Shown: one piece after another, positions 1 to 64,000 of the stretch
How the letters are laid out: each line of letters starts with the position of its first letter
How positions within the stretch are numbered: position 1 is the first letter of the stretch
DNA from: a virus
Virus record (IMG/VR): IMGVR_UViG_3300020445_001256
Location: 1 to 64,000 of that record
Direction: 5' to 3' (one strand)
DNA length: 64,000 nt
Translations under genes and position numbers: made by a program
Notes under the pieces: generated by a model
Seen by the model: only the letters and a program-made list of their open reading frames with translations
Database searches by the model: none
What the model was told of the DNA's origin: nothing

Positions 1-1361
1 AAATAGAATATCGTATTACTATTCATAGAGATGGTAAAAGGATAGAAAATGCTGAAGGTGCATTTAACTTTAAGACCTTTTGTTCAGGATGGGAAATACG
101 GGAAGATTTTGCATTAGCAACAATGGAAGCATCCTTCATGTTTGAAGATAATGCTGGTTTAATTGCTGTATTAAGTGGTGCAGAAGAAATTAGATTACAA
201 GCATCAACTTCTACTTTAAATAGAGTTTATAAATTTAGAGTTTGTAGAGTTCATTCTCGTACTAGAGCAGCACAAACTACAGATTTCTTTATAGTTGACT
301 GTGTTAGTGATGAGTTTGTGAGGAATGAAGGTCTATCTGTTTTTGGTAATTCTGATGTTTTATTCAAGAAAACTAGAACAGCAGAATCTATGGTTGATAC
401 TTTAATCAGAAGTGATAGGTTCCTTAATACAAATAAGAATGTTTATCTAGAAGAAACAGTTAATAAGCATTCATTTGTTGCAGTTAATTGGAGACCATTG
501 GATACAATATACTGGATTGCCAAACGTAGTATAAGGAAGTCAAAGTTATCTGGTGGATTACAAAATGGATTTACTTTTTATGAGAATGCTTTAGGTTATC
601 ATTTTAAATCTATTGATAGATTGATTGATGATATTAATAATCAACCAAGAAGTGAAAAAACTAATTTTATCACAGGTGTACCTAGATTATACACATATTC
701 ATATAGTCCTAAAGGAATGGATGATGAAGTGATGGATCCTTATACTTTCCGTGGTGTTGCTTTTCCTGAAGAAAAGAATGTTTTAAGAAGTATGAGGCAT
801 GGTGCATGGTCTGGATATACTGTTGGATTTGACCCAGTTAATATTTCATCTTCTAAGATGGGATTAAGTAAAGATACAACAACTGATGATACTAAGTATA
901 ATATTGAAGATGTATGGTCTAAGATGTCACACCTTAATGGTAAGATGACTGTTGATCCTATTACACAAATGGATGTTAGCGTTCAAGAACAAGTGTTGAA
1001 ACCTAGAAGAGTTCGATATACAATGTTACCGAACCAAGCATTTGATCCTAAATTCAGTAACAATGCTCAACCAAATTATCAGCAATTAGCTGATTTAGAA
1101 GCATATCAATATATGAGGATAGAAACCCTTAGCAATACTCAACTTAGAGTAAATGTACCAGGTAATCTTGATTTATATGCTGGTTGTGGGGTTGAAGTTG
1201 CTTTACCTGGAACTTTTAGAATCGGACAAAAGGTTCAATTAGATAAAAGGTATAGTGGTAAATACCTTATCCATAAGGTAACTCATCAGACTGCTGCTGA
1301 TAACACCACATTTAATACTACCCTGACATTACTCAAAGACTCTATTATTAGAGATAAATAG
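1..1361 (+). CDS. Baseplate hub protein, gp27-like (5' end outside window)
   Basis: The reading frame is already open at base 3, so the first in-frame ATG at 123 is internal and the true start lies upstream. About 450 residues are visible. The text resembles T4 gp27-type hub proteins: an ENALGYHFKSIDRLI segment near residue 153 counted from the ATG at 123, and a long run of short beta-strands before and after it. In T4, gp27 forms the trimeric ring at the centre of the baseplate that carries the gp5 spike. The gp5-like gene 1.1 kb downstream supports this role. The stop codon lies next to a late-promoter-like GATAAATA at 1353-1360. Assignment to gp27 is by resemblance and order; another hub-associated protein is possible. 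Confidence 0.65.
   Translation, partial: IEYRITIHRDGKRIENAEGAFNFKTFCSGWEIREDFALATMEASFMFEDNAGLIAVLSGAEEIRLQASTSTLNRVYKFRVCRVHSRTRAAQTTDFFIVDCVSDEFVRNEGLSVFGNSDVLFKKTRTAESMVDTLIRSDRFLNTNKNVYLEETVNKHSFVAVNWRPLDTIYWIAKRSIRKSKLSGGLQNGFTFYENALGYHFKSIDRLIDDINNQPRSEKTNFITGVPRLYTYSYSPKGMDDEVMDPYTFRGVAFPEEKNVLRSMRHGAWSGYTVGFDPVNISSSKMGLSKDTTTDDTKYNIEDVWSKMSHLNGKMTVDPITQMDVSVQEQVLKPRRVRYTMLPNQAFDPKFSNNAQPNYQQLADLEAYQYMRIETLSNTQLRVNVPGNLDLYAGCGVEVALPGTFRIGQKVQLDKRYSGKYLIHKVTHQTAADNTTFNTTLTLLKDSIIRDK
1353..1360 (+). promoter_or_regulatory. Late-promoter-like GATAAATA upstream of cp12
   Basis: GATAAATA matches the T4 late box TATAAATA at seven of eight positions and lies about 32 bases before the cp12 ATG, a spacing like that seen before the structural genes of this window. 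It overlaps the end of the hub gene. It would let the metabolic genes be expressed with virion genes; this is inferred from sequence only. Confidence 0.45.
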
Positions 1362-1391
1362 TAATGACGTACCGTAAGGAGTCTTTAAATC

Positions 1392-1619
1392 ATGAAAACT
1401 ATAGAACAACACATCGAAGCGGATAGAGCAATCCTTGACGATCCCCAAACTAATCCTGCTGCACGTAGGCATTATAAAGAAGAATTACATGAACTAGAAG
1501 TTTATGAATCTCATCATCATGATGAGATAGTAGCTGGAGATCATCACGATCCTAATGCATTAGAATTATTCTGTGAAATGCATCCTGATGAACCAGAATG
1601 TTTAGTATATGACGATTGA
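1392..1619 (+). CDS. cp12: CP12-like Calvin cycle regulator
   Basis: A 75-residue acidic protein whose C-terminus matches CP12: an LELFCEMHPDEPECLVYDD tail with C61 and C70 spaced as in the C-terminal redox loop of cyanobacterial CP12. That loop bridges glyceraldehyde-3-phosphate dehydrogenase and phosphoribulokinase into an inactive complex. The N-terminal half is helix-forming and lacks the N-terminal cysteine pair of many host CP12 proteins. Cyanophage CP12 is known and is thought to shut down host carbon fixation so that reducing power flows to the pentose phosphate pathway and nucleotide synthesis. An AAGGAG ribosome binding site precedes the ATG. The gene overlaps cpeT by 11 bases, so the two are probably co-translated. 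Confidence 0.88.
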   Translation: MKTIEQHIEADRAILDDPQTNPAARRHYKEELHELEVYESHHHDEIVAGDHHDPNALELFCEMHPDEPECLVYDD

Positions 1620-2055
1620 TGACTATTTGTTAGGTCATTGGTCGAATAGACAACAAGCACAATCAAACCCTCACTCCTTTGCTCAGACAGAGATTATCTG
1701 GGAAAAGGAGGATGGATGGTATAAATCAAAAAATTTTTATCGTGTAGATGGTCCCGAAAAACCTTATAGACAGAAAAGACATAAGATAAGAGTCTTGGAA
1801 GATAAGGTGATTATGGAGAACTATCGCTTAGACTTGACAAGGAATGAAGAATGTGATATGTTATTCCTCTTTGAGGGTGATTCTTGGCATGGCAAATTGG
1901 ATAGTGAACGATGCAGGGGAGAAAGAGGAAACCGTATCGTTTCAGAAATTCATTTGTATGGTGACAAACTCCATTGTAAGGATCAGGGATTTGACTCCAA
2001 CAACAACGTTGTATGGGGGTCTCCTTATTTGTACCGTTTTATTAGGGTAAGTTAA
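1609..2055 (+). CDS. cpeT: CpeT/CpcT-type phycobiliprotein chromophore lyase
   Basis: A 148-residue protein with hallmarks of the CpeT/CpcT family: GHWSNRQQAQSNPHSFAQ near the start, a PYRQ segment around residue 52, ENYRL at about residue 70, a Cys-Arg segment near residue 101 and a GFDSNNNVVWGSP stretch near the end. Family members have a calycin-like beta-barrel and attach bilins to phycobiliproteins or act as bilin chaperones. At 148 residues it is shorter than the roughly 200-residue host enzymes, as phage copies usually are. It starts inside cp12, so the pair forms a two-gene metabolic cassette between two baseplate genes. It would act in the host cytoplasm on phycobilisome or phycoerythrin chromophores. 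Confidence 0.88.
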   Translation: MTIDDYLLGHWSNRQQAQSNPHSFAQTEIIWEKEDGWYKSKNFYRVDGPEKPYRQKRHKIRVLEDKVIMENYRLDLTRNEECDMLFLFEGDSWHGKLDSERCRGERGNRIVSEIHLYGDKLHCKDQGFDSNNNVVWGSPYLYRFIRVS

Positions 2056-2157
2056 GGAAATATAAGGACAACCTTTAGATATGACCAAAAGTAGCTAGAA
2101 ATACTTGCTTTTCCTGACATTCTATTATAAAATAGTCTGAAGCATCAAATCGAATCA

Positions 2158-2337
2158 ATGACTTACAAGCACCCTGAGAGAGTTTTGGAGAAACTCACTG
2201 ATGAGGAATGGGTAGAAATGATTGCTATCAAGCAGGCCATAGCAGAAAATCCTTCATCAGTTCATCCGAGAAAAATGGAATACTTTACCGAACTACTAGT
2301 CCGTTCGGATACCATTTATACAAGGAGAGTATCATGA
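2158..2337 (+). CDS. Small conserved-looking protein, unknown function
   Basis: A 59-residue reading frame starting MTYKHPERVLEKLTDEEW, rich in charged residues, with a helical N-terminal half. It ends by an ATGA overlap with the next gene. The 102 bases before it hold no gene and end in an AT-rich stretch with TATAAAAT near 2126. The 4-base coupling and codon pattern favour a real gene. Function unknown. Confidence 0.6.
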   Translation: MTYKHPERVLEKLTDEEWVEMIAIKQAIAENPSSVHPRKMEYFTELLVRSDTIYTRRVS

Positions 2338-2492
2338 GTGGGGATACAGGAATAGAAGAGCAACCACTTGTTTTTTATTCCAATGAAATGACCGAAGCTA
2401 AGAGAATTTTAATTAATAAGCATCGGATGTTAAAAATTAGTGGAGTTTATGTAAAAGAAAGGTGGAGAACAGGTAGTCCTATGCAGGGATAA
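2334..2492 (+). CDS. Small protein, unknown function
   Basis: 52 residues starting MSGDTGIEEQPLVFY. The ATG at 2334 is chosen over an upstream in-frame start at 2208 because an AAGGAGAG ribosome binding site lies just before it and it couples by ATGA to the preceding gene. The stop overlaps the late-promoter-like box of the gp5-like gene. No motif recognised. Confidence 0.6.
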   Translation: MSGDTGIEEQPLVFYSNEMTEAKRILINKHRMLKISGVYVKERWRTGSPMQG

Positions 2493-2495
2493 ATA
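2488..2495 (+). promoter_or_regulatory. Late-promoter-like GATAAATA upstream of the gp5-like gene
   Basis: GATAAATA lies 27 bases before the gp5-like ATG at 2515, in the position where T4-type late promoters sit. It overlaps the stop codon of the preceding small gene. Confidence 0.5.
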
Positions 2496-2514
2496 ATAAA
2501 AAAGCCTGACGGAA

Positions 2515-4827
2515 ATGAAGCTTGTTGATGGAATTGTTAATGAGAACGGTACGTCCTTTGTAGGGAAGGACGGTTTCTTTTGGTGGGTAGGAGAAGTTGA
2601 AGACAATGAAGACCCTATGGAATTGGGTCGTGTAAAAGTTCGTGTTCTTGGATACTATACCAGTTTTGATGGTGGTACTACTTCAGATCTACCTACAACT
2701 GGATTGCCTTGGGCAACAGTATTACAGCATACTTCTCAAGCAGGAAATAATGGTCAAGGTGAAAGTTCAGGACAATTACAACCTGGAGCAATAGTTTTAG
2801 GATTCTTTTTAGATGGTGAGATGGCACAGATGCCTATGGTATTGGGTGTCATGCGTGTTAATAAGTCAGAAATTACCAAAAATCAATCTTCCTTTGCATT
2901 TACAGATCAGGATATAGTTCCTGGAACCTCTATTAATAATTCTGCTGTTCATCCCGCAGAAAGAAATACTATTAATCCTACTGCACCATTAAGGCAGTCG
3001 GATAATAATTCTGTTGCAATACCTGGAAATAAATTAAGTAATATTGGTGGTAGTGGATCACCTAAGAATGTTGGATTGGGTATATTAGGTGGAACAACTA
3101 ATCCTATTAAACCTTCCACACCCACTAAACTTATACCTGCTGCTCATGGTGTTGGTGGTCCTTGGAAGACATTAGAATATAAATTATCATATTTAATAGA
3201 AGATCTTGCTAATACCTCAGCAAATTTAGTTAAGATTGACAAAGATACTTACTTAGATATTGTTATTGGTTCTTATATTAAGAAATCCGATTTAACTAAA
3301 AAGATTGATGACTACTTGAATGTTATATTCACTCAAGTAATATCTGCTATGCGTCAATCCTTAGCAAATCTAGCAACTAATTTGAAGGTTGATAATATTC
3401 TGAAGAACTCTTCGGGATTACCATTTGCTGCATATAATGTTATTCAACCAGAGGTTACTAAGATATTAACTTCATTGTGTGCTTTAGATGCTAACATTGC
3501 TACGTACAAAGCAGCACCAATGTCAACGATTAATACCTATCTGGATAGTTTCCTAGCAGGTGTTGATGATAAACCAACTTTAGTTAAGAAGACAGTTAAT
3601 ACTGTTGTTGCAGATATTGTTAAAGATTCAGCGAAGATCATAACTGGTGTTGGTGATATTGCTAAGAGTGTTAAGACAACTGTTAGTGGTATTGGAGAAG
3701 CAACTAAGATTATTGATGAGTGGGAGAAAGGAAGTGGGATATATGAATTAAATACAAATCTCTTTGAAACAGTAAATACAAATCTTACTGGGTTGATGAA
3801 ACTACTGACCAAATTTACAAGTAGTAACTGTAATAGGTCTTCAGCGACAACATCGTCCGTTGGGTGGTATCCTTTATATGGTATTACTACTACAGTGAAG
3901 GATGTGTATGGTACTATGTTTGATCAGGCAGATCCATATCTTACTTCTTCTAAGAACCATATTAATGGTTCATATGAATTATATCTTGGAACACCTGGTC
4001 GTCAGGGTGAAGTCCATAAGAAATCAAATGGAACAACTCATACATCAATTGCTTTTAATGATGCTCATTATTATGAGAAGAAGATTAGAGATGATTTAAG
4101 AAGTCAAATACCAGAGGAAGAGTATGCTGCTATTAGTTCTGATGTTATTGAAGCAAAAGTAAAAGAATATGTTGATAAGAATACTAATAATAAAGGGGAT
4201 ATTGGTGGTTTAATTGCAGATCATGTTTCTTATGCTGGAGCATTAACTCAAGAAGTTCATGGTGATGATTGTAAATTGGTTAATGGTTCTTATGTTAGGA
4301 CTATTGACGGTGACTATCATTTAAAGATAACTGGTAACTGTCATATAGAAGTTGGTGGAGGTTTCTTCCTTAGTGCTGAAGGTGCTGGATCTACTACACC
4401 ACAGAAGAATACTATTAAATTTGGATCTGATACTGATATGAATGTTGTTGGTGCTAAGTTTGAATTACAAGGTGCAGAGTGTAATGTGGCATCTATTTCT
4501 ACTAAGATAACAGGACATTTATTTGAGAATTCTTCTTATCAACAGACTATGAGTGCGGTAGAACTATCACTTACTGCTGATAATTCAATTGAAATGGTAA
4601 CACCTCATTTATTACAACTAATCAATATTGAAGAAAATGCAACACCTAAGAAACTGACTGGTATCCGTACCATTGTTTCTGGTGGGTGGGATACTCAGAT
4701 CAATCCATCAGATGTTAAGGGATATAGAATTTCCTTGACTTCTACACGATCTTCCTATAACCTGCCAGTGACGGACAATCTATTTACTGTCACAGTGGCA
4801 GACGCAGTTCGGTTGACAACCGCATAG
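2515..4827 (+). CDS. gp5: Baseplate hub / central spike protein, gp5-like
   Basis: 770 residues. The N-terminus (about residues 20-125) has the gp5 OB-fold signature: FFWWVGEVEDNEDPMELGRVKVRV, split here as a tryptophan-rich strand followed by LGRVKVRVLG, then GLPWATVLQ and PGAIVLGFFLDGE. The C-terminal third carries DGDYHLKITGNCHIEVGG, typical of the repetitive strands that form the triple beta-helix needle. The middle (about 220-440) is predicted alpha-helical and alanine- and isoleucine-rich; I see no T4-lysozyme-type catalytic region there. In T4 this trimer pierces the outer membrane and its lysozyme domain opens peptidoglycan. Here the puncturing needle is supported but the lytic activity is not. 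A sigma70-type promoter starts inside the 3' end. Confidence 0.82.
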   Translation: MKLVDGIVNENGTSFVGKDGFFWWVGEVEDNEDPMELGRVKVRVLGYYTSFDGGTTSDLPTTGLPWATVLQHTSQAGNNGQGESSGQLQPGAIVLGFFLDGEMAQMPMVLGVMRVNKSEITKNQSSFAFTDQDIVPGTSINNSAVHPAERNTINPTAPLRQSDNNSVAIPGNKLSNIGGSGSPKNVGLGILGGTTNPIKPSTPTKLIPAAHGVGGPWKTLEYKLSYLIEDLANTSANLVKIDKDTYLDIVIGSYIKKSDLTKKIDDYLNVIFTQVISAMRQSLANLATNLKVDNILKNSSGLPFAAYNVIQPEVTKILTSLCALDANIATYKAAPMSTINTYLDSFLAGVDDKPTLVKKTVNTVVADIVKDSAKIITGVGDIAKSVKTTVSGIGEATKIIDEWEKGSGIYELNTNLFETVNTNLTGLMKLLTKFTSSNCNRSSATTSSVGWYPLYGITTTVKDVYGTMFDQADPYLTSSKNHINGSYELYLGTPGRQGEVHKKSNGTTHTSIAFNDAHYYEKKIRDDLRSQIPEEEYAAISSDVIEAKVKEYVDKNTNNKGDIGGLIADHVSYAGALTQEVHGDDCKLVNGSYVRTIDGDYHLKITGNCHIEVGGGFFLSAEGAGSTTPQKNTIKFGSDTDMNVVGAKFELQGAECNVASISTKITGHLFENSSYQQTMSAVELSLTADNSIEMVTPHLLQLINIEENATPKKLTGIRTIVSGGWDTQINPSDVKGYRISLTSTRSSYNLPVTDNLFTVTVADAVRLTTA

Positions 4828-4841
4828 GACTCTGCTATACT
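4813..4841 (+). promoter_or_regulatory. Sigma70-type promoter
   Basis: TTGACA at 4813-4818, a 17-base spacer and TATACT at 4836-4841, overlapping the end of the gp5-like gene. It would drive the small genes from 4867. A consensus -35 with near-consensus -10 suggests host RNA polymerase, as for early T4-like promoters. Confidence 0.75.
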
Positions 4842-4866
4842 ATGAAAGTAAACAACGAGGCATACC

Positions 4867-5076
4867 ATGTCTAACGCATTAAAAGGAGCACCATCTGAGG
4901 TTCTTGAGCATGTATTCGTAAACCTATCTAAAAGACAGGTTACCTTGCTAGACGAAGAGGGTTACACACAAGATGTGAACTTTAAGTTTGATGATGAGGG
5001 AGCAGAAGGATTCGCTGAGGTAGTTTCTACTCTCAATGAGAATCTAACAGAAGAAACATTGACAATATATGACTGA
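4867..5076 (+). CDS. Small acidic protein, unknown function
   Basis: 69 residues starting MSNALKGAPSEVLEHVFVNL, acidic toward the C-terminus. It is the first gene after the promoter at 4813-4841, with ACGAGG just upstream of the ATG. It overlaps the next gene by 8 bases. I do not recognise a domain. Confidence 0.7.
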   Translation: MSNALKGAPSEVLEHVFVNLSKRQVTLLDEEGYTQDVNFKFDDEGAEGFAEVVSTLNENLTEETLTIYD

Positions 5077-5314
5077 TATTCAAGATATAACAGAAGAGGA
5101 GGCAGTTTCAAACCTGCCTTTTCTTTTGGCTATGACTCAAAGAAATCGTACTGTTTGGAGAATTAAAAGTCCTAACGGTGCGATTGCTTTACTATCACCA
5201 GTTTTACAATCTGGACCTCCTGTAGATAAGGAAGTCTTGGAGACTGTTGAGGACTTCAGGAAAGGTTTTATGGAGAACACTCCTGAAGATGCAAAAGTTG
5301 ACACTACGGCATAA
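5069..5314 (+). CDS. Small protein, unknown function
   Basis: 81 residues starting MTDIQDITEEEAVSNLPFLL. It begins inside the preceding gene and its last codons contain the next promoter. A central NRTVWRIKSPNGAIALL stretch suggests a small beta-rich fold. No known family recognised. Confidence 0.65.
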   Translation: MTDIQDITEEEAVSNLPFLLAMTQRNRTVWRIKSPNGAIALLSPVLQSGPPVDKEVLETVEDFRKGFMENTPEDAKVDTTA

Positions 5315-5326
5315 ATATCTTATAAT
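5298..5326 (+). promoter_or_regulatory. Sigma70-type promoter
   Basis: TTGACA at 5298-5303, 17-base spacer, consensus TATAAT at 5321-5326. The -35 lies inside the end of the preceding gene. This is one of the best matches to a consensus bacterial promoter in the window and would serve the three small genes from 5350. Confidence 0.8.
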
Positions 5327-5349
5327 ATGCTAGTGAACGAGGCAGACCA

Positions 5350-5484
5350 ATGCGTCTTAAACGCCATGAAACTCCTAGAAAGCAAGGACGCAACTTAAAA
5401 TCTAAGTTAGCGTCTGCTCGTTTGCGTCAACTCAAAAAACAAACCAAGATGTTTATTAAGAAACTCTATGAAAAGGACATTTGA
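5350..5484 (+). CDS. Very small basic protein, unknown function
   Basis: 44 residues starting MRLKRHETPRKQGRNLKSK, strongly basic (about one third Lys or Arg). It lies 24 bases after a consensus -10 with ACGAGG before the ATG, and overlaps the next gene by 17 bases. Composition suggests nucleic-acid contact, but no domain is recognised. Confidence 0.6.
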   Translation: MRLKRHETPRKQGRNLKSKLASARLRQLKKQTKMFIKKLYEKDI

Positions 5485-5599
5485 GTCTATAGACAAAAAA
5501 GGTCGTCAAACGACTTGGGAATGGGAGGAAACTCCTGAAGTTCTAGCAGCACTAGAACGATTACACAATGACATTAAGGAGGAAAAATCCAATGACTGA
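5468..5599 (+). CDS. Very small protein, unknown function
   Basis: 43 residues starting MKRTFESIDKKGRQTTWEWE. It begins inside the previous gene and ends inside the next. The AAGGAGG of its own 3' end serves as ribosome binding site for the following gene. No motif recognised. Confidence 0.55.
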   Translation: MKRTFESIDKKGRQTTWEWEETPEVLAALERLHNDIKEEKSND

Positions 5600-5834
5600 T
5601 TTGAGAGTAGTTCCATCTATCGATCCTGTAGGAGTGGATAGAAGAGAAAGGTTGTACGAAATTTTTGGGGATTATATTAACGATAAAAACGTTAGTCCCA
5701 ATGAAGCATATGAAGAGTTATTGTCAGAAGTTGAAGGTTGGATTAAATTCCATAGTGATAGTTTAGAGAAAGCGAGTGATCTGTATAATTTACTTTTAAA
5801 TCAACAGAGACAAAAGGTAGGTTTATCAGACTGA
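5592..5834 (+). CDS. Small acidic protein, unknown function
   Basis: 80 residues starting MTDLRVVPSIDPVGVDRRER. The ATG at 5592 follows an AAGGAGG with good spacing and is preferred to the in-frame ATG at 5568. Largely helical by composition. No family recognised. Confidence 0.65.
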   Translation: MTDLRVVPSIDPVGVDRRERLYEIFGDYINDKNVSPNEAYEELLSEVEGWIKFHSDSLEKASDLYNLLLNQQRQKVGLSD

Positions 5835-5840
5835 TTCCCT

Positions 5841-5848
5841 TATAAATA
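5841..5848 (+). promoter_or_regulatory. T4-like late promoter TATAAATA
   Basis: An exact TATAAATA 36 bases before the GTG start of the structural gene at 5877. This is the T4 late consensus recognised by the gp55 sigma factor with gp33 and the sliding clamp. Confidence 0.75.
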
Positions 5849-5876
5849 GACAAGTAGCCAATAGTGTGATTATTCC

Positions 5877-7208
5877 GTGGGAACTAAAAAGATATCTCAG
5901 TTAGAGACAATATCAGACGCTAATTTGTCGGGAGAAGCGATTCTTCCAGTGGTTGTGTCTGATCCATTGATACCCAATAGAAAAGCAAAAGTAAATCAAT
6001 TATTCAAAGGAGTTGCTCAGGGAACCAAAGCGTCCCCTGGTCTCTCCTTTGACCTTGATAGGGACAGTGGATTGTACCAATCAGCATATGACCAATTAGG
6101 TATTGCGTTTGGTGATGGTGGATTCTATATGTCTAGAATCGTCAATAGTGCAACGAGTACATCATTGTATATTGCTGCTGTTGATGATGTGGCAGATAAT
6201 GCTGATATAGTATTCTCACCAAAAGGATCTGGATCTGTTAAAGTAACAGGACAATTTGAAATTGATGACTCAGCATTTGTTTTGACAGATGCACAAGGTC
6301 CGAAAGCAAGATTTGAAGTAAGTAACGTAGGAACTGGAACGGCTACAAGAATTTTCACATTCCCCGCAATTACTTCTGGTAATGGAACAACAGTTGTTGG
6401 ATCGGATACTACACAAACTTTAACTAATAAGACTATCCTTATTGATGAGGATAATTTTGTTATAACTGATAATACTGAGGAAGCAATATTTCAGATTAAT
6501 TGGGCAATCACTTCTGGCACTAGGAGATCATATTTCTTACCTGATGCTGGTACAGTAACTACAACTTCTGAACCAACTGCAACTGTATCTACATTACTTG
6601 ATACAAAAGCAGAGCAAACTACTTTAAATAAGACTCTTGTTAGTCCTAAGTTTGCTGCAACTGCTGACTCTACGTTTAAGGCAACAGTTGATGCTTCTGC
6701 TCTGACTGCAAATAGAAATATTACACTTCCTGATACCAATGTTACTGTCGTAGGAACTGATTCAACTCAGATTTTAGAAAACAAAACAATTAAAAATTTA
6801 ATTCTTGCTGATGATACAGATGTCACTAAGAAATTAAACTTTGATTTATCTAATCTTAACACAACTACTAATAGACAATTAACTTTCCCTGATACTAATA
6901 ACCTAAATACTACTGCTAGTGAAAGTAACGAAATTACTCTTGCTAAAGCAACTCAAACTTTAGAGAATAAGTTTTTAGTTAATTCAGGTTTCCAAAAACC
7001 TGCAGCAGGTGGTGGACAACAATCTAAAGTTACTATAGATACTAGTAATATAACTGCTGATAGGAGTATTAAGTTCCCAGATGCAGATGCTACACTACTA
7101 TCAACACAAAACGTTGCTCTTGAAGATGTCACCTTTGGTGCTGGTATTGGAGCTAACAACCTAACGGGGCAAACTCGTTTACAACAATTCTTTTACGCAG
7201 GATTCTAA
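5877..7208 (+). CDS. Virion structural protein with repeated fibre-type modules
   Basis: 443 residues, GTG start at 5877; no in-frame ATG gives a better N-terminus. It begins MGTKKISQLETISDANLSGE, a phrase typical of cyanophage structural proteins. Three or more copies of a module follow, of the form ADRxITFPDxxxTVVGTDxTQxLxNKTI (about residues 130-180, 260-300 and 385-405). Such modules form short beta-strands in trimeric tail fibres. It opens the structural block running to 18713, so a role in fibre or baseplate attachment is likely. The exact T4 equivalent cannot be named. Confidence 0.7.
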   Translation: MGTKKISQLETISDANLSGEAILPVVVSDPLIPNRKAKVNQLFKGVAQGTKASPGLSFDLDRDSGLYQSAYDQLGIAFGDGGFYMSRIVNSATSTSLYIAAVDDVADNADIVFSPKGSGSVKVTGQFEIDDSAFVLTDAQGPKARFEVSNVGTGTATRIFTFPAITSGNGTTVVGSDTTQTLTNKTILIDEDNFVITDNTEEAIFQINWAITSGTRRSYFLPDAGTVTTTSEPTATVSTLLDTKAEQTTLNKTLVSPKFAATADSTFKATVDASALTANRNITLPDTNVTVVGTDSTQILENKTIKNLILADDTDVTKKLNFDLSNLNTTTNRQLTFPDTNNLNTTASESNEITLAKATQTLENKFLVNSGFQKPAAGGGQQSKVTIDTSNITADRSIKFPDADATLLSTQNVALEDVTFGAGIGANNLTGQTRLQQFFYAGF

Positions 7209-7217
7209 TTATTCAAA

Positions 7218-8699
7218 ATGGCAGACCAAGGACTTTTAGGACAATCGAAACCAGCGGCCACTACGAATACGATACTGTATTCTGCGCCGATCAACTCATC
7301 AGCTAGTGCGGTACTTAATATCGCAAATGATGGAACTGGAGCAGCATATGATGTTGCAATTAAAGACTATGATCAAGATTTAACACTTGATGCATCGACT
7401 TATAAATTACATCCAGGTGATTTAATCACAAGTTATAGAGTTACATTAAATACAGCATTACCATTATCTGCTGACCTTTTTGCAGGAACGAAACTTACAT
7501 CAACAGATGGTGAGAAAAGTTTTAATTTTGAATCATTTTATGTTCCACCAACTACTGAGATTGATGTTAAGTCAGTTGCAATTAGACAGGTAGCAGTTGA
7601 ATCTGTTACAGGAACTTTTGCTGTTGGTGAAACAATTACAAAAGGAACTGGTGGTAATACTACAACAACTATACTTTACGGTGCTCTTATTGGACAGGGT
7701 GGTGTAACTCTTTATGTTGGACCTTCTACTCTAAACGGATCAGGATCAGAATTTGCTGATGGTGATTCTGTAACATCAACTGGTGGTGCTACTGCAACAA
7801 TATCAACTGGTGGTGTTGGAACAGCAGGTAATGATTTTGTTCTATCAACAAATGGTACATTATTCAACCTGTTCATTAATGATGGTATTTCAGGTAGTGG
7901 TGGTCAAGATATTACAGTATTTGGAGATCGAGTTTATAAGTTTGATGTATCTGATTCATCAATGTCAGGTTTAGACTTTAGTCTATCTACAACTGTCAAT
8001 GGAGAGTGGGGTCCTGATGGAACTGCTGGTAACTCTGATGATGGAACAGAATATACTACTGGTAGAACAACAAGTGGAACTGCTGGATCTGGTGGTGCTT
8101 ATGTTCAATATGACTTTACTGCTAATTCAAGTTTACCAGGTCAGTTATACTTCTATGAAGGAACAACTGGAACTGCTGCTAACTCAGCATATGGTGGAGC
8201 TAATCGTCTATTGAATACTTCTTCATCATATACTTACACAGAATTGTATATCTATGATAAAGAGGGAACATGGGTGAACTCTACTGATGGATTTACTTTT
8301 GGTGGAGCAACTTATACTGTAACTGCTCAAACTGCTGGACCTTATGGATGGGTTCGTAGTTATTCAGGAACAAGTCTTAAGGTAATTTTAGGAACTGGAT
8401 CTGCTGCCTTTGCAGGAACAGATACATTTAGAGATGTTCCTAAATTAAACACTGGAACTCGTACTACTGCAACAGTAAGTAGTGTAACAACTGCTCAAAC
8501 TGCTTTGGCAGGAACTGAATACATCGCTAAAGATGTAACTAATGCAAGTAACGCTGTTGCTAAATTAACATCTATCGTCATTGGACCTGGTGAGAATCTC
8601 ATAGTAGAAAGTGCAACTCAGAATAATGTCTTCAGTCTTATTGGATTTGAAGATGCTTCTACTGCATTTACAACTAGAGTATTTGGTGCTACATCATAA
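7218..8699 (+). CDS. Virion structural protein, beta-rich
   Basis: 493 residues starting MADQGLLGQSKPAATTNTIL. Composition is Gly, Thr, Ser and Ala rich with few charged residues, as in phage fibre and baseplate appendages. The N-terminal 120 residues look like a small folded domain and the rest is a beta-rich low-complexity shaft with many TGG and GTAG turns. It follows its neighbour by 9 bases, so it is co-transcribed. No catalytic motif seen. Confidence 0.65.
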   Translation: MADQGLLGQSKPAATTNTILYSAPINSSASAVLNIANDGTGAAYDVAIKDYDQDLTLDASTYKLHPGDLITSYRVTLNTALPLSADLFAGTKLTSTDGEKSFNFESFYVPPTTEIDVKSVAIRQVAVESVTGTFAVGETITKGTGGNTTTTILYGALIGQGGVTLYVGPSTLNGSGSEFADGDSVTSTGGATATISTGGVGTAGNDFVLSTNGTLFNLFINDGISGSGGQDITVFGDRVYKFDVSDSSMSGLDFSLSTTVNGEWGPDGTAGNSDDGTEYTTGRTTSGTAGSGGAYVQYDFTANSSLPGQLYFYEGTTGTAANSAYGGANRLLNTSSSYTYTELYIYDKEGTWVNSTDGFTFGGATYTVTAQTAGPYGWVRSYSGTSLKVILGTGSAAFAGTDTFRDVPKLNTGTRTTATVSSVTTAQTALAGTEYIAKDVTNASNAVAKLTSIVIGPGENLIVESATQNNVFSLIGFEDASTAFTTRVFGATS

Positions 8700-8707
8700 A
8701 GCACAGA

Positions 8708-8715
8708 GATAAATA
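8708..8715 (+). promoter_or_regulatory. Late-promoter-like GATAAATA
   Basis: GATAAATA 32 bases before the ATG at 8740, matching the geometry of the exact TATAAATA boxes at 5841, 15567 and 17050. Confidence 0.5.
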
Positions 8716-8739
8716 ACCATATAGGAAAGCGAATAGGTA

Positions 8740-11700
8740 ATGTCACTAACTAGACTCAAGAATATTATTACGTCCAGAACAGGACGTATCATATATGTTA
8801 ACCCTGACGATTTCGATGCTTCTGATGCTATTGATAACAGGGGAAACTCAGCATTGCGTCCTTTTAAGACATTGCAACGAGCATTTCTTGAGGTAGCAAG
8901 ATTCTCATATAGAGTTGGATTAGCAAACGACGAATTTGATGCCTTCAGCATCATGCTATATCCTGCAGAATATATTATTGATAATCGTCCTGGTGAAGTT
9001 CTTTATACTAATATTCCCCCTATAGATGCTAACTCTAACTTAGATTTAACATCTGCTAATAATGTCCTATACAAATATAACTCAGTCGAAGGTGGTGTTA
9101 TTGTACCTAGAGGTTGCTCTGTTGTTGGTACAGACCTTAGAAGAACTAAAATAATTCCAAAATATATACCATATCCTACTACCTTTACTCAAGGTGGTAT
9201 TCTTAACGAAGCACAAGTTCCACCTAGAACAGCAATCTTCAAGGTAACTGGTGGTACTTACTTCTGGCAATTCTCATTCTTTGATGGTGCAGAAGAAGGT
9301 GTATACTACAAACCAGATTCTACAGACACACTCGCTCCTAAGTTCTCTCATCATAGACTTACATGTTTTGAGTTTGCTGATGGTTTAAATCCATTATCAT
9401 CTCTTATATCCGATGGTAATGTTCCTAATGCAGATTATTCTGCTGTTCCTAATATACTTTCAAGAACTGACCTAGACATATACTATCAGAAAGTATCTAA
9501 AGCATTCGCAACAATTCCTGATACATCTGGTGATCCATCTGCTGACCAAATTCAGGCAAGGGTAGAAGAAAATAGAATCGTTGGTCCTATATCTGATGAA
9601 TATAAAGTTTCTACTATTATTAGAAATGGACAAACTGCTACAGCATATACTGTAGATGAGGCGGGTGGTGCAAGAGCACACGGATTCTCTGTTGGTGTTA
9701 ATATTAATATTTCTGGTGTTACTGGTTCACAAGGTCCATCTTCCGAACTTGATGCTGGACTTTATAATGGTTCATTCACTGTTACATCTGCAACGAATAG
9801 CACATTCACATATCAGATGTCAGCAGAACCTTCTGGTACTGCTAGTGGAACTAATATATCAGTTAAGACTGAGATTGATACTGTTGACTCAGCATCACCT
9901 TATGCTTTCAACCTATCACTAAGAAGTGTATGGGGTATGAATGGTATGCACGCTGATGGTGCGAAATCAACTGGTTTCAAATCAATGGTTGTGGCACAGT
10001 TTACTGGACTATCACTACAGAAAGATGATAGAGCATTTGTAAGATATAACGCATCAACTGGTAACTATGACGTAGCAACTGATGGAGATGGTGCTCACTT
10101 AGATGGATTTGCTGAGTATAGAAAGGGATGGGGTCATAGACATATATTAGCATCTAATGACGCATTTATTCAGGCAGTTTCTGTGTTCGCTGTTGGATTC
10201 CAAGGACACTTTACAGCACTTAATGGTGCTGACATGTCAATTACTAACAGTAATAGTAACTTTGGTAGTATTGCACTTAGATCTGCTGGATTTAAGAAGA
10301 AGTCATTCTCTAAAGATAAGGCAGGTACACTAACTCACGTTATACCACCTAAAGCACTTAATGTTATTTCAACAACTGCTACAGGAGTAAGTGGTGGTAA
10401 CTCAATTACACTTACTAATGATGGTAGTGTTAATGGTGTGATTGAAGGAATGGTTGTTTCAGGAGTAGGAATTGCTGCTGGAACGTTAGTTCAAAACATT
10501 AATGTAAATACAAGGGTTATAACTTTATCTACTACTAACACTGCAACTGTTAATGGTAATGTTATCTTTGGTGAAGAGACTTCTATTAACTGGGTTAACG
10601 TTGATATTCAAAGAACTAGAACTATTAACCAACAGTTAGGACAGGTTGGTGGAACTCCTGGAACTAGATTGTATCTATATGGTTATACTGTAGAAGCATC
10701 TCCACCTACAACTAGAGTTCAGGGTTATACAGTTGGTGCTAGACAAGATGGTGTCGGAGCAAGTGCTGTGGCAGATAAAATTAACTGTCTATTGATTCCA
10801 TCTCAAGGTTCAGAAGCAGAAATTAAATCAGCAAGTATTACACCTTATGGTCCTAGTGTATCTGGTGTTGCTGCTGGTACTTCTGGATCACCATTACAAT
10901 TTGATAGTTCAACATATACTATTAATGGTGTTGCAGGAACTGTTGGTGGTTGGTATCTATCTGTTAGTGCAACTAACAATGGAATATATAATGTTCTTGA
11001 TACTAATACAACAACTTATCAGAATGTTAACTTTACACCTACTACATTCCTTAAGAGAATACCTGACCCAAGAGACTTACAAGATAGAACATATCGTGTT
11101 CGCTTAGAAATTGATAAAGATAAGACTAATCCATTACCAAGAGATCCTATTTCTGGTTATGTATTACAACCATTGAATAGTGATACTACAGCATATTCAT
11201 TAGATAAGTGTTTCTATGTTTATGATATTGAAGTAGTTCAAGTATGGGAGCGAGGTGTTAAGAATGGTATCTATTACATAACACTTCTTTGTGCATCTAT
11301 CGCACCTTCAACTTCTAACTTCAATGATAGGAAGTTCTCTCAGAATGTTAATGAGGTTTATCCTACATTTGATAGAGATAATCCAATCGCAGACCCAACA
11401 GAAGCAGTATCTGTTGCTGATAATGAAACTATTGGATTGGTTAATGCAACTGATGGTGCTACACCTACACCTAATTTGGATCCAAAACTTTCTATCACTA
11501 AGGAAGCAACTAAATTCTTGCTAGGTGATAGTGGATGGACAAATCCAGGTACTACTCCAAACTATGACTCTGTAAACAATAGATTATCTAGTGTAGAACT
11601 TACTGCTCGTGCTGGTGATGAAGAGACAAGAAAGATTAATATAAGAGAAAATAATGATGGAACGGTTAATCCTATTGCTGTTGAGTTTAGACGACACTCA

Positions 11701-12723
11701 ATTCTAAGATCAGGTAACCATACGTTTGAGTATCTCGGTTTTGGTCCAGGTAACTATTCAACTGCATTCCCTCAGACTCAAGTTGAGACTTTATCAAGTA
11801 ATCAGGTTAAGTTCTCTCAGTCTATTAAAGAAGAAGCAGGTGTTGCTTTCTACTCTGGTCTTAACTCTAATGGTGACCTATTCATTGGTAACCAGGTTAT
11901 TAACCCAGTTACAGGTCAGGTTACAAACGAAGATATTGCACAGTTGAATGTTATTGGTGAAGAAAACACAACTATCGAAACATTCTCTGAGGTTGTTCTT
12001 ACTGATAAACTAACTGTAATTGGTGGAGCATCCAACCAGTTAGAATCTATCTTTGCTGGTCCTGTTACATTCCAAGGTTTAACAACCTTTACAAGTAACT
12101 TACAGTCTAAGAAGATCTCATACTTTAACCAAGATGGTACTGTTATTAAGCAGACATTACTTGCACCTAGACTTGCGAATGGTTTACCTGACTTCTCTAA
12201 TATCACAGGGTATGATACTCCTGCTGATGGTGACTTAGTTTATGATATTAATTGGCAACCAGGTTTATCTCTTGGATGGATATATTATGGGCAAGCATGG
12301 AAAGAATTTGGTTTAACTGATACTGGTAATATTAATATTGCTACAGATGGCACAGGTAATATTGGTTTAGGTGAAGCAGCACAATCAGGAGAAAGAGTAA
12401 GAGTTAATGGTAATGTAAGAGTTGACGGTGACTTAGTTGTTACTGGTCGAGGTGGTGTTTCTGCTGATAAGTATGTCACTAGGAGATACGTTGGTGATGG
12501 AACAACTCTTAACTTCGCTGTTACCACTTATACAGGTGGTGTAGCACATACCGCAAGTTCAGTATTAGTATTCTTAAATGGTGTTGCACAAATTGGTGGA
12601 ACTACTGCTCAAGTTACTGCTTCTACTGCTAACTACTCATGTAGTGGTACTAATGTAACATTTGGATCAGGTGATGCTCCTTTAGCAGCAGACACTGTTC
12701 ACATTGTTGAGTTACCTATCTAA
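8740..12723 (+). CDS. Large virion structural protein, probable beta-helix fibre
   Basis: 1,327 residues. The N-terminus (about residues 15-60) has GRIIYVNPDDFDASD followed by NRGNSALRPFKTLQRAF, the strand-turn-helix start of pectate-lyase-like right-handed beta-helix proteins (compare GxxxxPFKTIQxAL). The long middle is beta-rich and repetitive. The last 100 residues contain VRVNGNVRVDGDLVVTGRG and YVTRRYVGDGTTLNF, typical of phage baseplate and fibre C-termini. Its position among structural genes and its late-promoter-like box support a virion role. I see no conserved catalytic residues, so receptor binding or scaffold is more likely than depolymerase, but that is a guess. Confidence 0.72.
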   Translation: MSLTRLKNIITSRTGRIIYVNPDDFDASDAIDNRGNSALRPFKTLQRAFLEVARFSYRVGLANDEFDAFSIMLYPAEYIIDNRPGEVLYTNIPPIDANSNLDLTSANNVLYKYNSVEGGVIVPRGCSVVGTDLRRTKIIPKYIPYPTTFTQGGILNEAQVPPRTAIFKVTGGTYFWQFSFFDGAEEGVYYKPDSTDTLAPKFSHHRLTCFEFADGLNPLSSLISDGNVPNADYSAVPNILSRTDLDIYYQKVSKAFATIPDTSGDPSADQIQARVEENRIVGPISDEYKVSTIIRNGQTATAYTVDEAGGARAHGFSVGVNINISGVTGSQGPSSELDAGLYNGSFTVTSATNSTFTYQMSAEPSGTASGTNISVKTEIDTVDSASPYAFNLSLRSVWGMNGMHADGAKSTGFKSMVVAQFTGLSLQKDDRAFVRYNASTGNYDVATDGDGAHLDGFAEYRKGWGHRHILASNDAFIQAVSVFAVGFQGHFTALNGADMSITNSNSNFGSIALRSAGFKKKSFSKDKAGTLTHVIPPKALNVISTTATGVSGGNSITLTNDGSVNGVIEGMVVSGVGIAAGTLVQNINVNTRVITLSTTNTATVNGNVIFGEETSINWVNVDIQRTRTINQQLGQVGGTPGTRLYLYGYTVEASPPTTRVQGYTVGARQDGVGASAVADKINCLLIPSQGSEAEIKSASITPYGPSVSGVAAGTSGSPLQFDSSTYTINGVAGTVGGWYLSVSATNNGIYNVLDTNTTTYQNVNFTPTTFLKRIPDPRDLQDRTYRVRLEIDKDKTNPLPRDPISGYVLQPLNSDTTAYSLDKCFYVYDIEVVQVWERGVKNGIYYITLLCASIAPSTSNFNDRKFSQNVNEVYPTFDRDNPIADPTEAVSVADNETIGLVNATDGATPTPNLDPKLSITKEATKFLLGDSGWTNPGTTPNYDSVNNRLSSVELTARAGDEETRKINIRENNDGTVNPIAVEFRRHSILRSGNHTFEYLGFGPGNYSTAFPQTQVETLSSNQVKFSQSIKEEAGVAFYSGLNSNGDLFIGNQVINPVTGQVTNEDIAQLNVIGEENTTIETFSEVVLTDKLTVIGGASNQLESIFAGPVTFQGLTTFTSNLQSKKISYFNQDGTVIKQTLLAPRLANGLPDFSNITGYDTPADGDLVYDINWQPGLSLGWIYYGQAWKEFGLTDTGNINIATDGTGNIGLGEAAQSGERVRVNGNVRVDGDLVVTGRGGVSADKYVTRRYVGDGTTLNFAVTTYTGGVAHTASSVLVFLNGVAQIGGTTAQVTASTANYSCSGTNVTFGSGDAPLAADTVHIVELPI

Positions 12724-12751
12724 ATATAAGGGAGGGTCTTTTTAATACGCT

Positions 12752-13174
12752 ATGGCAATATCAAGGATTAGTGGAAATCAGATCTCCACTTCAACAGCAG
12801 CAATTATTACAACTTTGAGTTTTTTAAGCACTAACAGTGTTTTTAGATTACCTGCAGGTACTACTGCTCAAAGACCAACAAGTGTTAGTATAGGAACACT
12901 AAGGTTTAATACTACATTAGACGCTGCAGAAATATACAAAGCAGATGATGGCACTGGAAGTGCTGGATGGGCATCTGTATCTGGTGGAGGTCCAGCTATA
13001 GGAACTGATAGTGTTGTTAGGACAAATCCTAACACTATAGGAGAAAATCTTACAATTGGTCCTACAGCAAATAATGGTAATGAATACGCAAATGGAATGA
13101 CGGCAGGTCCAATAACGGTGAGCACAGGTTTCACGGTCACCGTAGAGTCAGGGGCTTCCTGGAGTATAGTATAA
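12752..13174 (+). CDS. Small fibre-associated protein with GTTAQRP module
   Basis: 140 residues. Contains LPAGTTAQRP followed by GTLRFNTTLDAAEIYKAD, a short module found in many phage fibre proteins and repeated in three of the next genes. The C-terminal half is beta-rich. An ATAAGGGAGG ribosome binding site region lies about 20 bases upstream, along with an AAATATAAG that may be a degenerate late box. The stop overlaps the next start by one base. Confidence 0.65.
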   Translation: MAISRISGNQISTSTAAIITTLSFLSTNSVFRLPAGTTAQRPTSVSIGTLRFNTTLDAAEIYKADDGTGSAGWASVSGGGPAIGTDSVVRTNPNTIGENLTIGPTANNGNEYANGMTAGPITVSTGFTVTVESGASWSIV

Positions 13175-14223
13175 TGGAATTAAAAGTAAACACTATTCGT
13201 GGTCTGTCTCCTAATTTCAGAACCGACGTAGTGGATACTCTTGAGATGGGTGCTGAAGTAAAGTTACTCAATCAACAGTATCTTCCCGTACCTGCAGGTG
13301 GTGGAGGAACTAGACCACCAGCAGCACAAGATGGTGCTATACGTTTTAATACCGACAGTAATAAGATGGAATATTATGTTGGTAATGGATGGCAAGTAGT
13401 AACGGATATTGATACTTCTGATCCTGGTGGTGGATCATCTGGTCCATATGTTTCTGTTGATGCTCCTACTAATAGAGTAGAATGTTTCTGGGATGGTGCT
13501 CCTGCAAATGTTTCTGGTAATACATGGGCATCATCACAAGCACACCCCAATGTATCTAATGCTGACTGCATAATGCAGAATAGTCCTACTTGGAACTCAT
13601 CAATTACTGGTGGTGATGGAACTATGGGATATTGGAACTTTAATGGATCTAGTCATTATGGTTACATTAGAGAACTTAACTATAGTCAAGGTGGACAACA
13701 TGGACCTAATAACAATGGTCAGTTGTCAGAATTTACTATGGGAACTTGGTTTAGAACTACTTACGGTTCACCAGGTGGTAATAGTTGGGACTCTGGAAAC
13801 TGGTCATGGTTAGACTGGGATAGATCAGAAGTTCTATCATGGAACATTGGAACAACTGGAAAGGTACAGTTCTCTGGTTATAGTAATGCTGGTGGTTATT
13901 ATGATATAACTGGTAATACATCATGTAATGATGGTAACTGGCACTTTGGTGCTTGCACTGTATCATCTGCTGATGGTCAAATAAGATTTTATGTTGATGG
14001 ACAACCTGATGGTAGTCATAGTCATAGTTTCTCATACTTTGGGGCAAGAACTAGACGTTGGGGATTCATTGGAGATGGTTCAGAAGCAGGTGGAGAAAAT
14101 GGTTCTAGAAACAATGTTTACTATGAAGGTGACATAGCACAGCAATTCTTATTATCAGTTAAGTGGACTGATGCACAAGTATTAGATCATTACACTAAAA
14201 CTAGAACAAGGGTAGGTGTATAA
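13174..14223 (+). CDS. Tail fibre protein with LamG/concanavalin-like domain (paralogue 1)
   Basis: 349 residues. The first 80 hold a fibre module ending AIRFNTDSNKMEYYVGNGW. From about residue 105 to the end lies a lectin-like jelly roll: VECFWDGAPANVSG, GYWNFNGSSHYGYIR, WFRTTYGSPGG, WHFGACTV, IRFYVDGQPDGSHSH and a terminal DAQVLDHYTKTRTRVGV. LamG and concanavalin-like domains bind glycans, which fits recognition of cyanobacterial lipopolysaccharide. The gene at 14477 is a clear paralogue with the same C-terminal domain but a different N-terminal linker. Starts of neighbouring genes overlap by one base. Confidence 0.72.
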   Translation: MELKVNTIRGLSPNFRTDVVDTLEMGAEVKLLNQQYLPVPAGGGGTRPPAAQDGAIRFNTDSNKMEYYVGNGWQVVTDIDTSDPGGGSSGPYVSVDAPTNRVECFWDGAPANVSGNTWASSQAHPNVSNADCIMQNSPTWNSSITGGDGTMGYWNFNGSSHYGYIRELNYSQGGQHGPNNNGQLSEFTMGTWFRTTYGSPGGNSWDSGNWSWLDWDRSEVLSWNIGTTGKVQFSGYSNAGGYYDITGNTSCNDGNWHFGACTVSSADGQIRFYVDGQPDGSHSHSFSYFGARTRRWGFIGDGSEAGGENGSRNNVYYEGDIAQQFLLSVKWTDAQVLDHYTKTRTRVGV

Positions 14224-14480
14224 TGAGTCAGATTAAACTTGGAAAATTACAGGGAACAGCAACGAATCTTAATCAGATTACTATTGAACCTGGGTATACA
14301 CTAAGAATAGCATCTGAAGGTACTATAGATATGGTAGGAACTGGTGCATTTCAGTTACCTAGTGGCACTACTGCTCAACGTCCTGCTTCACCACAGGCAG
14401 GTTACATGCGTTGGAATACAACTACTACTGAAGCAGAATTTTATAATGGAACTGAATGGAAGAATCTATCTGAAGAATGA
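14223..14480 (+). CDS. Small fibre-module protein
   Basis: 85 residues that consist almost only of the fibre module seen in neighbours: IEPGYTLRIASEGTIDM, then LPSGTTAQRP and MRWNTTTTEAEFYNGTEWK. It lacks the LamG domain that follows this module in the flanking paralogues. It may be a short fibre adaptor, or the stand-alone N-terminal half of a fibre after gene splitting. Overlaps both neighbours by 1-4 bases. Confidence 0.62.
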   Translation: MSQIKLGKLQGTATNLNQITIEPGYTLRIASEGTIDMVGTGAFQLPSGTTAQRPASPQAGYMRWNTTTTEAEFYNGTEWKNLSEE

Positions 14481-15571
14481 GCACTATTAACGTCAACGAA
14501 CTAAGAGGACACGAGACCACTGATTTCAGGGTTCAGATGCCTAGTGATGCTTATATTAATGTTACTGGGACACTTGAAGTTGAGTCTGGGTCAGCACAAT
14601 TTTGTTTACCAAAAGGAACTACTGGTCAAAGACCAACTAGTCCTGCTGCTGGTATGATAAGATATAATACTGATACATCTCAATTAGAATGGTATAACGG
14701 AACAGAATGGAAAGTAAAGGGTGGACCTGTTGCTGCTCCAGATGATGAGGGTGATGGTGGAGGAGAAGAAGAACCCGCAGCACCATATACTGATCTTGAT
14801 ACAGCAGATAGTAATATACAATGTTTTTGGGATGGTGCTCCAGAATGGACAAGTGGTAGTACATGGAAAACTAAGAAATGTCATCCTAATTTAAGTAATG
14901 CTGATTGTGAAATGCAGAACAGTCCTACCTATACTTCAAGTGTAAGTGGTGGTGATGGATCTATTGGATATTGGAACTTTAATGGATCTAACCAGTATGG
15001 TTGGATAAGAGACTTAAATTTTGGTAGTAGTGGATCACATGGTCCTAATAATAATGGTCGGTTATATCAATTTACACAAGGTTGTTGGTTTAGAACTTCA
15101 TATGGATCACCAAACTCAGGTGGAGGTTATGACTTTGATAACTGGTCATGGTATGACTGGGATAGATCTGAAGTTATAGGTTGGAACATTGGTCAGCATG
15201 GCAAACTACAATTTGCTGGTAGTTCTAACAGCACTTGTTGTTATGATATTGTAAGTAACACACCTGCAAATGATGGTAGTTGGCATTTTGGTGTTTGTAC
15301 TGTTAATAATGCTAGTAGTAGTAACAACATAAGATTTTATCTTGATGGTGCTTTAGATGGAACCCATAGTTATAGTTTCTCATACTTTGGAAATGGTTCA
15401 AGACGTTGGGGATTTATAGGAGATGGTTCTGAAGCAACAAGTAATAATGGTGGTAGAAACAGTATTTACTATGAGGGTGATATTGCTCAACTTTTCTTGT
15501 TTGAAGAAGTGTGGAGTGATGCAAAAGTATTAGAACATTATACTAAGACGAGAACTCGTTTCGGAGTATAA
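14477..15571 (+). CDS. Tail fibre protein with LamG/concanavalin-like domain (paralogue 2)
   Basis: 364 residues. An N-terminal module (LPKGTTGQRPTSPAAGMIRYNT, then LEWYNGTEWK) is followed by an acidic glycine-rich linker near residues 88-100 and a LamG-like domain closely similar to the gene at 13174: IQCFWDGAPEW, GYWNFNGSNQYGWIR, WFRTSYGSPNSG, WHFGVCTV, DGALDGTHSY, and KVLEHYTKTRTRFGV at the end. The two domains differ in loops, suggesting duplication followed by diversification of a host-binding face. The overlap with the preceding gene is ATGA. Confidence 0.72.
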   Translation: MSTINVNELRGHETTDFRVQMPSDAYINVTGTLEVESGSAQFCLPKGTTGQRPTSPAAGMIRYNTDTSQLEWYNGTEWKVKGGPVAAPDDEGDGGGEEEPAAPYTDLDTADSNIQCFWDGAPEWTSGSTWKTKKCHPNLSNADCEMQNSPTYTSSVSGGDGSIGYWNFNGSNQYGWIRDLNFGSSGSHGPNNNGRLYQFTQGCWFRTSYGSPNSGGGYDFDNWSWYDWDRSEVIGWNIGQHGKLQFAGSSNSTCCYDIVSNTPANDGSWHFGVCTVNNASSSNNIRFYLDGALDGTHSYSFSYFGNGSRRWGFIGDGSEATSNNGGRNSIYYEGDIAQLFLFEEVWSDAKVLEHYTKTRTRFGV

Positions 15572-15574
15572 ATA
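15567..15574 (+). promoter_or_regulatory. T4-like late promoter TATAAATA
   Basis: Exact TATAAATA overlapping the stop codon of the preceding fibre gene and 32 bases before the ATG at 15599. Confidence 0.75.
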
Positions 15575-15598
15575 TAAGCATAGGAGTTATAGTATAAC

Positions 15599-16432
15599 AT
15601 GGCATCTGGTAAATTAACTATAGAAACCGCAAGTTCAACCGTAGGTATTAATTTACCATTACATCCTGCTGAGAACTTACCTCAAGGAACAGTGGGTGAT
15701 ATTTGTTATGTTAAATCAACTAACACTGCTGGTAGTTTGTATGTTTACACACCAAATGCTGATGCTTCTGCTAATAATTGGGTAAGCACTGCTGGAGGAA
15801 CTGCTGCAGTACCAGGAACTGCTGCTAACCCTGCTTCTTCTCCTAAAGCTCTTAGAGATGCTGGTATAACTAGTGACGGGATATATTATATTGATACGGG
15901 TTCATTAGGAGTCCAACAAGTATATGTTAAGTTTGATTCGTTTGCTGGTGGTAGTATAGGTGCTACTAATGCTTGGGCATTGGTAAGTAGACACAACTCA
16001 TATTCATATAGTAGTTACAATCAATATGGATACTTAGATTCTATTGAGACAACAACCTTTGGAACTAATAGTACAAGTGGTTGGTGGATAGATCAAAATG
16101 TATCTGGTAGAGGGTGGTTGAATGATGTCAACTGGGTTTGTTATGAAGATACTGATTTAGGACAATGGGCAACTGAAGCACAATCTGCTACACTATGGCA
16201 GACTTCATTTATTAATACAACTTCATCTGGTTATCCATCTAATATAAGTTATACATTTAACTCATCATCTTGGGATGCTAGTGGTGGTGCTGTTGTATGT
16301 TGGTGTGAAGGTACTGGATGCACAGAACACATAGAAGATAATAATGGTGGTGCATGTAGTGGAACGGATAGAATTAGAAATGATAATTATGGTGGAACTT
16401 CTCTTTTAAGGTATTGGGTAGCAGTAATATAA
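15599..16432 (+). CDS. Fibre protein with fibrinogen-C-like domain
   Basis: 277 residues. From about residue 80 the text SSPKALRDAGITSDGIYYID, GVQQVYVKFDSF and NAWALVSRHNS follows the order of fibrinogen C-terminal domains (an opening with DGIYYI, then QVYC- and WTLV-like strands), and a later WLNDVNWVCYEDTDLG is also compatible. Fibrinogen-like domains bind carbohydrates or acetyl groups, so this may be another receptor-binding tip. The cysteine-rich end (residues 235-260) may bind metal or form disulfides. The domain call is by eye and moderate; structural role is better supported by context and the late promoter. Confidence 0.55.
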   Translation: MASGKLTIETASSTVGINLPLHPAENLPQGTVGDICYVKSTNTAGSLYVYTPNADASANNWVSTAGGTAAVPGTAANPASSPKALRDAGITSDGIYYIDTGSLGVQQVYVKFDSFAGGSIGATNAWALVSRHNSYSYSSYNQYGYLDSIETTTFGTNSTSGWWIDQNVSGRGWLNDVNWVCYEDTDLGQWATEAQSATLWQTSFINTTSSGYPSNISYTFNSSSWDASGGAVVCWCEGTGCTEHIEDNNGGACSGTDRIRNDNYGGTSLLRYWVAVI

Positions 16433-16436
16433 TGTA

Positions 16437-16817
16437 ATGGATTTTGCGAATTTATCTGAGGATATGCTATATTCTGGCATACCTATTGACTTAGTGGCAA
16501 AAGAAATCAGAATGCTTGCTTATAATCATATGATAGACCAAGGTATTATGGAAAGTAATGCTGAGGCATTTGCTGAAGATATGCGTCAGAGTGTTTATAG
16601 GTTACAGGAGAATAAACTCGAAAAAATTACGCAGAAAAAAATTGACTCTTTAGAGTCACAGTTTGCTATAGATGTTGCAACCAAGAAGGCAATTTGTATG
16701 AATTGTAAGTTTCTTATGAAACCTGACAGCATATATAAAAAGTGTCAGAAATGTGGATGTTACATGGAACTTAAATGGAGAGTACCAGGAATGAAATGTC
16801 CTATTGATCTATGGTAA
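16437..16817 (+). CDS. Protein with C-terminal zinc ribbon
   Basis: 126 residues. The first 80 are helical and acidic. The C-terminus has C87xxC90 and C103xxC106xC108 followed by C121-P and a final W, a four- to six-cysteine zinc-ribbon pattern of the kind CxxC...CxxCGC...CP...W found in small phage proteins. Function unknown; the zinc ribbon may stabilise an interaction domain. It lies between fibre genes and follows its neighbour by 4 bases. Confidence 0.6.
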   Translation: MDFANLSEDMLYSGIPIDLVAKEIRMLAYNHMIDQGIMESNAEAFAEDMRQSVYRLQENKLEKITQKKIDSLESQFAIDVATKKAICMNCKFLMKPDSIYKKCQKCGCYMELKWRVPGMKCPIDLW

Positions 16818-16823
16818 TAAATA
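16816..16823 (+). promoter_or_regulatory. Late-promoter-like AATAAATA
   Basis: AATAAATA 29 bases before the ATG at 16845; one mismatch to TATAAATA. Confidence 0.4.
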
Positions 16824-16844
16824 ACTTTATATTGGTAGAATAAA

Positions 16845-17045
16845 ATGCCCTATTTCGCTTATAAAAAATCAGGTGCTGCTGCAAATACTGGATCATCTGC
16901 TCCCGACCATGATGTTTACTGTTGTGGCAACGGAGTCTGGAGTGATGTCTATGCAGATAGAAAACTACATGACTATGCACATTCTGCAGAATTTGATGGT
17001 GGAGAAGGATGTTTAGTTGTTGAAGACTCATCATATACACCATAA
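16845..17045 (+). CDS. Small protein, unknown function
   Basis: 66 residues starting MPYFAYKKSGAAANTGSSAP, with cysteines at residues 26, 27 and 56. It has its own late-promoter-like box and is followed by another, which argues for a separately expressed virion-associated protein. No domain recognised. Confidence 0.55.
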   Translation: MPYFAYKKSGAAANTGSSAPDHDVYCCGNGVWSDVYADRKLHDYAHSAEFDGGEGCLVVEDSSYTP

Positions 17046-17049
17046 TCCT

Positions 17050-17057
17050 TATAAATA
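17050..17057 (+). promoter_or_regulatory. T4-like late promoter TATAAATA
   Basis: Exact TATAAATA 42 bases before the ATG at 17092. Confidence 0.72.
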
Positions 17058-17091
17058 CAACAGAACCAGAGACCATATTTGATGCCTAACT

Positions 17092-18141
17092 ATGTCTACA
17101 GTAAATGCTGGAACGCTTAATGTCACAAGTACGCTAAATCTCCCGTCTTATACAAAGACACAACGGGATGCTTTATCGCCTACTGCGGGACAAATGATTT
17201 ATAACTCAACTGATGGATCAGTTGATGTTTGGGATGGAACGCAATGGAAATCTGCTATTGGATCATCTGAGGCATTTATTCAAGCGTCAGGTGGAACTGA
17301 GTCTACGAGTGGAAATTATAAAATCCATACCTTTAATAATACTGCAACATTTGCAGTCACTGGTGCAGGTGATGAAGCAAATGGTAAAGTTGATTACCTA
17401 GTCGTTGCTGGTGGAGGAGGTGGAGGCGGTTTCGCTTCTGGTGACTTCAACAACTTTGGATCTGGTGGAGGCGGTGGTGCTGGTGGTATGCTTGCTGCTG
17501 GTGGATATAATTTTACTGTTAATGCTACATCATACCCTGTAAGTGTTGGTGGTGGAGGAACTGGAGGAACTGGTAACTCTGCTGGACAACCTGGTGGAAA
17601 TAGTACTTTTGGATCTACTGTTACTGCTACTGGCGGTGGTGGTGGAGGTCAACAGGATAAACCAGGACAACCTGGTGGATCTGGTGGTGGATCTGGAACT
17701 GATGGTGACGGATATAACCAACCTAGAGGAACAGGAGTACCTGGTCAAGGGTATCCTGGTGGTAGAGGTGCAAACTCACAGAACGGAACTTCTGGAGGTG
17801 GTGGTGGATCATCACAGGCAGGAGAAGATGGATATACACGACCAAACTCCAGACCTGCAAATGGAGGAAATGGAACTGCAAACTCAATTAGCGGTTCTTC
17901 GGTAACTTATGCAGGTGGTGGCGGTGGTGCTAATTATCCAGGTGGTCCTCACAACCCTAATGCTGGAGCAGGTGGTGGCGGTAATGGTGCTTTGTCTGCC
18001 ACTGACAGTGGTTATGCAGGTACTGATGGACTTGGAGGAGGTGGCGGTGGTGCTGCTGACCAAGATCCTCGTCAATATCCAGAACCAAAAGGCGGTAATG
18101 GCGGTAAAGGTATCGTAATTGTTAAGTATAAGTATCAGTAA
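17092..18141 (+). CDS. Glycine-rich tail fibre adhesin
   Basis: 349 residues. The N-terminal 55 hold a fibre module (LPSYTKTQRDALSPTAGQ, then VDVWDGTQWK). Residues 60-105 contain YKIHTFNNTATFAVTGAG and KVDYLVVAGGGG. From about 105 to 335 the protein is a succession of glycine runs separated by short variable segments, ending GGNGGKGIVIVKYKYQ. Proteins with this design (T-even gp38-type adhesins and related glycine-rich domains) form polyglycine-II-like sandwiches whose variable loops contact the host receptor. This is the best candidate for a host-range determinant in the window. It is followed after 5 bases by the next gene. Confidence 0.75.
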   Translation: MSTVNAGTLNVTSTLNLPSYTKTQRDALSPTAGQMIYNSTDGSVDVWDGTQWKSAIGSSEAFIQASGGTESTSGNYKIHTFNNTATFAVTGAGDEANGKVDYLVVAGGGGGGGFASGDFNNFGSGGGGGAGGMLAAGGYNFTVNATSYPVSVGGGGTGGTGNSAGQPGGNSTFGSTVTATGGGGGGQQDKPGQPGGSGGGSGTDGDGYNQPRGTGVPGQGYPGGRGANSQNGTSGGGGGSSQAGEDGYTRPNSRPANGGNGTANSISGSSVTYAGGGGGANYPGGPHNPNAGAGGGGNGALSATDSGYAGTDGLGGGGGGAADQDPRQYPEPKGGNGGKGIVIVKYKYQ

Positions 18142-18146
18142 AAACT

Positions 18147-18713
18147 ATGGCACATTTCGCAAAAATCGAGAAAAGAACTGGCACAGTCGTAGATGTTGTT
18201 GCTGTTGCTGATAGTGATACATCTACAGCAGCAGGAGTAGAGAAGGAATACATTGGTATTGCTTTCCTTCAGAAAGTATTTCCTGACACTGCTGCATTAT
18301 ATGATTGGAGACAAACATCATATAATGCTTATAAAGGTAGGCATAGAAAAGAAGTTGATGGATCCCTTGTGTGGGATACTAAAGCATGTTTCAGAAAAAA
18401 TTATGCTAGTATAGGTGGTAAGTATGATTATATGAGAGATGCTTTTATTGCACCACCTATTAATCCTAATAATCAAGTCTTGAATGAGGATACCTGTCAT
18501 TGGGATACCATAACACAGGCAAATCAAACTACAACAAATGATGGTGGACCCCTTGACTATACGGACACTTCCGACTATAGTGATAACTCTAAGTTGACTC
18601 CTGCCACGTGGGAGTGGACTAATGAGACAAAAACTTATGTCTCTAAAACTGCTCAAGTTGTAAAACCAGCAGTATATAAGTACAACTCTTCCTCTAAAAT
18701 TTGGGAAGCATGA
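18147..18713 (+). CDS. Virion-associated protein of cyanophage type
   Basis: 188 residues starting MAHFAKIEKRTGTVVDVVAV. The middle has YNAYKGRHRKEVDG and RKNYASIGGKYDYMRDAFI, phrases that recur in structural proteins of marine T4-like phages. A tryptophan-rich C-terminus (EWTNETKTYVSK, KIWEA) follows. Located between the adhesin and the oxygenase array. Exact role unknown; probably a fibre-associated or chaperone-like protein. Confidence 0.6.
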   Translation: MAHFAKIEKRTGTVVDVVAVADSDTSTAAGVEKEYIGIAFLQKVFPDTAALYDWRQTSYNAYKGRHRKEVDGSLVWDTKACFRKNYASIGGKYDYMRDAFIAPPINPNNQVLNEDTCHWDTITQANQTTTNDGGPLDYTDTSDYSDNSKLTPATWEWTNETKTYVSKTAQVVKPAVYKYNSSSKIWEA

Positions 18714-18728
18714 ACCCCCTAATGTATT

Positions 18729-19241
18729 ATGATTACATCATGGTTTGCGAAAGCAATCTACTTTGAACCGAATTTACTACTAGAAAAACTACCTGACTAC
18801 GAAAGAAATATCAAGCAAGCACTTGAGAAGGTAGGAACTATTCGTACTGATATTCTGAATGTAGATTCTACATGCGGTATTAGAAAGAATTTATTTGAAG
18901 TGGTTGAACTTGATGGTTTAAGACCATTAATATTTGACCATTCACAAGCATTTGCAAGACAAGTTGGATATAAAGAAGATATTACATTTAAAAATATTTG
19001 GACTGAAATAAGTAAGAAAGGAGATTATACATTTCCTAGAAGTTTTCCTAGATCTGTTGTATCTGGGATTTTTTGTGTCAAAGCATGTATGGATGATTCT
19101 ATTAAATTTTTCCAAGGTGATAATTTTCAAGAGGTTAAACTGTTTACTGGATCAATTATATTATTCCCTAGTGATGTTAAATATGGTATGACATCACAAT
19201 TAGGTGATGAAAATATTCTCATACATTTTACGTTAGCATGA
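18729..19241 (+). CDS. Degenerate 2OG-Fe(II) oxygenase-fold protein, catalytic residues replaced
   Basis: 170 residues. The C-terminal half aligns by eye with the oxygenases at 40526 and 42695: SVVSGIFCVKA matches SVISAALFVNA, and GSIILFPSDVKYG matches GDLVIFPSWLKHG. The HxH iron pair is replaced (R104 and F106), the distal histidine is Y152, and the usual arginine for 2-oxoglutarate is absent. The fold seems kept and chemistry lost. It heads a run of nine fold members, coupling to the next gene by ATGA. It could be a non-enzymatic subunit or binding protein. The assignment depends on a manual alignment. Confidence 0.55.
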   Translation: MITSWFAKAIYFEPNLLLEKLPDYERNIKQALEKVGTIRTDILNVDSTCGIRKNLFEVVELDGLRPLIFDHSQAFARQVGYKEDITFKNIWTEISKKGDYTFPRSFPRSVVSGIFCVKACMDDSIKFFQGDNFQEVKLFTGSIILFPSDVKYGMTSQLGDENILIHFTLA

Positions 19242-19849
19242 AAGAGCATATAATACCATCTAATAGTTTTATTGCTGGATGGTATATTGAAGATAACGTT
19301 TGTGATGGATTGATCTCGTACTTTAATGACAGTCCAGATCAAGGACCAGGACAAGTTGGGCAAGGAATTAATGAAGAGTATAAAGTTTCAACTGATGTAG
19401 CAGTTATACCAAGGGTTAAGGATGAGAGGATACAAATATATCTTGACAGGTTAGGAAAAGTATGCGATAATTATACCGAACGTTATCCTTGGAGTTCTAC
19501 TAATCACAGTTCTTGGGGTTTAAATACCAATTTTAATATACAAAAGTATAAACCTGATGAAGGATTTTTTGGTTGGCATACTGAAAGATCAACTTATAAA
19601 AATTTAGTAGGAACTAGACATCTAACATTTATGACATATCTAAATGATGTAACTGATGGTGGTGAAACTGAATGGTATCATCAAGGTCTAAAGATACAAC
19701 CACAAAAAGGATTAACTGTCATTTGGCCCTGTGATTGGACACATACACATAGAGGTATACCATCACCAACTCAAGTTAAGTATATAACTACAGGGTGGTA
19801 TACTTATAAGGTACCAGGATTTGATTACACAGAGTTTAATGGAGGTTAA
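19238..19849 (+). CDS. 2OG-Fe(II) oxygenase, prolyl-4-hydroxylase-like
   Basis: 203 residues. Iron ligands appear as H114-T-E116 and H171, with K181 in HRGIPSPTQVKYITTGW as the likely 2-oxoglutarate anchor. Strands RHLTFMTYLNDVTDGGETEW and GLTVIWPCDWTHTHRG fit the double-stranded beta-helix. Glutamate in place of the usual aspartate in HxD is uncommon but occurs in this superfamily. Known members hydroxylate proteins or small molecules using oxygen and 2-oxoglutarate. Substrate unknown. It overlaps the preceding gene by 4 bases and touches the next, so it belongs to the oxygenase operon. Confidence 0.82.
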   Translation: MKEHIIPSNSFIAGWYIEDNVCDGLISYFNDSPDQGPGQVGQGINEEYKVSTDVAVIPRVKDERIQIYLDRLGKVCDNYTERYPWSSTNHSSWGLNTNFNIQKYKPDEGFFGWHTERSTYKNLVGTRHLTFMTYLNDVTDGGETEWYHQGLKIQPQKGLTVIWPCDWTHTHRGIPSPTQVKYITTGWYTYKVPGFDYTEFNGG

Positions 19850-20467
19850 ATGAACTTAAATTACACTTATTGGTATTTTCAAGGTATTATAAAACCTGAG
19901 ATATGTGATCGTATTATTAATATAGGAAAGGATCTTAATATTAGACAAGGTGAAGTTAATAGAGCAGATACTAAGGGAACAGACAACTATACTGAAGAGG
20001 AGATGAATGATCTCTTAAAGGTTAGAAATTCACATATTTCATGGATAGATGAACCTTGGGTTCATAATTTAATTAAACCACTCATTCAACAAGCAAATGA
20101 GTCAGCAGGTTGGAATTTTCAGTGGGATTATACTGAGAATATGCAGTTTACCATTTATAATGAAGGACAGTTTTATGAATGGCATCCAGACCAACATCAT
20201 TATGTGTACGGTGATGATGAACATGAAAATATGAAGGGTAAGTATAGGAAACTATCATCTACATTACTATTAAATGATCCTAATGAGTTTGAAGGTGGTG
20301 ATCTTGAATTCCATTATAATAGGAAAGATCAATGTATTGCTAAAGAATTGAATACACAAGGATCATTAGTTGTATTCCCATCATTTGTATATCATAGAGT
20401 ACTACCTGTTACTAAAGGAACAAGGTATTCTCTTGTTAGTTGGAATTTAGGAGATCCATTCAGATGA
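19850..20467 (+). CDS. 2OG-Fe(II) oxygenase, PKHD/PiuC-like
   Basis: 205 residues with a complete catalytic set: H112-P-D114 in FYEWHPDQ, H182 in FPSFVYHRVLPV and R192 in GTRYSLVSWNLG. The FEGGDLEFHY strand between them is typical. This resembles the PKHD-type hydroxylases that T4-like cyanophages often carry. Starts directly after the previous stop and overlaps the next gene by 4 bases (ATGA). Substrate unknown. Confidence 0.86.
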   Translation: MNLNYTYWYFQGIIKPEICDRIINIGKDLNIRQGEVNRADTKGTDNYTEEEMNDLLKVRNSHISWIDEPWVHNLIKPLIQQANESAGWNFQWDYTENMQFTIYNEGQFYEWHPDQHHYVYGDDEHENMKGKYRKLSSTLLLNDPNEFEGGDLEFHYNRKDQCIAKELNTQGSLVVFPSFVYHRVLPVTKGTRYSLVSWNLGDPFR

Positions 20468-20982
20468 TTTATATCTCACAAGTTGTAATACCATGTGAAG
20501 AAGAGATTATTCAGTTCTTTAAGGATAATCTTCTTAAAACATATGTCTGGGATGAAACAAGAGTTCTTAGTATGGATAGAGGTGGTATTGGAGTTAAGAC
20601 AGAATGTGATACTTATAAAAAGATATATGAATTAGTAAAAGATGTTAAGAGGAGAGTATACCATGACAATAGATTTTCTGTACTGCAGAATGTAGAGATA
20701 GTTAAGTATCCTTGTGGTGCATGTAAGGGATTTCATCACGATAGGGCAAGACCTACAACAACTGGTGCATCAATTACATATATCAATGATGATTATATTG
20801 GTGGGCATACTATAGTTGAAGGTGTAGATGTTCAACCATTATCAGGTAGGACAGTATATTTTGATGGAATGGAATTTAGACATGGGGTAAGTAATGTTTT
20901 GAAACGGGATAGATATACTATATCAATGTGGTATGGTAAAGATAAATCTATGCCACTCAATGATGAATTTCTGGAGATTTAA
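20464..20982 (+). CDS. 2OG-Fe(II) oxygenase
   Basis: 172 residues from the ATG at 20464, chosen because it makes an ATGA overlap with the previous stop; an in-frame ATG at 20440 lies inside the upstream gene. Catalytic residues: H91-H-D93, H140 in FRHGVSNV and R150 in RDRYTISMWYG. The short length and GGHTIVEG strand fit a minimal jelly-roll dioxygenase. Substrate unknown. Confidence 0.84.
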   Translation: MIYISQVVIPCEEEIIQFFKDNLLKTYVWDETRVLSMDRGGIGVKTECDTYKKIYELVKDVKRRVYHDNRFSVLQNVEIVKYPCGACKGFHHDRARPTTTGASITYINDDYIGGHTIVEGVDVQPLSGRTVYFDGMEFRHGVSNVLKRDRYTISMWYGKDKSMPLNDEFLEI

Positions 20983-20984
20983 CA

Positions 20985-21461
20985 ATGGAATGTGTAAATG
21001 ACTTCTTAGATAAGGAATTATTTAAGAAAATACAAGATGATATTTTTGATAAGGATTCAACTCCTTGGTTTTGTATACCAGATATATCTGGTGAGGGTAA
21101 AGAAAAGGATGCTTACTTCTGCCATATGCTTTACGACCAAGAGAGACCATGTAGTAATAAGTATTGGATTGCTGAAGCATTGAAGTTTGTTATTAATGCA
21201 AGATCATTAATTAGAGTAAAGGTAAATCTATATCCTAGAACAGATACTTTAGTTCATCATACACCACATACTGATTATGATTTCGATCATAAAGCAGCAG
21301 TATTATCTCTGAATACATGTGATGGACATACTAGCATTAAAGGTATGAAAGTGGAATCAAGAGCAAATAGAATAGTATTCTTTAATCCTCAAGATCCTCA
21401 TAATAGTACTAATTGCACTGACCAACAATTTAGAGCAAATATTAATATTAATTATTTCTAA
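20985..21461 (+). CDS. 2OG-Fe(II) oxygenase-like protein
   Basis: 158 residues, with H95-T-D97 in HHTPHTDYDF, H139 in NPQDPHNST and R150 in QFRANININYF as the likely iron triad and 2-oxoglutarate arginine. Among the smallest members of the array. One base of overlap with the next gene. Confidence 0.78.
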   Translation: MECVNDFLDKELFKKIQDDIFDKDSTPWFCIPDISGEGKEKDAYFCHMLYDQERPCSNKYWIAEALKFVINARSLIRVKVNLYPRTDTLVHHTPHTDYDFDHKAAVLSLNTCDGHTSIKGMKVESRANRIVFFNPQDPHNSTNCTDQQFRANININYF

Positions 21462-21823
21462 TGCAATTAATTAATCCCAGAGAATTATATACATTTAAAC
21501 AGTTCTTTGATACTGATATTGAAAAGGTATCATTGACAGATATGGCAGTATCTATTCAGAATATATTGAAAGATGAGTTTGGGATTGCATGTGAATTAGA
21601 ACATGCTAGTGAAATATTTGATTGTGAGATAGAGGCACACAATGATTTTGTATCATGTGTATGTCAAGAGACAGGTAATTTATATCATTACTGTCTTGAA
21701 GTTGTTAATCGTGAAGGTAAATTTAAATTTGATTTAAGACCAAAGAAGATGAGGTTCTTTAGAGCATACGTCTTTAGATGGTCTAATACTATGGAAATAG
21801 ATAATGTCAAATATATTTTTTGA
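21461..21823 (+). CDS. Protein of unknown function inside the oxygenase array
   Basis: 120 residues starting MQLINPRELYTFKQFFDTDI. It has several cysteines (residues 43, 54, 65 and 67, with 77 close by) but no HxD or HxH motif and no jelly-roll pattern, so it is not another oxygenase. It overlaps the next gene by 20 bases. It may be an accessory factor. I do not recognise a family. Confidence 0.6.
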   Translation: MQLINPRELYTFKQFFDTDIEKVSLTDMAVSIQNILKDEFGIACELEHASEIFDCEIEAHNDFVSCVCQETGNLYHYCLEVVNREGKFKFDLRPKKMRFFRAYVFRWSNTMEIDNVKYIF

Positions 21824-22412
21824 TACACCTTCTGGGTTACCAGTTATATTAATACCTAATTTTTACTCAGATATAGAATTGAGTTCAATATTTGATGAGT
21901 TGAGATTTTTATCATCTATTGATAGATTTAAAGATCCAACAGATCCAGATGGACCTGGTACTGCAATAGCAAATGGTGTAGTATTAAAATCTGGTAAAGG
22001 TATGCACTTAGATGTTGTATATAAGGATCGATCTGAGTCTGACATATTAAAACTAAATCGTAAGTTGTTTAAGAAAGAGACTACTGATTTATTAGAGTGT
22101 TATCATTCTATGTTTAGATATGTAAGAAGATCTAATTCAGATAATACTAAACTACATTATTATACTAATGGTGATTACTATAAATCACATGTAGATGATT
22201 GTGTTATAACAGCAATTACTTTCTTCTATGAAGAACCAAAAGGATATACTGGTGGTGATTTAATATTAGAACATAGACTTAGAATACCTTGTCTAAATAA
22301 TTCGCTGGTGGTATTTCCATCAATTATGTGGCATGAAGTCACACCCATAGTTATGAAAGACTTTAATCCTGGTATGGGTAGATACTCAATGAGTCAATTC
22401 TTGGCAATGTAA
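21804..22412 (+). CDS. 2OG-Fe(II) oxygenase
   Basis: 202 residues. H129-V-D131 in YYKSHVDD, H177 in FPSIMWHEVTPI and R193 in MGRYSMSQF form the expected set, with GGDLILEHRLRIP between them. Closest in style to the PKHD-type genes at 19850 and in many cyanophages. Two bases separate it from the next gene. Confidence 0.85.
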   Translation: MSNIFFDTPSGLPVILIPNFYSDIELSSIFDELRFLSSIDRFKDPTDPDGPGTAIANGVVLKSGKGMHLDVVYKDRSESDILKLNRKLFKKETTDLLECYHSMFRYVRRSNSDNTKLHYYTNGDYYKSHVDDCVITAITFFYEEPKGYTGGDLILEHRLRIPCLNNSLVVFPSIMWHEVTPIVMKDFNPGMGRYSMSQFLAM

Positions 22413-22414
22413 TT

Positions 22415-23056
22415 ATGCAAATTATTAACTTTGAAAATGAAGAACCTAAGACAAGGTTTGCACCTATATTTAATTTTAACATCTATGAGAATAATGTAGA
22501 TGTAAGGAATATTAAGGATATAATATTATCAAAAGAACAAGAGATTATAAACACTAATCCATATACAAGTGATTGGAATACTGGATTAGGATGTAATAGT
22601 ATGACTTCTAGATCTAATTGTTATAATGTACTTAAATGGAAAGAAGCATATTTTTTAAAAGAAGTAATAAGATCATCACATGATAATTTTATAACAACTC
22701 TTGGATATGATTGGGAAGATAAAATATATGTTCAATGTTGGGCAAATGTTATGAGAAAAGGTGAGAAGATAAAACAACATCAACATTGGACAAGTGAATA
22801 CACATATCTTGGTGGACATATACAATTAGATGATATAGAAACTAGTACTCATTATGTAAATCCATATAATCAAAAGTTATATTCATCCTCAAATGATAAA
22901 GGTAAGGTAACACTATTTCCTAATTGGTTGGAACATTATACTGACACATATGATGGTAATGATTTTAGAGTATCAATAGCATTTGACATTATTACTGAGA
23001 TAGTATATAATGAGGACATTTACGAGGATAGAAAGGAACACTGGGTTCAATTATGA
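22415..23056 (+). CDS. 2OG-Fe(II) oxygenase, HxH type (TIGR02466-like)
   Basis: 213 residues. H122-Q-H124, H174 in LFPNWLEHYTDTY and R185 in FRVSIAFDI fit the family in which the HxD is replaced by HxH, with W-x-N-V upstream (residues 109-112). The family is described as putative 2OG-Fe(II) oxygenases of unknown substrate and is common in marine phages. ATGA overlap with the next gene. Confidence 0.8.
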   Translation: MQIINFENEEPKTRFAPIFNFNIYENNVDVRNIKDIILSKEQEIINTNPYTSDWNTGLGCNSMTSRSNCYNVLKWKEAYFLKEVIRSSHDNFITTLGYDWEDKIYVQCWANVMRKGEKIKQHQHWTSEYTYLGGHIQLDDIETSTHYVNPYNQKLYSSSNDKGKVTLFPNWLEHYTDTYDGNDFRVSIAFDIITEIVYNEDIYEDRKEHWVQL

Positions 23057-23763
23057 AACTCGAATATATTCGAGATGTAATTGATAATGTAATAGGTGAT
23101 ATACCTTTCATATATGATCTGTCAGTAACTACACCACCACCTGAATTAGTTACACAAAGAGCACAAGATCATTTTAATAGAGGTAAACCAGAATCATTAA
23201 ATCAGACTTACCAATTAGATAATACTTGTAAGTCTGTTATTGTATGGAATGTTTTTAGTCGTGTTGCATATGATTACCACTATAAGAATAACTTCTTACC
23301 AGAGATCATTAGACGATTAAATACAATATATGATTATAATTTTGGGTATGATGATTACCTATTAAATAGAAAACAGTTTGCTATTAGATCAGGTGCAGCA
23401 ACATTAGCAAAAACATCATTAGCATTTCATAAAAGATTTGGAATGAATTATAAGATTGATCTAATCTTTACTGATGCTAAATTTGATGATACTATTGTTA
23501 TTGATGGTGAACCTCACTATAGTAATTGTATTGGGTGTGATGCACCTTGCGAATATAAATGTCCTATGGGATGTACAATGAACTTTGATCTTGTTGATTG
23601 GGAGAAGTGTTCTAATTTTGTAGATGTTCCTGAAGCATTTAAAGATCTTGATAGTATTTGTAGGATATGTCAAGACAGTTGCCCTTATTCACAGGAGTTG
23701 ACTAAAAGAATCCTCGAAATTAACCCTCGTTACGGAGAACGTATTCATGCCACATTTACATAG
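23053..23763 (+). CDS. QueG/reductive dehalogenase-like iron-sulfur protein
   Basis: 236 residues. The segment IRSGAATLAKTSLAFHKRFG then KIDLIFTDAKF resembles the region of epoxyqueuosine reductase (QueG) and reductive dehalogenases that follows the cobalamin domain. C159xxC162xxxC166xxxC170-P and C203xxC206xxxC210-P, with C186, fit two [4Fe-4S] clusters. QueG is usually 350-380 residues; the N-terminal part here is short, so cobalamin binding is doubtful. QueG completes queuosine in tRNA, but phages also modify DNA with deazaguanines. It lies between oxygenases with overlaps at both ends. An electron donor role is equally possible. Confidence 0.62.
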   Translation: MKLEYIRDVIDNVIGDIPFIYDLSVTTPPPELVTQRAQDHFNRGKPESLNQTYQLDNTCKSVIVWNVFSRVAYDYHYKNNFLPEIIRRLNTIYDYNFGYDDYLLNRKQFAIRSGAATLAKTSLAFHKRFGMNYKIDLIFTDAKFDDTIVIDGEPHYSNCIGCDAPCEYKCPMGCTMNFDLVDWEKCSNFVDVPEAFKDLDSICRICQDSCPYSQELTKRILEINPRYGERIHATFT

Positions 23764-24400
23764 ATGGAATCAACCTAAAGGTAATAATCCATTTGCACCT
23801 GAATTTGATATATCTTTATGGGTTGATGAATTACCTGATGTTTTAATTGATGAGTTATTAGGTTTAGTTAAGAAACATGAGGAAGAAGGATTATTTGATA
23901 ATGATAGATGGGAACATTATAATATATTTCAATGGGAAGGGTTTGCTGTAAAAGAATTACAAGAGATGATACTAACATCTTATGAAGCATTTTGTAATTC
24001 TCTACACATAGAGAAAGAAGAAAGAATATGGGTTAGAGGTTGGGTATATCCTCAGAAACCAGAGATAAAAGTTAAACGAAGAATGAATATAGGTAGACAC
24101 CAACACGCAATGCACGAGAACGCATTTCTAAGTGGTGTGTTAAATATGCAGGATCATTTTATTGGTACTGATTATGATATACCTTATGTTGGATGGACAG
24201 GTATAGGTAGTAAGAAAGGTAGATTAACACTTGCACCATCATCATTACCTCATGCAGTTAAAGCATTAAGATATGAAGATACTGATAGATATACTATTGC
24301 ATTTGATTTAATAACACAGAAAGGAATGGATCATTTCTGGTTCTCTAAGTTAGATAGAGATACATCAAAAGATCCTTTGAATTTAGCGATTGAGTTGTGA
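23747..24400 (+). CDS. 2OG-Fe(II) oxygenase-like, HxH type
   Basis: 217 residues. H118-Q-H120 (with H123) in RHQHAMHENAFLSGVL, H169 in LAPSSLPHAVKAL and R181 in RYTIAFDLIT give the HxH family pattern. It overlaps the iron-sulfur gene by 17 bases and the next gene by 4. A WVRGWVYPQK strand takes the place of the usual W-x-N strand. Substrate unknown. Confidence 0.76.
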   Translation: MPHLHRWNQPKGNNPFAPEFDISLWVDELPDVLIDELLGLVKKHEEEGLFDNDRWEHYNIFQWEGFAVKELQEMILTSYEAFCNSLHIEKEERIWVRGWVYPQKPEIKVKRRMNIGRHQHAMHENAFLSGVLNMQDHFIGTDYDIPYVGWTGIGSKKGRLTLAPSSLPHAVKALRYEDTDRYTIAFDLITQKGMDHFWFSKLDRDTSKDPLNLAIEL

Positions 24401-25017
24401 ACACACAGTTATTAGATAATGGATTCTTATTAGTTAAGAACTTTGTTCATGTTGACTTAGCAAATAGTCTGTATCGTGAGTTAGTTGATACTGGTCAGAC
24501 TAGATTGCATTTCTTAGACAATGAATTTCATGGACCTTGTTATAACTATCAGTCACCAAAAGCATCACAAGAGTTATTATTCTATCTCTTACATAACATG
24601 GTAGATATAGTTGGAGAATCATTATTTCCAACTTATTCATACATGAGATTATATAAACATAATGCTTTTTTAAATCCTCATACAGATAGACCTGCATGTG
24701 AGGTATCATTAACTGTACATCTAGGATCAGATAAAGAGTGGGAGTTTGGTATAAGAAACTATCGTAATAATAATGAGTTTAATGTAGTATTAGATCAAGG
24801 AGATGCAGTGATATATCTGGGATGTGTAGCACCACACTGGAGAAATGGTAAGTATAGTGGTGAGAATTTTGCACAGTGTTTCTTACATTACGTTAGAAGT
24901 AGAGGTCCAATGTCGTGGTGTATTAATGATATTAATAGATCATTACCAGAGGGTGATTGGGAGGATGAATTGAAGAAGGAGTATGACAATATACTAGGTG
25001 GCACACAACCGTCCTAA
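24397..25017 (+). CDS. 2OG-Fe(II) oxygenase
   Basis: 206 residues from a GTG that overlaps the previous stop (GTGA). H95-T-D97 in NPHTDRPACEVSLTVHLG and H147 in VAPHWRNG are the iron ligands; the usual arginine is not obvious downstream (ENFAQCFLHYV). It closes the oxygenase array and is followed by 43 non-coding bases. Confidence 0.8.
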   Translation: MNTQLLDNGFLLVKNFVHVDLANSLYRELVDTGQTRLHFLDNEFHGPCYNYQSPKASQELLFYLLHNMVDIVGESLFPTYSYMRLYKHNAFLNPHTDRPACEVSLTVHLGSDKEWEFGIRNYRNNNEFNVVLDQGDAVIYLGCVAPHWRNGKYSGENFAQCFLHYVRSRGPMSWCINDINRSLPEGDWEDELKKEYDNILGGTQPS

Positions 25018-25060
25018 TCCCTAAAAATTGTGATAGACTACATGGGTCACAGTAATTATC

Positions 25061-25315
25061 ATGCCATCTTTTACACTAACATGCACAGATGAAGACTCTA
25101 CGGTAACAACTAAGGAGTTTAAGTCTGCATACCTACAAGAAGTTGTAGAAAAAACAGGAGACTTCCTTAGAGGAGTTGGATACTATTTTGATGATTTAAC
25201 TATCGTTAAAGTAGATGAGGAGACTATTGAAGATGATGATGAATCTTATGAGGAGTATGATCCTATTACAAGTACACATTCTATCATTGATCCGTCATAC
25301 CTTAATAAAGACTAA
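25061..25315 (+). CDS. Small acidic protein, unknown function
   Basis: 84 residues starting MPSFTLTCTDEDSTVTTKEF. Very acidic from residue 60 onward. Its style (short, acidic, at the start of an early-type cluster) fits conserved cyanophage hypothetical proteins. No domain recognised. Confidence 0.65.
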   Translation: MPSFTLTCTDEDSTVTTKEFKSAYLQEVVEKTGDFLRGVGYYFDDLTIVKVDEETIEDDDESYEEYDPITSTHSIIDPSYLNKD

Positions 25316-25333
25316 AGATCTATAGGGGATTCG

Positions 25334-25363
25334 TTGACAGAAATGAGTCCCCTATGCTAATAT
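25334..25363 (+). promoter_or_regulatory. Sigma70-type promoter inside an inverted repeat
   Basis: TTGACA at 25334-25339, 18-base spacer, TAATAT at 25358-25363. The -35 lies between the arms of a perfect 6-base inverted repeat, AGGGGA at 25324-25329 and TCCCCT at 25348-25353, which could be an operator or a weak terminator stem. It would drive the small genes from 25399. Confidence 0.65.
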
Positions 25364-25398
25364 ATACAGATGTAGTTCAGTAATACTGAAGAGTATCA

Positions 25399-25590
25399 AT
25401 GGGTAAGACTTTTCGCCGAGGTGGTAACGAACGAGGTTACTATTCTCCAGGAAAATCATTACGGGACAAGCGTCAAAAAGGAACAAATCGCACATCTAAA
25501 TGGGAGGAATCTTATGACTACAATCAACCCAAAGGACATAATCACCCTAAAAAAAGAGCAACCAACACCGAGGAATTCGGTGATGTTTGA
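25399..25590 (+). CDS. Small basic protein, unknown function
   Basis: 63 residues starting MGKTFRRGGNERGYYSPGK, rich in Lys, Arg, Gly and His, so nucleic-acid binding is plausible. It overlaps the next gene, in another frame, by 77 bases. The overlap is long, so the end of this gene is the less certain part. Confidence 0.55.
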   Translation: MGKTFRRGGNERGYYSPGKSLRDKRQKGTNRTSKWEESYDYNQPKGHNHPKKRATNTEEFGDV

Positions 25591-25675
25591 AGATGATGGG
25601 TTAGATTATGAAGATCAGATGTATGATGACGCTTCATTTGATGGAGTAGAAATTGAGTACACAGCAACATACTAA
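25514..25675 (+). CDS. Small acidic protein, unknown function
   Basis: 53 residues starting MTTINPKDIITLKKEQPTP and ending in an acidic tail. A GGGAGGAATCTT ribosome binding site precedes the ATG at 25514, which is preferred to an upstream in-frame start at 25421. One base overlap with the next gene. Confidence 0.55.
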   Translation: MTTINPKDIITLKKEQPTPRNSVMFEDDGLDYEDQMYDDASFDGVEIEYTATY

Positions 25676-25869
25676 TGAAAGACCAAGGATCAATAGCAGA
25701 TAACGAGTCCAAAGACCAGAAATGGAACCGAGGACTTGATATTTGTATCGAATCAATCCATAAAGCAGATCCCGCTTTGCGTGGATGTGCTCATAATCAG
25801 AAGTGTTTCCATGAAATGATGGAAATACGTGATAAAATACTAGAGTATACACATTCGTTGAGGAGATGA
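25675..25869 (+). CDS. Small protein, unknown function
   Basis: 64 residues starting MKDQGSIADNESKDQKWNRG, with C24, C38 and C44. ATGA overlap with the next gene. No family recognised. Confidence 0.6.
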   Translation: MKDQGSIADNESKDQKWNRGLDICIESIHKADPALRGCAHNQKCFHEMMEIRDKILEYTHSLRR

Positions 25870-26069
25870 TTGGTCTTTACTCTCAACTATTAAACAAGGA
25901 TCAAAAAATGATCGTAAAAGATGCTCTAATCATGTATGTCTGTCAATTACAGAAACAATACTTTAGAGACAATGTTATTCCTATGGAAGAGTATCAACGT
26001 AGGATGGCAGAAATAGACGATCTAACTGACAAATTACACCTTAAGGATCTTTATAAACATGACCGTTGA
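25866..26069 (+). CDS. Small helical protein, unknown function
   Basis: 67 residues starting MIGLYSQLLNKDQKMIVKD, predicted almost wholly helical. Overlaps the oxygenase at 26059 by 11 bases. Confidence 0.6.
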   Translation: MIGLYSQLLNKDQKMIVKDALIMYVCQLQKQYFRDNVIPMEEYQRRMAEIDDLTDKLHLKDLYKHDR

Positions 26070-26703
26070 AATGTTTTCTCCTCGTTGGTATTATAAGGGT
26101 AAAATTACCTTAGAAAACCAACAGGAAATTGAACGTAGTTTTTCTGAGTTTATGGACTTAGAAAAGAACTTTATTAATCCTGATAACATTAATGGTGAAC
26201 TATTAACATCATATAGTTTACCAACTAATGATACAGCACCTTGGGAAAGGTGGTTAGAATTTATTAAACCATGTCTATCTGAACTGGTAGAAGAATTAAA
26301 ACCTAAGAGAGATATAGAAATAGTTCCTCAAGAGGCATGGATTAATCGTTATCAAAGAGGACACTATCAAGAGTATCATTGTCATTCTGTTCAGCATTGT
26401 AATCTTGCAGCAGTATATTTTTATAGATTAGAAGGTGGATGTACTAACTTCAAATTCTATAATAATCAACATGCAGCATATAAAGCATGTGGATTAGATG
26501 ATATGTTTGATATACCAACAGCAGCAACTATAACACCTAAAGTACAACAAGGTGATATAATTATATTCCCTGCACATTATCCTCATTTAGTATCACCTAA
26601 TAAGAGTGATTTTGAACGTGTAACATTTAGTGCAAACTTTGATGTCGTGCCAGCACGTAATCTGTCACATGGTGCAGTAGGAAAGGACTTAGATCTGATA
26701 TAA
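26059..26703 (+). CDS. 2OG-Fe(II) oxygenase, HxH type (TIGR02466-like)
   Basis: 214 residues. H107-C-H109 in YQEYHCHSVQHCNLAAVYF, H176 in IIIFPAHYPHLVSP and R187 in ERVTFSANFDV fit the HxH family well, with W94-I-N upstream. It lies outside the main array, just before the nuclease/methyltransferase pair. Substrate unknown. Confidence 0.84.
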   Translation: MTVEMFSPRWYYKGKITLENQQEIERSFSEFMDLEKNFINPDNINGELLTSYSLPTNDTAPWERWLEFIKPCLSELVEELKPKRDIEIVPQEAWINRYQRGHYQEYHCHSVQHCNLAAVYFYRLEGGCTNFKFYNNQHAAYKACGLDDMFDIPTAATITPKVQQGDIIIFPAHYPHLVSPNKSDFERVTFSANFDVVPARNLSHGAVGKDLDLI

Positions 26704-26726
26704 TAGGATTGAGTTCAAAGATAGTT

Positions 26727-27191
26727 ATGAAATTGCGACCAACTAAGCAAGATGTGATCTTGAATCATACTTATACTTTCGAGTGTGATGCTACATTTGG
26801 TACACTATCTCAAGAGAGAGTTTATAAACTATTCACAGATGGTAGGAGAGCATCAGGATTCTTAGAATTACAATTAGAAGATTGGTTTGAAGGTCTTGAA
26901 TTTGTAGATGGTAAAGGATATGACCATATCAATCATTTGGTAGAGGGTCAACTGTATGATGCTAAATGTTTTACTAGACATGGTGCTAAATTCTGTCCTA
27001 GTGTTATGTTAGGTGCAGGTAGATCAGTTGATGAAGAGAAACTATGGGAACATGCTATGGATATGATTTATATCTTTACAGATGTAGTATCATTTCCTGA
27101 AGTAAGAGTTAGATTTGTTAAAGGATCTGATCTTACACAATATACAAACGGATCAATTCCATTCGGAGATCGTGATGATTTATTTGGATGA
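26727..27191 (+). CDS. Putative PD-(D/E)XK endonuclease paired with a DNA methyltransferase
   Basis: 154 residues from the ATG at 26727; a TTG at 26709 is an alternative start. Residues 64-80 (GYDHINHLVEGQLYDAK) place an aspartate (D66) 12 residues before D78-A-K80, the arrangement of a PD-(D/E)XK nuclease core, followed by CFTRHGAKFCPS. The gene overlaps the methyltransferase at 27175 by 17 bases, the usual layout of a restriction-modification pair. The nuclease call rests on this motif and context only. Alternative: a methyltransferase-associated protein without nuclease activity. Confidence 0.45.
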   Translation: MKLRPTKQDVILNHTYTFECDATFGTLSQERVYKLFTDGRRASGFLELQLEDWFEGLEFVDGKGYDHINHLVEGQLYDAKCFTRHGAKFCPSVMLGAGRSVDEEKLWEHAMDMIYIFTDVVSFPEVRVRFVKGSDLTQYTNGSIPFGDRDDLFG

Positions 27192-27963
27192 TTGTATTGA
27201 TGGTATGAAACAATTAGCAGATCAATCTGTTGATGCTGTTGTTACATCACCACCTTATAATTTAAACATTAAGTATAACAAATACAATGATAAAAAACCA
27301 AGAGATAAGTATATCTCATGGATAGAAGATGTGTTTGTTGAATGTAAACGTGTACTGAAAGATAATGGTCACCTATTTGTTAATATGGGATACTCAAATG
27401 TAGATCCTACGATAGGGTTAGAGGTCATGTTTGCAATTAAAAATACATATAATTTACAAAATAATATAGTTTGGGTTAAGTCTATTCATGTAAATAACAA
27501 GACGAGTGGACATTTTAAACCTATCAATAGTAAACGCTATTTGTGTCCTACTTGGGAGAATTTGTTTCACTTTACCAAAGATGGTAATGTAGAAATAGAT
27601 AGACTATCTGTTGGTGTTAAGTATGAATATTATGAAGCAAATATTCGTGGTAATAATACGATTGAGAACAAACCTAATTTAAGGGACAAAGGTAATACTT
27701 GGTTCATACCATATGAGACTATTAATAGTAAAGAATTGCGTGGTAAACATCCTGCTACTTTTCCAGTTAAATTAGCAGAGGATTGTATTAAACTAACAGG
27801 CATAGATTGTGGTGTAGTTCTTGATCCTTTCATGGGAACAGGTAGTACTGGATTAGCAGCAAATAATTTAGGTTGGAGTTACATAGGGTATGAAATAGAT
27901 GAAGATTATGTTAAGTTTGCTGAAAATAGGATAAATGGAGGGTTGACTTCTATATTAAAATGA
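27175..27963 (+). CDS. DNA methyltransferase, beta-class (N4-cytosine or N6-adenine)
   Basis: 262 residues from the ATG at 27175, which follows a GGAG; in-frame codons upstream lie inside the preceding gene. Catalytic motif IV TSPPYN is at 24-29 and the S-adenosylmethionine motif DPFMGTGSTG at 217-226. This order defines the beta class of amino methyltransferases. It methylates either cytosine N4 or adenine N6; SPPY favours N4 but does not decide. It could protect phage DNA from its putative nuclease partner or from host restriction. Confidence 0.85.
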   Translation: MIYLDDCIDGMKQLADQSVDAVVTSPPYNLNIKYNKYNDKKPRDKYISWIEDVFVECKRVLKDNGHLFVNMGYSNVDPTIGLEVMFAIKNTYNLQNNIVWVKSIHVNNKTSGHFKPINSKRYLCPTWENLFHFTKDGNVEIDRLSVGVKYEYYEANIRGNNTIENKPNLRDKGNTWFIPYETINSKELRGKHPATFPVKLAEDCIKLTGIDCGVVLDPFMGTGSTGLAANNLGWSYIGYEIDEDYVKFAENRINGGLTSILK

Positions 27964-27971
27964 TATATAAT
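27943..27971 (+). promoter_or_regulatory. Sigma70-type promoter
   Basis: TTGACT at 27943-27948, 17-base spacer, consensus TATAAT at 27966-27971, overlapping the 3' end of the methyltransferase gene. It precedes a 78-base leader and the gene at 28050. Confidence 0.78.
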
Positions 27972-27991
27972 ACTACCAATGAGATTCGTGG

Positions 27992-28034
27992 AAGTTAAAC
28001 CAAACTGAAGCAATTTCAAAAGTTAAATCAAACT
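27992..28034 (+). repeat. Two 15-base direct repeats in the leader of the 28050 gene
   Basis: AAGTTAAACCAAACT at 27992-28006 and AAGTTAAATCAAACT at 28020-28034 differ at one base and start 28 bases apart. They lie between the promoter and the ATG, so they may be protein- or RNA-binding sites controlling the downstream gene. Confidence 0.5.
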
Positions 28035-28049
28035 TATCGAGGACATATT

Positions 28050-29168
28050 ATGTCGAAAGCACTAGAGGTGGGACAATGGTATACTTTACCTGGAATCCCA
28101 GATGTAGAAATAGCGGTATTAATTACCAAAGCATTTTTAAAATATCCTGAGTGGATAACTCAGAGAGATACAGAGAACAGACTTAAGAAGAAAGGTGTTA
28201 TAGATCACCTAAGAAAACTATTTCCTACTCATCATATTGTAGCAGTTGGAGAATTAACTGAAAAGGATGATTGGGAAGATGAAGTATATGAAGCAGGTCA
28301 TACTTGGCGACTTGATGCTAACACAAGAGCAAAAGTATGGGAAAGAGGTTTATCAAATGAACTTCCTAAAGGTGTACTAGCAGTTAAATTTAAAGGTAAA
28401 ACTTTAACAGATATAAGGAATATTTACTGGGCATTTGATAACCCAACAGCAGCAGAGATAGCAGCAGAAGTTGTTACTGGATGTCTTAAATCTCTTGGTA
28501 TAGATTTACTTACTAAGAAGTTTAGGGATGGACAATTTGTTACTTCTCTATCATATTGTTGTAAATTTGATGCACCAGATGTATATGGTAGTAAAGGATT
28601 ATGGTCTGAACCTGATGATGATTCAGTAACTATAACTGAATACAAAAGGACTCAAACTTTACATGCAGTTAGAGATTATGCTGATACAATTAAGGCAGTT
28701 GATGAACTATTATCTAAGACTGGAATTATATCACATTTCGATCAAACATTCCTAACAGCACTATTCTTATTCCATAGAAAGTACGGTTGCTTTGATGATA
28801 ATGTAACTAACCTATGTTTAAACCTTACAGGTAGACTTAAGGATGAAGATGGTGAACAGTTATTAATAGCAACTGCACCAAATCCAAGTGCTAAGTTAAA
28901 TGCTACTGGATGGATTGATAGGGAAAATACTAAATCATTCTCTAATTATAAAGAGCAATGTGTTATTCAAGACAGAGGAAAAATGGAAGGTTTCTATCAA
29001 GGAGTGCCATTCTTTACCTACTGGTTATCAATCGCATCACAAAATGGTCTTAAGCACAGACAAAATAAAGGTGCAAAAGGCGGTTATACCAACTGGTTTG
29101 AAGGTACATTCCTTAAGACTAATAAGAAAGCAGTGCTTGAAAAACTAGAGAAATCACTGTCAATCTAG
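28050..29168 (+). CDS. Protein of unknown function with possible ParB-like segment
   Basis: 372 residues. Residues 84-97 (HTWRLDANTRAKVW) resemble the DGNTR-type motif of ParB/sulfiredoxin-fold proteins, followed by a helical region (DNPTAAEIAAEVVTGCLKSLG) as seen in some marine phage ParB-like proteins. The last 60 residues are basic. It has its own strong promoter and an unusual leader with direct repeats, and sits downstream of the methyltransferase. A role in DNA binding or processing is possible; not established. ACGAGGAC lies before the ATG region. Confidence 0.45.
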   Translation: MSKALEVGQWYTLPGIPDVEIAVLITKAFLKYPEWITQRDTENRLKKKGVIDHLRKLFPTHHIVAVGELTEKDDWEDEVYEAGHTWRLDANTRAKVWERGLSNELPKGVLAVKFKGKTLTDIRNIYWAFDNPTAAEIAAEVVTGCLKSLGIDLLTKKFRDGQFVTSLSYCCKFDAPDVYGSKGLWSEPDDDSVTITEYKRTQTLHAVRDYADTIKAVDELLSKTGIISHFDQTFLTALFLFHRKYGCFDDNVTNLCLNLTGRLKDEDGEQLLIATAPNPSAKLNATGWIDRENTKSFSNYKEQCVIQDRGKMEGFYQGVPFFTYWLSIASQNGLKHRQNKGAKGGYTNWFEGTFLKTNKKAVLEKLEKSLSI

Positions 29169-29213
29169 AAACTGTCCACTAAATCCCCATTTCATCCTGA
29201 TCTGGGGTATATT
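29158..29213 (+). promoter_or_regulatory. Dyad-type promoter, copy 1 (TGTCA-N10-TGTCCA plus -10)
   Basis: Half-sites TGTCA at 29158-29162 and TGTCCA at 29173-29178 with a 10-base spacer, then CTAAATCCCC and a TATATT at 29208-29213, 35 bases after the right half-site. The left half-site differs from the usual TGACA by one base. It lies across the stop codon of the preceding gene. Confidence 0.55.
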
Positions 29214-29233
29214 AATATTGTTGAGAAATTCCT

Positions 29234-29419
29234 ATGAAATTCTTTTCTGCCAAGACACAAATCTATGGCATTAAAAAAGCACTCAAAGCGAGTGAACGTG
29301 ATCCATTTCTTTATAATGAAGAAGAGATCATTAAATTAAAAACTTCTCTTCGCAAATTGCGTGAAGAGCAAGAACAAACCCGACAAATTCAAAACGGAGG
29401 ATTTGGTTATGACGTTTAA
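29234..29419 (+). CDS. Small basic helical protein, unknown function
   Basis: 61 residues starting MKFFSAKTQIYGIKKALKA; coiled-coil-like from residue 28 on. First gene after dyad-promoter copy 1. It overlaps the next gene by 11 bases; its 3' end supplies GGAGG for that gene. Confidence 0.6.
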   Translation: MKFFSAKTQIYGIKKALKASERDPFLYNEEEIIKLKTSLRKLREEQEQTRQIQNGGFGYDV

Positions 29420-29543
29420 AAAGATTAATGTCGAATACGATCAAGATTTTGACAACTGTCAAGAACAAGAAGATGATTGGGTTTCTTCAGTAATAGGAAC
29501 TGAAGATGATGCAATTTATGATGTTCTTGCGGAGATTAAATGA
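29409..29543 (+). CDS. Very small acidic protein, unknown function
   Basis: 44 residues starting MTFKKINVEYDQDFDNCQE, very acidic. The ATG at 29409 follows GGAGG with a 9-base gap and is preferred to one at 29361. ATGA overlap with the next gene. Confidence 0.58.
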   Translation: MTFKKINVEYDQDFDNCQEQEDDWVSSVIGTEDDAIYDVLAEIK

Positions 29544-29734
29544 CAACAATTCCACGCAAATTGAAGATGCTACTTGACTCTTATGATGAGGGTATTCTTG
29601 ATTCAGATGGTCAAGTAGAAATGGCACAGTTCTTAATAGATTGTGACCTACACAATGAGTTATTACAGTATCAGAAACTATGTGATTATTTGATCGCTGA
29701 AGGTTACTGTTATGATGTACATCAGGAGGCATAA
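29540..29734 (+). CDS. Small protein, unknown function
   Basis: 64 residues starting MTTIPRKLKMLLDSYDEGI, helical, with the phrase QFLIDCDLHNELLQYQKLCDYL. Coupled on both sides by 1-4 base overlaps. CAGGAGG near its end is the ribosome binding site of the next gene. Confidence 0.62.
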   Translation: MTTIPRKLKMLLDSYDEGILDSDGQVEMAQFLIDCDLHNELLQYQKLCDYLIAEGYCYDVHQEA

Positions 29735-30096
29735 TGAATACTTACGAAGTCCTATTACAACGTGAAATTGGTATTAATAAGACCGTATTTGTTCACGATT
29801 GTTATTATGAAGATGAAGCAAGATTGCTTGCTGAATCTCAATATGGACTTCCAGTATTAAGAGTATTGTATAAAGGACAATCTAATAATAGCAGTGTTAA
29901 TGATGTTCCTGAACCCTATTATGGTGGCACTTGGTTATCAACAATAGGGTCAGGAAATAGTTCTATTACTAATATATTAGCATTACCATTTGGTATCTTA
30001 ATTATTATATTATTAATAGAATTTTGGTGGTGGTTTGTTGCTATAACTTGCATAGGAGTTGGGTGGAGAACATATCAATATATCAAAGACGACTAG
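29734..30096 (+). CDS. Small membrane protein, unknown function
   Basis: 120 residues. The first 75 look soluble; residues 80-110 form one long or two short membrane segments (ILALPFGILIIILLIEFWWWF, then VAITCIGVGW). The end is a short basic-acidic tail (YQYIKDD). Anchoring of a cytoplasmic domain at the host membrane is the simplest reading. No family recognised. Confidence 0.6.
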   Translation: MNTYEVLLQREIGINKTVFVHDCYYEDEARLLAESQYGLPVLRVLYKGQSNNSSVNDVPEPYYGGTWLSTIGSGNSSITNILALPFGILIIILLIEFWWWFVAITCIGVGWRTYQYIKDD

Positions 30097-30223
30097 GCAT
30101 TTATTTTTGTTAATATGATGTCGATATTCTGACAATAATATAATAAATAGTGGTAGAATTAAGGATAACAAGATGAACTGAAAACTCTCTTGATTATGGT
30201 TCAAAGTTACTTAGGAGTTGGAT

Positions 30224-30391
30224 ATGTCACATAACATAATGTCTTACAATCATTTGGCACACTGGAAACATGGTGTAAACGAAATCCCTGAATATCAGGA
30301 TCAATTACTGGACGATTACTTTGAGTGCCTAATAGATTGTGAAGACAATCAATCTAGTTGTAGGAGGGTATGTAAGGAAATTCTTATGTGA
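30224..30391 (+). CDS. Very small protein, unknown function
   Basis: 55 residues starting MSHNIMSYNHLAHWKHGVN, with four cysteines in the second half (C35, C39, C46, C50). TTAGGAG lies before the ATG at 30224. The 127 bases upstream contain no gene. A terminator follows 21 bases after the stop. Confidence 0.55.
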   Translation: MSHNIMSYNHLAHWKHGVNEIPEYQDQLLDDYFECLIDCEDNQSSCRRVCKEILM

Positions 30392-30412
30392 CCAATTACT
30401 AAATTCTATAAA

Positions 30413-30437
30413 AGAGGGTTTACAGACCCTCTTTTTT
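30413..30437 (+). terminator. Rho-independent terminator
   Basis: Stem AGAGGGT (30413-30419) and ACCCTCT (30426-30432), 6-base loop, then a run of T. It ends the transcript of the genes upstream and isolates the second methyltransferase. Confidence 0.8.
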
Positions 30438-30469
30438 ATGTTATAATGTATTTGAATAATATCATTATT

Positions 30470-30541
30470 ATGTGGTACATTATTTTCTGGACAGCAATTA
30501 CTATGTTCATACTTGTTAAAGTAGGTGCATTTAAGAAATGA
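30470..30541 (+). CDS. 23-residue putative membrane peptide
   Basis: MWYIIFWTAITMFILVKVG is followed by AFKK and a stop that overlaps the methyltransferase start as ATGA. One hydrophobic helix with a basic C-terminus is the typical design of small membrane peptides. A TATAAT lies at about 30442 after the terminator. It could be a real small protein or mainly a leader that couples translation of the next gene. Confidence 0.45.
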   Translation: MWYIIFWTAITMFILVKVGAFKK

Positions 30542-31506
30542 AAGATACAATATTATTTGGAGATTGTCGCAAGACATTATCAGCATTTCTACCAAATAGT
30601 GCTCGTATGTGTGTAACAAGTCCACCATATTACGGACTAAGAGATTATGGTGGAGAAGATAATCAAATAGGTTTAGAACAATCACCAGAAGAATATGTTA
30701 ATGAGATGGTGAAAGTATTCAGAGAAGTTAGAAATATATTGACTGAAGATGGAACACTATGGTTAAACATAGGTGATAGTTATTACAACTATCGTCCTGG
30801 TAAGGGTGCTAATTACCCTAAGCAAAGTGTTAGTGAGACTAGACAAGATTTACCTACTAATAGTAACAAACGTGCTAACAAATTAGAGGGACTAAAAGAG
30901 AAAGATTTAATCGGTATTCCTTGGATGTTAGCATTTGCATTACGAGCAGATGGATGGTACTTAAGGCAAGATATTATATGGCATAAACCTAATCCAATGC
31001 CTGAAAGTGTAAGAGATAGATGCACTAAAGCACATGAATATATGTTCCTCTTAAGTAAGAATAAGCATTACTATTATGATAATGATGCTATTAAAGAACC
31101 AGCAAAAGATTGGGGAACCAGAGATAGAACTAACGGCAAATATCATAATGAGGGAACAGGATTACAACCTCATTCTGGTCTCACTAAATCATATCCAAAG
31201 AAGAATAAACGTAGTGTATGGAGTATAACTAAGAAACCATATAAGGGTGCTCATTTTGCTACTTTCCCACCTGAATTAATCATCCCATGTATTAAAGCAG
31301 GTTCAGCACTAAATGATACTATCATTGACCCATTTATGGGATCTGGAACTACTGCAATGGTAGCAAAATCATTAGGTAGGTATTACTTAGGGTGCGAATT
31401 ACACGAGGATTATGGTCATTTAATAGAGCAGAGAGTGAGAGAATATCATGTGCCAACTGACAAAGTGGTACATAATGGACTGACAACCCTCTTGGATCGT
31501 GTATAA
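30538..31506 (+). CDS. DNA methyltransferase, beta-class (second copy type)
   Basis: 322 residues. Motif IV TSPPYYGLRDYG begins at residue 27 and the S-adenosylmethionine motif DPFMGSGTT spans 264-272, again the beta order. SPPYYGLRDY is typical of phage and archaeal N4-cytosine or N6-adenine methyltransferases without a linked nuclease. It is not closely similar to the enzyme at 27175, so the specificities probably differ. The stop codon overlaps the -10 of the promoter for the structured RNA downstream. Confidence 0.87.
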   Translation: MKDTILFGDCRKTLSAFLPNSARMCVTSPPYYGLRDYGGEDNQIGLEQSPEEYVNEMVKVFREVRNILTEDGTLWLNIGDSYYNYRPGKGANYPKQSVSETRQDLPTNSNKRANKLEGLKEKDLIGIPWMLAFALRADGWYLRQDIIWHKPNPMPESVRDRCTKAHEYMFLLSKNKHYYYDNDAIKEPAKDWGTRDRTNGKYHNEGTGLQPHSGLTKSYPKKNKRSVWSITKKPYKGAHFATFPPELIIPCIKAGSALNDTIIDPFMGSGTTAMVAKSLGRYYLGCELHEDYGHLIEQRVREYHVPTDKVVHNGLTTLLDRV

Positions 31507-31507
31507 T
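31480..31507 (+). promoter_or_regulatory. Sigma70-type promoter for the structured RNA
   Basis: CTGACA at 31480-31485, 16-base spacer, consensus TATAAT at 31502-31507, inside the end of the methyltransferase gene. A transcript would begin near the first base of the long stem at 31512. Confidence 0.65.
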
Positions 31508-31511
31508 AGAA

Positions 31512-31616
31512 GAGCGAAACAGTTAAGGGATCACTGAGTTTGGATCTAGTCTGACTTAGAAGCAGACACATGACGATTCAGTAATTGACTACCCTCAGTC
31601 CCTTAATGTTTCGCTC
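31512..31616 (+). ncRNA. Structured RNA with 23-pair closing stem, unknown family
   Basis: Three consecutive helices close a 105-base element: GAGCGAAACA (31512-31521) with TGTTTCGCTC (31607-31616); TTAAGGGA (31523-31530) with TCCCTTAA (31599-31606); CTGAG (31534-31538) with CTCAG (31594-31598). Inside, TAGTC (31547-31551) can pair GACTA (31587-31591), or GTCTG (31549-31553) can pair CAGAC (31563-31567); these two exclude each other. No poly-T follows, so it is not a terminator. It has its own promoter and lies 26 bases before the ATG at 31642. It may be a leader switch for that gene or a free small RNA. Confidence 0.65.
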
Positions 31617-31641
31617 ACTTATAAACTTGCATTATTATTAC

Positions 31642-31920
31642 ATGCCAACAGCATCTACAGCGAAGAAAGTATCAACAACTCCTCGCAAAAGACGCACAAG
31701 AAAAGCAACAACTACTAAGAAAGTTGCTCCACTAAATACAACAGTCGCTAGACCAATCGTGTCCGAAACTGTTAAGGAACAACCTAAAGTTCAAGAAGTT
31801 GTTACTATTAAGTCACTTAAAGATTATCCTCGTGATGGATTATCTCTTGTAATTCTTCCTCTATTATATCTCGAAGCATTTACAAAAGAGATCCTTAAAG
31901 CAACAGGGACAATCAAGTAA
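31642..31920 (+). CDS. Basic protein with Lys/Arg-rich N-terminus, unknown function
   Basis: 92 residues from the ATG at 31642 (MPTASTAKKVSTTPRKRRTR). Residues 7-36 are dominated by Lys, Arg and Thr, like histone-tail or DNA-condensing sequences. The C-terminal 35 residues contain a hydrophobic stretch, LSLVILPLLYLEAF. An upstream in-frame TTG at 31585 lies inside the structured RNA and is not used here. Nucleic-acid binding is plausible. Its stop codon lies inside dyad-promoter copy 2. Confidence 0.6.
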   Translation: MPTASTAKKVSTTPRKRRTRKATTTKKVAPLNTTVARPIVSETVKEQPKVQEVVTIKSLKDYPRDGLSLVILPLLYLEAFTKEILKATGTIK

Positions 31921-31963
31921 CTGTCCACTAAACCCCCACAAGGGGGTTTTTTATTGCTATATT
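31907..31963 (+). promoter_or_regulatory. Dyad-type promoter, copy 2 (GGACA-N10-TGTCCA plus -10)
   Basis: GGACA at 31907-31911 and TGTCCA at 31922-31927, 10-base spacer, then CTAAACCCCC and TATATT at 31958-31963. A terminator hairpin (31931-31952) is nested between the dyad and the -10. It precedes the helicase gene. Confidence 0.6.
31931..31952 (+). terminator. Rho-independent terminator
   Basis: AACCCCC (31931-31937), 4-base loop, GGGGG (31942-31946) followed by six T. It ends the transcript of the basic-protein gene immediately before the helicase transcription unit. Confidence 0.82.
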
Positions 31964-32055
31964 ATAAATGTTGAGGCATCCGTAAGACAGGCAAGGGTGA
32001 GTAAACAATTCAGAAGGATCTTAAATGACCTTGTATTGAACGAGGTGATCGCACT

Positions 32056-33384
32056 GTGGAAAACTCTTTAAGTCGAACCTCTGCAAACATAAGTCCTCAA
32101 CACTTATTAAATTTACATTATGAAGGAGATTTCCATTTGAAAGACACATTGAGACCTCACCAGTTGCGTGCCTATAACTCAATGAGTCAGGCAAATCATG
32201 GTCAAATTGTAATACCTACTGGTGGTGGTAAAACATTTATTATGATAGCAGATTGCGATAGGATACTATCAACTAATGGAAGACCTCACAAGACATTTGT
32301 TGTAGTTGCACCTCGCATATTACTTGCTAATCAGTTATCTGATGAGTTTGAATCTGCTCTTAATAATGTTAGTATTGCACACGTACATAGTGGTGAAACA
32401 CATCATTTTAGCACCACAGATCACAGATTTTTAACACACTGGGATAGCACAACTATCAGTGATAAGATTATATTTACTACCTATCATTCACTTCACAGAG
32501 TATTAGATAGTATGGTAGATATTGATAGAATATATTTTGATGAAGCACATAATGGCACTGGTAAATCATTCTTTAAGCAGATAAAAAGAGTTGCTGATTT
32601 ACAAATATCACGTTTCTTTTTTACTGCTACTCCTCGTATTGCACGCTCTAAGAATAACATTAGTGCGGAAAGAGGTATGAATAATGCGGAAGTTTGGGGT
32701 AATATATTAGAACAAACAACAGCACAGGAGTTAATAGATAGTGGCACTATCTTATACCCTAAAGTTATACCATTTGAGAACGATAGAGAGAGAACTAAGT
32801 TAAACGCACATGAAGTAGATAGTGATAACTTAAAGGACATACTTACCAACATAACTGATAACAATCCAAAGGTACTTGTGAGTGCTCCAACAACAAGAAT
32901 ACTATGGAATATGCTCTCACAAACTGATATTAAAGACTGGTTACATGAGAGAGAATATAACATTTTACACATCACATCTAAGCATGGTGCTATCATTAAT
33001 GGTAAGAAAGTTGGTAGAGAAGAGTTCTTCAAATTGCTTACAAAATGGGGTAAAGATGATACTAAGAAGATGATAGTCTTCCATTATAGTATACTATCAG
33101 AGGGCATAAATGTTCCTGGTTTGACTCATTCAGTGATGCTAAGAAATCTACCTAATATTGAAATGGCACAGACAATAGGTAGAATAATTAGAATACATGA
33201 GAAGGACAAAGTTGCAATGAAAGAGGGTAAAATACCTGCTGGTCAGTATAACTTATACCATAAAAGTCATGGTCAAATATGTGTTCCAGTATCAGGTAAA
33301 TACGGTCAAAGAATAGCAAAAAGGTTGCAATCTGTCGTTTCATATATCTTTATAGAGGGTATTCCACCAGTTGCATATGTTTAG
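32056..33384 (+). CDS. Superfamily 2 DEAH-box helicase
   Basis: 442 residues, GTG start at 32056 behind GAGGTGATC. Motifs: I PTGGGKT at 54-60, II DEAH at 162-165, III TATPR at 190-194 and VI QTIGRIIRI at 372-380. This is a complete SF2 core comparable to phage UvsW-type or type III restriction-like helicases. In T4, UvsW resolves branched DNA and controls origin use. Whether this is the UvsW equivalent cannot be decided here. It is driven by dyad-promoter copy 2 and followed by copy 3. Confidence 0.85.
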   Translation: MENSLSRTSANISPQHLLNLHYEGDFHLKDTLRPHQLRAYNSMSQANHGQIVIPTGGGKTFIMIADCDRILSTNGRPHKTFVVVAPRILLANQLSDEFESALNNVSIAHVHSGETHHFSTTDHRFLTHWDSTTISDKIIFTTYHSLHRVLDSMVDIDRIYFDEAHNGTGKSFFKQIKRVADLQISRFFFTATPRIARSKNNISAERGMNNAEVWGNILEQTTAQELIDSGTILYPKVIPFENDRERTKLNAHEVDSDNLKDILTNITDNNPKVLVSAPTTRILWNMLSQTDIKDWLHEREYNILHITSKHGAIINGKKVGREEFFKLLTKWGKDDTKKMIVFHYSILSEGINVPGLTHSVMLRNLPNIEMAQTIGRIIRIHEKDKVAMKEGKIPAGQYNLYHKSHGQICVPVSGKYGQRIAKRLQSVVSYIFIEGIPPVAYV

Positions 33385-33386
33385 TG

Positions 33387-33445
33387 TGACAGTACGAGTA
33401 GTGTCTACTATTTTCCCCATTGTCCCTAAAATCGACTATTATATA
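33387..33445 (+). promoter_or_regulatory. Dyad-type promoter, copy 3 (TGACA-N10-TGTCTA plus -10)
   Basis: TGACA at 33387-33391 and TGTCTA at 33402-33407 with 10-base spacer, then ATTTTCCCCATT and overlapping TATTAT/TATATA hexamers at 33437-33445. Followed by AGAGTAAAC, also seen after copy 4. It starts 2 bases after the helicase stop. Confidence 0.62.
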
Positions 33446-33469
33446 AGAGTAAACCAAATAACGGAGTTT

Positions 33470-33589
33470 ATGACCACACTTTCCAAAGAAGTTTATCAAC
33501 AGTTGGTTAATCCAACTCCAGTCATTAAGTATTACTTTTTGACTCCTCAGAGTGTTACTAACCCTAAGAATACTAGGAGGACAAAATGA
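33470..33589 (+). CDS. Very small protein, unknown function
   Basis: 39 residues starting MTTLSKEVYQQLVNPTPVI. The ATG at 33470 follows ACGGAG and a dyad promoter. ATGA overlap with the next gene; its end supplies AGGAGG for it. Confidence 0.55.
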   Translation: MTTLSKEVYQQLVNPTPVIKYYFLTPQSVTNPKNTRRTK

Positions 33590-33795
33590 AAACATTTATC
33601 TATTCATTTCGCATAGTATGTGAAAACAATGATGAACCAAATCCTGTTCATTTATGTGAAGAAATACAAGCATATTTGAACAGTAATTTATCATATTATG
33701 ATGATGCAATGGATCAACATATTAATGCTGAGGTTGTGGGTTATAATGTAGAAGTAGATCAATTTAATCCATTTATTGCAGAGGAGGAGTATTAA
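33586..33795 (+). CDS. Small acidic protein, unknown function
   Basis: 69 residues starting MKTFIYSFRIVCENNDEPN. TAATG overlap with the next gene and GAGGAGG near its end. No domain recognised. Confidence 0.6.
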   Translation: MKTFIYSFRIVCENNDEPNPVHLCEEIQAYLNSNLSYYDDAMDQHINAEVVGYNVEVDQFNPFIAEEEY

Positions 33796-33971
33796 TGAAC
33801 AATCTTGATTTCCTATCACAAGTATTAGAAGATTTCTGCCTTAATTATGACTTAGAGTTTATGAGTGCAGATGATATTTTATACGGTGATTGTGATAATA
33901 AATTAGATGATAACCAGAAAGATTGGTTGAGAAACTATATCGAAGTCTGGGATACTATTGTGAACTTATGA
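33795..33971 (+). CDS. Small acidic protein, unknown function
   Basis: 58 residues starting MNNLDFLSQVLEDFCLNYD. It shares its first base with the preceding stop and ends ATGA with the next gene, so the run from 33470 to 34397 is one coupled transcript. Confidence 0.58.
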   Translation: MNNLDFLSQVLEDFCLNYDLEFMSADDILYGDCDNKLDDNQKDWLRNYIEVWDTIVNL

Positions 33972-34189
33972 TAGTATTACGCATACATGAGAATAACACT
34001 GGAACGATTAATTTCGATTCAGAAGAACAATTAGAGGCATGGATTGATGCTCCTAATTATGAACAAGTACAATGGGAATACACTAATGAAGATGTATTTC
34101 ATAGGACATATTTTGTAGAACGTAACATTAACTCATTCACCCCAACTTCGGAGGACATTTCTAATGCAATCTGGAACAAATATGCGTAG
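33968..34189 (+). CDS. Small protein, unknown function
   Basis: 73 residues from the ATG at 33968 (MIVLRIHENNTGTINFDSEE), preferred over an upstream in-frame start at 33923 because of the ATGA junction. Beta-strand pattern in the first 20 residues, acidic middle. No family recognised. Confidence 0.58.
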   Translation: MIVLRIHENNTGTINFDSEEQLEAWIDAPNYEQVQWEYTNEDVFHRTYFVERNINSFTPTSEDISNAIWNKYA

Positions 34190-34397
34190 CAATCTAATCA
34201 TCACACCAAAGACTTCAGCATCTATTGAGTTAGATAGCGACCAAATTAGCACTCTATTGTATATCATAGAGGGATATTGTCAAGGTGATGATTACATTGA
34301 AGGAACTGATTTTGGTAATGATTGTGATAAGTTAGTGGAGATATTAGAGCACGCAAGTGAAACAATACCACTAGAAGATGATCCATGTTGGCAATAG
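34164..34397 (+). CDS. Small acidic protein, unknown function
   Basis: 77 residues starting MQSGTNMRSNLIITPKTSA; GGAGG lies 9 bases before this ATG. An internal ATG at 34182 overlaps the previous stop and is an alternative. The acidic second half is of the type TDFGNDCDKLVEILEHASE. Dyad-promoter copy 4 starts 2 bases after the stop. Confidence 0.6.
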   Translation: MQSGTNMRSNLIITPKTSASIELDSDQISTLLYIIEGYCQGDDYIEGTDFGNDCDKLVEILEHASETIPLEDDPCWQ

Positions 34398-34399
34398 TG

Positions 34400-34458
34400 T
34401 GACAGTACAATTACTGTCTACTTTTTTCCCATTTGACTCTATTATGCCTTATTATAAT
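34400..34458 (+). promoter_or_regulatory. Dyad-type promoter, copy 4 (TGACA-N10-TGTCTA plus -10)
   Basis: TGACA at 34400-34404, TGTCTA at 34415-34420, 10-base spacer; TATAAT at 34453-34458 followed by AGAGTAAAC. The arms extend to GACAGT/ACTGTC, giving the most symmetric copy. The leader to the ATG at 34485 is T-rich with no Shine-Dalgarno sequence. Confidence 0.68.
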
Positions 34459-34484
34459 AGAGTAAACAACAAAACTTTTATTTT

Positions 34485-34964
34485 ATGACTCTTACATCAG
34501 TTGAATTCAGAGAAGAACTTCAGGGTAAACTTGAAGACAATGTATTACTTTGGACTGAAGGATTATGTGATGCTCTTGAAAAGAATTACTTTGATTATCA
34601 CCTTAGAATGATAACAAATAACTCTACAAGATACACTGAAGGAGAGTTATCAGAGTATGCACAATCTCAGTTAGATGCTATTAACAATGGCACTGCTAAT
34701 TTGATGAAGTTTAAGATAGTTACTGGACGTAAGTATCACAAAATTATACAACAAGACTACGATACATTTCAAGATAGAAATGAATATAGGGATGGCAGTG
34801 TTCATGCCTTTGTTGATAAGAAAACTGGTGAAGTTTATAAACCAGCAAGTTGGAAATCTCCCGCAAAACATGTTAGATATGATATGAGAATTATCAAACA
34901 TAGGGAGTATTTACATAACTCACAGAATACAGGTTGGGCAGGTGGTTATCTCTATATGAGATAA
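34485..34964 (+). CDS. Conserved-looking phage protein, unknown function
   Basis: 159 residues. The middle VHAFVDKKTGEVYKPASWKSPAKHVRYDMR is reminiscent of a recurrent motif in small marine phage proteins, here quoted in two parts: VHAFVDKKTGEVYKPAS and AKHVRYDMR. It has no catalytic signature. Leader AT-rich and without a ribosome binding site; the gene is the first after dyad-promoter copy 4. Confidence 0.6.
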   Translation: MTLTSVEFREELQGKLEDNVLLWTEGLCDALEKNYFDYHLRMITNNSTRYTEGELSEYAQSQLDAINNGTANLMKFKIVTGRKYHKIIQQDYDTFQDRNEYRDGSVHAFVDKKTGEVYKPASWKSPAKHVRYDMRIIKHREYLHNSQNTGWAGGYLYMR

Positions 34965-35002
34965 TCTTCCCCCTCTAAGTATCATTCATTCACCCTAATT
35001 AC

Positions 35003-35146
35003 ATGTCTACATTAACAATCACCGACTACGAATCAAATCTACTATTTGATATGTTGTACACAACAATTTCAGAGTTTAATGATGGAGAATATCCTGTAGA
35101 ACTTGACACATTGTTCACCAAATTACAGGATGCAAAGTTACAATGA
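35003..35146 (+). CDS. Very small acidic protein, unknown function
   Basis: 47 residues starting MSTLTITDYESNLLFDMLY. ATGA overlap with the next gene. Predicted helical. No family recognised. Confidence 0.52.
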   Translation: MSTLTITDYESNLLFDMLYTTISEFNDGEYPVELDTLFTKLQDAKLQ

Positions 35147-35325
35147 AACTCTTTATTTCAGACGGTAAATGTTATCGTAATCACAAGTATCAGAAGAGAA
35201 GATTAAGTAAAGCAGATCACATCTATCTAATTAAAACAACAAATTGGAAGGATATTATCTGGACATACTTCTCAGAAATCGAAGACGATTTCAGACTCTT
35301 AAATTCACCTTACTCCCCTAATTAA
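35143..35325 (+). CDS. Small basic protein, unknown function
   Basis: 60 residues starting MKLFISDGKCYRNHKYQKR, basic in the first half, followed by aromatic residues. It lies one base before the next gene. Confidence 0.55.
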   Translation: MKLFISDGKCYRNHKYQKRRLSKADHIYLIKTTNWKDIIWTYFSEIEDDFRLLNSPYSPN

Positions 35326-35326
35326 C

Positions 35327-35704
35327 ATGACTAACTATCAACAAACAGCAAACCCAAATGCAACAAATAGTGAGTTAGATGCTAAGGTTATTGTTAAAGT
35401 ACCTGACCTAAATTCACTACAATTAGATGAAGTTAGAGAGCAATATGCAGAGATAGTTCTTGATAGAATGGACTATAAAGATCTAGAGCAATATGTATAT
35501 GATTCTCTATCAGATTACTACGGTAAAATGACACAAACTGAACTAAGAGAACATATTGTTGAAATGGAAAATAGTGGTGATCCCACTGATAACTTATTTG
35601 ATGAATTAGCAGAGAATGTAACAATTAGGGATTTGATGAAAGAGAAAGATAGTGACGAAGATAACACATGTATGCAAACATTTATTCCAGGATTCCATGA
35701 CTAA
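35327..35704 (+). CDS. Acidic helical protein, unknown function
   Basis: 125 residues starting MTNYQQTANPNATNSELDA. Strongly acidic and mostly helical (LDSLQLDEVREQYAEIVLD-like pattern). Overlaps the next gene by 8 bases. No domain recognised. Confidence 0.58.
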   Translation: MTNYQQTANPNATNSELDAKVIVKVPDLNSLQLDEVREQYAEIVLDRMDYKDLEQYVYDSLSDYYGKMTQTELREHIVEMENSGDPTDNLFDELAENVTIRDLMKEKDSDEDNTCMQTFIPGFHD

Positions 35705-35897
35705 ACTAACATATAGTGACTCTCCATTCTTCTCAAATTGGAGTCAAAGTTACTTCACTAATTTAACATTAGATCAGCACATTGCTAACAACAACTGGTT
35801 TATGACTACACTCACTATGTTAAAAGATGATGGTGTATTATATGTCCCAGTTCTTGATAAGAACTTCAACAGATTAGGGGAGGAAATTAATGACTAA
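35697..35897 (+). CDS. Small protein, unknown function
   Basis: 66 residues from the ATG at 35697 (MTKLTYSDSPFFSNWSQSY), chosen because it overlaps the previous stop; an in-frame ATG at 35652 lies well inside the upstream gene. GGGGAGG near its end serves the next gene. Confidence 0.55.
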   Translation: MTKLTYSDSPFFSNWSQSYFTNLTLDQHIANNNWFMTTLTMLKDDGVLYVPVLDKNFNRLGEEIND

Positions 35898-36051
35898 CGT
35901 CACAAAGTACACTCGTGCAGGTGTTAGTGGGAAACAAATAGTATGCCCACAATGTAACAACGAAGCAAGAGTATTTCACTTCAGTTGGAGTGCATTAACC
36001 TGTCAATCTTGCAAACAAAGTATTAACAAACCCGATTGGATTCTTACCTAA
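35890..36051 (+). CDS. Small zinc-ribbon protein
   Basis: 53 residues with C19xxC22 and C38xxC41 (VCPQCNNEA and LTCQSCKQS), a minimal zinc ribbon. Such proteins may contact nucleic acid or act as transcription co-factors in phages; no specific role can be given. GGGGAGG lies before the ATG. Confidence 0.62.
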   Translation: MTNVTKYTRAGVSGKQIVCPQCNNEARVFHFSWSALTCQSCKQSINKPDWILT

Positions 36052-36052
36052 A

Positions 36053-36199
36053 ATGACATACTACACAGTCGAAACTGACCTATTTACTGTTGACTTTAAG
36101 GATGAATATACATACCTTAATTGTCTATTAGCAGCAAAAGATTTAGGTGTCAATTTAGATCATTACCTACTAGAATTTCAACTAGAAGATGATGATTAA
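36053..36199 (+). CDS. Very small acidic protein, unknown function
   Basis: 48 residues starting MTYYTVETDLFTVDFKDEY and ending in an acidic DDD. One base separates it from the zinc-ribbon gene. Dyad-promoter copy 5 starts about 40 bases downstream. Confidence 0.52.
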   Translation: MTYYTVETDLFTVDFKDEYTYLNCLLAAKDLGVNLDHYLLEFQLEDDD

Positions 36200-36239
36200 C
36201 CATGATATTTGACTCACTAAATGTTGTCAACTGGTCTTG

Positions 36240-36300
36240 TGTCACTCTTCAAACAGGCACAAGATCGCTTGATTTTTGCCCCATTTTATGAGATCATAAT
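36240..36300 (+). promoter_or_regulatory. Dyad-type promoter, copy 5 (divergent form with hairpin box)
   Basis: TGTCA at 36240-36244, 10-base spacer, AGGCA at 36255-36259, then a 24-base block identical to one in copy 6 (CACAAGATCGCTTGATTT then TTGCCC) and a CATAAT at 36295-36300, 40 bases after the right half. CAAG-ATCG-CTTG inside the block can form a small hairpin. It precedes the gene at 36329. Confidence 0.5.
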
Positions 36301-36328
36301 AGTATAAAGAAATTTGATTTAAACTATT

Positions 36329-36490
36329 ATGAGATATTCAGTTCACTGCCCATCCGCACCCTTCGAGAATTCAAGTTTTGTTAATCTTGACGATTGTTGG
36401 GGTTTATGCCTCGATTTATCCGAAGAGTATGGATATGCTGAGGTCAGATATGGTGCTTGCGTCATGGGATCCTACACTAATGGACAGTAG
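36329..36490 (+). CDS. Very small protein, unknown function
   Basis: 53 residues starting MRYSVHCPSAPFENSSFVN. No ribosome binding site in its AT-rich leader. Its end overlaps dyad-promoter copy 6. No motif recognised. Confidence 0.52.
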   Translation: MRYSVHCPSAPFENSSFVNLDDCWGLCLDLSEEYGYAEVRYGACVMGSYTNGQ

Positions 36491-36539
36491 ACAAACTGCC
36501 ACAAGATCGCTTGATTTTTGCCCAAATCTGTGCTATATT
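36482..36539 (+). promoter_or_regulatory. Dyad-type promoter, copy 6 (with TTGATT -35)
   Basis: GGACA at 36482-36486, 10-base spacer, TGCCA at 36497-36501, the shared 24-base block, and TATATT at 36534-36539. In this copy TTGATT lies 17 bases before TATATT, so a conventional -35 is also present. It overlaps the preceding stop codon. Confidence 0.6.
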
Positions 36540-36574
36540 AAGAACATAATCAAGGACAACACAATTTTAATTTT

Positions 36575-36883
36575 ATGACTACTATGACTAAATCTTTATT
36601 TTCACAATCTATCAATCTATGTGATGATTATCTCGGATTTGAGTGGACTCAATCCACTCGTACTTCTATGTTTGATGTATATCGTAGAGAGAACGATTTA
36701 GACGGTTCTCTTGCTATCTACCACTATGGTAATGATGTCTTCAAAGTAAGAACAATGTCTTACACTTATGACGGTTGCACTAAAGGTGACCAGATTGATT
36801 TAGGCACTTTCGATAACATTTTAGATGCACAAGATTGTGCAGAAGATTATCTTAAAGATCTTCTAATGTCTCAAGGTGTTTAA
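36575..36883 (+). CDS. Small acidic protein, unknown function
   Basis: 102 residues starting MTTMTKSLFSQSINLCDDY. Alternating aromatic and acidic residues suggest a compact beta fold. The leader ends in a T-rich stretch without a Shine-Dalgarno sequence, as at 34485. Two starts (36575, 36584) are possible. Confidence 0.58.
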   Translation: MTTMTKSLFSQSINLCDDYLGFEWTQSTRTSMFDVYRRENDLDGSLAIYHYGNDVFKVRTMSYTYDGCTKGDQIDLGTFDNILDAQDCAEDYLKDLLMSQGV

Positions 36884-36916
36884 CACCTTCCCAGTAAACT
36901 TTCATTTCTTTTTATT

Positions 36917-37165
36917 ATGCAATTAACTTCAATCGGTGGATCTATGGTAATAGATTACTACCCAACAAAATCAATCTTCACTAATAAGATTATTGATGAA
37001 GTCTTCCTTAAGGTAGTAACATTTAAGGGTAAGACTATGAAAAAAAGTGTTATCGAAGGTCAGGCATATACTGACGAGTTAGTATCATATAAGGATCACG
37101 ATTATGCGATCACAATTAACACTAAACGTCCCGCACAGTTTATATCAGATAGACGATATGCGTGA
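36917..37165 (+). CDS. Small protein, unknown function
   Basis: 82 residues starting MQLTSIGGSMVIDYYPTKS, basic at the C-terminus. T-rich leader without ribosome binding site. Its TGA stop is the first three bases of dyad-promoter copy 7. Confidence 0.56.
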   Translation: MQLTSIGGSMVIDYYPTKSIFTNKIIDEVFLKVVTFKGKTMKKSVIEGQAYTDELVSYKDHDYAITINTKRPAQFISDRRYA

Positions 37166-37219
37166 CAGTGTACAAAGTGTCCACATTTTCCCCTAAACTA
37201 TCATTTTAACCCTTATAAT
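37163..37219 (+). promoter_or_regulatory. Dyad-type promoter, copy 7 (TGACA-N10-TGTCCA plus -10)
   Basis: TGACA at 37163-37167, TGTCCA at 37178-37183, 10-base spacer, then ATTTTCCCC and TATAAT at 37214-37219. No -35 hexamer at the expected place. Confidence 0.68.
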
Positions 37220-37244
37220 AAAGTATACCAAACAAATCAGACTT

Positions 37245-37526
37245 ATGACCAAAACTTCAAAGATAATGCAGAGAATTCTGCAAGTTGAGAATTTCCAGAA
37301 TGTCGCATGTGTATGTGCTAACTGGCAAGAATTCGTTCAAGAATTAAGCGAGTGGGGTGTATATGGGTGTGCTAAAATAGATTTTGATGATGAAGATCTT
37401 GACGTTTCATTATTAGATAGATTCATCAAATCTGAAAATGGATATGAAAGAACTGGTGACGATTGGAACCTTATCTATGACAATGGTAAAACACTTGTTA
37501 ATAACTATGGAGGTATCTTCGCATGA
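37245..37526 (+). CDS. Small acidic protein, unknown function
   Basis: 93 residues starting MTKTSKIMQRILQVENFQN. Contains a run IDFDDEDLDVSLLDRFIK. ATGA overlap with the next gene. First gene behind dyad-promoter copy 7. Confidence 0.58.
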   Translation: MTKTSKIMQRILQVENFQNVACVCANWQEFVQELSEWGVYGCAKIDFDDEDLDVSLLDRFIKSENGYERTGDDWNLIYDNGKTLVNNYGGIFA

Positions 37527-37759
37527 ATAGTTTACAAGAATTCGTTGATTATGTGTGGTCATTCTATTCACCTAACAGCGATCTTTATCCTATTAAAGGA
37601 TTAACAAAGGCAGACATATTTGATGCCTTTTATGTATACAAACATAGACTATTACACACCCAAAATGATAATTTTACTTGGGGTTACGGTGATAGTTTAG
37701 ACAGAGAAAGAGTAAGAGATATTATATTAGAATTACCACAATTTACCTTTGGAGGATAA
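37523..37759 (+). CDS. Small protein, unknown function
   Basis: 78 residues starting MNSLQEFVDYVWSFYSPNS, aromatic-rich. Its 3' end carries GGAGG for the next gene. Confidence 0.58.
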   Translation: MNSLQEFVDYVWSFYSPNSDLYPIKGLTKADIFDAFYVYKHRLLHTQNDNFTWGYGDSLDRERVRDIILELPQFTFGG

Positions 37760-37760
37760 C

Positions 37761-37943
37761 ATGAGCACATTACAAAACGAATCAATTCTTGAAACTTTAC
37801 ATGATGAAGTTTGGGAAGAGTTTAGAATACATAACAAACTAACTGATGACCAATTAAATGAACTTTGTTGGGCAAATGAGTCAGGCACGTTATTAGCAAT
37901 CGAAAAAGAAGTTGAAAAGCGTTTTGAGGATTTATGCCAATGA
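37761..37943 (+). CDS. Small acidic helical protein, unknown function
   Basis: 60 residues from the ATG at 37761 (MSTLQNESILETLHDEVWE), which follows GGAGG by 5 bases; an in-frame ATG at 37749 is too close to that site. ATGA overlap with the next gene. Confidence 0.58.
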   Translation: MSTLQNESILETLHDEVWEEFRIHNKLTDDQLNELCWANESGTLLAIEKEVEKRFEDLCQ

Positions 37944-38098
37944 TTAACACAAAAGAAACAAAGTACGACCTCTACGATATATTCACACCAGATGAATTGC
38001 AACAGGTTACTGACATTTTTCTTGAAGCATATTGCAGGAAAAGTGGTATTGAACCAGAGGTATTTGAAATTGAAACTAACATTATTGTGGAGGATTAA
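37940..38098 (+). CDS. Very small acidic protein, unknown function
   Basis: 52 residues starting MINTKETKYDLYDIFTPDE; a start at 37934 (MPMINT) is possible, but 37940 gives the ATGA overlap common here. GGAGG near the end serves the gene at 38101. Confidence 0.55.
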   Translation: MINTKETKYDLYDIFTPDELQQVTDIFLEAYCRKSGIEPEVFEIETNIIVED

Positions 38099-38100
38099 CC

Positions 38101-38328
38101 ATGTATAAAAGTGAACAATTCGGGCGAATCTTCTGGATAGATGATAACAATGATTTCAAATCATGCCCACTAAATGTAGATGGAACTGGTGATTTTACAT
38201 GCGAAGATTATGTATGTGAATGGACAGAATGGGAGGGAGTTAATTATGAAATTCTCTTTAATATCCATCAGTCATGTGTACTTAACAAGAACAATTACGC
38301 AGGTTCATTAACAATTAATGGAGTATAA
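38101..38328 (+). CDS. Small protein, unknown function
   Basis: 75 residues starting MYKSEQFGRIFWIDDNNDF with four cysteines (residues 22, 34, 39 and 59). Ribosome binding site GGAGG 8 bases upstream. The 162 bases that follow (38329-38490) contain no gene I can support. Confidence 0.56.
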   Translation: MYKSEQFGRIFWIDDNNDFKSCPLNVDGTGDFTCEDYVCEWTEWEGVNYEILFNIHQSCVLNKNNYAGSLTINGV

Positions 38329-38490
38329 CTATCTACCACGTTATAACATAGATAGAGAAGATCTTCTCACTATTTGTGGATCGCCGCCGATATTTTTTAC
38401 ACTATGTCACTACATCCCCATCTAATTGTCTGGAACTTAATGACAACGGCATACGACAGTTTACGTTATGAAGAGATAAACAAACCCACT

Positions 38491-38643
38491 ATGACTTACC
38501 TCGATTTGTTAAAACAATTACATGAACTTCCAAAAGAAAAGTTACAACAAACCGTCACAATCTACGACAAAGATTGTGAAGAATTCATCCCCACAGATAG
38601 CACACTATATGTCAAGAATGACAGGGCATATTTGCAAATCTAA
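38491..38643 (+). CDS. Very small conserved-looking protein, unknown function
   Basis: 50 residues from the ATG at 38491 (MTYLDLLKQLHELPKEKLQQ), a beginning common among small cyanobacterial and cyanophage proteins with a following TVTIYDKDCEEFIP. In-frame starts at 38374 and 38404 would add a stretch without that pattern. Function unknown. Confidence 0.55.
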   Translation: MTYLDLLKQLHELPKEKLQQTVTIYDKDCEEFIPTDSTLYVKNDRAYLQI

Positions 38644-38664
38644 TTGTTACTCAGGGGTGATAAT

Positions 38665-38922
38665 ATGAGCAAGAAATATGATTTTAAACGAGGTGAACTT
38701 ATCACTGTTAATGGTGAACAAGGGAGGATAAATTGCATTAATAAAGAATATTTTACCCTAACGATTAGAGAGTGGAAAGATGAAAACAAGTTAGGAGGAT
38801 TAGGGCAAGTTAATTTATTAGTTTATCGTTCATATTGGGATGATATTGTTTATCACGAACGAGAGAATGTAGAGGGCAATTCTTATCACTCACAGCAATA
38901 CAGATATGAGGATGTACAATGA
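38665..38922 (+). CDS. Small protein, possibly SH3-like, unknown function
   Basis: 85 residues from the ATG at 38665. The beginning DFKRGELITVNGEQGRINCI reads like a small SH3-type barrel (FxxGExVxVxGxxGxI). ATGA overlap with the next gene. Confidence 0.52.
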   Translation: MSKKYDFKRGELITVNGEQGRINCINKEYFTLTIREWKDENKLGGLGQVNLLVYRSYWDDIVYHERENVEGNSYHSQQYRYEDVQ

Positions 38923-39059
38923 AACAATTACCAGACGATTACAACTATAAAAATGTTACTCACGGAGAACAGATTAACTACGTCTGGATAACATTAAAGG
39001 AACTCGTAATTATGCAATGGGAGTATATACGAAAAGAAGGATTATGGAGGAGTTATTAA
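38919..39059 (+). CDS. Very small protein, unknown function
   Basis: 46 residues starting MKQLPDDYNYKNVTHGEQI. Its end overlaps the gene remnant at 39013 in another frame. It may be the intact upstream part of a gene that has been shifted out of frame. Confidence 0.45.
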   Translation: MKQLPDDYNYKNVTHGEQINYVWITLKELVIMQWEYIRKEGLWRSY

Positions 39060-39168
39060 CAACTATGTGGAAAACTTACGTGAATTTGTGGAAACAATTA
39101 AATGGTAATATAAATCTAGTAGTGTTTACTTTAGTGTGGAAAAACCTGTGGAGAAAGTGTTGCCTTAG
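39013..39168 (+). pseudogene. Possible gene remnant with in-frame stop
   Basis: In the frame starting at 39013 the text reads KKDYGGVINNYVENLREFV then ETIKW, a TAA at 39106, then YKSSSVYFSVEKPVEKVLP and TAG at 39166. Both halves look like one continuous coding sequence; the TAA sits where a tyrosine codon (TAT/TAC) would be natural. No start codon is seen in this frame, whose upstream end is a TAA at 39007. Probable relic, or a sequencing error at 39106. Confidence 0.4.
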
Positions 39169-39299
39169 CACGCAGATTACCGACTTGTCAATAACATTTA
39201 ATAAACTGCAATATTCTGGGAGTTACTAACACAAACTGCCGAGAAGTATTGCCACAGTTAGTATAAAGAAATAGGCAGGGGTCTCTCAGGGGGGTTATG

Positions 39300-39359
39300 T
39301 GACAGTGGGGAAAGTGTCCACTAGTTACTGACAACAACCTCAAAATACTGTATTATAAT
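39300..39359 (+). promoter_or_regulatory. Dyad-type promoter, copy 8 (TGACA-N10-TGTCCA plus -10)
   Basis: TGACA at 39300-39304, TGTCCA at 39315-39320, 10-base spacer; TATAAT at 39354-39359 followed by AGTATAAAC. Unlike the other copies it does not overlap an intact gene, but it follows the remnant at 39013-39168. The 131 bases between remnant and dyad hold no gene; CAGTTAGTATAAAG near 39260 may be a decayed relative. Confidence 0.66.
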
Positions 39360-39384
39360 AGTATAAACAAACAAAGGACAATCT

Positions 39385-39702
39385 ATGAGAGTTATTGAAA
39401 AGAACATGTGCAGAGCGATTTCTAACAAGAAACCCTTCTCATCTTCCAACACTTCAGTAACATTTTCCGCAGACAATTCTCAAGCATTTGTTTATCTTCA
39501 CGGCAACCACATTGCAACGGTAAGTGATAACAATCTCCAGATATTTGATGGGGGTTGGCAATCAAATACCACGAAAAGTAGGTTGAACTCGTTATTAGAA
39601 ACCTTCACAGGATTAGGAAGAGGTTTGTATCAACGAAACTGGGAATGGTTCGTACAAAGTAACAACAACCCCTTCTATTCTGGAATGATTCTTAATACTT
39701 GA
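39385..39702 (+). CDS. Small basic protein, unknown function
   Basis: 105 residues starting MRVIEKNMCRAISNKKPFS. Central strands VTFSADNSQAFVYLHGNHIATV suggest a beta-sheet protein. AAAGGACAAT before the ATG. A promoter and terminator lie across and just after its stop. Confidence 0.6.
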   Translation: MRVIEKNMCRAISNKKPFSSSNTSVTFSADNSQAFVYLHGNHIATVSDNNLQIFDGGWQSNTTKSRLNSLLETFTGLGRGLYQRNWEWFVQSNNNPFYSGMILNT

Positions 39703-39727
39703 CAAGATAAACAGTTAGTGTTATAAT
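39699..39727 (+). promoter_or_regulatory. Sigma70-type promoter immediately followed by a terminator
   Basis: TTGACA at 39699-39704, 17-base spacer, TATAAT at 39722-39727: a fully consensus promoter. A terminator stem begins at the very next base (39728), so any transcript would start inside the hairpin. Confidence 0.65.
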
Positions 39728-39753
39728 AGAGGGGTAAATAACCCCTCTTTTTT
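39728..39753 (+). terminator. Rho-independent terminator
   Basis: Perfect 8-base stem AGAGGGGT (39728-39735) and ACCCCTCT (39741-39748), 5-base loop, T-run to 39753. It ends transcription of the 39385 gene. Confidence 0.85.
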
Positions 39754-39788
39754 AATGTAAACTAACAAATAGTCACCCACTATATGTA

Positions 39789-39836
39789 AAGAAAGCAGGT
39801 CAAATCGCAGTCCTGGTGGGGGTTTTCGCCTTTCTT
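39789..39836 (+). other. GC-rich stem-loop of unknown role
   Basis: In the gene-free stretch 39754-39952, AAGAAAG (39789-39795) pairs with CTTTCTT (39830-39836) around a GC-rich loop that stands out from its AT-rich surroundings. One frame of the same DNA reads KKAGQIAVLVGVFAFLGGP and then stops, like a membrane helix, but no start codon precedes it. It may be an RNA element or a decayed small gene. The rest of the stretch holds nothing I can identify. Confidence 0.3.
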
Positions 39837-39952
39837 GGCGGCCCTTAATATAAAACCGATAGAGACCCTAACCTACAAAGGTTCCCCAGAGAGAGATATA
39901 TTATGAACTATTCATGTCTTCTCTATATAAAAAAATCCCCCAGTAAAAAAAG

Positions 39953-40165
39953 ATGTCCTTAGAGTTTTCACAAACATTCCAAGATGATCGCACTAGATGC
40001 CTTGAGCATCTTGTACGTAAGGAAGGTTTTTTAGATACGAGAATGTATGAATGTTCCCAACAAGCCGTTGAAAGTGGTGTATGTAAAGATGTTGAGGCAC
40101 TATATACCTTGTGGGATGAATGGAAAGTAAAATTCCCTACCCCACAAGTAGTAAATCGCCTTTGA
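39953..40165 (+). CDS. Small protein, unknown function
   Basis: 70 residues starting MSLEFSQTFQDDRTRCLEH, helical, with C16, C34 and C44. The upstream region is A-rich with no clear ribosome binding site. Five bases separate it from the next gene. Confidence 0.55.
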   Translation: MSLEFSQTFQDDRTRCLEHLVRKEGFLDTRMYECSQQAVESGVCKDVEALYTLWDEWKVKFPTPQVVNRL

Positions 40166-40170
40166 ATATA

Positions 40171-40341
40171 ATGAGTAAAAGATTCACAACACAGTTGGAT
40201 GAAGACGATTACGGCGATCTTGTTCTTACGATTCCATACGATATTTGTGAAGAGTTAGGTTGGAATACAGAAACACCTCTACAATATGATGTCAATGAAC
40301 AGGGGTTCCATCTTAAGAAACAAGAAGAAGAGAAGCAGTAA
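40171..40341 (+). CDS. AbrB/MazE-like small DNA-binding protein
   Basis: 56 residues from the ATG at 40171. DYGDLVLTIPYDICEELGW followed by TPLQYDVNEQGFHLKK matches the swapped-hairpin SpoVT/AbrB pattern (GxxxxxIPxxxxxxLGWxxGxxLxxxxxxxxIxLxx). Such proteins bind DNA as dimers, as antitoxins or transition-state regulators. No toxin gene is apparent next to it. It is a candidate regulator for phage promoters. Confidence 0.6.
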   Translation: MSKRFTTQLDEDDYGDLVLTIPYDICEELGWNTETPLQYDVNEQGFHLKKQEEEKQ

Positions 40342-40343
40342 TC

Positions 40344-40526
40344 ATGATCTATGTACTATACAATGATCAACATGAACAGCAAGGAGAGTTTTCCACAGTC
40401 GAAACATTAGAGACTTATATGGATAACATTCGTGAACATCGTGATGAACGTTGGCCTAAGACACCAAGGATGACTTGTTTTGATTATATTAAGTCAATTG
40501 GTTGGTCATTTGATATCAAAGTATAA
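40344..40526 (+). CDS. Small protein, unknown function
   Basis: 60 residues starting MIYVLYNDQHEQQGEFSTV. It shares one base with the oxygenase gene that follows. No family recognised. Confidence 0.55.
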   Translation: MIYVLYNDQHEQQGEFSTVETLETYMDNIREHRDERWPKTPRMTCFDYIKSIGWSFDIKV

Positions 40527-41122
40527 TGAATATCTTCCCTAGTATTATTCATCGTATCGATATTCCTGATTACGGTGATATAAAAGGCAGCCTTATAGGT
40601 CAATGTTTGAAGGAGCGTGCCTTGGATCCACAAGGAATAAAGAAATCAAATTGTGGCGGGTGGCATTCGAGGACTGATATACATCAAGACGATAATAATA
40701 TAATAAAAGATACTATATTTGACCATGTTGCATGGTATTTCTCTAGTAATAAGATTCTTAAGGAAGATACTAGACTAGAATTTACTGCTATGTGGACTAT
40801 GATTAATGGAAAGAATAGTTATAATGAGTACCATATGCATTCTGGATCTGATATAGCAGGTGTATTTTGGATTAAAGCACCTGAAGGTTCTGGAAATCTA
40901 TATTTTACTTCTCCACAGGCATATGCTTACTTTGCTGAAGAGAGACATTATAGTGAAGAGTATAAAGAAAAGAATAATTTTTATTCAGGTTATTGGTTTC
41001 CTCCTACTGAAGGACGTATTATAATGTTCCCATCAGCACTTTATCATTCAGTTAAACCAAATACACAAGATTTAGATCGTATATCAGTATCCTTTAATAT
41101 TACATTATCAACTGATACATAA
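40526..41122 (+). CDS. 2OG-Fe(II) oxygenase, HxH type (TIGR02466-like)
   Basis: 198 residues. H103-M-H105 in NEYHMHSGSDIAGVFWIKA, H174 in MFPSALYHSVKPNT and R185 in DRISVSFNITL. This is a textbook member of the putative oxygenase family common in marine T4-like phages. It lies directly before ferredoxin, which could be chance or may reflect shared expression. Substrate unknown. Confidence 0.86.
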   Translation: MNIFPSIIHRIDIPDYGDIKGSLIGQCLKERALDPQGIKKSNCGGWHSRTDIHQDDNNIIKDTIFDHVAWYFSSNKILKEDTRLEFTAMWTMINGKNSYNEYHMHSGSDIAGVFWIKAPEGSGNLYFTSPQAYAYFAEERHYSEEYKEKNNFYSGYWFPPTEGRIIMFPSALYHSVKPNTQDLDRISVSFNITLSTDT

Positions 41123-41145
41123 TATAGTATCTTGCAATACAACTT

Positions 41146-41442
41146 ATGGCAACCTTTAATGTTACGCTGATTGATAAGGAAGGTGAATCTACTACGTTCG
41201 AGTGTGCAGAAGACGAATATATACTAGACAAGGCAGATGATGCAGGTGTTGATGCTCCTTACTCATGTCGTGCTGGTGCATGTTCTACATGTGCAGGTAA
41301 GGTATTAGAGGGTACTGTTAATCAAGAGGAACAATCTTTCCTCGATGATGATCAAGTAGAAGAAGGATTTGTATTAACATGTGTTGCATATCCAACTTCT
41401 GATGTTATAATACGTTTAGGCGAGGAGGAAAACATTTACTAA
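41146..41442 (+). CDS. petF: Plant-type [2Fe-2S] ferredoxin
   Basis: 98 residues. C41, C46, C49 and C79 in CRAGACSTC...LTC bind the [2Fe-2S] cluster in the standard C-x4-C-x2-C-x29-C pattern of photosynthetic ferredoxins. Length and acidity are normal. Cyanobacterial ferredoxin accepts electrons from photosystem I and feeds NADP reductase, bilin reductases and other enzymes. In cyanophages it is thought to support phage-encoded bilin reductases and nucleotide metabolism during infection. TAATG overlap with the next gene. Confidence 0.94.
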
Positions 41443-41669
41443 TGGCAATCCACATGAGAGAACAGTTACTTAGAGCAGTTTTAGCACATGCTCAAGGTGA
41501 AATTGAAAAACATAAGGTAAACGTCAATGTTTACTTAGAAAATCCTGCTGGTATTGGAGAACATTCCGATATTACAGAGGCAATACAGACAGAATTAGAC
41601 AAAATTGCTCGTTATCATGACCAGATAGAGGTAATTAACAAGTATTTTAGGTCACCTTCGAGTAATTGA
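41442..41669 (+). CDS. Small helical protein, unknown function
   Basis: 75 residues starting [19 protein letters not shown]. Helical with a heptad-like pattern; it resembles short hypothetical proteins that recur in cyanophages. Sharing a base with the ferredoxin stop implies co-translation. Confidence 0.6.
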   Translation: MAIHMREQLLRAVLAHAQGEIEKHKVNVNVYLENPAGIGEHSDITEAIQTELDKIARYHDQIEVINKYFRSPSSN

Positions 41670-41713
41670 AGTTCCCATTCTGCAAATCCTACTGTCTGGT
41701 CATAGGAGGTAAA

Positions 41714-41794
41714 GTGAAACGCTGGTTCCCTCCTATCGATCTGGCAACTACTCAGGATAAAATTGACAATTTAACACGAAGAGGTTATTGGTAA
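41714..41794 (+). CDS. 26-residue peptide, unknown function
   Basis: GTG start at 41714 behind a strong TAGGAGGT site, reading KRWFPPIDLATTQDKIDNLT and ending RRGYW. Stop and next ATG overlap (TAATG). The strong ribosome binding site and coupling are the main support. Confidence 0.45.
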   Translation: MKRWFPPIDLATTQDKIDNLTRRGYW

Positions 41795-41940
41795 TGGATA
41801 AAGGTGAGATTATAAGTGAGTTACTTACACTTACTGCACTATTAGGTGGTACTATGCAGAGAAGAGAGGTATTCGATTCCACTGGTAGAACATCTAAGAA
41901 AATTATTATTGAGTATGATGTCGAACAAACAAAACGTTGA
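41794..41940 (+). CDS. Very small protein, unknown function
   Basis: 48 residues starting MDKGEIISELLTLTALLGG. It overlaps the next gene by 23 bases in another frame. No family recognised. Confidence 0.5.
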   Translation: MDKGEIISELLTLTALLGGTMQRREVFDSTGRTSKKIIIEYDVEQTKR

Positions 41941-42157
41941 TCCTTGGCAAGATAATCAAGAAGCACATGATGCAATTAACATGTGTCTTGAAGCAATCGC
42001 TGGTAGGTTAGTAGAGATAGAAAAAAGGATCCAAGAGATGCCTACACCAGATAAAACCTACTATAAACCATCAGATGAGGACAAAGATCTCGATTTATTC
42101 CAAAATTTCACTAAAATTTACGAAAAACTAGACAAAATTGAGAAAAAAGTGCTATAA
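41918..42157 (+). CDS. Small protein with coiled-coil character, unknown function
   Basis: 79 residues from ATG 41918 (MSNKQNVDPWQDNQEAHDA); 41915 is an adjacent alternative. Helical heptads from residue 20 to the end (CLEAIAGRLVEIEKRIQEM). Its stop lies inside the -10 of the next promoter. Confidence 0.55.
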   Translation: MSNKQNVDPWQDNQEAHDAINMCLEAIAGRLVEIEKRIQEMPTPDKTYYKPSDEDKDLDLFQNFTKIYEKLDKIEKKVL

Positions 42158-42158
42158 T
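42129..42158 (+). promoter_or_regulatory. Sigma70-type promoter
   Basis: TAGACA at 42129-42134, 18-base spacer, TATAAT at 42153-42158, overlapping the end of the preceding gene and 51 bases before the ATG at 42210. Confidence 0.6.
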
Positions 42159-42209
42159 AAGCATATATGTGGCGAGCGATCCACAAATTAACGTAATTTA
42201 AGGTATTTT

Positions 42210-42356
42210 ATGGCAAAATCCGTTGCTTGGGGCTCAGATAAGAACTATATTGAGCCTATACCCAAGAAAACCCGCCAAGGACGTTCTGCAAGAACAAAAC
42301 TTGCAGCGACTTCACGAAACCATGCACAAAAGAAGTATAGAGGACAAGGAAAATGA
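42210..42356 (+). CDS. Very small basic protein, unknown function
   Basis: 48 residues starting MAKSVAWGSDKNYIEPIPK and ending in a Lys/Arg-rich tail. Basic composition suggests nucleic-acid binding. ATGA overlap with the next gene. Confidence 0.58.
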   Translation: MAKSVAWGSDKNYIEPIPKKTRQGRSARTKLAATSRNHAQKKYRGQGK

Positions 42357-42556
42357 TTCATTTTGCAGCAGCATCACTAGATCTTAACGAGGCATGGAAC
42401 CTCTCTTGGGGAGAAGGTATCCAATTCATACTAGTACTTGCTTTTGTCTATTGGTTGAAGGTAAAAATTGATACACGAGCTGGTCTCGGAAAGAAGAAGC
42501 TAAGACAATTAAAAGGTGTTATAATAGAGGCAATTAAAGAAGCCAACAATGAGTGA
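42353..42556 (+). CDS. Small single-pass membrane protein, unknown function
   Basis: 67 residues. Residues 22-37 (GIQFILVLAFVYWLKV) form one membrane helix, followed by a basic loop and an amphipathic helix. It is not a high-light-inducible protein, as the chlorophyll-binding ExxNGRxAM motif is absent. GAGGACAAGGA precedes the ATG. Confidence 0.58.
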   Translation: MIHFAAASLDLNEAWNLSWGEGIQFILVLAFVYWLKVKIDTRAGLGKKKLRQLKGVIIEAIKEANNE

Positions 42557-42698
42557 AGAATTTAATCGAATTGCTAATGCACTTGAAAGAATTGCTAATT
42601 CTTTAGAACATTTGCATATTGAACAGATCGATCATGCTCACATAGATGACATCGGTGAGATACATGGTGATGTTATTACTCATCCTAAGCAATTTTGA
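42549..42698 (+). CDS. Very small protein, unknown function
   Basis: 49 residues starting MSEEFNRIANALERIANSL, an amphipathic helix, then a His-rich segment (HLHIEQIDHAHIDD). Overlaps neighbours by 4-8 bases. May bind metal through the histidines; not shown. Confidence 0.52.
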   Translation: MSEEFNRIANALERIANSLEHLHIEQIDHAHIDDIGEIHGDVITHPKQF

Positions 42699-43321
42699 GA
42701 CCAAATAAGACCGATTTTAACCTTTTTCCCACTCCAGTAACCCATTGGAGGGGATTATTAAAGACTATAGAGGTTCAACCTATAGTCGATTTTTGTAAGG
42801 ACTACCAATCAGGTCAACATAATATGTTAGAAGGGGACGCAGTATGCTCTAGTGGCAGTACACGTCCTCTTTCTCATACAGACAGTATTTTAAATGAGAT
42901 AGATAAAACCCTTGGTCTAGACCTTTCTGAGGCATTAGAGGACGTTTTAAACAGGTATGCGAAGCAATACGGCATACAACCAGTAACTTTGACTAATAGT
43001 TGGTTTAACCTCCAATCTGAAGGGAGTGTCTTAAGACAACATAATCACCCCTTTAGTGTAATATCTGCTGCATTATTTGTTAATGCACCTAAGAATTGTA
43101 GTAAATTATATTTTGAAAATCCAAATCCTCATATAGAGTTTAATTATAGGTTGGATGAGAAGGGAAGAGATGAAAGTTTATATGAATATTGGCATTTTGA
43201 ACCAGAATCAGGAGATTTAGTGATATTTCCATCATGGTTAAAGCATGGATCAATGTATGAAAAGAATAATAGTACTGATCGACTAGTCATAAGCGTGAAC
43301 GCAGTTAGGAAAACCGACTAA
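42695..43321 (+). CDS. 2OG-Fe(II) oxygenase, HxH type (TIGR02466-like)
   Basis: 208 residues with a TTG start that overlaps the previous stop (TTGA). H116-N-H118 in RQHNHPFSVISAALFVNAP, H184 in FPSWLKHGS and R196 in TDRLVISVNAV complete the catalytic set. The N-terminus FNLFPTPVTHW is the usual opening of this family. It is the last oxygenase before the gp25-gp6 operon. Confidence 0.85.
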   Translation: MRPNKTDFNLFPTPVTHWRGLLKTIEVQPIVDFCKDYQSGQHNMLEGDAVCSSGSTRPLSHTDSILNEIDKTLGLDLSEALEDVLNRYAKQYGIQPVTLTNSWFNLQSEGSVLRQHNHPFSVISAALFVNAPKNCSKLYFENPNPHIEFNYRLDEKGRDESLYEYWHFEPESGDLVIFPSWLKHGSMYEKNNSTDRLVISVNAVRKTD

Positions 43322-43326
43322 ATAGT
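43319..43326 (+). promoter_or_regulatory. Possible late promoter (TAAATAGT)
   Basis: ACTAAATAGT overlaps the oxygenase stop and is 31 bases before the SET-domain ATG, the same geometry as the other late boxes. The match is weaker than TATAAATA. It would serve the SET protein, gp25, gp6 and the giant gene. Confidence 0.35.
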
Positions 43327-43349
43327 AAGATAGTTATAATGTAGTTGTG

Positions 43350-43631
43350 ATGTATAAGGCACTGCCCGATGGATTATTCATCAATGAAAGTTCTATTGCT
43401 GGTCAAGGTATCTTTACCCGTGTAGCAATAGATGTTGGCACTGAACTTGGTATGTCTCATCTTATTATTGATAATGAGATTATTAGGACACCGTTAGGAG
43501 GGTTTATTAACCATTCTGACCATCCAAATTGTGAAAAATATCTGATAGATAATCGATATTATGTGCGAGTGATTAGACCAGTTGTTCCAATGGAAGAATT
43601 GTTTCTTAAGTACACATTTTATACTGTTTAA
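43350..43631 (+). CDS. SET-domain protein
   Basis: 93 residues. SSIAGQGIFTRVAIDVGTELG near the start, GGFINHSDHPNC at 50-61 and EELFLKY ending at Y88 match the SET core: the NHS motif, PNC and the ELxxxY catalytic tyrosine. SET proteins methylate lysine using S-adenosylmethionine. At under 100 residues it is close to the minimal fold and lacks pre- and post-SET regions. It overlaps gp25 as TAATG, so it is expressed with the baseplate genes. A GTG at 43347 is an alternative start. Confidence 0.75.
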   Translation: MYKALPDGLFINESSIAGQGIFTRVAIDVGTELGMSHLIIDNEIIRTPLGGFINHSDHPNCEKYLIDNRYYVRVIRPVVPMEELFLKYTFYTV

Positions 43632-44050
43632 TGGCATTAAAAGAAGTTTCTGGTAAGAAAGTAAACTTATCCCGTGCATTTAAAGATATTGCATTTGGGT
43701 TAAAACGTAATAGTATTACGAAGGATAGTGGTGTCGTTAAGAATGAGAATGCTATTAAACAAGCAATAAGGTGTTTAGTTCTTACACAAAAGGGAGAAAG
43801 ATTGTTTCAACCCGATATTGGGTGTGCAGTATTTGAACTCTTGTTTGAACCCTTAGATCTTATGACTGCTGATGCAGTTAGAGATGAGATAATAAATACT
43901 CTTAATCAGTATGAGCCTAGAATTAGTCTAATCGATGTTACTGTTAACGTATCAGAAGTCTATAGTAGATTTGATGTTACTGTAGAATATCGCATAGTTG
44001 GACAACCTATCGTTGAATCTGTCGATTTCGTATTAAAGAGACCTGAATAA
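43631..44050 (+). CDS. gp25: Baseplate wedge protein gp25
   Basis: 139 residues (T4 gp25 is 132). Contains the gpW/gp25 pattern: DIAFGLKRNSITKDSGVVKN, AIRCLVLTQKGERLFQPDIG and CAVFELLFEPLD. In T4, gp25 joins gp6 and gp53 in the wedge core and contacts the first sheath ring. One-base overlap with the SET gene and with gp6. Confidence 0.93.
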   Translation: MALKEVSGKKVNLSRAFKDIAFGLKRNSITKDSGVVKNENAIKQAIRCLVLTQKGERLFQPDIGCAVFELLFEPLDLMTADAVRDEIINTLNQYEPRISLIDVTVNVSEVYSRFDVTVEYRIVGQPIVESVDFVLKRPE

Positions 44051-46050
44051 TGCAACCGAATAATCTTACAGCATTAGATTTTACCGATGTTAAAGCATCT
44101 ATTAAGTCCTATTTGAGGACTCGTGAAGAGTTTACTGATTATGACTTCGATGGAGCAGCATTATCGTATCTAATCGATGTATTAGCGTATAATACCTATT
44201 ATACGTCATTTAATGCTAATATGTCATTAAATGAAGCGTTTTTACCTTCTGCTACAGTTAGAGACAATATTGTAAATATTGCAAAATTACTAAATTATGT
44301 TCCACGTTCTATTATTGCATCCCAAGCAACTATAAATTTAGACGTTCAAACAACGCAAACAAGTAATTCATATCCAAGTACTATTACCCTTGCTAAAGGA
44401 CCAGTAGTATCTGGTGGTAAGTATTTCTTCAATGTCGTTGCACCTACTACTGCATCTGTTGATTCTGTTACAGGAAAGGCGACTTTAAGTGATCTTGTAG
44501 TTAGACAAGGATCTATAGTTTCATTTTCTTATATTGTTAATACTTTCCAACAACAGACTTATGTAATCCCTTCTCCTAACTGCGATATTAGCACTTTAAG
44601 TATTAGGGTAAAAGCAAACGAATCTTCAACAACATCTGATTTATACAATAGAGTAGACACAGTAACTAATCTTACCGCTACTTCAAGGATATTCTTCCTC
44701 TCTGAGGGTGAAGATATGCGTTATGAGGTTAAATTTGGTGATGATAGTATAGGTCGTGCTTTAAAAGATGGAGAAGTTGTTACTCTTGAGTACCTAGTTA
44801 CGGATGGTGCTGAAGCAAATGACATCAATAGACTCTCATTTATTGGTCAAATTAGCGATTCTTTAGGAGGATCTTACACTGCATCCGATACTACGCTCAC
44901 AATTGTCAATAAATCTCAATTAGGAGCCGCAGCTGAGTCGGTTGAATCTATTAAATACAATGCTCCACGGTATTATTCTTCTCAATATAGAGCAGTTACC
45001 GCACAAGATTACGCTTTAATTACTAAAAAGGTATATGATAACGCAGATTCTGTAGTTGCATATGGTGGAGATTCATTGAATCCTCCAATTTACGGAAAAG
45101 TATACATTGCTATCAGAACTAAAACAGGATCATTACTCAATGATCAGACTAAAAAGACTATTGCTGCTTCACTTAGGAACTATGCAATGGCATCTATTGA
45201 CCCTGTAGTCATTGATCCAGAGAATATTTTCATATATCCTAAAGTTTTTGTTTCATATGATACAGGATGCGGATCTGATACATCAACAATTAAGACTAAT
45301 GTGTCAAATGCTATTACTGATTGGGCTAGTCAAACACAAATAAACAATTTTAATTCTACCTTTAGATCACAGGAGTTTGAAAAAGCGGTTACATTGGCAG
45401 ACAAATGTGTAACTGACGTTTCACTTCAGACAACTATTCTAAGGTACATTAATCCAATTACCAACTCAACCAACACATATACCATTTCTACTGGTTCAGC
45501 ACTCTATAACAGTGCTCCTAGTTCGACTGATGTTACATCTACAACTACAACAAAAGAACCAATCTTGTTATCTGGATCGTTTAGAACTTCTGACAGACCA
45601 GGTATTGATCAACAATTTGAAGATGATGGTTTTGGTAAGTTAAAAACCTTCTATAATACTGGAACTAGAAAGGTTTACACTAACACTAGTGCGGGTACAG
45701 TAAATTATGACACTGGAACAATTGCTTTTGGACCAGTTAATATAATTGGATCTGGATCTAACGTATCAACAACTGCAGTTACAATCACTGATTCCACTAC
45801 TGGTGTTGGTAGTGTTAGTGATGCATCGTTGCTTCCTACTGGATTACAGATTCCTGTTCAGTTTATTCCTGCGAACTCTAGTAGCATTCCTGCTTCTACA
45901 CCAGGAACTATTATTAATATCGTTTTACCAGAAATAACAGTCGCTGCAATTGGAACGACTCCACCTCCTACTATCCCACTAAATAGTTTGACACCAACAA
46001 TCTTTGATCAAACACCATCAACGGTTGCAGTCACATCCAGTTCATCATAA
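44050..46050 (+). CDS. gp6: Baseplate wedge protein gp6
   Basis: 666 residues (T4 gp6 is 660). The N-terminus (DVKASIKSYLRTREEFTDYDFDG is a known opening, here residues 13-35) and YNTYYTSFNANMSLNEAFLP are characteristic of gp6 and gpJ-like wedge proteins. Central GDDSIGRALKDGEVVTLEYL and APRYYSSQYRAVTAQDY match the J-like domain. gp6 forms the continuous ring that holds the baseplate together. The C-terminal tail is Ser/Thr/Pro rich. Confidence 0.92.
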   Translation: MQPNNLTALDFTDVKASIKSYLRTREEFTDYDFDGAALSYLIDVLAYNTYYTSFNANMSLNEAFLPSATVRDNIVNIAKLLNYVPRSIIASQATINLDVQTTQTSNSYPSTITLAKGPVVSGGKYFFNVVAPTTASVDSVTGKATLSDLVVRQGSIVSFSYIVNTFQQQTYVIPSPNCDISTLSIRVKANESSTTSDLYNRVDTVTNLTATSRIFFLSEGEDMRYEVKFGDDSIGRALKDGEVVTLEYLVTDGAEANDINRLSFIGQISDSLGGSYTASDTTLTIVNKSQLGAAAESVESIKYNAPRYYSSQYRAVTAQDYALITKKVYDNADSVVAYGGDSLNPPIYGKVYIAIRTKTGSLLNDQTKKTIAASLRNYAMASIDPVVIDPENIFIYPKVFVSYDTGCGSDTSTIKTNVSNAITDWASQTQINNFNSTFRSQEFEKAVTLADKCVTDVSLQTTILRYINPITNSTNTYTISTGSALYNSAPSSTDVTSTTTTKEPILLSGSFRTSDRPGIDQQFEDDGFGKLKTFYNTGTRKVYTNTSAGTVNYDTGTIAFGPVNIIGSGSNVSTTAVTITDSTTGVGSVSDASLLPTGLQIPVQFIPANSSSIPASTPGTIINIVLPEITVAAIGTTPPPTIPLNSLTPTIFDQTPSTVAVTSSSS

Positions 46051-46062
46051 TTAGAGCATTAG

Positions 46063-49000
46063 ATGACAAGTATCAATAAGGTTTCACAGGCAGTCAATAG
46101 ACAGACTCCCGAATTTGTAGAGCAGGATTATCCTCTCTTTAATAAGTTTCTTGAGTATTATTATCAATCTCAGGAAAAAACAGGTCTAGGACAGAATATT
46201 CTTAATAACTTCCTTGGTTATTTGGATATTGATAAACTAGACATTAGCATTCTGGATGGTGCAACGAAGGTAGTAGAATCAATAAGTGCGACAGACGATA
46301 TAATAATTGTAGAGAGTGTTGATCAATTTCTTGAGAACGATGGTTCTGTTCTCATAGGTGATGAAGTAATTTACTATGAAAAAGCACAAGCTGGACCCAA
46401 TATTGCTCTAAGTCCAGGTGTTTCTTATGATCAGGTTAAATTAAAGTGGATTAACCTTGCAAGTCCATTAATGAGTTTTGATGGGTCTAGACAATCTTTC
46501 CCATTAACATCTCAAGATAATCCTATTGCTCCACCTTCTGTGCAGCATTTGATTGTTAGTAATTACGGTAAGGTTTTAATTCCTGGTACAGACTATAGTG
46601 TCGAAGGAACAAATATAATATTCACTACTGCTCCTAGAACTAGAATACCTGCTGATGATGCGTCATCAACTTATATTACTTACTTAAACGGTTTTAATGA
46701 GAATACGATTGTTGCTTTAGACAATCTTTCTGGTAGTTTTGGTGAAAGTAAGAGACAATTTACTATTACTAGATCTGGTGCAAGATATGAACCTATTGCT
46801 GATGAATATGTTCTTGCAATTTATGATAATCGTCTATTAACTCCAAAAGTAGACTTTTTCATCGATGGTGATCAATTTATCTTCTTAACAGCACCATTAA
46901 ACGGTAGATTCCTTTCATTATTCTCTATTGAAGCACCTATTCCTTCTTTTGGTGCTGGTGCTGTAGGTTATGCACGTATTAGTGATACTGGAACTCTAAC
47001 TGGTATTTCTATTAGTAAAAATGGTACTGGATATAAGTCTGAGTATCCTCCAAAGATTTCTATTAATACTGAGAATGGTAGCGGTGCTTCTGCTTCTGCT
47101 TTAGTTAATGGTCTTAAGAGTATTGCACTATTAGAAGGTGGTCAGGGATATAGTAGCACTAATCCACCTGTAGTTCAAGTTCAAGCACCTACTGCTGTAG
47201 GAGCAACTGCAGCAACTGTTTCTGCGACTGTTACTAATGGTGCTGTCAGTGCTCTTACAATCACTAATTCTGGTTCTGGATATACATTCACACCTAGAAT
47301 CACTTTCAGGCAACCAGGAGGTGCTGTACTAGGCACTCCAACCGTTGTTAATGGACAGATTACTGCAGTAAGTATTACTAGTTCTGGTTTTGGATATACA
47401 ACTGTTCCAACAGTCTATATTGATGAACCAACTGGTACAAATCCAATTAAAGCAGCGTTCCAAGCAGTTTTAAGTAGTGATGGTGAAATTACATCCATTA
47501 ACATTTTAAATGCTGGTCAAGGGTATACATCTACTCCTAGAATGGCAGTTATTGACCCAGTAGGTGCTCAAGTTCTTGAAACTACTGTTGATAATCAAGG
47601 TAGAGTAACAAATATTGAACTTTTAAGTGGTGGTGTAGGTTATAGTGATGTTCCTTCTGTTTATATCGTAGATAACAGAACTGATGCTACTGGTGCATAT
47701 GCTGGTGGAACTGGTGCTATAGCAACTGCATCAATCTTCAATGGTCAGATTACAGATATTAATATTAGTGCTTTTGGTGGAGGATACAGTCAATCTGCTC
47801 CTCCCGTGGTTGTTATTCAAGCACCTCCTGCTGCTGAAGCATCTGCGGAGATTGGTTTAAATGAAGTTACTGGTTTTACAGTAAATCAAGCTGGTAGCGG
47901 ATATCAGAAGGCACAATTGACTGGATGTGCTCGTGCTGCGTCTTCTATTACTTCTTATACGGAAAGTGGTAACGCAATATTTACAAATAATACTATTGCA
48001 TCTGCACATGCGGTAGATGAACCAATTAAGTGCTTAGATGCGTTATTTGTTAAGAGATTACTTGACAAGTACACAGAACAGTATTTACCAGATGTTCCTA
48101 CATTAGATTACTCTAAAATTGATGTTAGAACAGCAATTAAGACAATTAAGGACTTTTATAGTTCTAAAGGAACATCATATAGTATTGGATATCTCTTTAA
48201 ACTACTTTATGGTGAGACAGTTAGTATATCTTATCCTAAAGATCAGATAATCAAACCATCTGCTGCAACATGGTCTATTGACACTATTTTGCGTGCTACT
48301 TTAGTTAGTGGTGATCCTACAGATATTCAAGACGGTCTTTTAACCCAAGAAGCGGATATTGCTGACCTTAATGTTAAAGAAGCAAGTGCTCTTGTAGAAA
48401 ATTATATTTCAATTAGAACATCACAAGTTACCATATATGAATTAGTTCTTTCCGAAGAAACTATTGCGGGAACCTTTATTGTTCCTTATAAGACAAAATT
48501 AGCAGAACCGCTTAATAAAACTGAATCTATTATTACTGTTGACTCTACAATTGGTTGGCCTGAAAGAAACGGTGAATTTATTATTGGTAGTTCAACTGAT
48601 ACTAGAGAAATTGTTCAATATAAGGAAAAATCATTAAACCAGTTCATTGAGTGTACTAGATCAGTAAATGGTGTAGTTGAGGACTGGGATTCTGCTACAG
48701 AGGTAAAATCTAACTTTAATGTTTACATTAATAAGGGAACTCCTCAAGAAGTGGTGATGAATATTGTTGGTATCGTTGATGCTCAACAAACAACTCTTAC
48801 TGATACTGGATCTTACTACTTACCTGGTGATAAATTAACAGTTTCTAAGTTAGGTGGAACAGGAACTACTCCTGAACTTACAACTTGGTTGTATAACGTT
48901 AAAAAATTAATCGAAGTTACTTCTGTAGCATTTGGTGGTATTAATAACCAATCCGCGACTATTACTTGTAAGAATGATCACGGTCTTTTGGTAGGAGATC

Positions 49001-52000
49001 AGGTAACCATCTATGGTGCTAACCCAATCCTTTATAATGGAACATTTCTTGTAACATCTAGAGATAGTGATACTGTTTTCCAATATGCATTACCTCAACC
49101 TGCTACTGTTATCCCACAGGGTAATATTCTGGTATCTATTGACCTTAACAAAGGTAAATCTACTAGTACTGCAATAAACAATGCTATTAGTCCTTATACG
49201 ACTAACGTTCAGAACTCATTCTTTAACGACAATTACGTTTATCTTGCTTCTACTGGTATTCCAAACTATAATATTGGACCTTTCCCAGGATCAGCACTTC
49301 TTCCTGGTAACCAAAGAAAATTAACAAGATTCCCTAAAATACCTACTACAATTTCTACAAAGGACTTAATTGGTGCTGGTCCAATTGGAACTTGGGTAAA
49401 TGGTGTTTCTGTATGGTCTTATAAGTCAAGTTTAACTAAGACATTTGGTGCTATAACAAGTATTGGCATTACAAATGCTGGTTCAGGTTATGATGCTGCT
49501 TCTCCTCCTGCTATTACAATTTCTGGTGGTGGAGGTTCTGGTGCTACTGCTTCCGTAGTTGTTGACGGTGCTATCAGTGAAGTTACTGTAACTACTGGTG
49601 GATCTGATTATACATCCTCACCATTGGTCTCTATAGTCGGTGGAGGAGGGTCTGGAGCTGCTGCAACCGCTATTATTACTAAAGGTGTTGTTTCACGTAT
49701 TCTAATCAATTCTGGTGGAACTGGATATACTTCACAACCTCAAATTACTATTGTAGGTGGAGGTGGTTCTGGTGCTGCTGCTACCGCATCTGTTAGAGGT
49801 CCGATTAAAACTATTAACGTTGCTTCTGGTGGTTCCGCATACACATCTAAACCTAGTGTTACTTTAAGTTCTGGTTCTGGTGCTGTTGCACAAGCAATTG
49901 TACAGAATGGACGTATTATATCAATTGCTATTATATCTGCTGGATCTGGATATACTACTGCTCCTGAAATTACTATTCAAGGTGATGGTTTTGGTGCAGT
50001 TGCTAGAGCAACTATTGACGTTGATGGAGAAAATGCTGGTAGAGTTACTAATATTGAGATTATTAACCGAGGTATTGGATATCTTCAAGGAACTACTATT
50101 ATTAATCTAGATTCAGTTGGATCTTCTGCATTATTCAGTGCAAATGTATTTGAGTGGACTTATAACTTACAATCAACCGCAACTTTAGACTCTGCAAAGG
50201 GTGGTGTATTTGAAGGATATAATAATCAGTATGGTGGTGAATATGCCCACCTTTCTAACCCACAAACACTAAGATATATCTTAGGTGATAACCTTTATGA
50301 GTCAAACACTGGTACAATCCTAGAAAAAGAGGATTCTGTTGTTCACTCACCTATTATTGGTTGGGCATTTGATGGTAACCCAATTTATGGTCCTTATGGA
50401 TATTCTGATCCAACTGACCAAGGTTCTGTAATAACTAGATTGAGTACTTCATACAGGGTTAAACCTGCTCTTATATATGATGCTGCAACTAATCCATACC
50501 CAGTTAGAACTGATGGACCTTTACTTACGGATACAGATAGTAATGGAACTCTATTGTATCCATATGGTTCTTTCGTTGAAGACTACGAATATGTTTTTGG
50601 ACTAGGGGATCTAGACCAATATAATGGTCGTTTTTGTAAAACACCTGATTATCCAACTGGTAGATATTGCTATTTTGTTACTATTGACAATACTACTGCT
50701 GGTAATCCTGAATTCCCATATGTTTTAGGACCAAGTTTCAACTCTGTTGTAGATAAGTGGAATTTAAGCACTTCTGCTGTTCAGCAGAACATTCCTACTG
50801 GTGTTGTCCGTTATAGAGACCCATATGAGAATGTTGACATTGATGTATCAAGAGCACCTAATGTTTCTACAAATGCTCTTACAACTGAATCTGGAGATAT
50901 AATCTTATTTGAAGTAGAAGATGAAGATAGAAGTGGTGTAATAGATCAGATAGAAACTGATGATCCAGATCAAATGTTTGAAGAATCACCTTTACAGTTA
51001 TTTGATTACTTCCCTAAAGTAACATTTGACTCTAAAGTTGATATTGAAGTAGAAACTATCACTAAATTTGAAGATGCTTCTGTAAATGGATTTACTATTG
51101 AAAACCCAGGTATTAACTATCAGGTTAATGACCGTTTAGAATTTGATAATACTGGTACTGATGGTACTGGTGTTTCTGCTCGTGTTTCTAGAATTAAGGG
51201 TGAAGCAGTTGAAAGTTATAGTTTTGAAAACATTAGTGGAGAGAATTTTGGTGTTTTAAAGACTACAGAACCTCATAACCTAGTAATTGGTGATAGTGTC
51301 TTTGTGACATATAATCCAATAATGAATAATACGAACAAGACCTTTACTGTTCGTCAATTCAAAGGTATTGAAGAAATTGTTATTAATCAGACTGGTTCTG
51401 GTTATAATTCTGATATTCCTCCAACAATTACTATTGATAGTGCTACTGGAAGTGGTGGAGAATTACAAGCAGTTGTAACTTCTGTTGGAGCAATCGAGAC
51501 TGTTAATATTATTAATTCAGGTTCTGGATACACAACTAATCCTCGTGTTATTCTTTCACATCCACAGGTGTTTAAGAAAGCAGATTACTATGTTTCTAAG
51601 ATTGATAATAACAACTATGTTAAAGTAAATGACGTTGTTATTAATGAAAATAAAGAAATCTTTATTTGTGGTAAAACAAAGGATACTAATGGTAACGAAA
51701 TTGGTTTTGTTTCTAAATTATCTGCAACTGGTGTTAAAGAATGGGAGAAAAATTTAGAACTTACTGGTGGTGGACAATATTGTGAATTCCAAAAACTTTA
51801 TGTTGATGGAAATGATGTTTGGGTTGTTGGTAACAATAGACCAAATAGTAATCTTTTAGATTCATATAACCCAGATATTATTCTAGCCAAGTACACTCAA
51901 GCATCAAATGGTCTTAGTGCAACACTAGGATTCCAGAAAGGATATGCTGGTATTTCTGGTTCTACTCGTTCTGATAGTGTAACTGCAATTACTAAACTTT

Positions 52001-55000
52001 CTGATACTAGATTTGTTATAGGTGGTTATACAAATACAAACTCAACTAATCCTTTTGATGCATATATTGCTCTTATTGATACAACAGGTAATTTTGCACT
52101 TAAGAGAAAGGTTGCAGGTACTACTACTTCAGAAAAAATTACTGGATTAGTTGTTAATGCTGGTAATGTTTATTTCTCTGTAGAGAGTGCTGCAAGTCCT
52201 AATGCTACTGCTATTGATCTTGGATTAGGTAAAGCAACAATTGGTACTAGTGCAATTACTATTGATTATGTTAAAACATATTCAAATACTTCATATTCAT
52301 TCTTAGATTCTAGTATTTGTATTGATGAATTTAATGAAATTTATTTAACTGCAACTTGCAGACTTAAGGCAAATAATACAACAAAGAATAGTTTCTGGGT
52401 TGGTAAAACAGATATTGATGGTAATCTTATTTGGAACTATAGGTATCAGATACCTAATGAAAGTGGCACAGAATATGCAATTCAAGCAGTAAGTAAGACT
52501 GCAATTGATGTTTTTGGTGATCTTAACGTTGGTGTTACTTTAACAAGTGGAATTAACGGTCTTAAGACTGCAAGATCCTTTAAGATTGGTTATAGTGGTA
52601 ATCTTAAGGAACATTCATCTAATCTCTTCAATCTTAATAATGTTGAAGGTGTTACTATTAATTCGTTAGATGTTGATAATTCTGGTGATGTTCATCTATA
52701 TGGTCAATCTTCTTGGAATAGAAATGAATTCTTATTACCATTCACAGGTGGAGCAACAACAGATACAACTGGTCATTATACTCCAACTATAGTAACTACA
52801 GGAGGTTCATTAAGTTATGAAAATACTGTCCAAGGTGGATATGCAAAAATACTCGGATCTCAACTTGCAAGTCCAACTGTCTGGGAAAATGCTTACATTA
52901 AGTTCCCAGCTGCGGATCTTGGGACTAAACTTGCTGACGATTGGACTATAGAATTCTTCCTTTATAGGGATAGTTCAAATAGTAATGTATTCAGTCAAAA
53001 TGAAGAAACTCTAATTTCTATTGGTGATGCAACAGTCACAACTGGTGGTCTTTGGTTATACTTTGAAATTAGTACTGGTAAGATTGGATTAGCAGTTACT
53101 AATAATACTACTGCTTTAAATGCTGGAAGTGCTCAACTTAGCACAGCAACCACAATATATGCTACTAATACTTGGCAAACTATTGGATTAAAGAAAGAAG
53201 GAAATATATTTACTGTTTATAGTAATGGTATTCAAGTAATTCAATCTACAGTTCCTGATACTTCATTAGGTAGTAAAGATTTAGTTATTGGTAATATTTC
53301 TGGTAGAAGTGGAACTCTTAATAACTGGCGTTCAAATGAACAGGGTCAATACCATGTTGATAACTTACGTTTGAGAAACAGAGCAGTTACACCAACTGTT
53401 CCTAGTGATATTGGTGTTTTACCTCTTGCTGGAGCATTTTCAATTGGATATAATTGGGAAGATGATGCTTGGTTTACTACTAACTTAAACAAGTTTGATT
53501 ATATTGATTACACTGGTATTGGTATTAAAGTTGATAAGAATGCTGATGCTGCAAGAGTTGGTACTTATACAGAAAGAACTAATACTAAGTTAGGATTTAT
53601 TAGAGCAGATGAAATAGGAACTACTATTACTCCTACATCACTTACTGTTGTAACAACAGGATTTGCATTAGCTGATGCTGGATTCCAAGGTTTAGACTTT
53701 GATGATGCCACTATAACAATGGCTCAAGATACTGAGACTATGACCTATACTCAGGACGTATGGAGTTCTAGAACTGCTACTGTTCCTTCACCAGGTTCTC
53801 AGAAGTTATCTGTATCTGCTGTAGTTAAAGACAAATACTATTTCAAAGTAACTAATACTATAAAAATTGATAATGTTCAAGAACTTACTCTAAATCAGGC
53901 GTTTAATTTTACTACAGGAACAAAATTAAGACTTAATAATAATGCAGGAACCTTTGTTAATAGTGGATACATTATCAGACAGGATACTACTAATAATAAA
54001 ATATATCTTGCAATTAATAATAATGCTTGGTCTAATGATCTAAACACAGGTAACTTAGTTACAGAACAGTTTAGTGAGCAAAGCACTTATGGTATTGTTG
54101 GACCTATTCCTGCTGATGTTAATGAAATTGTAGGATATACATTTGCTCAGGTTAACAATACAACTCCTGGAACATTTGATATTGATCTTGATGATTATAA
54201 TTTAAGTGGTACTGGTTATAATGCAGGTGGTGGACAAGACCTTGATAGTTATGCTAAGTTTAAACCTTATTCTGATAATGATTATTCAGTAAGAATTGAT
54301 GAAGTTACTACTGGATCACCATATATCGTTGGTTCTGTTATTAATATTACCGATAGTAATATTTCATATAATGCTGCTTATTCTACTGCACAAATTACTG
54401 GTTTAACTGCAGTTACCAAAATTACATTAGTTGCAAATCTAACTAAGATTCTTCAAGTTAGTGCAGTATCTAATAGTGATGAAGTTTATGTAATTACTGG
54501 AACAAGTCATTACCTTTCTGCAGGTGAGATGATTTATGTTGATGGTAACCCAACAGAGAACAGTCTTGACGAGTATGATGGTGCATTTGCTGTTAATTCT
54601 GTTGTAAGTCCATTAGAATTTACATATAAACTAAAACAGGTAGCAACTACTTCTCCTGCTACATCAGCAGGTAGCGTTAACATATTTGTTAAATCTCCTG
54701 TATTGAAGATGTATTATGGTCACCAGTACATCTTTGACATGAGTCATAGTTCATTACTTGGTGGTAACTTATCATTCTCTAAAGATAACCTATACAAACT
54801 TGAATATTCATTCAACTCAATTGAAAGAACTGGAACTCCTGGTGTAAGTGGAGAAGGTGTTCCTACACCTATAGTTAAGTTAAAAGTTGATGATAATATT
54901 TTAACTAACATATCATACTACTTTGATCCTTCAAGAATTGGAGCAGATTCTCCAATTAATCCTTCTAGTTACCTAGATGTTACTAATTCTCCATATAAGG

Positions 55001-58000
55001 GAACATTCTCAATTAGTTCTGTTGCTGGTGCAACAATTACTCGTGGTGCTGATACATTCAAATTCCCTCTATTAGATGAACCAGAAGGTGATGCTGAAGT
55101 ATCTCAGACAACTTATAGTACAAGTTCTGTTAAAGCAGTTGGATCTATATCTGATGTTCGTATTGTCAACTCTGGTGGATTCTACACTAGACTACCAATT
55201 GTAAGTAGTATTACTTCTACAAGACAGATTGAAAGAGTTGCTATTGAGGATCCAGGTACTGAATATGCTAATGGTGTTTATAACGCTGTTCCTATTGCTG
55301 GTAATGGTGAAGGTGGATTAGTTGAAATTACTGTTGCTGATGGATTAGACAGTGAAGGTGTAACTATTCCAGGTCAAATTCAAGCAGTTACAGTTACTTC
55401 TCCAGGTAAAAATTATACTACTGCATCAATTGATATTGAAGCAATACCTGGTATTCTTGGAGCAGGATTAACTGGTTCTGGTGCTAAATTAACTGTTGTT
55501 ATTCCAAATGCAGGTACTCAGGCATCTATCTTTACTAAGGCAGATAAAGTTGGTAAGATTAAGAAACTTAAGAATAATAACTTTGGTTATGATTATCCTC
55601 ATGACTATACACTACGCCCTGAGATTTCGTTCCCAATAAACGCACAGCTTACTTCTACAAGTATTCTTTCTAGTATTACTGTTACAAATCCAGGTTCTGG
55701 ATATTCACAAGCACCTGCTGTTGTAATTACAGGTGGTGGTGGATCTGGTGCAACTGCAGAATCATCTATTAAGAATGGTAGATTAGACATAATCATTGTT
55801 AAGGATCCAGGTGCTGGATATTCTTCTACACCAACTGTTTCACTTAAGTCTTCATTCAACTATGTTGTTAACCTTGACTTAGGTCTTTTACAGTTTGCTT
55901 TCCCACATGGTATTACAAATGGTGCTGCTGTAACTTTAAACGTAGTTGATACAGGAGATGGTGCTGATTTCCCACTTGCTGCTGGTGCTGTTGGTCGTCT
56001 TAATGGAACTACTACTTATTATGCAATTTCTGGTGCTGCAAATTCACTAGAAAATGACCAATTAAAACTTGCTCTTACTGCAGCAAATGCTGAATTAGGT
56101 GACGCTCTTTCCTTTGTTAACGCTGGTGAAGGTCGTCAACAAGTATTAACTGAATCATTTGGTGGTTCTGCTACTGCAAACGTTATCACTTCTACTTTCT
56201 TAGAAGGAGAACTTGTTTATCAAGGTGATTCATTAGATACTGCAACTGCTACTGGATACGTTTCTACTAACCAAGGTTGGCAGATTGGACCTAGAATTCT
56301 TAAGATTGTTGATTATACTGGAACTTTCGCAGAGACACAAAAGGTTACTGGTGTTATTTCTAAGTCTTCAGGTACTATTAGTGATTTAAATATTGCTCGT
56401 GGTGTTCTTGAAATTGGTTCTATCACTAAAACTACTGGTCAATTCATTGATGATGTTGGTAAACCATCTGAGATTATTCAGAAGATCCAAGACTCTTACT
56501 ATTATCAGGACTTCTCTTATGCTATTAAGTCTGCTGTTTCTATTAGTGAGTGGAAAGAGATTCTTATTAAGAACGTTCACCCTGCATCATTTAAGGTATT
56601 TGGTGAGTTAAATCTATCTGATTATGGATTTATTCCAAATAAAGATACAGATTTCCAACTTACTAAGTCTGTTGAACTTGCAAGAGAAGCGATTGTTCCA
56701 AATATTCAAAGTTTTGCTCTTGTAGAACCAATTTACTCAGAATTTAATAATACAGAGGTTTTATTCCGTCAGAAGAGATTGACATCTTCTGAGAACATTT
56801 TGACTTCTGTTGTACAGAGAATTGATGATATTTCTGGTCAATTTGATGGTGAGAAGATTGCATTCCCTCTAACAGTTGATGGCAACACCGTTGTTGCTAA
56901 CGCTAATCAGTTAATGATTGTTTTGAATGGTATTGTTCAGAACCCTGGAACTGCATTTGAGATTCAAGGTGATTCTATCGTCTTTAGTGAACCACCACAA
57001 CCACCTGCAAGTGTTAAGTATGTTAATATTAAAATATCACAGATTGCAATTGTAAGTAATACATTTACTAACCAAAGTGGTATTTTCCCAAGTCCAGGTA
57101 ATGTTTTAACTGGAACAAACTCTGGTGCTAAATTGACTGTAACTTCTGTTGTTGGTGATACTATATTTGGTTTCATTACAGAAGGAACATTTATTGCTGC
57201 AGAAAACGTAACTGTTAGTGCAACTGGATTTAGTGCTAACTTAGATGTTCAAAGTAATGTTTCTAATATTGGATTATTCCAGTATGGAGAACAAGTTAAG
57301 AACTTAACTAATGATACTGCTAAAGTAGAACAGATTAACCTACAAAGAGGTTTGGAAAATGCATTAGCACAATTACGTTATACAGTTGGTCCTTCTACAA
57401 CTTCAATAGAAGTAGTTCCTGATGGATCAACTACAGATGGTCCTGTTCCTGCTGGAACATTTACAACCAGTACAAGTTATCAACTTGGATCTGAAGTTGT
57501 TACTGTTACTAATATTGTTGATGGAAATGATTCAACAACTCTAACAGTTAGCAGAGGACAAAATGGAACAGTTGCTGTTTCACATCAAGAAGATTTCCCA
57601 ATTTACGGAACTGTTATTGCAGTAACAGATGAACTTACTTTAAGTAAGACTGCTGGAACATATAAGTCTACTCCAGGTCTATTTGATATTCAATTAAATG
57701 ATGTTATTATTGGTGCTAAATCTGGTGTTGTTGCTCGTGTTACTCAAACAAGTGCATATCAAGATCCTACAACTCAAGAATTTATAAGTCAGGTTAATAT
57801 TTCTGAAGGATCATCATTCTTTGGTCTATTGATGAATAGAATTTCATCTACATCATATCCAAATATTGTTCTTGATGATATTTCTAAATCACAAGTTAGT
57901 GTTGTTCAGTATACTGATAATACTACTGCTTTCAACTCACAGTTCCCTGCTAATGAACAACTTAATAATATCGTAGTTCCTTATGATAATCTAGTTGGTG

Positions 58001-61000
58001 GACCTATTCAAGAGAATGAAACTATTAGAAATTACAAACTTAAGTATGGTGGAAATACTGGTGAATTTATTGCTGGAGAAGGTGCGAGAGCAAGAAAACT
58101 TTCTTACATCAATCCTAAAGGTGATGGATTCTTTGCTAAAGGTCAAGTACTTAGAACTCAAGATACTAAAGCAGAAGTTCTTGGATTTAATCAGGCAGAT
58201 CAGGTAATCTATCTTGGTAAAGTTGGTAGAACAAAGGCAAATGGTCAAGACTACCATATCCCATCATTCTCCAATAGTGCTCAACTGGATACCACAGTCA
58301 AATACTATGGAACTGCTTCATTACAATTAGCAGCAGCAACTAACGATTATGTCACTATTCCTTCTTCAAGTGAATTTGCTTTTGGAACAGGTGCATTTAC
58401 TATAGATCTAATGTTGCGTCCTGCTGCATCTTCTATAAGTGGAACTGCTACTATACTTGATATGAGAGCATCTGCTGCGAATGAAGTTGCTGGTAGACTA
58501 TACTTACAAGCAGGTCAAGTTCGTTGGAACGTTAATAATGCTGATATAGTTACTTCTGGTGCTACAGCTCTTACTGCAGATACTTGGGTTTATGTTTCCA
58601 TTATGAAGTCTGGTACAACAACTAAGATTTTATTAAATGGAGTTGAAGCAGGTACAGCAACAGATAACACAACATATGTTGCAAAACCAATTAGATTAGG
58701 TTCTGATTATGCTGGTGCTAATAGTTTAACTGGATTCATTGATGAATTAAGAGTATCTAATACTAACCGTCATCAAACAATTCCATTTACTCCTCAGAAT
58801 GGTATTTGGCAGGGTGATGCTAATACTAAGTTATTATTACACTTTGATGGTGCTGATGCTCAGACATGGACTGAAGATTGGTCTGGTGCAGAAGGATTTA
58901 CTGCTGGTGAAGACTTTAATAATGATGCTATAATAGCTTCAACTCGTTCTTCTAATGCTACTCCTGGAGGATTTACTGGTAATACTCAAAGATATTATGA
59001 TGCTGCTGATTTAATTCTTCTTAATAAGGAATTCCTTGCTCAAGAAGTTGTTTATATTCTTAAAGAAAGACATCCTCATCACACTGTTAAGGGTAGTGAA
59101 GTTGATTGTGAAGATGATGTTCGTGATGTATTAGATGCTATTATTTCTGACCTTCGTAATGGAACAAATAATAAGATCTGGGATGCATCTTCATACTATG
59201 TTGATAGAACATCATCTCCAATCGTATTGAAGTTTGTTTCTAATGAAGTTGATGAAGTAGTTTACACTTATGACAAACTTGAGGAAATGCTCAAGTATAT
59301 TGTTAATAATACTCTTTGGGATGTTCAAGGTGATCATGGTTTAGTACAGAAGACTGATTCTACTATTACAGAAGCTAGTGGTTTAACCACACAAACCTTC
59401 CAGCCTACTGCTGCTGCATATGATGCAGAAAGTGGTTATATGGTATTGACTGCTTCTGGACATGGTATGAGAGCAGAAAGAGGAATTACTGCAACTGGTG
59501 CTAGTTATACTGCAACAACAGGTGTTTTACAATTAACCGTTGCTACTACCACATTTAGTGTATCTACTGCAACTTATGACCATACAACTGGTGTTATGGT
59601 CATAACAATTGGTTCTCATAGTTTGACAACCAATGATAATATTAGAATTGCCACTGGTGGAATTACATTTAGTTGTAACAACGGTGGAGTTAGTACTGGT
59701 GCATATCCTCGTGCAAATGGTGCTAATACAGAGAGTGGTGCTGACTATGCATACGATAGATGGCTTCCAATCCTTGCTGTAGGTGCAACAACTATTACTG
59801 TTAATGTTAATGGTGGTAAGGGTGCTATTAGTCATGCCTTTGCACACACATATTCAACTTCTTCTGCAGGATGTATTACTGCTGGTCATGGTCTTAATGA
59901 GGGAGATAGAATCAAGTTTGATCCTAATTCTCTTGTAATGAATTGCACCTCTGATGGTAATACAGTTAATCAGAGTTATCCAAGACCTGATGATCCTGCT
60001 GCTCAAGGTTGGTTAGAAGTTATAGAAAATACTAGTACTACATTTGATGTAAACGTTGGTAAATCACCTACTGTAAATTATACAGCAAGTGCTGGAACTT
60101 ATGATGCTGATACTGGTTTCTTAACCATGAATATTGGTCAGCATAACCTAAGAACTAGTAGAAAGTATACTGCAACTAATGCTGATTACACTGCATCTTC
60201 AGGTGCAATGAAGATCACTATTGGTGATAATATTGATGTTCATGATGCAAGTTATGTTGCTAAGAATGGTTTATTAAAATTAAATATTGGTCATCACAAC
60301 TTCAAACAAGGTAGTTTAGTTAAGATTGCTCCTAACTCACTATTCTTTACATGTAGTATGGATGATCATCAATCAGTTCATGCATATCCAAGATCATCTG
60401 ATCCTGTTTACAATGATGATATTGAAGTTATTGATATAACTGATGATACTATTACTGTTGATGTGGGAACATCTCCAGAAGTTTCATATACACCTACTGG
60501 TGCAACTTATAACACCTCTACAGGTGACATGGTTCTTACCATTGGTGCTCATAGTTTAGCTGCTGGAACTAGTATAAGACTTTTAGATGAATCTATAGCA
60601 TTCAGTTGTAGTTTTGGTAGTGGTGGTACTAGTTCATATCCTCGTCCTACAGTAGACACTAAGAATGTTCAAACAGCATCTTATAATCCTCAAAGTGGTA
60701 TATTATCCGTAACAACCACTGCTGCACATAACTTAACTGGTCCTACTGCTAAGAATGTTACTGATGCTACTTACAATGCATCTACAGGTATTTTACAATT
60801 AGAATCTGCTGGTCATGGATTTAGTCTTGGTGATAAGATAAGAATTAAAGATGATGCTTTAGTGTTTACTTGCACTAAAGATGGAAATGCAACAAACCAT
60901 ACATATCCAAGATCAACTGATCCTGTAAGTGGTCAATGGTTGACTATTGTTGCTAAAGCAACTGATACGATTGATCTTCAAGTTGGTGCTTCTAAGATTG

Positions 61001-64000
61001 GTTTAAATGAATTTGCTCATACATGGGCTGGTGGTACTGCAAGTAATGCTATTGAAAAAGCAAATGATGTAATTAAGATTGTTGATGAGTCATTAACATT
61101 TACTTGTGCTATGGATAATAATGGCACTAACCATTTGTATCCACGTTCAACTGACCCAATTAGCGGTAGATGGTTAATTATTGAGAATGTTGCATCAACT
61201 ACTTTCGATGTTCAAGTTTTAGATAACGCTCCTTCTACTAACACATCTGCTCACACATTTGTTACTGCTACAACTGGTGCTATTCAAGCTAAGAGAGACC
61301 CTGCTCAAGGAACTGCACTTCCAATTACTGCTGTAGGTGCAACAACTATTACTGTTAACGTTACCCCTGTTACTTCATATAGTTCAACAACTCATACATT
61401 CCAGTCTGCATCTCAAGGTGCTGTTAAGGTTGGTGGTGATTACACTCATAAATTTGTAGATGCTGCCTCTGGTGCTATTATTCCTAATCACGGATTCTAT
61501 ACTGGTGATAGAATTATGTTTGAGGAAGGATCATTAGTCTTTACTTGTGGTATGGATAGTGATGCTACTAGACATGCATATCCAAGAGAAAGTGATCCAT
61601 TCTATAATAAATGGTTGCCAATTAGTAGTGTAACTACAAATACTTTTAATGTTAATGTTGGAACAACTACTAATACACAATTTACACCTACTGGAGGAAC
61701 CTACGATGGAACCACAGGTAAATTAGGTATTACTATTGGTGCTCACACACTTGAAGTTGGTCAACATATTAAGATTGCTACTGGTGGAATTTCATTCACT
61801 TGTGCAATGGATGGTGGTACTGCTGTTAAGGCATATCCTCGTGCAACTGATCCAGCAGACGGTGTTACTCTTCCAATTCTTGAAAGAACTGATACTACTA
61901 TTACTGTTGATGTTGGTCAATCACCTTATGTTTACTTTGATGTTTCTGCTGCTACCTACAACCCAACATCGGGTGTCATGGTACTTACAATTGGAGATCA
62001 TGGATTAACTGCTAATACAAGTATTAGACTTAAAGATAATTCATTAACCTTTAGTTGTGATAATGGTGGTGTTGGAACTGGAACTTATCCTAGATCAAGT
62101 AATGACTACGTTTATCAGAAAGCAATTAATATTGATTCTGTAACTGATACTACAATCACAATTAATGTTAATGGTGGTCAAGGTGCTATTACTAACACCA
62201 ATGCTCATACATTTGTAAGTGCTTTACCTGGAGCAGTTATTGCTGGTGGTGCTTGGGCTCATACTTATTCAACTGCTGCATCAAATGCAATTTCAGTTGG
62301 TGGTAACTATACTCATAACTTTAAATCTGCAACTCCTGGTGGCATAGTAAGAGCTGGTGAGACTATTAGAATTGCTAAAGATGGTATTTCATTCAAGTGT
62401 TCACAAGATGGATATCAAACAATTCATTCATATCCTAGAACAGATGATCCTGGATATAACACTTCTCTACCAATCTATAATGATGGAACATCTTATACTG
62501 CATCTAATGCAGCATATAATGCATCGACTGGAGAGATGGTTATCACTATTAATTCACATGGATTTACAACCAGTGATCAAATTAGAATCGAAAATAATTC
62601 ACTAACATTTACTTGTGTTAAGGATAGTAATACATCTATCCATAGTTATCCTAGAGATAACGATCCTTATGTTCGTAGATGGTTGAGAGTTAGTGCTGTT
62701 ACTGAAAATACATTCACTGTAAATGTAGGTAAGGCATCATCCTCAACACAACAGTACGCACACACATTTGCTAGTGCTGCTAAGAATGGTATTACCAAAC
62801 GTGATAATACTGTTACAGTTAACGTTGGTGCTACTCCAACTAAGAGTTTCACACCGACTGCATCAACTTATAATCCTTCAACTGGTGCTTTAGCATTAAC
62901 TATTGGATCACATAGTCTACCAGCTCCAACCACACATACACCAACTGATGTTGCATATAATCCAACAACAGGTATTATGACTCTTACTATTAATGGTCAT
63001 AACTTCTCTAATGGTGAAAAGGTTAAGATTGCTGATGGTGGATTGAAATTAAGTTGTGCATTTGGTGGTGCTTCAGGTGGTGCTGCACAGAAAGATTACC
63101 CACGTTCAACTGACCCAATTAGCGGTAAGTGGATTCCTATTTCTGGTGTAACTACAAATACATTTGATGTTCAAGTTCTAGATGTAATTCCTTCTACAAA
63201 TACTGACACTCATTCATTCGTATCTGCTGTTACTGGATGTGTAAGTAAAGCAAATTCAACAGTTAAGATTGCTGAGAATTCACTAGTTTATAAGTGTGCT
63301 GAAGATAGTAATGCTACTGAACATGCTTATCCAAGAAGCAACGTTGCTACTCATACAGCAGGACCAGGAACAAATTATAATCCTGTTACAGGTGTTCTAA
63401 AACTTAGTGTTCCTACAGAAAGTCATACACCTTCCACAGCAACATATAACCCAACAACGGGTGATATGGTTCTAACTCTAGATTCAACTTCTGGAACATT
63501 TAATGTTTCTAATGCAACTTATAACACCTCTACAGGTGATATGGTACTTACTATTGGATCTCATAGTTTAACCACATCAAATAGAATTAAACTTAAAGAA
63601 GGATCTTTGAAGTTTGCATGTAACTTTGCTAATGATAATTATCAGACTGCAAAAGCATATCCAAGAGCTTCAGGTGCTAATACTACTAATGGTGCTGACT
63701 ATGCATATAATACATTCTTACCAATTACCGCAGCTGATGCTACAACTATTACTGTCAATGTTAATGGTGGTCAAGGTGCTATCAGTAACAATAATCAGCA
63801 TAACTTCTTAACTGCTGATGCTGGTGCAGTTATTGTTGGTCATGGACTAGAAGTTGGTGATAGAATTAAGATTGCTGATGAATCATTAACCTTTAGTTGT
63901 GATAATGGTGGTGTTGGAAATGGTTCATATCCTAGATCATCTAATGACTATGTTTATCGTAAGTGGATTAGAATTAGAGCAGTAACTGGAACTACTATTA
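46063..64000 (+). CDS. Giant virion structural protein, probably baseplate appendage (3' end outside window)
   Basis: Open for 5,979 codons from ATG 46063 to the right edge with no stop. Twelve bases after gp6. Regions by residue: 1-300 folded N-terminus (MTSINKVSQAVNRQTPEFVEQ); 300-620 repeats with GxGYxxxP; 640-900 a helical part with AIKTIKDFYSSKGTSYSIGYL, seen in cyanophage baseplate proteins; a second GxGY block to 1350; a YHYH-type segment WAFDGNPIYGPYGYSDPTD near 1430; an SBBP-like beta-propeller near 1850-2050; a LamG-like domain near 2280-2450; further GxGY repeats near 3020-3270; a second LamG-like domain near 4100-4260; then about 100-residue repeats with YPR from 4450 on. Size and layout suggest a long appendage or sensor on the baseplate. 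Confidence 0.85.
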   Translation, partial: MTSINKVSQAVNRQTPEFVEQDYPLFNKFLEYYYQSQEKTGLGQNILNNFLGYLDIDKLDISILDGATKVVESISATDDIIIVESVDQFLENDGSVLIGDEVIYYEKAQAGPNIALSPGVSYDQVKLKWINLASPLMSFDGSRQSFPLTSQDNPIAPPSVQHLIVSNYGKVLIPGTDYSVEGTNIIFTTAPRTRIPADDASSTYITYLNGFNENTIVALDNLSGSFGESKRQFTITRSGARYEPIADEYVLAIYDNRLLTPKVDFFIDGDQFIFLTAPLNGRFLSLFSIEAPIPSFGAGAVGYARISDTGTLTGISISKNGTGYKSEYPPKISINTENGSGASASALVNGLKSIALLEGGQGYSSTNPPVVQVQAPTAVGATAATVSATVTNGAVSALTITNSGSGYTFTPRITFRQPGGAVLGTPTVVNGQITAVSITSSGFGYTTVPTVYIDEPTGTNPIKAAFQAVLSSDGEITSINILNAGQGYTSTPRMAVIDPVGAQVLETTVDNQGRVTNIELLSGGVGYSDVPSVYIVDNRTDATGAYAGGTGAIATASIFNGQITDINISAFGGGYSQSAPPVVVIQAPPAAEASAEIGLNEVTGFTVNQAGSGYQKAQLTGCARAASSITSYTESGNAIFTNNTIASAHAVDEPIKCLDALFVKRLLDKYTEQYLPDVPTLDYSKIDVRTAIKTIKDFYSSKGTSYSIGYLFKLLYGETVSISYPKDQIIKPSAATWSIDTILRATLVSGDPTDIQDGLLTQEADIADLNVKEASALVENYISIRTSQVTIYELVLSEETIAGTFIVPYKTKLAEPLNKTESIITVDSTIGWPERNGEFIIGSSTDTREIVQYKEKSLNQFIECTRSVNGVVEDWDSATEVKSNFNVYINKGTPQEVVMNIVGIVDAQQTTLTDTGSYYLPGDKLTVSKLGGTGTTPELTTWLYNVKKLIEVTSVAFGGINNQSATITCKNDHGLLVGDQVTIYGANPILYNGTFLVTSRDSDTVFQYALPQPATVIPQGNILVSIDLNKGKSTSTAINNAISPYTTNVQNSFFNDNYVYLASTGIPNYNIGPFPGSALLPGNQRKLTRFPKIPTTISTKDLIGAGPIGTWVNGVSVWSYKSSLTKTFGAITSIGITNAGSGYDAASPPAITISGGGGSGATASVVVDGAISEVTVTTGGSDYTSSPLVSIVGGGGSGAAATAIITKGVVSRILINSGGTGYTSQPQITIVGGGGSGAAATASVRGPIKTINVASGGSAYTSKPSVTLSSGSGAVAQAIVQNGRIISIAIISAGSGYTTAPEITIQGDGFGAVARATIDVDGENAGRVTNIEIINRGIGYLQGTTIINLDSVGSSALFSANVFEWTYNLQSTATLDSAKGGVFEGYNNQYGGEYAHLSNPQTLRYILGDNLYESNTGTILEKEDSVVHSPIIGWAFDGNPIYGPYGYSDPTDQGSVITRLSTSYRVKPALIYDAATNPYPVRTDGPLLTDTDSNGTLLYPYGSFVEDYEYVFGLGDLDQYNGRFCKTPDYPTGRYCYFVTIDNTTAGNPEFPYVLGPSFNSVVDKWNLSTSAVQQNIPTGVVRYRDPYENVDIDVSRAPNVSTNALTTESGDIILFEVEDEDRSGVIDQIETDDPDQMFEESPLQLFDYFPKVTFDSKVDIEVETITKFEDASVNGFTIENPGINYQVNDRLEFDNTGTDGTGVSARVSRIKGEAVESYSFENISGENFGVLKTTEPHNLVIGDSVFVTYNPIMNNTNKTFTVRQFKGIEEIVINQTGSGYNSDIPPTITIDSATGSGGELQAVVTSVGAIETVNIINSGSGYTTNPRVILSHPQVFKKADYYVSKIDNNNYVKVNDVVINENKEIFICGKTKDTNGNEIGFVSKLSATGVKEWEKNLELTGGGQYCEFQKLYVDGNDVWVVGNNRPNSNLLDSYNPDIILAKYTQASNGLSATLGFQKGYAGISGSTRSDSVTAITKLSDTRFVIGGYTNTNSTNPFDAYIALIDTTGNFALKRKVAGTTTSEKITGLVVNAGNVYFSVESAASPNATAIDLGLGKATIGTSAITIDYVKTYSNTSYSFLDSSICIDEFNEIYLTATCRLKANNTTKNSFWVGKTDIDGNLIWNYRYQIPNESGTEYAIQAVSKTAIDVFGDLNVGVTLTSGINGLKTARSFKIGYSGNLKEHSSNLFNLNNVEGVTINSLDVDNSGDVHLYGQSSWNRNEFLLPFTGGATTDTTGHYTPTIVTTGGSLSYENTVQGGYAKILGSQLASPTVWENAYIKFPAADLGTKLADDWTIEFFLYRDSSNSNVFSQNEETLISIGDATVTTGGLWLYFEISTGKIGLAVTNNTTALNAGSAQLSTATTIYATNTWQTIGLKKEGNIFTVYSNGIQVIQSTVPDTSLGSKDLVIGNISGRSGTLNNWRSNEQGQYHVDNLRLRNRAVTPTVPSDIGVLPLAGAFSIGYNWEDDAWFTTNLNKFDYIDYTGIGIKVDKNADAARVGTYTERTNTKLGFIRADEIGTTITPTSLTVVTTGFALADAGFQGLDFDDATITMAQDTETMTYTQDVWSSRTATVPSPGSQKLSVSAVVKDKYYFKVTNTIKIDNVQELTLNQAFNFTTGTKLRLNNNAGTFVNSGYIIRQDTTNNKIYLAINNNAWSNDLNTGNLVTEQFSEQSTYGIVGPIPADVNEIVGYTFAQVNNTTPGTFDIDLDDYNLSGTGYNAGGGQDLDSYAKFKPYSDNDYSVRIDEVTTGSPYIVGSVINITDSNISYNAAYSTAQITGLTAVTKITLVANLTKILQVSAVSNSDEVYVITGTSHYLSAGEMIYVDGNPTENSLDEYDGAFAVNSVVSPLEFTYKLKQVATTSPATSAGSVNIFVKSPVLKMYYGHQYIFDMSHSSLLGGNLSFSKDNLYKLEYSFNSIERTGTPGVSGEGVPTPIVKLKVDDNILTNISYYFDPSRIGADSPINPSSYLDVTNSPYKGTFSISSVAGATITRGADTFKFPLLDEPEGDAEVSQTTYSTSSVKAVGSISDVRIVNSGGFYTRLPIVSSITSTRQIERVAIEDPGTEYANGVYNAVPIAGNGEGGLVEITVADGLDSEGVTIPGQIQAVTVTSPGKNYTTASIDIEAIPGILGAGLTGSGAKLTVVIPNAGTQASIFTKADKVGKIKKLKNNNFGYDYPHDYTLRPEISFPINAQLTSTSILSSITVTNPGSGYSQAPAVVITGGGGSGATAESSIKNGRLDIIIVKDPGAGYSSTPTVSLKSSFNYVVNLDLGLLQFAFPHGITNGAAVTLNVVDTGDGADFPLAAGAVGRLNGTTTYYAISGAANSLENDQLKLALTAANAELGDALSFVNAGEGRQQVLTESFGGSATANVITSTFLEGELVYQGDSLDTATATGYVSTNQGWQIGPRILKIVDYTGTFAETQKVTGVISKSSGTISDLNIARGVLEIGSITKTTGQFIDDVGKPSEIIQKIQDSYYYQDFSYAIKSAVSISEWKEILIKNVHPASFKVFGELNLSDYGFIPNKDTDFQLTKSVELAREAIVPNIQSFALVEPIYSEFNNTEVLFRQKRLTSSENILTSVVQRIDDISGQFDGEKIAFPLTVDGNTVVANANQLMIVLNGIVQNPGTAFEIQGDSIVFSEPPQPPASVKYVNIKISQIAIVSNTFTNQSGIFPSPGNVLTGTNSGAKLTVTSVVGDTIFGFITEGTFIAAENVTVSATGFSANLDVQSNVSNIGLFQYGEQVKNLTNDTAKVEQINLQRGLENALAQLRYTVGPSTTSIEVVPDGSTTDGPVPAGTFTTSTSYQLGSEVVTVTNIVDGNDSTTLTVSRGQNGTVAVSHQEDFPIYGTVIAVTDELTLSKTAGTYKSTPGLFDIQLNDVIIGAKSGVVARVTQTSAYQDPTTQEFISQVNISEGSSFFGLLMNRISSTSYPNIVLDDISKSQVSVVQYTDNTTAFNSQFPANEQLNNIVVPYDNLVGGPIQENETIRNYKLKYGGNTGEFIAGEGARARKLSYINPKGDGFFAKGQVLRTQDTKAEVLGFNQADQVIYLGKVGRTKANGQDYHIPSFSNSAQLDTTVKYYGTASLQLAAATNDYVTIPSSSEFAFGTGAFTIDLMLRPAASSISGTATILDMRASAANEVAGRLYLQAGQVRWNVNNADIVTSGATALTADTWVYVSIMKSGTTTKILLNGVEAGTATDNTTYVAKPIRLGSDYAGANSLTGFIDELRVSNTNRHQTIPFTPQNGIWQGDANTKLLLHFDGADAQTWTEDWSGAEGFTAGEDFNNDAIIASTRSSNATPGGFTGNTQRYYDAADLILLNKEFLAQEVVYILKERHPHHTVKGSEVDCEDDVRDVLDAIISDLRNGTNNKIWDASSYYVDRTSSPIVLKFVSNEVDEVVYTYDKLEEMLKYIVNNTLWDVQGDHGLVQKTDSTITEASGLTTQTFQPTAAAYDAESGYMVLTASGHGMRAERGITATGASYTATTGVLQLTVATTTFSVSTATYDHTTGVMVITIGSHSLTTNDNIRIATGGITFSCNNGGVSTGAYPRANGANTESGADYAYDRWLPILAVGATTITVNVNGGKGAISHAFAHTYSTSSAGCITAGHGLNEGDRIKFDPNSLVMNCTSDGNTVNQSYPRPDDPAAQGWLEVIENTSTTFDVNVGKSPTVNYTASAGTYDADTGFLTMNIGQHNLRTSRKYTATNADYTASSGAMKITIGDNIDVHDASYVAKNGLLKLNIGHHNFKQGSLVKIAPNSLFFTCSMDDHQSVHAYPRSSDPVYNDDIEVIDITDDTITVDVGTSPEVSYTPTGATYNTSTGDMVLTIGAHSLAAGTSIRLLDESIAFSCSFGSGGTSSYPRPTVDTKNVQTASYNPQSGILSVTTTAAHNLTGPTAKNVTDATYNASTGILQLESAGHGFSLGDKIRIKDDALVFTCTKDGNATNHTYPRSTDPVSGQWLTIVAKATDTIDLQVGASKIGLNEFAHTWAGGTASNAIEKANDVIKIVDESLTFTCAMDNNGTNHLYPRSTDPISGRWLIIENVASTTFDVQVLDNAPSTNTSAHTFVTATTGAIQAKRDPAQGTALPITAVGATTITVNVTPVTSYSSTTHTFQSASQGAVKVGGDYTHKFVDAASGAIIPNHGFYTGDRIMFEEGSLVFTCGMDSDATRHAYPRESDPFYNKWLPISSVTTNTFNVNVGTTTNTQFTPTGGTYDGTTGKLGITIGAHTLEVGQHIKIATGGISFTCAMDGGTAVKAYPRATDPADGVTLPILERTDTTITVDVGQSPYVYFDVSAATYNPTSGVMVLTIGDHGLTANTSIRLKDNSLTFSCDNGGVGTGTYPRSSNDYVYQKAINIDSVTDTTITINVNGGQGAITNTNAHTFVSALPGAVIAGGAWAHTYSTAASNAISVGGNYTHNFKSATPGGIVRAGETIRIAKDGISFKCSQDGYQTIHSYPRTDDPGYNTSLPIYNDGTSYTASNAAYNASTGEMVITINSHGFTTSDQIRIENNSLTFTCVKDSNTSIHSYPRDNDPYVRRWLRVSAVTENTFTVNVGKASSSTQQYAHTFASAAKNGITKRDNTVTVNVGATPTKSFTPTASTYNPSTGALALTIGSHSLPAPTTHTPTDVAYNPTTGIMTLTINGHNFSNGEKVKIADGGLKLSCAFGGASGGAAQKDYPRSTDPISGKWIPISGVTTNTFDVQVLDVIPSTNTDTHSFVSAVTGCVSKANSTVKIAENSLVYKCAEDSNATEHAYPRSNVATHTAGPGTNYNPVTGVLKLSVPTESHTPSTATYNPTTGDMVLTLDSTSGTFNVSNATYNTSTGDMVLTIGSHSLTTSNRIKLKEGSLKFACNFANDNYQTAKAYPRASGANTTNGADYAYNTFLPITAADATTITVNVNGGQGAISNNNQHNFLTADAGAVIVGHGLEVGDRIKIADESLTFSCDNGGVGNGSYPRSSNDYVYRKWIRIRAVTGTTI
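47029..50100 (+). repeat. GxGYTxxP beta-repeats in the giant protein
   Basis: About fourteen units of 35-60 residues with ITNSGSGYTFTPR-like cores in two blocks (47029-47910 and 49470-50100), with more near 51100-51560 and 55150-55850. Each has a turn G(S/T/Q)GY followed by (S/T)xP and a glycine/alanine-rich strand. This is a common phage-appendage repeat that likely forms a beta-solenoid. Confidence 0.7.
50338..50610 (+). other. YHYH-type domain segment in the giant protein
   Basis: IIGWAFDGNPIYGPYGYSDP and later GRFCKTPDYPTGRYCYFVT match the YHYH domain (GxPxYGPYG..., Y-HY-H region). Proteins with YHYH domains occur in cyanophage baseplates and marine bacteria; the function is not known. 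Confidence 0.7.
52890..53400 (+). other. LamG-like domain 1 in the giant protein
   Basis: WTIEFFLYRDSSNSNVFSQN, WQTIGLKKEGNIFTVYSNG and DNLRLRNRAV are the successive strands of a LamG/concanavalin-like jelly roll, a carbohydrate-binding fold. Confidence 0.65.
58360..58860 (+). other. LamG-like domain 2 in the giant protein
   Basis: FGTGAFTIDLMLRPAASS, WVYVSIMKSGTTTKILLNG and GFIDELRVSNTNRH followed by LLLHFDG are the canonical concanavalin/LamG signatures. Confidence 0.75.
59400..64000 (+). repeat. Tandem YPR repeats at the right end of the giant gene
   Basis: At least fifteen units of roughly 75-120 residues, each with a FTCxxDxxxxxHxYPRxxDP core followed by WLxIxxV and TITVNVG, and a preceding AxYxxxTGxMxLTIxxH strand pair. 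YPR occurs near 59710, 59980, 60390, 60640, 60910, 61140, 61575, 61835, 62090, 62435, 62650, 63100, 63330, 63660 and 63930. The array continues beyond the window. Confidence 0.8.

Follow-up and report, generated by a model that had tools for sequence, protein, structure and literature searches.

An eight-base box of the late promoter type, GATAAATA, stands just upstream of cp12 at the start of the DNA analysed here and is conserved before cp12 across relatives of the virus. We give a probability of roughly 0.52 to the reading that this box is a gp55-type late promoter that would supply CP12 and CpeT in the late phase, possibly atop an earlier supply. The promoter would head a short unit of cp12, cpeT and two small open reading frames (ORFs) between a tail gene and gp5, the latter with a late-type box of its own. 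Transcription by gp55, gp33 and the clamp would then make CP12 and CpeT during virion protein production, and an earlier supply may come from transcripts running in from upstream or, in those relatives whose spacer leaves enough room, from a host-type sigma-70 promoter. The window, as we call the whole analysed stretch of 64,000 nucleotides, is the beginning of an 87,447-base virus record that is itself a fragment; judged by its gene content, the virus is a T4-like cyanophage, a phage of marine cyanobacteria.

The window opens with a tail gene followed by cp12, cpeT, two small ORFs and gp5, all on the plus strand (Table 1). cp12 and cpeT overlap, as a preliminary description of this DNA had stated, by 11 nt and, together with the two small ORFs, occupy the interval from 1361 to 2515. 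That description placed them between baseplate hub genes, which holds on the right, where gp5 is a hub protein; on the left, however, the families matched by the upstream gene are of the "tail protein" kind, and its match to "baseplate hub" is marginal (phrog_196, E 0.0093). The late-type box overlaps the 3′ end of this phrog_350 tail gene, covering its final two codons and the first two bases of the stop codon. For the second small ORF the start is ambiguous, at either 2334 (52 aa) or 2208 (2208-2492, 94 aa). In a promoter and terminator scan of positions 900-2700, promoter predictions were near shuffle level (9 found vs 6.5), and the interval 1361-1392 had no terminator-like site among the predictions.

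Table 1. Genes at the start of the window and late-type boxes within it.
Feature	Position	Strand	Match or remark
Upstream tail gene	3..1361	+	phrog_350, E 1.5e-125; 5′ end cut off by window start
Late-type (gp55-type) promoter box, candidate, GATAAATA	1353..1360	+	begins 39 nt before cp12 ATG
cp12, 75 aa	1392..1619	+	PF02672, E 4.9e-13, 50.1 bits vs cut-off 22.7
cpeT (CpeT/CpcT family, T-type phycobiliprotein lyase-like), 148 aa	1609..2055	+	PF06206, E 2.3e-17
Small ORF, 59 aa	2158..2337	+	phrog_14124, E 1.5e-20; function not assigned
Second small ORF, 52 aa	2334..2492	+	no convincing family (best E 0.092)
Second late-type box GATAAATA	2488..2495	+	27 nt before gp5
gp5, baseplate hub and tail lysozyme	2515..4827	+	PF06714; phrog_694, E 2.7e-274
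Third copy of GATAAATA	starts 8708	+	32 nt before tail-fibre ORF at 8740

The cp12 translation carries the C-terminal CxxxPxxxxC motif, with C61, P65 and C70 invariant across 9 aligned proteins. It has neither the canonical N-terminal cysteine pair, there being no cysteine before C61, nor the AWD_VEEL core, and it is therefore classed as a phage-type rather than a canonical CP12; the N-terminal pair is also missing in some accepted CP12s, such as that of S. elongatus (PMC9406205). CP12 is described as interacting with GAPDH via its CxxxPxxxxC end (PMC9406205), and the motif here should bind host GAPDH, helping to keep the Calvin cycle down. A sequence search at E 0.01 returned no relatives of this CP12 among solved structures. 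The cpeT product scores 63.9 bits against PF06206 (cut-off 21) and also matches phrog_488 (E 6.5e-54) and the structure 5hi8_A (E 6.7e-06); it should handle the attachment of bilin to phycoerythrin.

The box consensus NATAAATA has been described as the cyanophage late promoter (PMC2984593), and in the window it is found on the coding strand at a short, fixed distance from cp12. It is of the same kind as the T4 late promoter, whose 8-bp TATA-type box is recognised by gp55 acting with gp33 and the gp45 sliding clamp (PMC2988020), although the candidate here begins with G where the T4 box begins with T. Raw counts alone do not prove the box. Within the window both GATAAATA (3 vs 6.6 expected) and ATAAATA (10 vs 34.8 expected) are depleted; all 10 copies of the latter lie on the plus strand, and the full record holds 13 on the plus and 0 on the minus strand. 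The evidence beyond chance is conservation.

Among 303 sequences (302 loci and the window), 260 had a usable plus-strand cp12 start lying 130 nt or more inside the sequence ends and 43 were dropped; several loci proved to be one contig fetched repeatedly, and merging at a 9-mer Jaccard index above 0.5 left 113 dereplicated clusters. The loci are restricted to the best matches to proteins of the window and of P-HM2, so the proportions given here are not those of all cyanophages. NATAAATA occurs at -46 to -24 of the cp12 ATG in 70 of the 113 clusters and the relaxed form N[AC]TAAATA in 86. The exact box is present in 50/55 clusters with cp12 at the hub and cpeT beside it, 9/42 at the hub without cpeT, 3/4 beside talC and 8/12 in other contexts. 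By comparison, the box was found at 0/45 cpeT starts, 0/7 talC starts and 12/369 other plus-strand ORFs of at least 100 aa, while at cp12 itself permuted motifs reached 4, 5, 4 and 5 of the 113 clusters and NTATTTAT none (0/113). Across 812,518 bases of loci, 210 box sites lie on the plus strand and 3 on the minus strand. In hub sequences with cpeT, the tail stop codon sits at +6, +2, -1 or -7 relative to the box, or 21-55 nt before it (a few rows unresolved), and the same eight bases are kept despite this shifting register; the box is thus not a by-product of tail-gene coding. Its conservation at cp12 exceeds both chance and coding constraint, which confirms the late-type box that the preliminary description had pointed out at 1353-1360, and the box looks selected.

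With gp5 boxes sought in a 150-nt stretch near the estimated gp5 start, 49 of the 54 scorable hub clusters with cpeT carry the exact cp12 box together with a gp5 box, either exact (34) or CTAAATA (15), so that the unit in this architecture is bounded by late-type boxes. In hub clusters without cpeT the boxes are mostly missing (29 of 39 scorable clusters have neither the exact cp12 box nor either kind of gp5 box), and cp12 there is just one more gene in the row from tail gene to gp5. In both architectures cp12 lies within a virion-gene neighbourhood, which lends anatomical support to late transcription. We found no statement of the conserved, register-independent cp12 box or of the two-ended arrangement in the open-licence papers that our literature searches covered; these are the new detail, the gene arrangement being mostly known already. 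Irregularity of the boxes counts against a late-promoter reading: besides the 9/42 figure for hub clusters without cpeT, not even N[AC]TAAATA is present at cp12 in 25/97 hub clusters, Syn9 has only the CTAAATA variant, and a longer CP12 form (see below) has the exact box in 11/25 hub clusters and 7/26 others.

Phage CP12 is usually viewed as helping to provide nucleotides for replicating the genome, which belongs to the middle phase. The preliminary description instead took the box to suggest late timing, which is plausible given the conserved late-type box, the virion-gene setting and the boxes at both ends in most hub relatives with cpeT, but goes beyond the evidence, since the box alone does not separate late from middle. 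P-HM2 carries this box at -32 of a cp12 located outside the hub, yet transcript measurements put that cp12 in the middle cluster (PMC5082946), so that "late, not middle" does not follow from the box. The 184-kb P-HM2 genome has 31 copies of NATAAATA on the plus and 3 on the minus strand, standing before gp51, gp25, gp8, gp4 and structural ORFs, and also before cp12 and psbA (-45), the latter likewise reported as a middle gene (PMC5082946). These two genes serve as a warning that expression class is not readable from the NATAAATA box alone. Also against late timing, 95% of the genes common to P-HM2 and P-SSM2 are reported to share a time cluster (PMC5082946). According to a review, CO2 fixation halts at about 2 h with S-RSM4, which has cp12, talC, gnd and zwf, vs about 4 h with S-PM2, which is without them (PMC10452541); the earlier halt points to early or middle action of such genes. 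Late expression from the window box is likely, judging by the box and its setting, and middle expression would be compatible too.

Possible, though doubtful, is a dual or mainly middle mode: a host-type sigma-70 promoter, or else read-through, would switch on cp12-cpeT in the middle phase, and the late box would just extend its expression, in line with a proposal made for cyanomyovirus psbA. The middle-phase RNA of P-HM2 cp12 is in keeping with this, as are reports that cyanomyovirus psbA combines sigma-70 and gp55 motifs and is expressed early and late (Puxty et al. 2018, PMC5931967), and that S-PM2 is believed to achieve its middle mode by way of early and late promoters that overlap (PMC2984593). 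Where a spacer of 20 nt or more separates tail stop and box, 13/15 hub clusters have a -35/-10 pair of sigma-70 type scoring at least 10/12 beside the late box (shuffle mean 0.36, maximum 2), and in 7 of these 13 the -35 lies wholly within the spacer, but the 15 spaced clusters are kin of one another. An initial scan had found pairs of at least 10/12 in 36/111 clusters (shuffle mean 4.6, maximum 9). A general sigma-70 promoter upstream of hub cp12 was nonetheless rejected, since where the tail gene abuts cp12 the -35 is often the tail-protein codons TTG ACA CAT (LTH); in this abutting group 15/57 clusters reach 10/12, 12 of the 15 with the -35 on conserved LTH/VTH codons, and the sigma-70 evidence was for this reason restricted to the spaced group. 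The P-HM2 candidate (10/12, p 0.1) would put its -10 hexamer merely 8-13 nt before the ATG. At cp12 of the window, where box and tail stop overlap, no sigma-70-like site is detectable (best 9/12, p 0.6), unlike in S-SM1; the late box and read-through are left as the visible options. The psbA genes of S-PM2d and other cyanomyoviruses resemble the window cp12 as metabolic genes with a late-type box (PMC5931967), but they stand alone behind long upstream spacers and carry sigma-70 as well as gp55 motifs, whereas cp12 here shows the late box only.

Rather improbable is that cp12 and cpeT are passive members of the hub region, transcribed along with the tail genes that precede them, the box not being their main source of transcripts. 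Such a course would suit the 29 hub clusters without cpeT that have no boxes, and in the window it would suit a tail gene that abuts cp12 with no terminator-like site listed between them; it leaves unexplained why the box is retained in 50 of 55 hub clusters with cpeT, across registers, and why it recurs at cp12 beside talC. That a short A+T motif has turned up here by chance, with ATAAATA expected some 35 times in the window, we regard as refuted by the strand bias, the fixed position, the control motifs and the register-independence.

Should hub cp12-cpeT truly be late, as the gp55-type promoter reading would have it, virion production, too, would benefit from the shut-off of carbon fixation, and cyanophage groups would differ in the timing of that shut-off. 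Late protein synthesis has been argued to be the energy-limited step (Puxty et al. 2018, PMC5931967). Tentatively, then, many cyanomyoviruses may treat this Calvin-cycle brake as a virion-phase gene, holding fixation down and servicing the antenna through energy-limited protein synthesis; with gp55 transcription tied to the replication clamp, the dose of cp12-cpeT would scale with the replicating phage genomes, and phages with cp12 beside talC, such as P-HM2, might differ from hub phages in the time of shut-off.

The hub layout of cp12-cpeT is ordinary, widely shared and no novelty. Searches of phage records with tblastn gave 362 matches for CP12 and 245 for CpeT, and the order tail gene, cp12, cpeT, other genes, gp5 is annotated in P-SSM3, P-SSM4, P-SSM7, Syn9, S-RIM2, S-RIM8, S-SM1, S-ShM2 and ACG-2014a, with cp12 labelled as a hypothetical protein in several of these records. 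Of the phages with the same gene order as the window that were compared (P-SSM4, P-SSM3, P-SSM7, Syn9, S-SM1, S-RIM8, S-ShM2 and ACG-2014a), most have NATAAATA before cp12; Syn9 and S-ShM2, unlike the window, have no exact cp12 box, and the interval between cpeT and gp5 varies in these relatives, holding tRNAs, pcyA or other ORFs. tRNA genes directly follow cpeT in S-SM1, Syn9, S-RIM2 and S-RIM8, and none was found in the window (1-64000). S-CAM9 and ACG-2014j show tail gene, cp12 and gp5. Elsewhere, cp12 adjoins talC in P-HM2 and MED4-213, where it has CATAAATA at -32 and, unlike in the window, lies far from the hub; it lies among talC, ptoX, gnd and zwf in S-TIM5 and ahead of baseplate wedge genes in P-TIM68. 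In total, of 15 phages whose cp12 surroundings were inspected, 11 have the gene at the hub; the set was hand-picked and is no survey. That talC and cp12 are found beside psbA or close to gp5 was already reported by Sullivan et al. 2010 (PMC3037559). Queries with talC, psbA and gp55 of P-HM2 gave no match in the 87-kb record, which says little because the record is a fragment. In P-HM2 itself (171718, L306:27718), the box 45 nt before psbA is AATAAATA.

The word "inserted", used in the preliminary description, is apt relative to phages such as P-HM2, in which no gene separates tail gene and gp5 at the hub, the former ending and the latter starting at base 14775. In the gp5-anchored sample of 81 sequences, 20 had no tail end in reach and all 61 resolved junctions hold a CP12-type gene and cpeT (51 with the window-type CP12 and 10 with a longer form). 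This longer, divergent CP12 (96-101 aa, phrog_2603) shares the hub slot with cpeT at, for example, L188:2764-3066, L202:2837-3124, L212, L222 and L223, and the four proteins scanned match PF02672 over their last 24 residues as well as phrog_2603. An apparent absence of cp12 at some hub sites was discarded, the 10 loci without a tblastn match actually holding this form. At the junction of tail gene and longer CP12, 9/10 loci have GATAAATA and 1/10 has ACTAAATA; the wider sample cited above is less regular. We take the longer form to be T4-GC 63, because PSSM2_066 bears that number and T4-GCs 63 and 337 are both mentioned by Sullivan et al. with reference to CP12 (PMC3037559).

Leaders between box and cp12 ATG were also examined for structure. 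Stems occurred in 34/54 hub leaders (shuffle mean 15.1, maximum 23) and, after dereplication, in 19/34 (9.5, maximum 16), vs 14/65 leaders of other box-bearing genes (10.6, maximum 17); 49/70 cp12 leaders fold at -1 kcal or below, vs 1/29 for gp5. A conserved hairpin was rejected, as an alignment of 39 leaders showed no supporting covariation and the common stem is not in the window. A short stem directly after the box is possible in many cp12 leaders, for example at L020:4977-5000 and L005:2025-2057.

Further along the window, a small gene downstream of gp5 (5069-5314) belongs to the phrog_375 "Phd-like antitoxin" family (E 1.6e-18), and P-SSM3 and S-ShM2 have a gene of that name at the equivalent position. 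Genes resembling a DNA methyltransferase (30538-31506) and a DNA helicase (32056-33384) lie in a stretch of ORFs, most of them small, that precedes the baseplate wedge genes, which are gp25-like (43631) and gp6-like (44050). Directly after these, a single open frame of at least 5979 codons covers 46063-63999 and continues past the window end; P-HM2 has a 13.4-kb gp7 at the corresponding place.

Follow-up and report, generated by a model that had tools for sequence, protein, structure and literature searches.

A known counterpart of the protein treated here is gp7 of phage T4, of which each of the six baseplate wedges holds one copy, assembled with gp6 into a heterotrimeric bundle with two gp6 chains. 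T4 gp7 (PHROG 964; PDB 5hx2 and 5iv5) has a length of 1032 aa, and about 640 of its residues stand before the stretch that concerns us, 643-832 when placed by way of Sinorhizobium phage phiM7. The protein gp92 of that phage (PHROG 17744) occupies the gp7 slot and is of T4 gp7 size, 1006 aa. In cyanophages the same slot after gp6 is taken by a giant structural protein, PHROG 701, with P-SSM4 gp7 (YP_214641), P-RSM4 PRSM4_106, S-SM1 SSM1_102 and S-TIM4 ORF_101 as examples. That members of this family are parts of the virion has been shown for homologues by published mass spectrometry, since the same-slot protein of S-SM1, T4-GC969, was detected in virions in this way (PMC3037559), and a shorter homologue, ORF122 of S-CREM2, was found in virions with 91 peptides and 27% coverage (PMC10665884). 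ORF101 of S-TIM4 goes unnamed in the main text of the host-adaptation paper. Ocean waters hold cyanomyoviruses in abundance, and most annotations call their largest structural gene only "structural" or "hypothetical protein". The family is thus already on record, P-SSM4 being one example, and the protein described below is a large member of it, which limits the surprise of finding it.

The window, that is the whole stretch of DNA analysed, is the first 64 kb of a virus record of 87,447 bases. A megablast search returned 228 phage records, all of them named for Synechococcus, Prochlorococcus or cyanophages. The giant gene is the next one after gp6 in the wedge cluster and is followed by gp9, a wedge protein of 1,646 aa, gp8 and VrlC; the order gp25-gp6-giant-gp9 is the same as in relatives and, read from gene order, the window is that of a T4-like cyanomyovirus (Kyanoviridae). 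The features are as follows, with residues numbered in the giant protein.

43631..44050, + strand: gp25, baseplate wedge subunit, assigned from its position and from the gene order of relatives
44050..46050, + strand: gp6, directly upstream of the giant gene, with a Gp6-like match (PF21379) and a match to phrog_219, baseplate wedge subunit
46063..64000, + strand: giant gene, in-window part, residues 1-5979 of 8214, with its stop at contig position 70707
46063..46398, + strand: gp7-type core, first half, residues 1-112, from alignment with compact homologues (hmmsearch 6-109)
46399..47898, + strand: core insert, residues 113-612, from the alignment, with a mostly confident all-beta model
47899..48672, + strand: gp7-type core, second half, residues 613-870
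50155..50694, + strand: YHYH domain (PF14240), residues 1365-1544, 98.6 bits against a cutoff of 25
52453..53052, + strand: probable second domain of lectin-like type, from reading the sequence by eye, about residues 2131-2330
58339..58770, + strand: LamG or concanavalin-like domain (PF13385, Laminin_G_3), residues 4093-4236, 59.3 bits against a cutoff of 27.6
59602..64000, + strand: YPR array, in-window part; the whole array is residues 4514-6646, contig 59602-66000
contig 70733-71959, downstream of the giant gene: gp9

A sequence-only reading of the window had described a frame of at least 5,979 codons just after gp6, running for 17.9 kb with no stop, and had proposed to look for its end past the right edge. 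The listing of open reading frames agrees, as 46063..63999 (+) is 5,979 codons free of stops and open at the window edge, starting with the ATG at 46063; the distance from the gp6 stop, at 46050, is twelve bases. The end was located beyond the window at contig position 70707 (L002:10708, where L002 is contig 60000-79000), and the joined frame has 8,215 codons with one terminal stop, which gives a protein of 8,214 aa with a computed mass of 876 kDa and a pI of 4.7. For the base composition here a random frame of this length has a log10 P of about -280, so the open frame is not a product of chance. An assembly error or a fusion of genes could create a long frame, but we rejected this explanation, to which we give practically no credence, because the single frame recurs in contigs and isolates that are independent of this record. 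An independent contig of 9.6 kb (L021) matches residues 1-870 with 100% identity, and a second independent contig of 130 kb (G001; L023+L213) has a frame of 8,217 aa, colinear with this one at 91% amino-acid identity, which differs by five indels only, each of a single codon. The comparison with G001 gives a dN of 0.056, a dS of 0.301 and a dN/dS of about 0.19, and purifying selection is seen in 18 of 18 segments (dN/dS 0.07-0.31), which means that the full length is under selection at the protein level.

The remark that most phage proteins are smaller holds as a general rule, but in marine cyanophages giant products of this gene are the norm. The giant is homologous end to end with the PHROG 701 members except in the repeat array, sits like them in the gp7 slot and exceeds 6,000 aa; with P-RSM4 the identity is 72% over residues 1-4187, and the C-terminal block is also common to both. 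Its 8214 aa compare with 6167-7312 aa in closer isolates and with up to 9131 aa in uncultured relatives. The frames in the same slot measure 7312 aa in P-SSM4, 7124 in P-SSM7, 6932 in S-SSM4, 6603 in both P-RSM4 and S-TIM4, 6395 in S-RIM8, 6378 in S-RIM2, 6180 in S-SM1, 6167 in S-CAM8, 5512 in S-H38 and 5195 in P-SSM2, and in more distant cyanophages they shrink to 4067, 3495 and 1937 aa. Among the IMG/VR contigs that hold both ends of the gene, 8,214 aa is an ordinary length. One may ask if the polypeptide is made in one piece and then cut into several structural proteins at assembly, with parts that might function separately. An ocean contig (G009, behind L050) has two open frames of 4754 and 3209 aa instead of one, and in metaG-MbCM1 (L009:2179-21945) the giant region is annotated as three genes; sequencing errors or natural breaks may lie behind this. 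Against this, a single frame of 6180-9131 aa is present in 21 of the 22 two-ended IMG/VR contigs (a set that includes two isolates, S-SM1 and S-TIM4), each of the nine closer isolates also has one single frame, and no cleavage site was noticed in passing; we regard cleavage as improbable.

Residues 1-112, with a mainly helical N-terminus, and residues 613-870 form one conserved unit when aligned with homologues of the P-SSM2 and SynMITS9220M01 types. Between them lies an insert of about 490-500 residues, partly made of GSGYT-type beta repeats, which is missing from both types of homologue. A profile built from 33 homologues, searched against all PDB chains, found T4-type gp7 only (E=4.8e-5 and 9.1e-5), and hhalign, comparing the core with six T4-like gp7 sequences, gave a probability of 96, where the E-values are those of a single comparison and the alignment is convincing only around T4 730-760. 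As a control for specificity, T4 gp6, gp8, gp9, gp10, gp11 and gp12 score a probability of 0.3 or less. In the opposite direction, the T4 gp7 profile picks the giant alone (E=2.2e-6) when gp6, gp25, gp9, the 1646-aa wedge protein, gp8 and VrlC are tested beside it. The helix motif KDFYSSKGTSYSIGYLFKLLYG at about residues 695-723 is common to the giant and to T4 gp7 at 730-758, and the core, specific for gp7 in these comparisons, carries the pattern FYSxKG...LFKxLY; the Pfam family Baseplate_wedge (PF23786) reaches 26.7 bits near residues 685-729, just below its cutoff of 27.

The likeness to T4 gp7 has clear borders. The Pfam gp7 domains Gp7_helical, Gp7_5th and Gp7_6th are found in T4 gp7 and were not found in the giant, where domains V and VI go unrecognised, and the shared part is therefore limited to the core. 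The giant does not have the full T4-type architecture, these domains in about 1,000 aa, and for that reason we file it as a gp7-core protein and not as a T4-type gp7. Unlike in T4, its core is N-terminal and split by the insert, and about 7,300 residues follow. A phmmer search of the giant in three pieces against the PDB found no gp7, and its one meaningful match was a head-spike fibre; T4 gp7 was reached in the PDB by the profile only. The AlphaFold model of residues 1-870 has low confidence in the core, and Foldseek of this model against the PDB gave no match below 0.001. Matches to T4 gp10 in that search (E 0.3-0.45) are weak and were set aside.

Taken from sequence comparison, the giant is very probably a gp7-core baseplate wedge protein of a T4-like cyanomyovirus. 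The sequence-only reading was right that it contains baseplate-type segments, which we can now name as the gp7-type wedge core, and of its idea of a fibre attached to the baseplate wedge the baseplate part stands. The segments are the gp7-type core itself, so that the protein fills the gp7 slot and is not an extra fibre docked onto the wedge. For cyano- and pelagimyophages it has been suggested that T4 gp7 is missing and has been replaced by VrlC (PMC7029224), in which case the giant would be an accessory receptor-binding protein. VrlC and the 1,646-aa wedge protein do match the core profile, but over a beta stretch only (profile positions 64-130) and without the helical motif, and VrlC is not picked by the T4 gp7 profile. 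Phage phiM7, moreover, has VrlC together with a gp7-sized protein in the gp7 slot, whose N-terminal core matches both T4 gp7 and the giant and which bridges the two families, although unlike the giant it has no repeat arms. The placement of the gp7 core thus argues against replacement by VrlC, an idea that we do not favour and consider very improbable. With the core of the gp7 type at its N-terminus, the giant offers a fixed point for reading the baseplates of cyanophages.

After the core come more beta repeats, then the YHYH domain, a lectin-like region, the LamG domain, the YPR array and a C-terminal block that is conserved in close relatives. The YHYH, LamG-like and repeat domains that had been noticed earlier are all there, the first two with Pfam profile scores above the curated cutoffs. 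In the giant the YHYH signature itself is degenerate and reads YCYF, and YCYF or YAYF stands in its place in 16 of 16 homologues in which the domain was located. The intact motif is part of a proposed metal site, and a hydrolase role has been predicted for phage YHYH domains (PMC7824862); the degenerate motif makes that prediction less likely here. Residues 2131-2330 have no Pfam match and are divergent, with 45-60% identity to isolates; they are probably a second lectin-like domain. The LamG domain is also divergent among isolates. Near the C-terminus, residues 7248-7452 resemble residues 83-254 of Rcc01080, the head spike fibre of the Rhodobacter capsulatus gene transfer agent (PDB 6tb9; E=1.3e-9, a value for the whole sequence). 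Rcc01080 is a separate spike on the capsid, whereas its counterpart here is a single domain within a baseplate protein, close to the C-terminal end.

The greater length of the giant relative to closer isolates is mainly due to the YPR array, in which the YPR motif occurs in exact form 21 times and the HMM matches 24 times, partial matches included, and which makes up most of the extra length. The isolates have 0 to 12 HMM matches, and the 91% identical relative G001 has 21 exact motifs and 23 matches. A stretch of two modules is modelled with confidence (pLDDT 92) as small beta domains, and in each module F-x-C is invariant, YPR nearly so, a D is conserved and an H is often present; a metal site or a cross-link is possible. 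The module model gave no significant match against the PDB (phi92 endosialidase, probability 0.93, E=0.06), and against predicted viral structures it found mainly baseplate and tail proteins of cyanophages. Sequence matches to an iota-carbonic anhydrase (E=4e-4, a stretch of 41 residues) and to a galactose-binding lectin (E=0.66) are weak leads. Matches to phrog_5342, "tail fiber protein", are strongest inside the array.

We consider it rather likely that the giant is a gp7-core wedge protein with beta-rich arms that carry divergent carbohydrate-binding-like domains towards the host. The core (1-112 and 613-870) would, like T4 gp7, join gp6 in all six wedges, and the roughly 7,300 residues after it, together with the insert of about 490, would form beta-rich arms as a peripheral baseplate. 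These arms would bear the fast-diverging carbohydrate-binding-like domains (LamG 4093-4236, lectin-like 2131-2330 and head-spike-like 7248-7452), the expandable array of YPR beta modules would set spacing or reach, and the arms would most likely touch the surface of the cyanobacterium and relay attachment to the wedge. We infer the six copies per virion by analogy with T4 gp7, and the outward arms, the binding of surface glycans and the relay of a signal are likewise parts of the model. The "sensory" role proposed earlier would take its basis from the known place of gp7 in the wedge, and from nothing of its own.

The divergence is unevenly spread along the protein. The LamG, lectin-like and head-spike-like domains have 40-60% identity to isolates and are the hot spots of divergence outside the repeat array and its flanks, while the second core half and the stretch that follows have 77-84%, and the arm at 871-1365 and 2331-4090 has 66-84%. 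Compared with the closest relative, G001, residues 7201-7640 are the least conserved (82%). This pattern fits domains in contact with a surface, and could be a sign of it; relaxed constraint would look similar. The role as a receptor-binding fibre that the sequence-only reading had offered is plausible, and the lectin-like and head-spike-like domains are suggestive of it, but the role is inferred, and separate fibre genes exist. Two adjacent tail-fibre genes at window positions 7218-12723 (493 aa, phrog_693, and 1327 aa, phrog_529) may serve host recognition besides the giant, which accordingly need not be the sole receptor binder. These genes also speak for a scaffold, in which the C-terminal part forms whiskers or a larger peripheral baseplate, holds the separate fibres and makes no contact with the host, as does the make-up of the arm, mostly plain beta repeats with good conservation among isolates. 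The lectin-like domains, on the other hand, are the least conserved, and one domain of the arm resembles a capsid spike fibre. Weighing this, we put the chance that the arms contact the host at about even, and a pure scaffold is the less probable alternative.

If the arms are as we propose, a virion would carry six of them, of about 0.88 MDa each and about 5.3 MDa together. Cyanomyoviruses are reported to be without g10, g11, g12 and the T4 long-fibre genes (PMC2984593). It is a speculative thought, and one we hold to be doubtful, that the gp7 core carries the host-recognition apparatus itself, with arms that displace the layer of T4 gp10, gp11, gp12 and fibres and with a YPR array, of 0 to more than 20 modules across relatives, that is an adjustable element of reach or avidity. 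The LamG domain, the head-spike-like domain and the YPR array can in any case be named as candidates for host recognition that are expressible and testable. Judged from our searches, what is new here is the two-way sequence test of the gp7 core, the anatomy of the insertion, the number of repeats, the finding that the YHYH motif is degenerate, and the mapping of where the protein diverges.

Some smaller observations concern the surroundings of the gene. In the window, a DNA-helicase-like protein (phrog_16, 32056-33384) and a 2OG-Fe(II) oxygenase (phrog_81, 40526-41122) are encoded between the genes for fibres and those for the baseplate, and the wedge cluster of S-H38 contains a gene annotated as a subtilisin-like serine protease (L014:19878-21530). 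For S-PM2 the late-promoter motif NATAAATA has been reported (PMC2984593). The late-promoter-like core ATAAATA occurs 10 times in the window, always on the + strand (35 copies are expected by chance on both strands), at positions 1354, 2489, 5311, 5842, 8709, 15568, 16817, 17051, 30143 and 43892, and several of these copies lie 25-40 bases upstream of gene starts. One further copy (L002:10705-10711), a short way ahead of gp9, shares bases with the stop codon that ends the giant gene.
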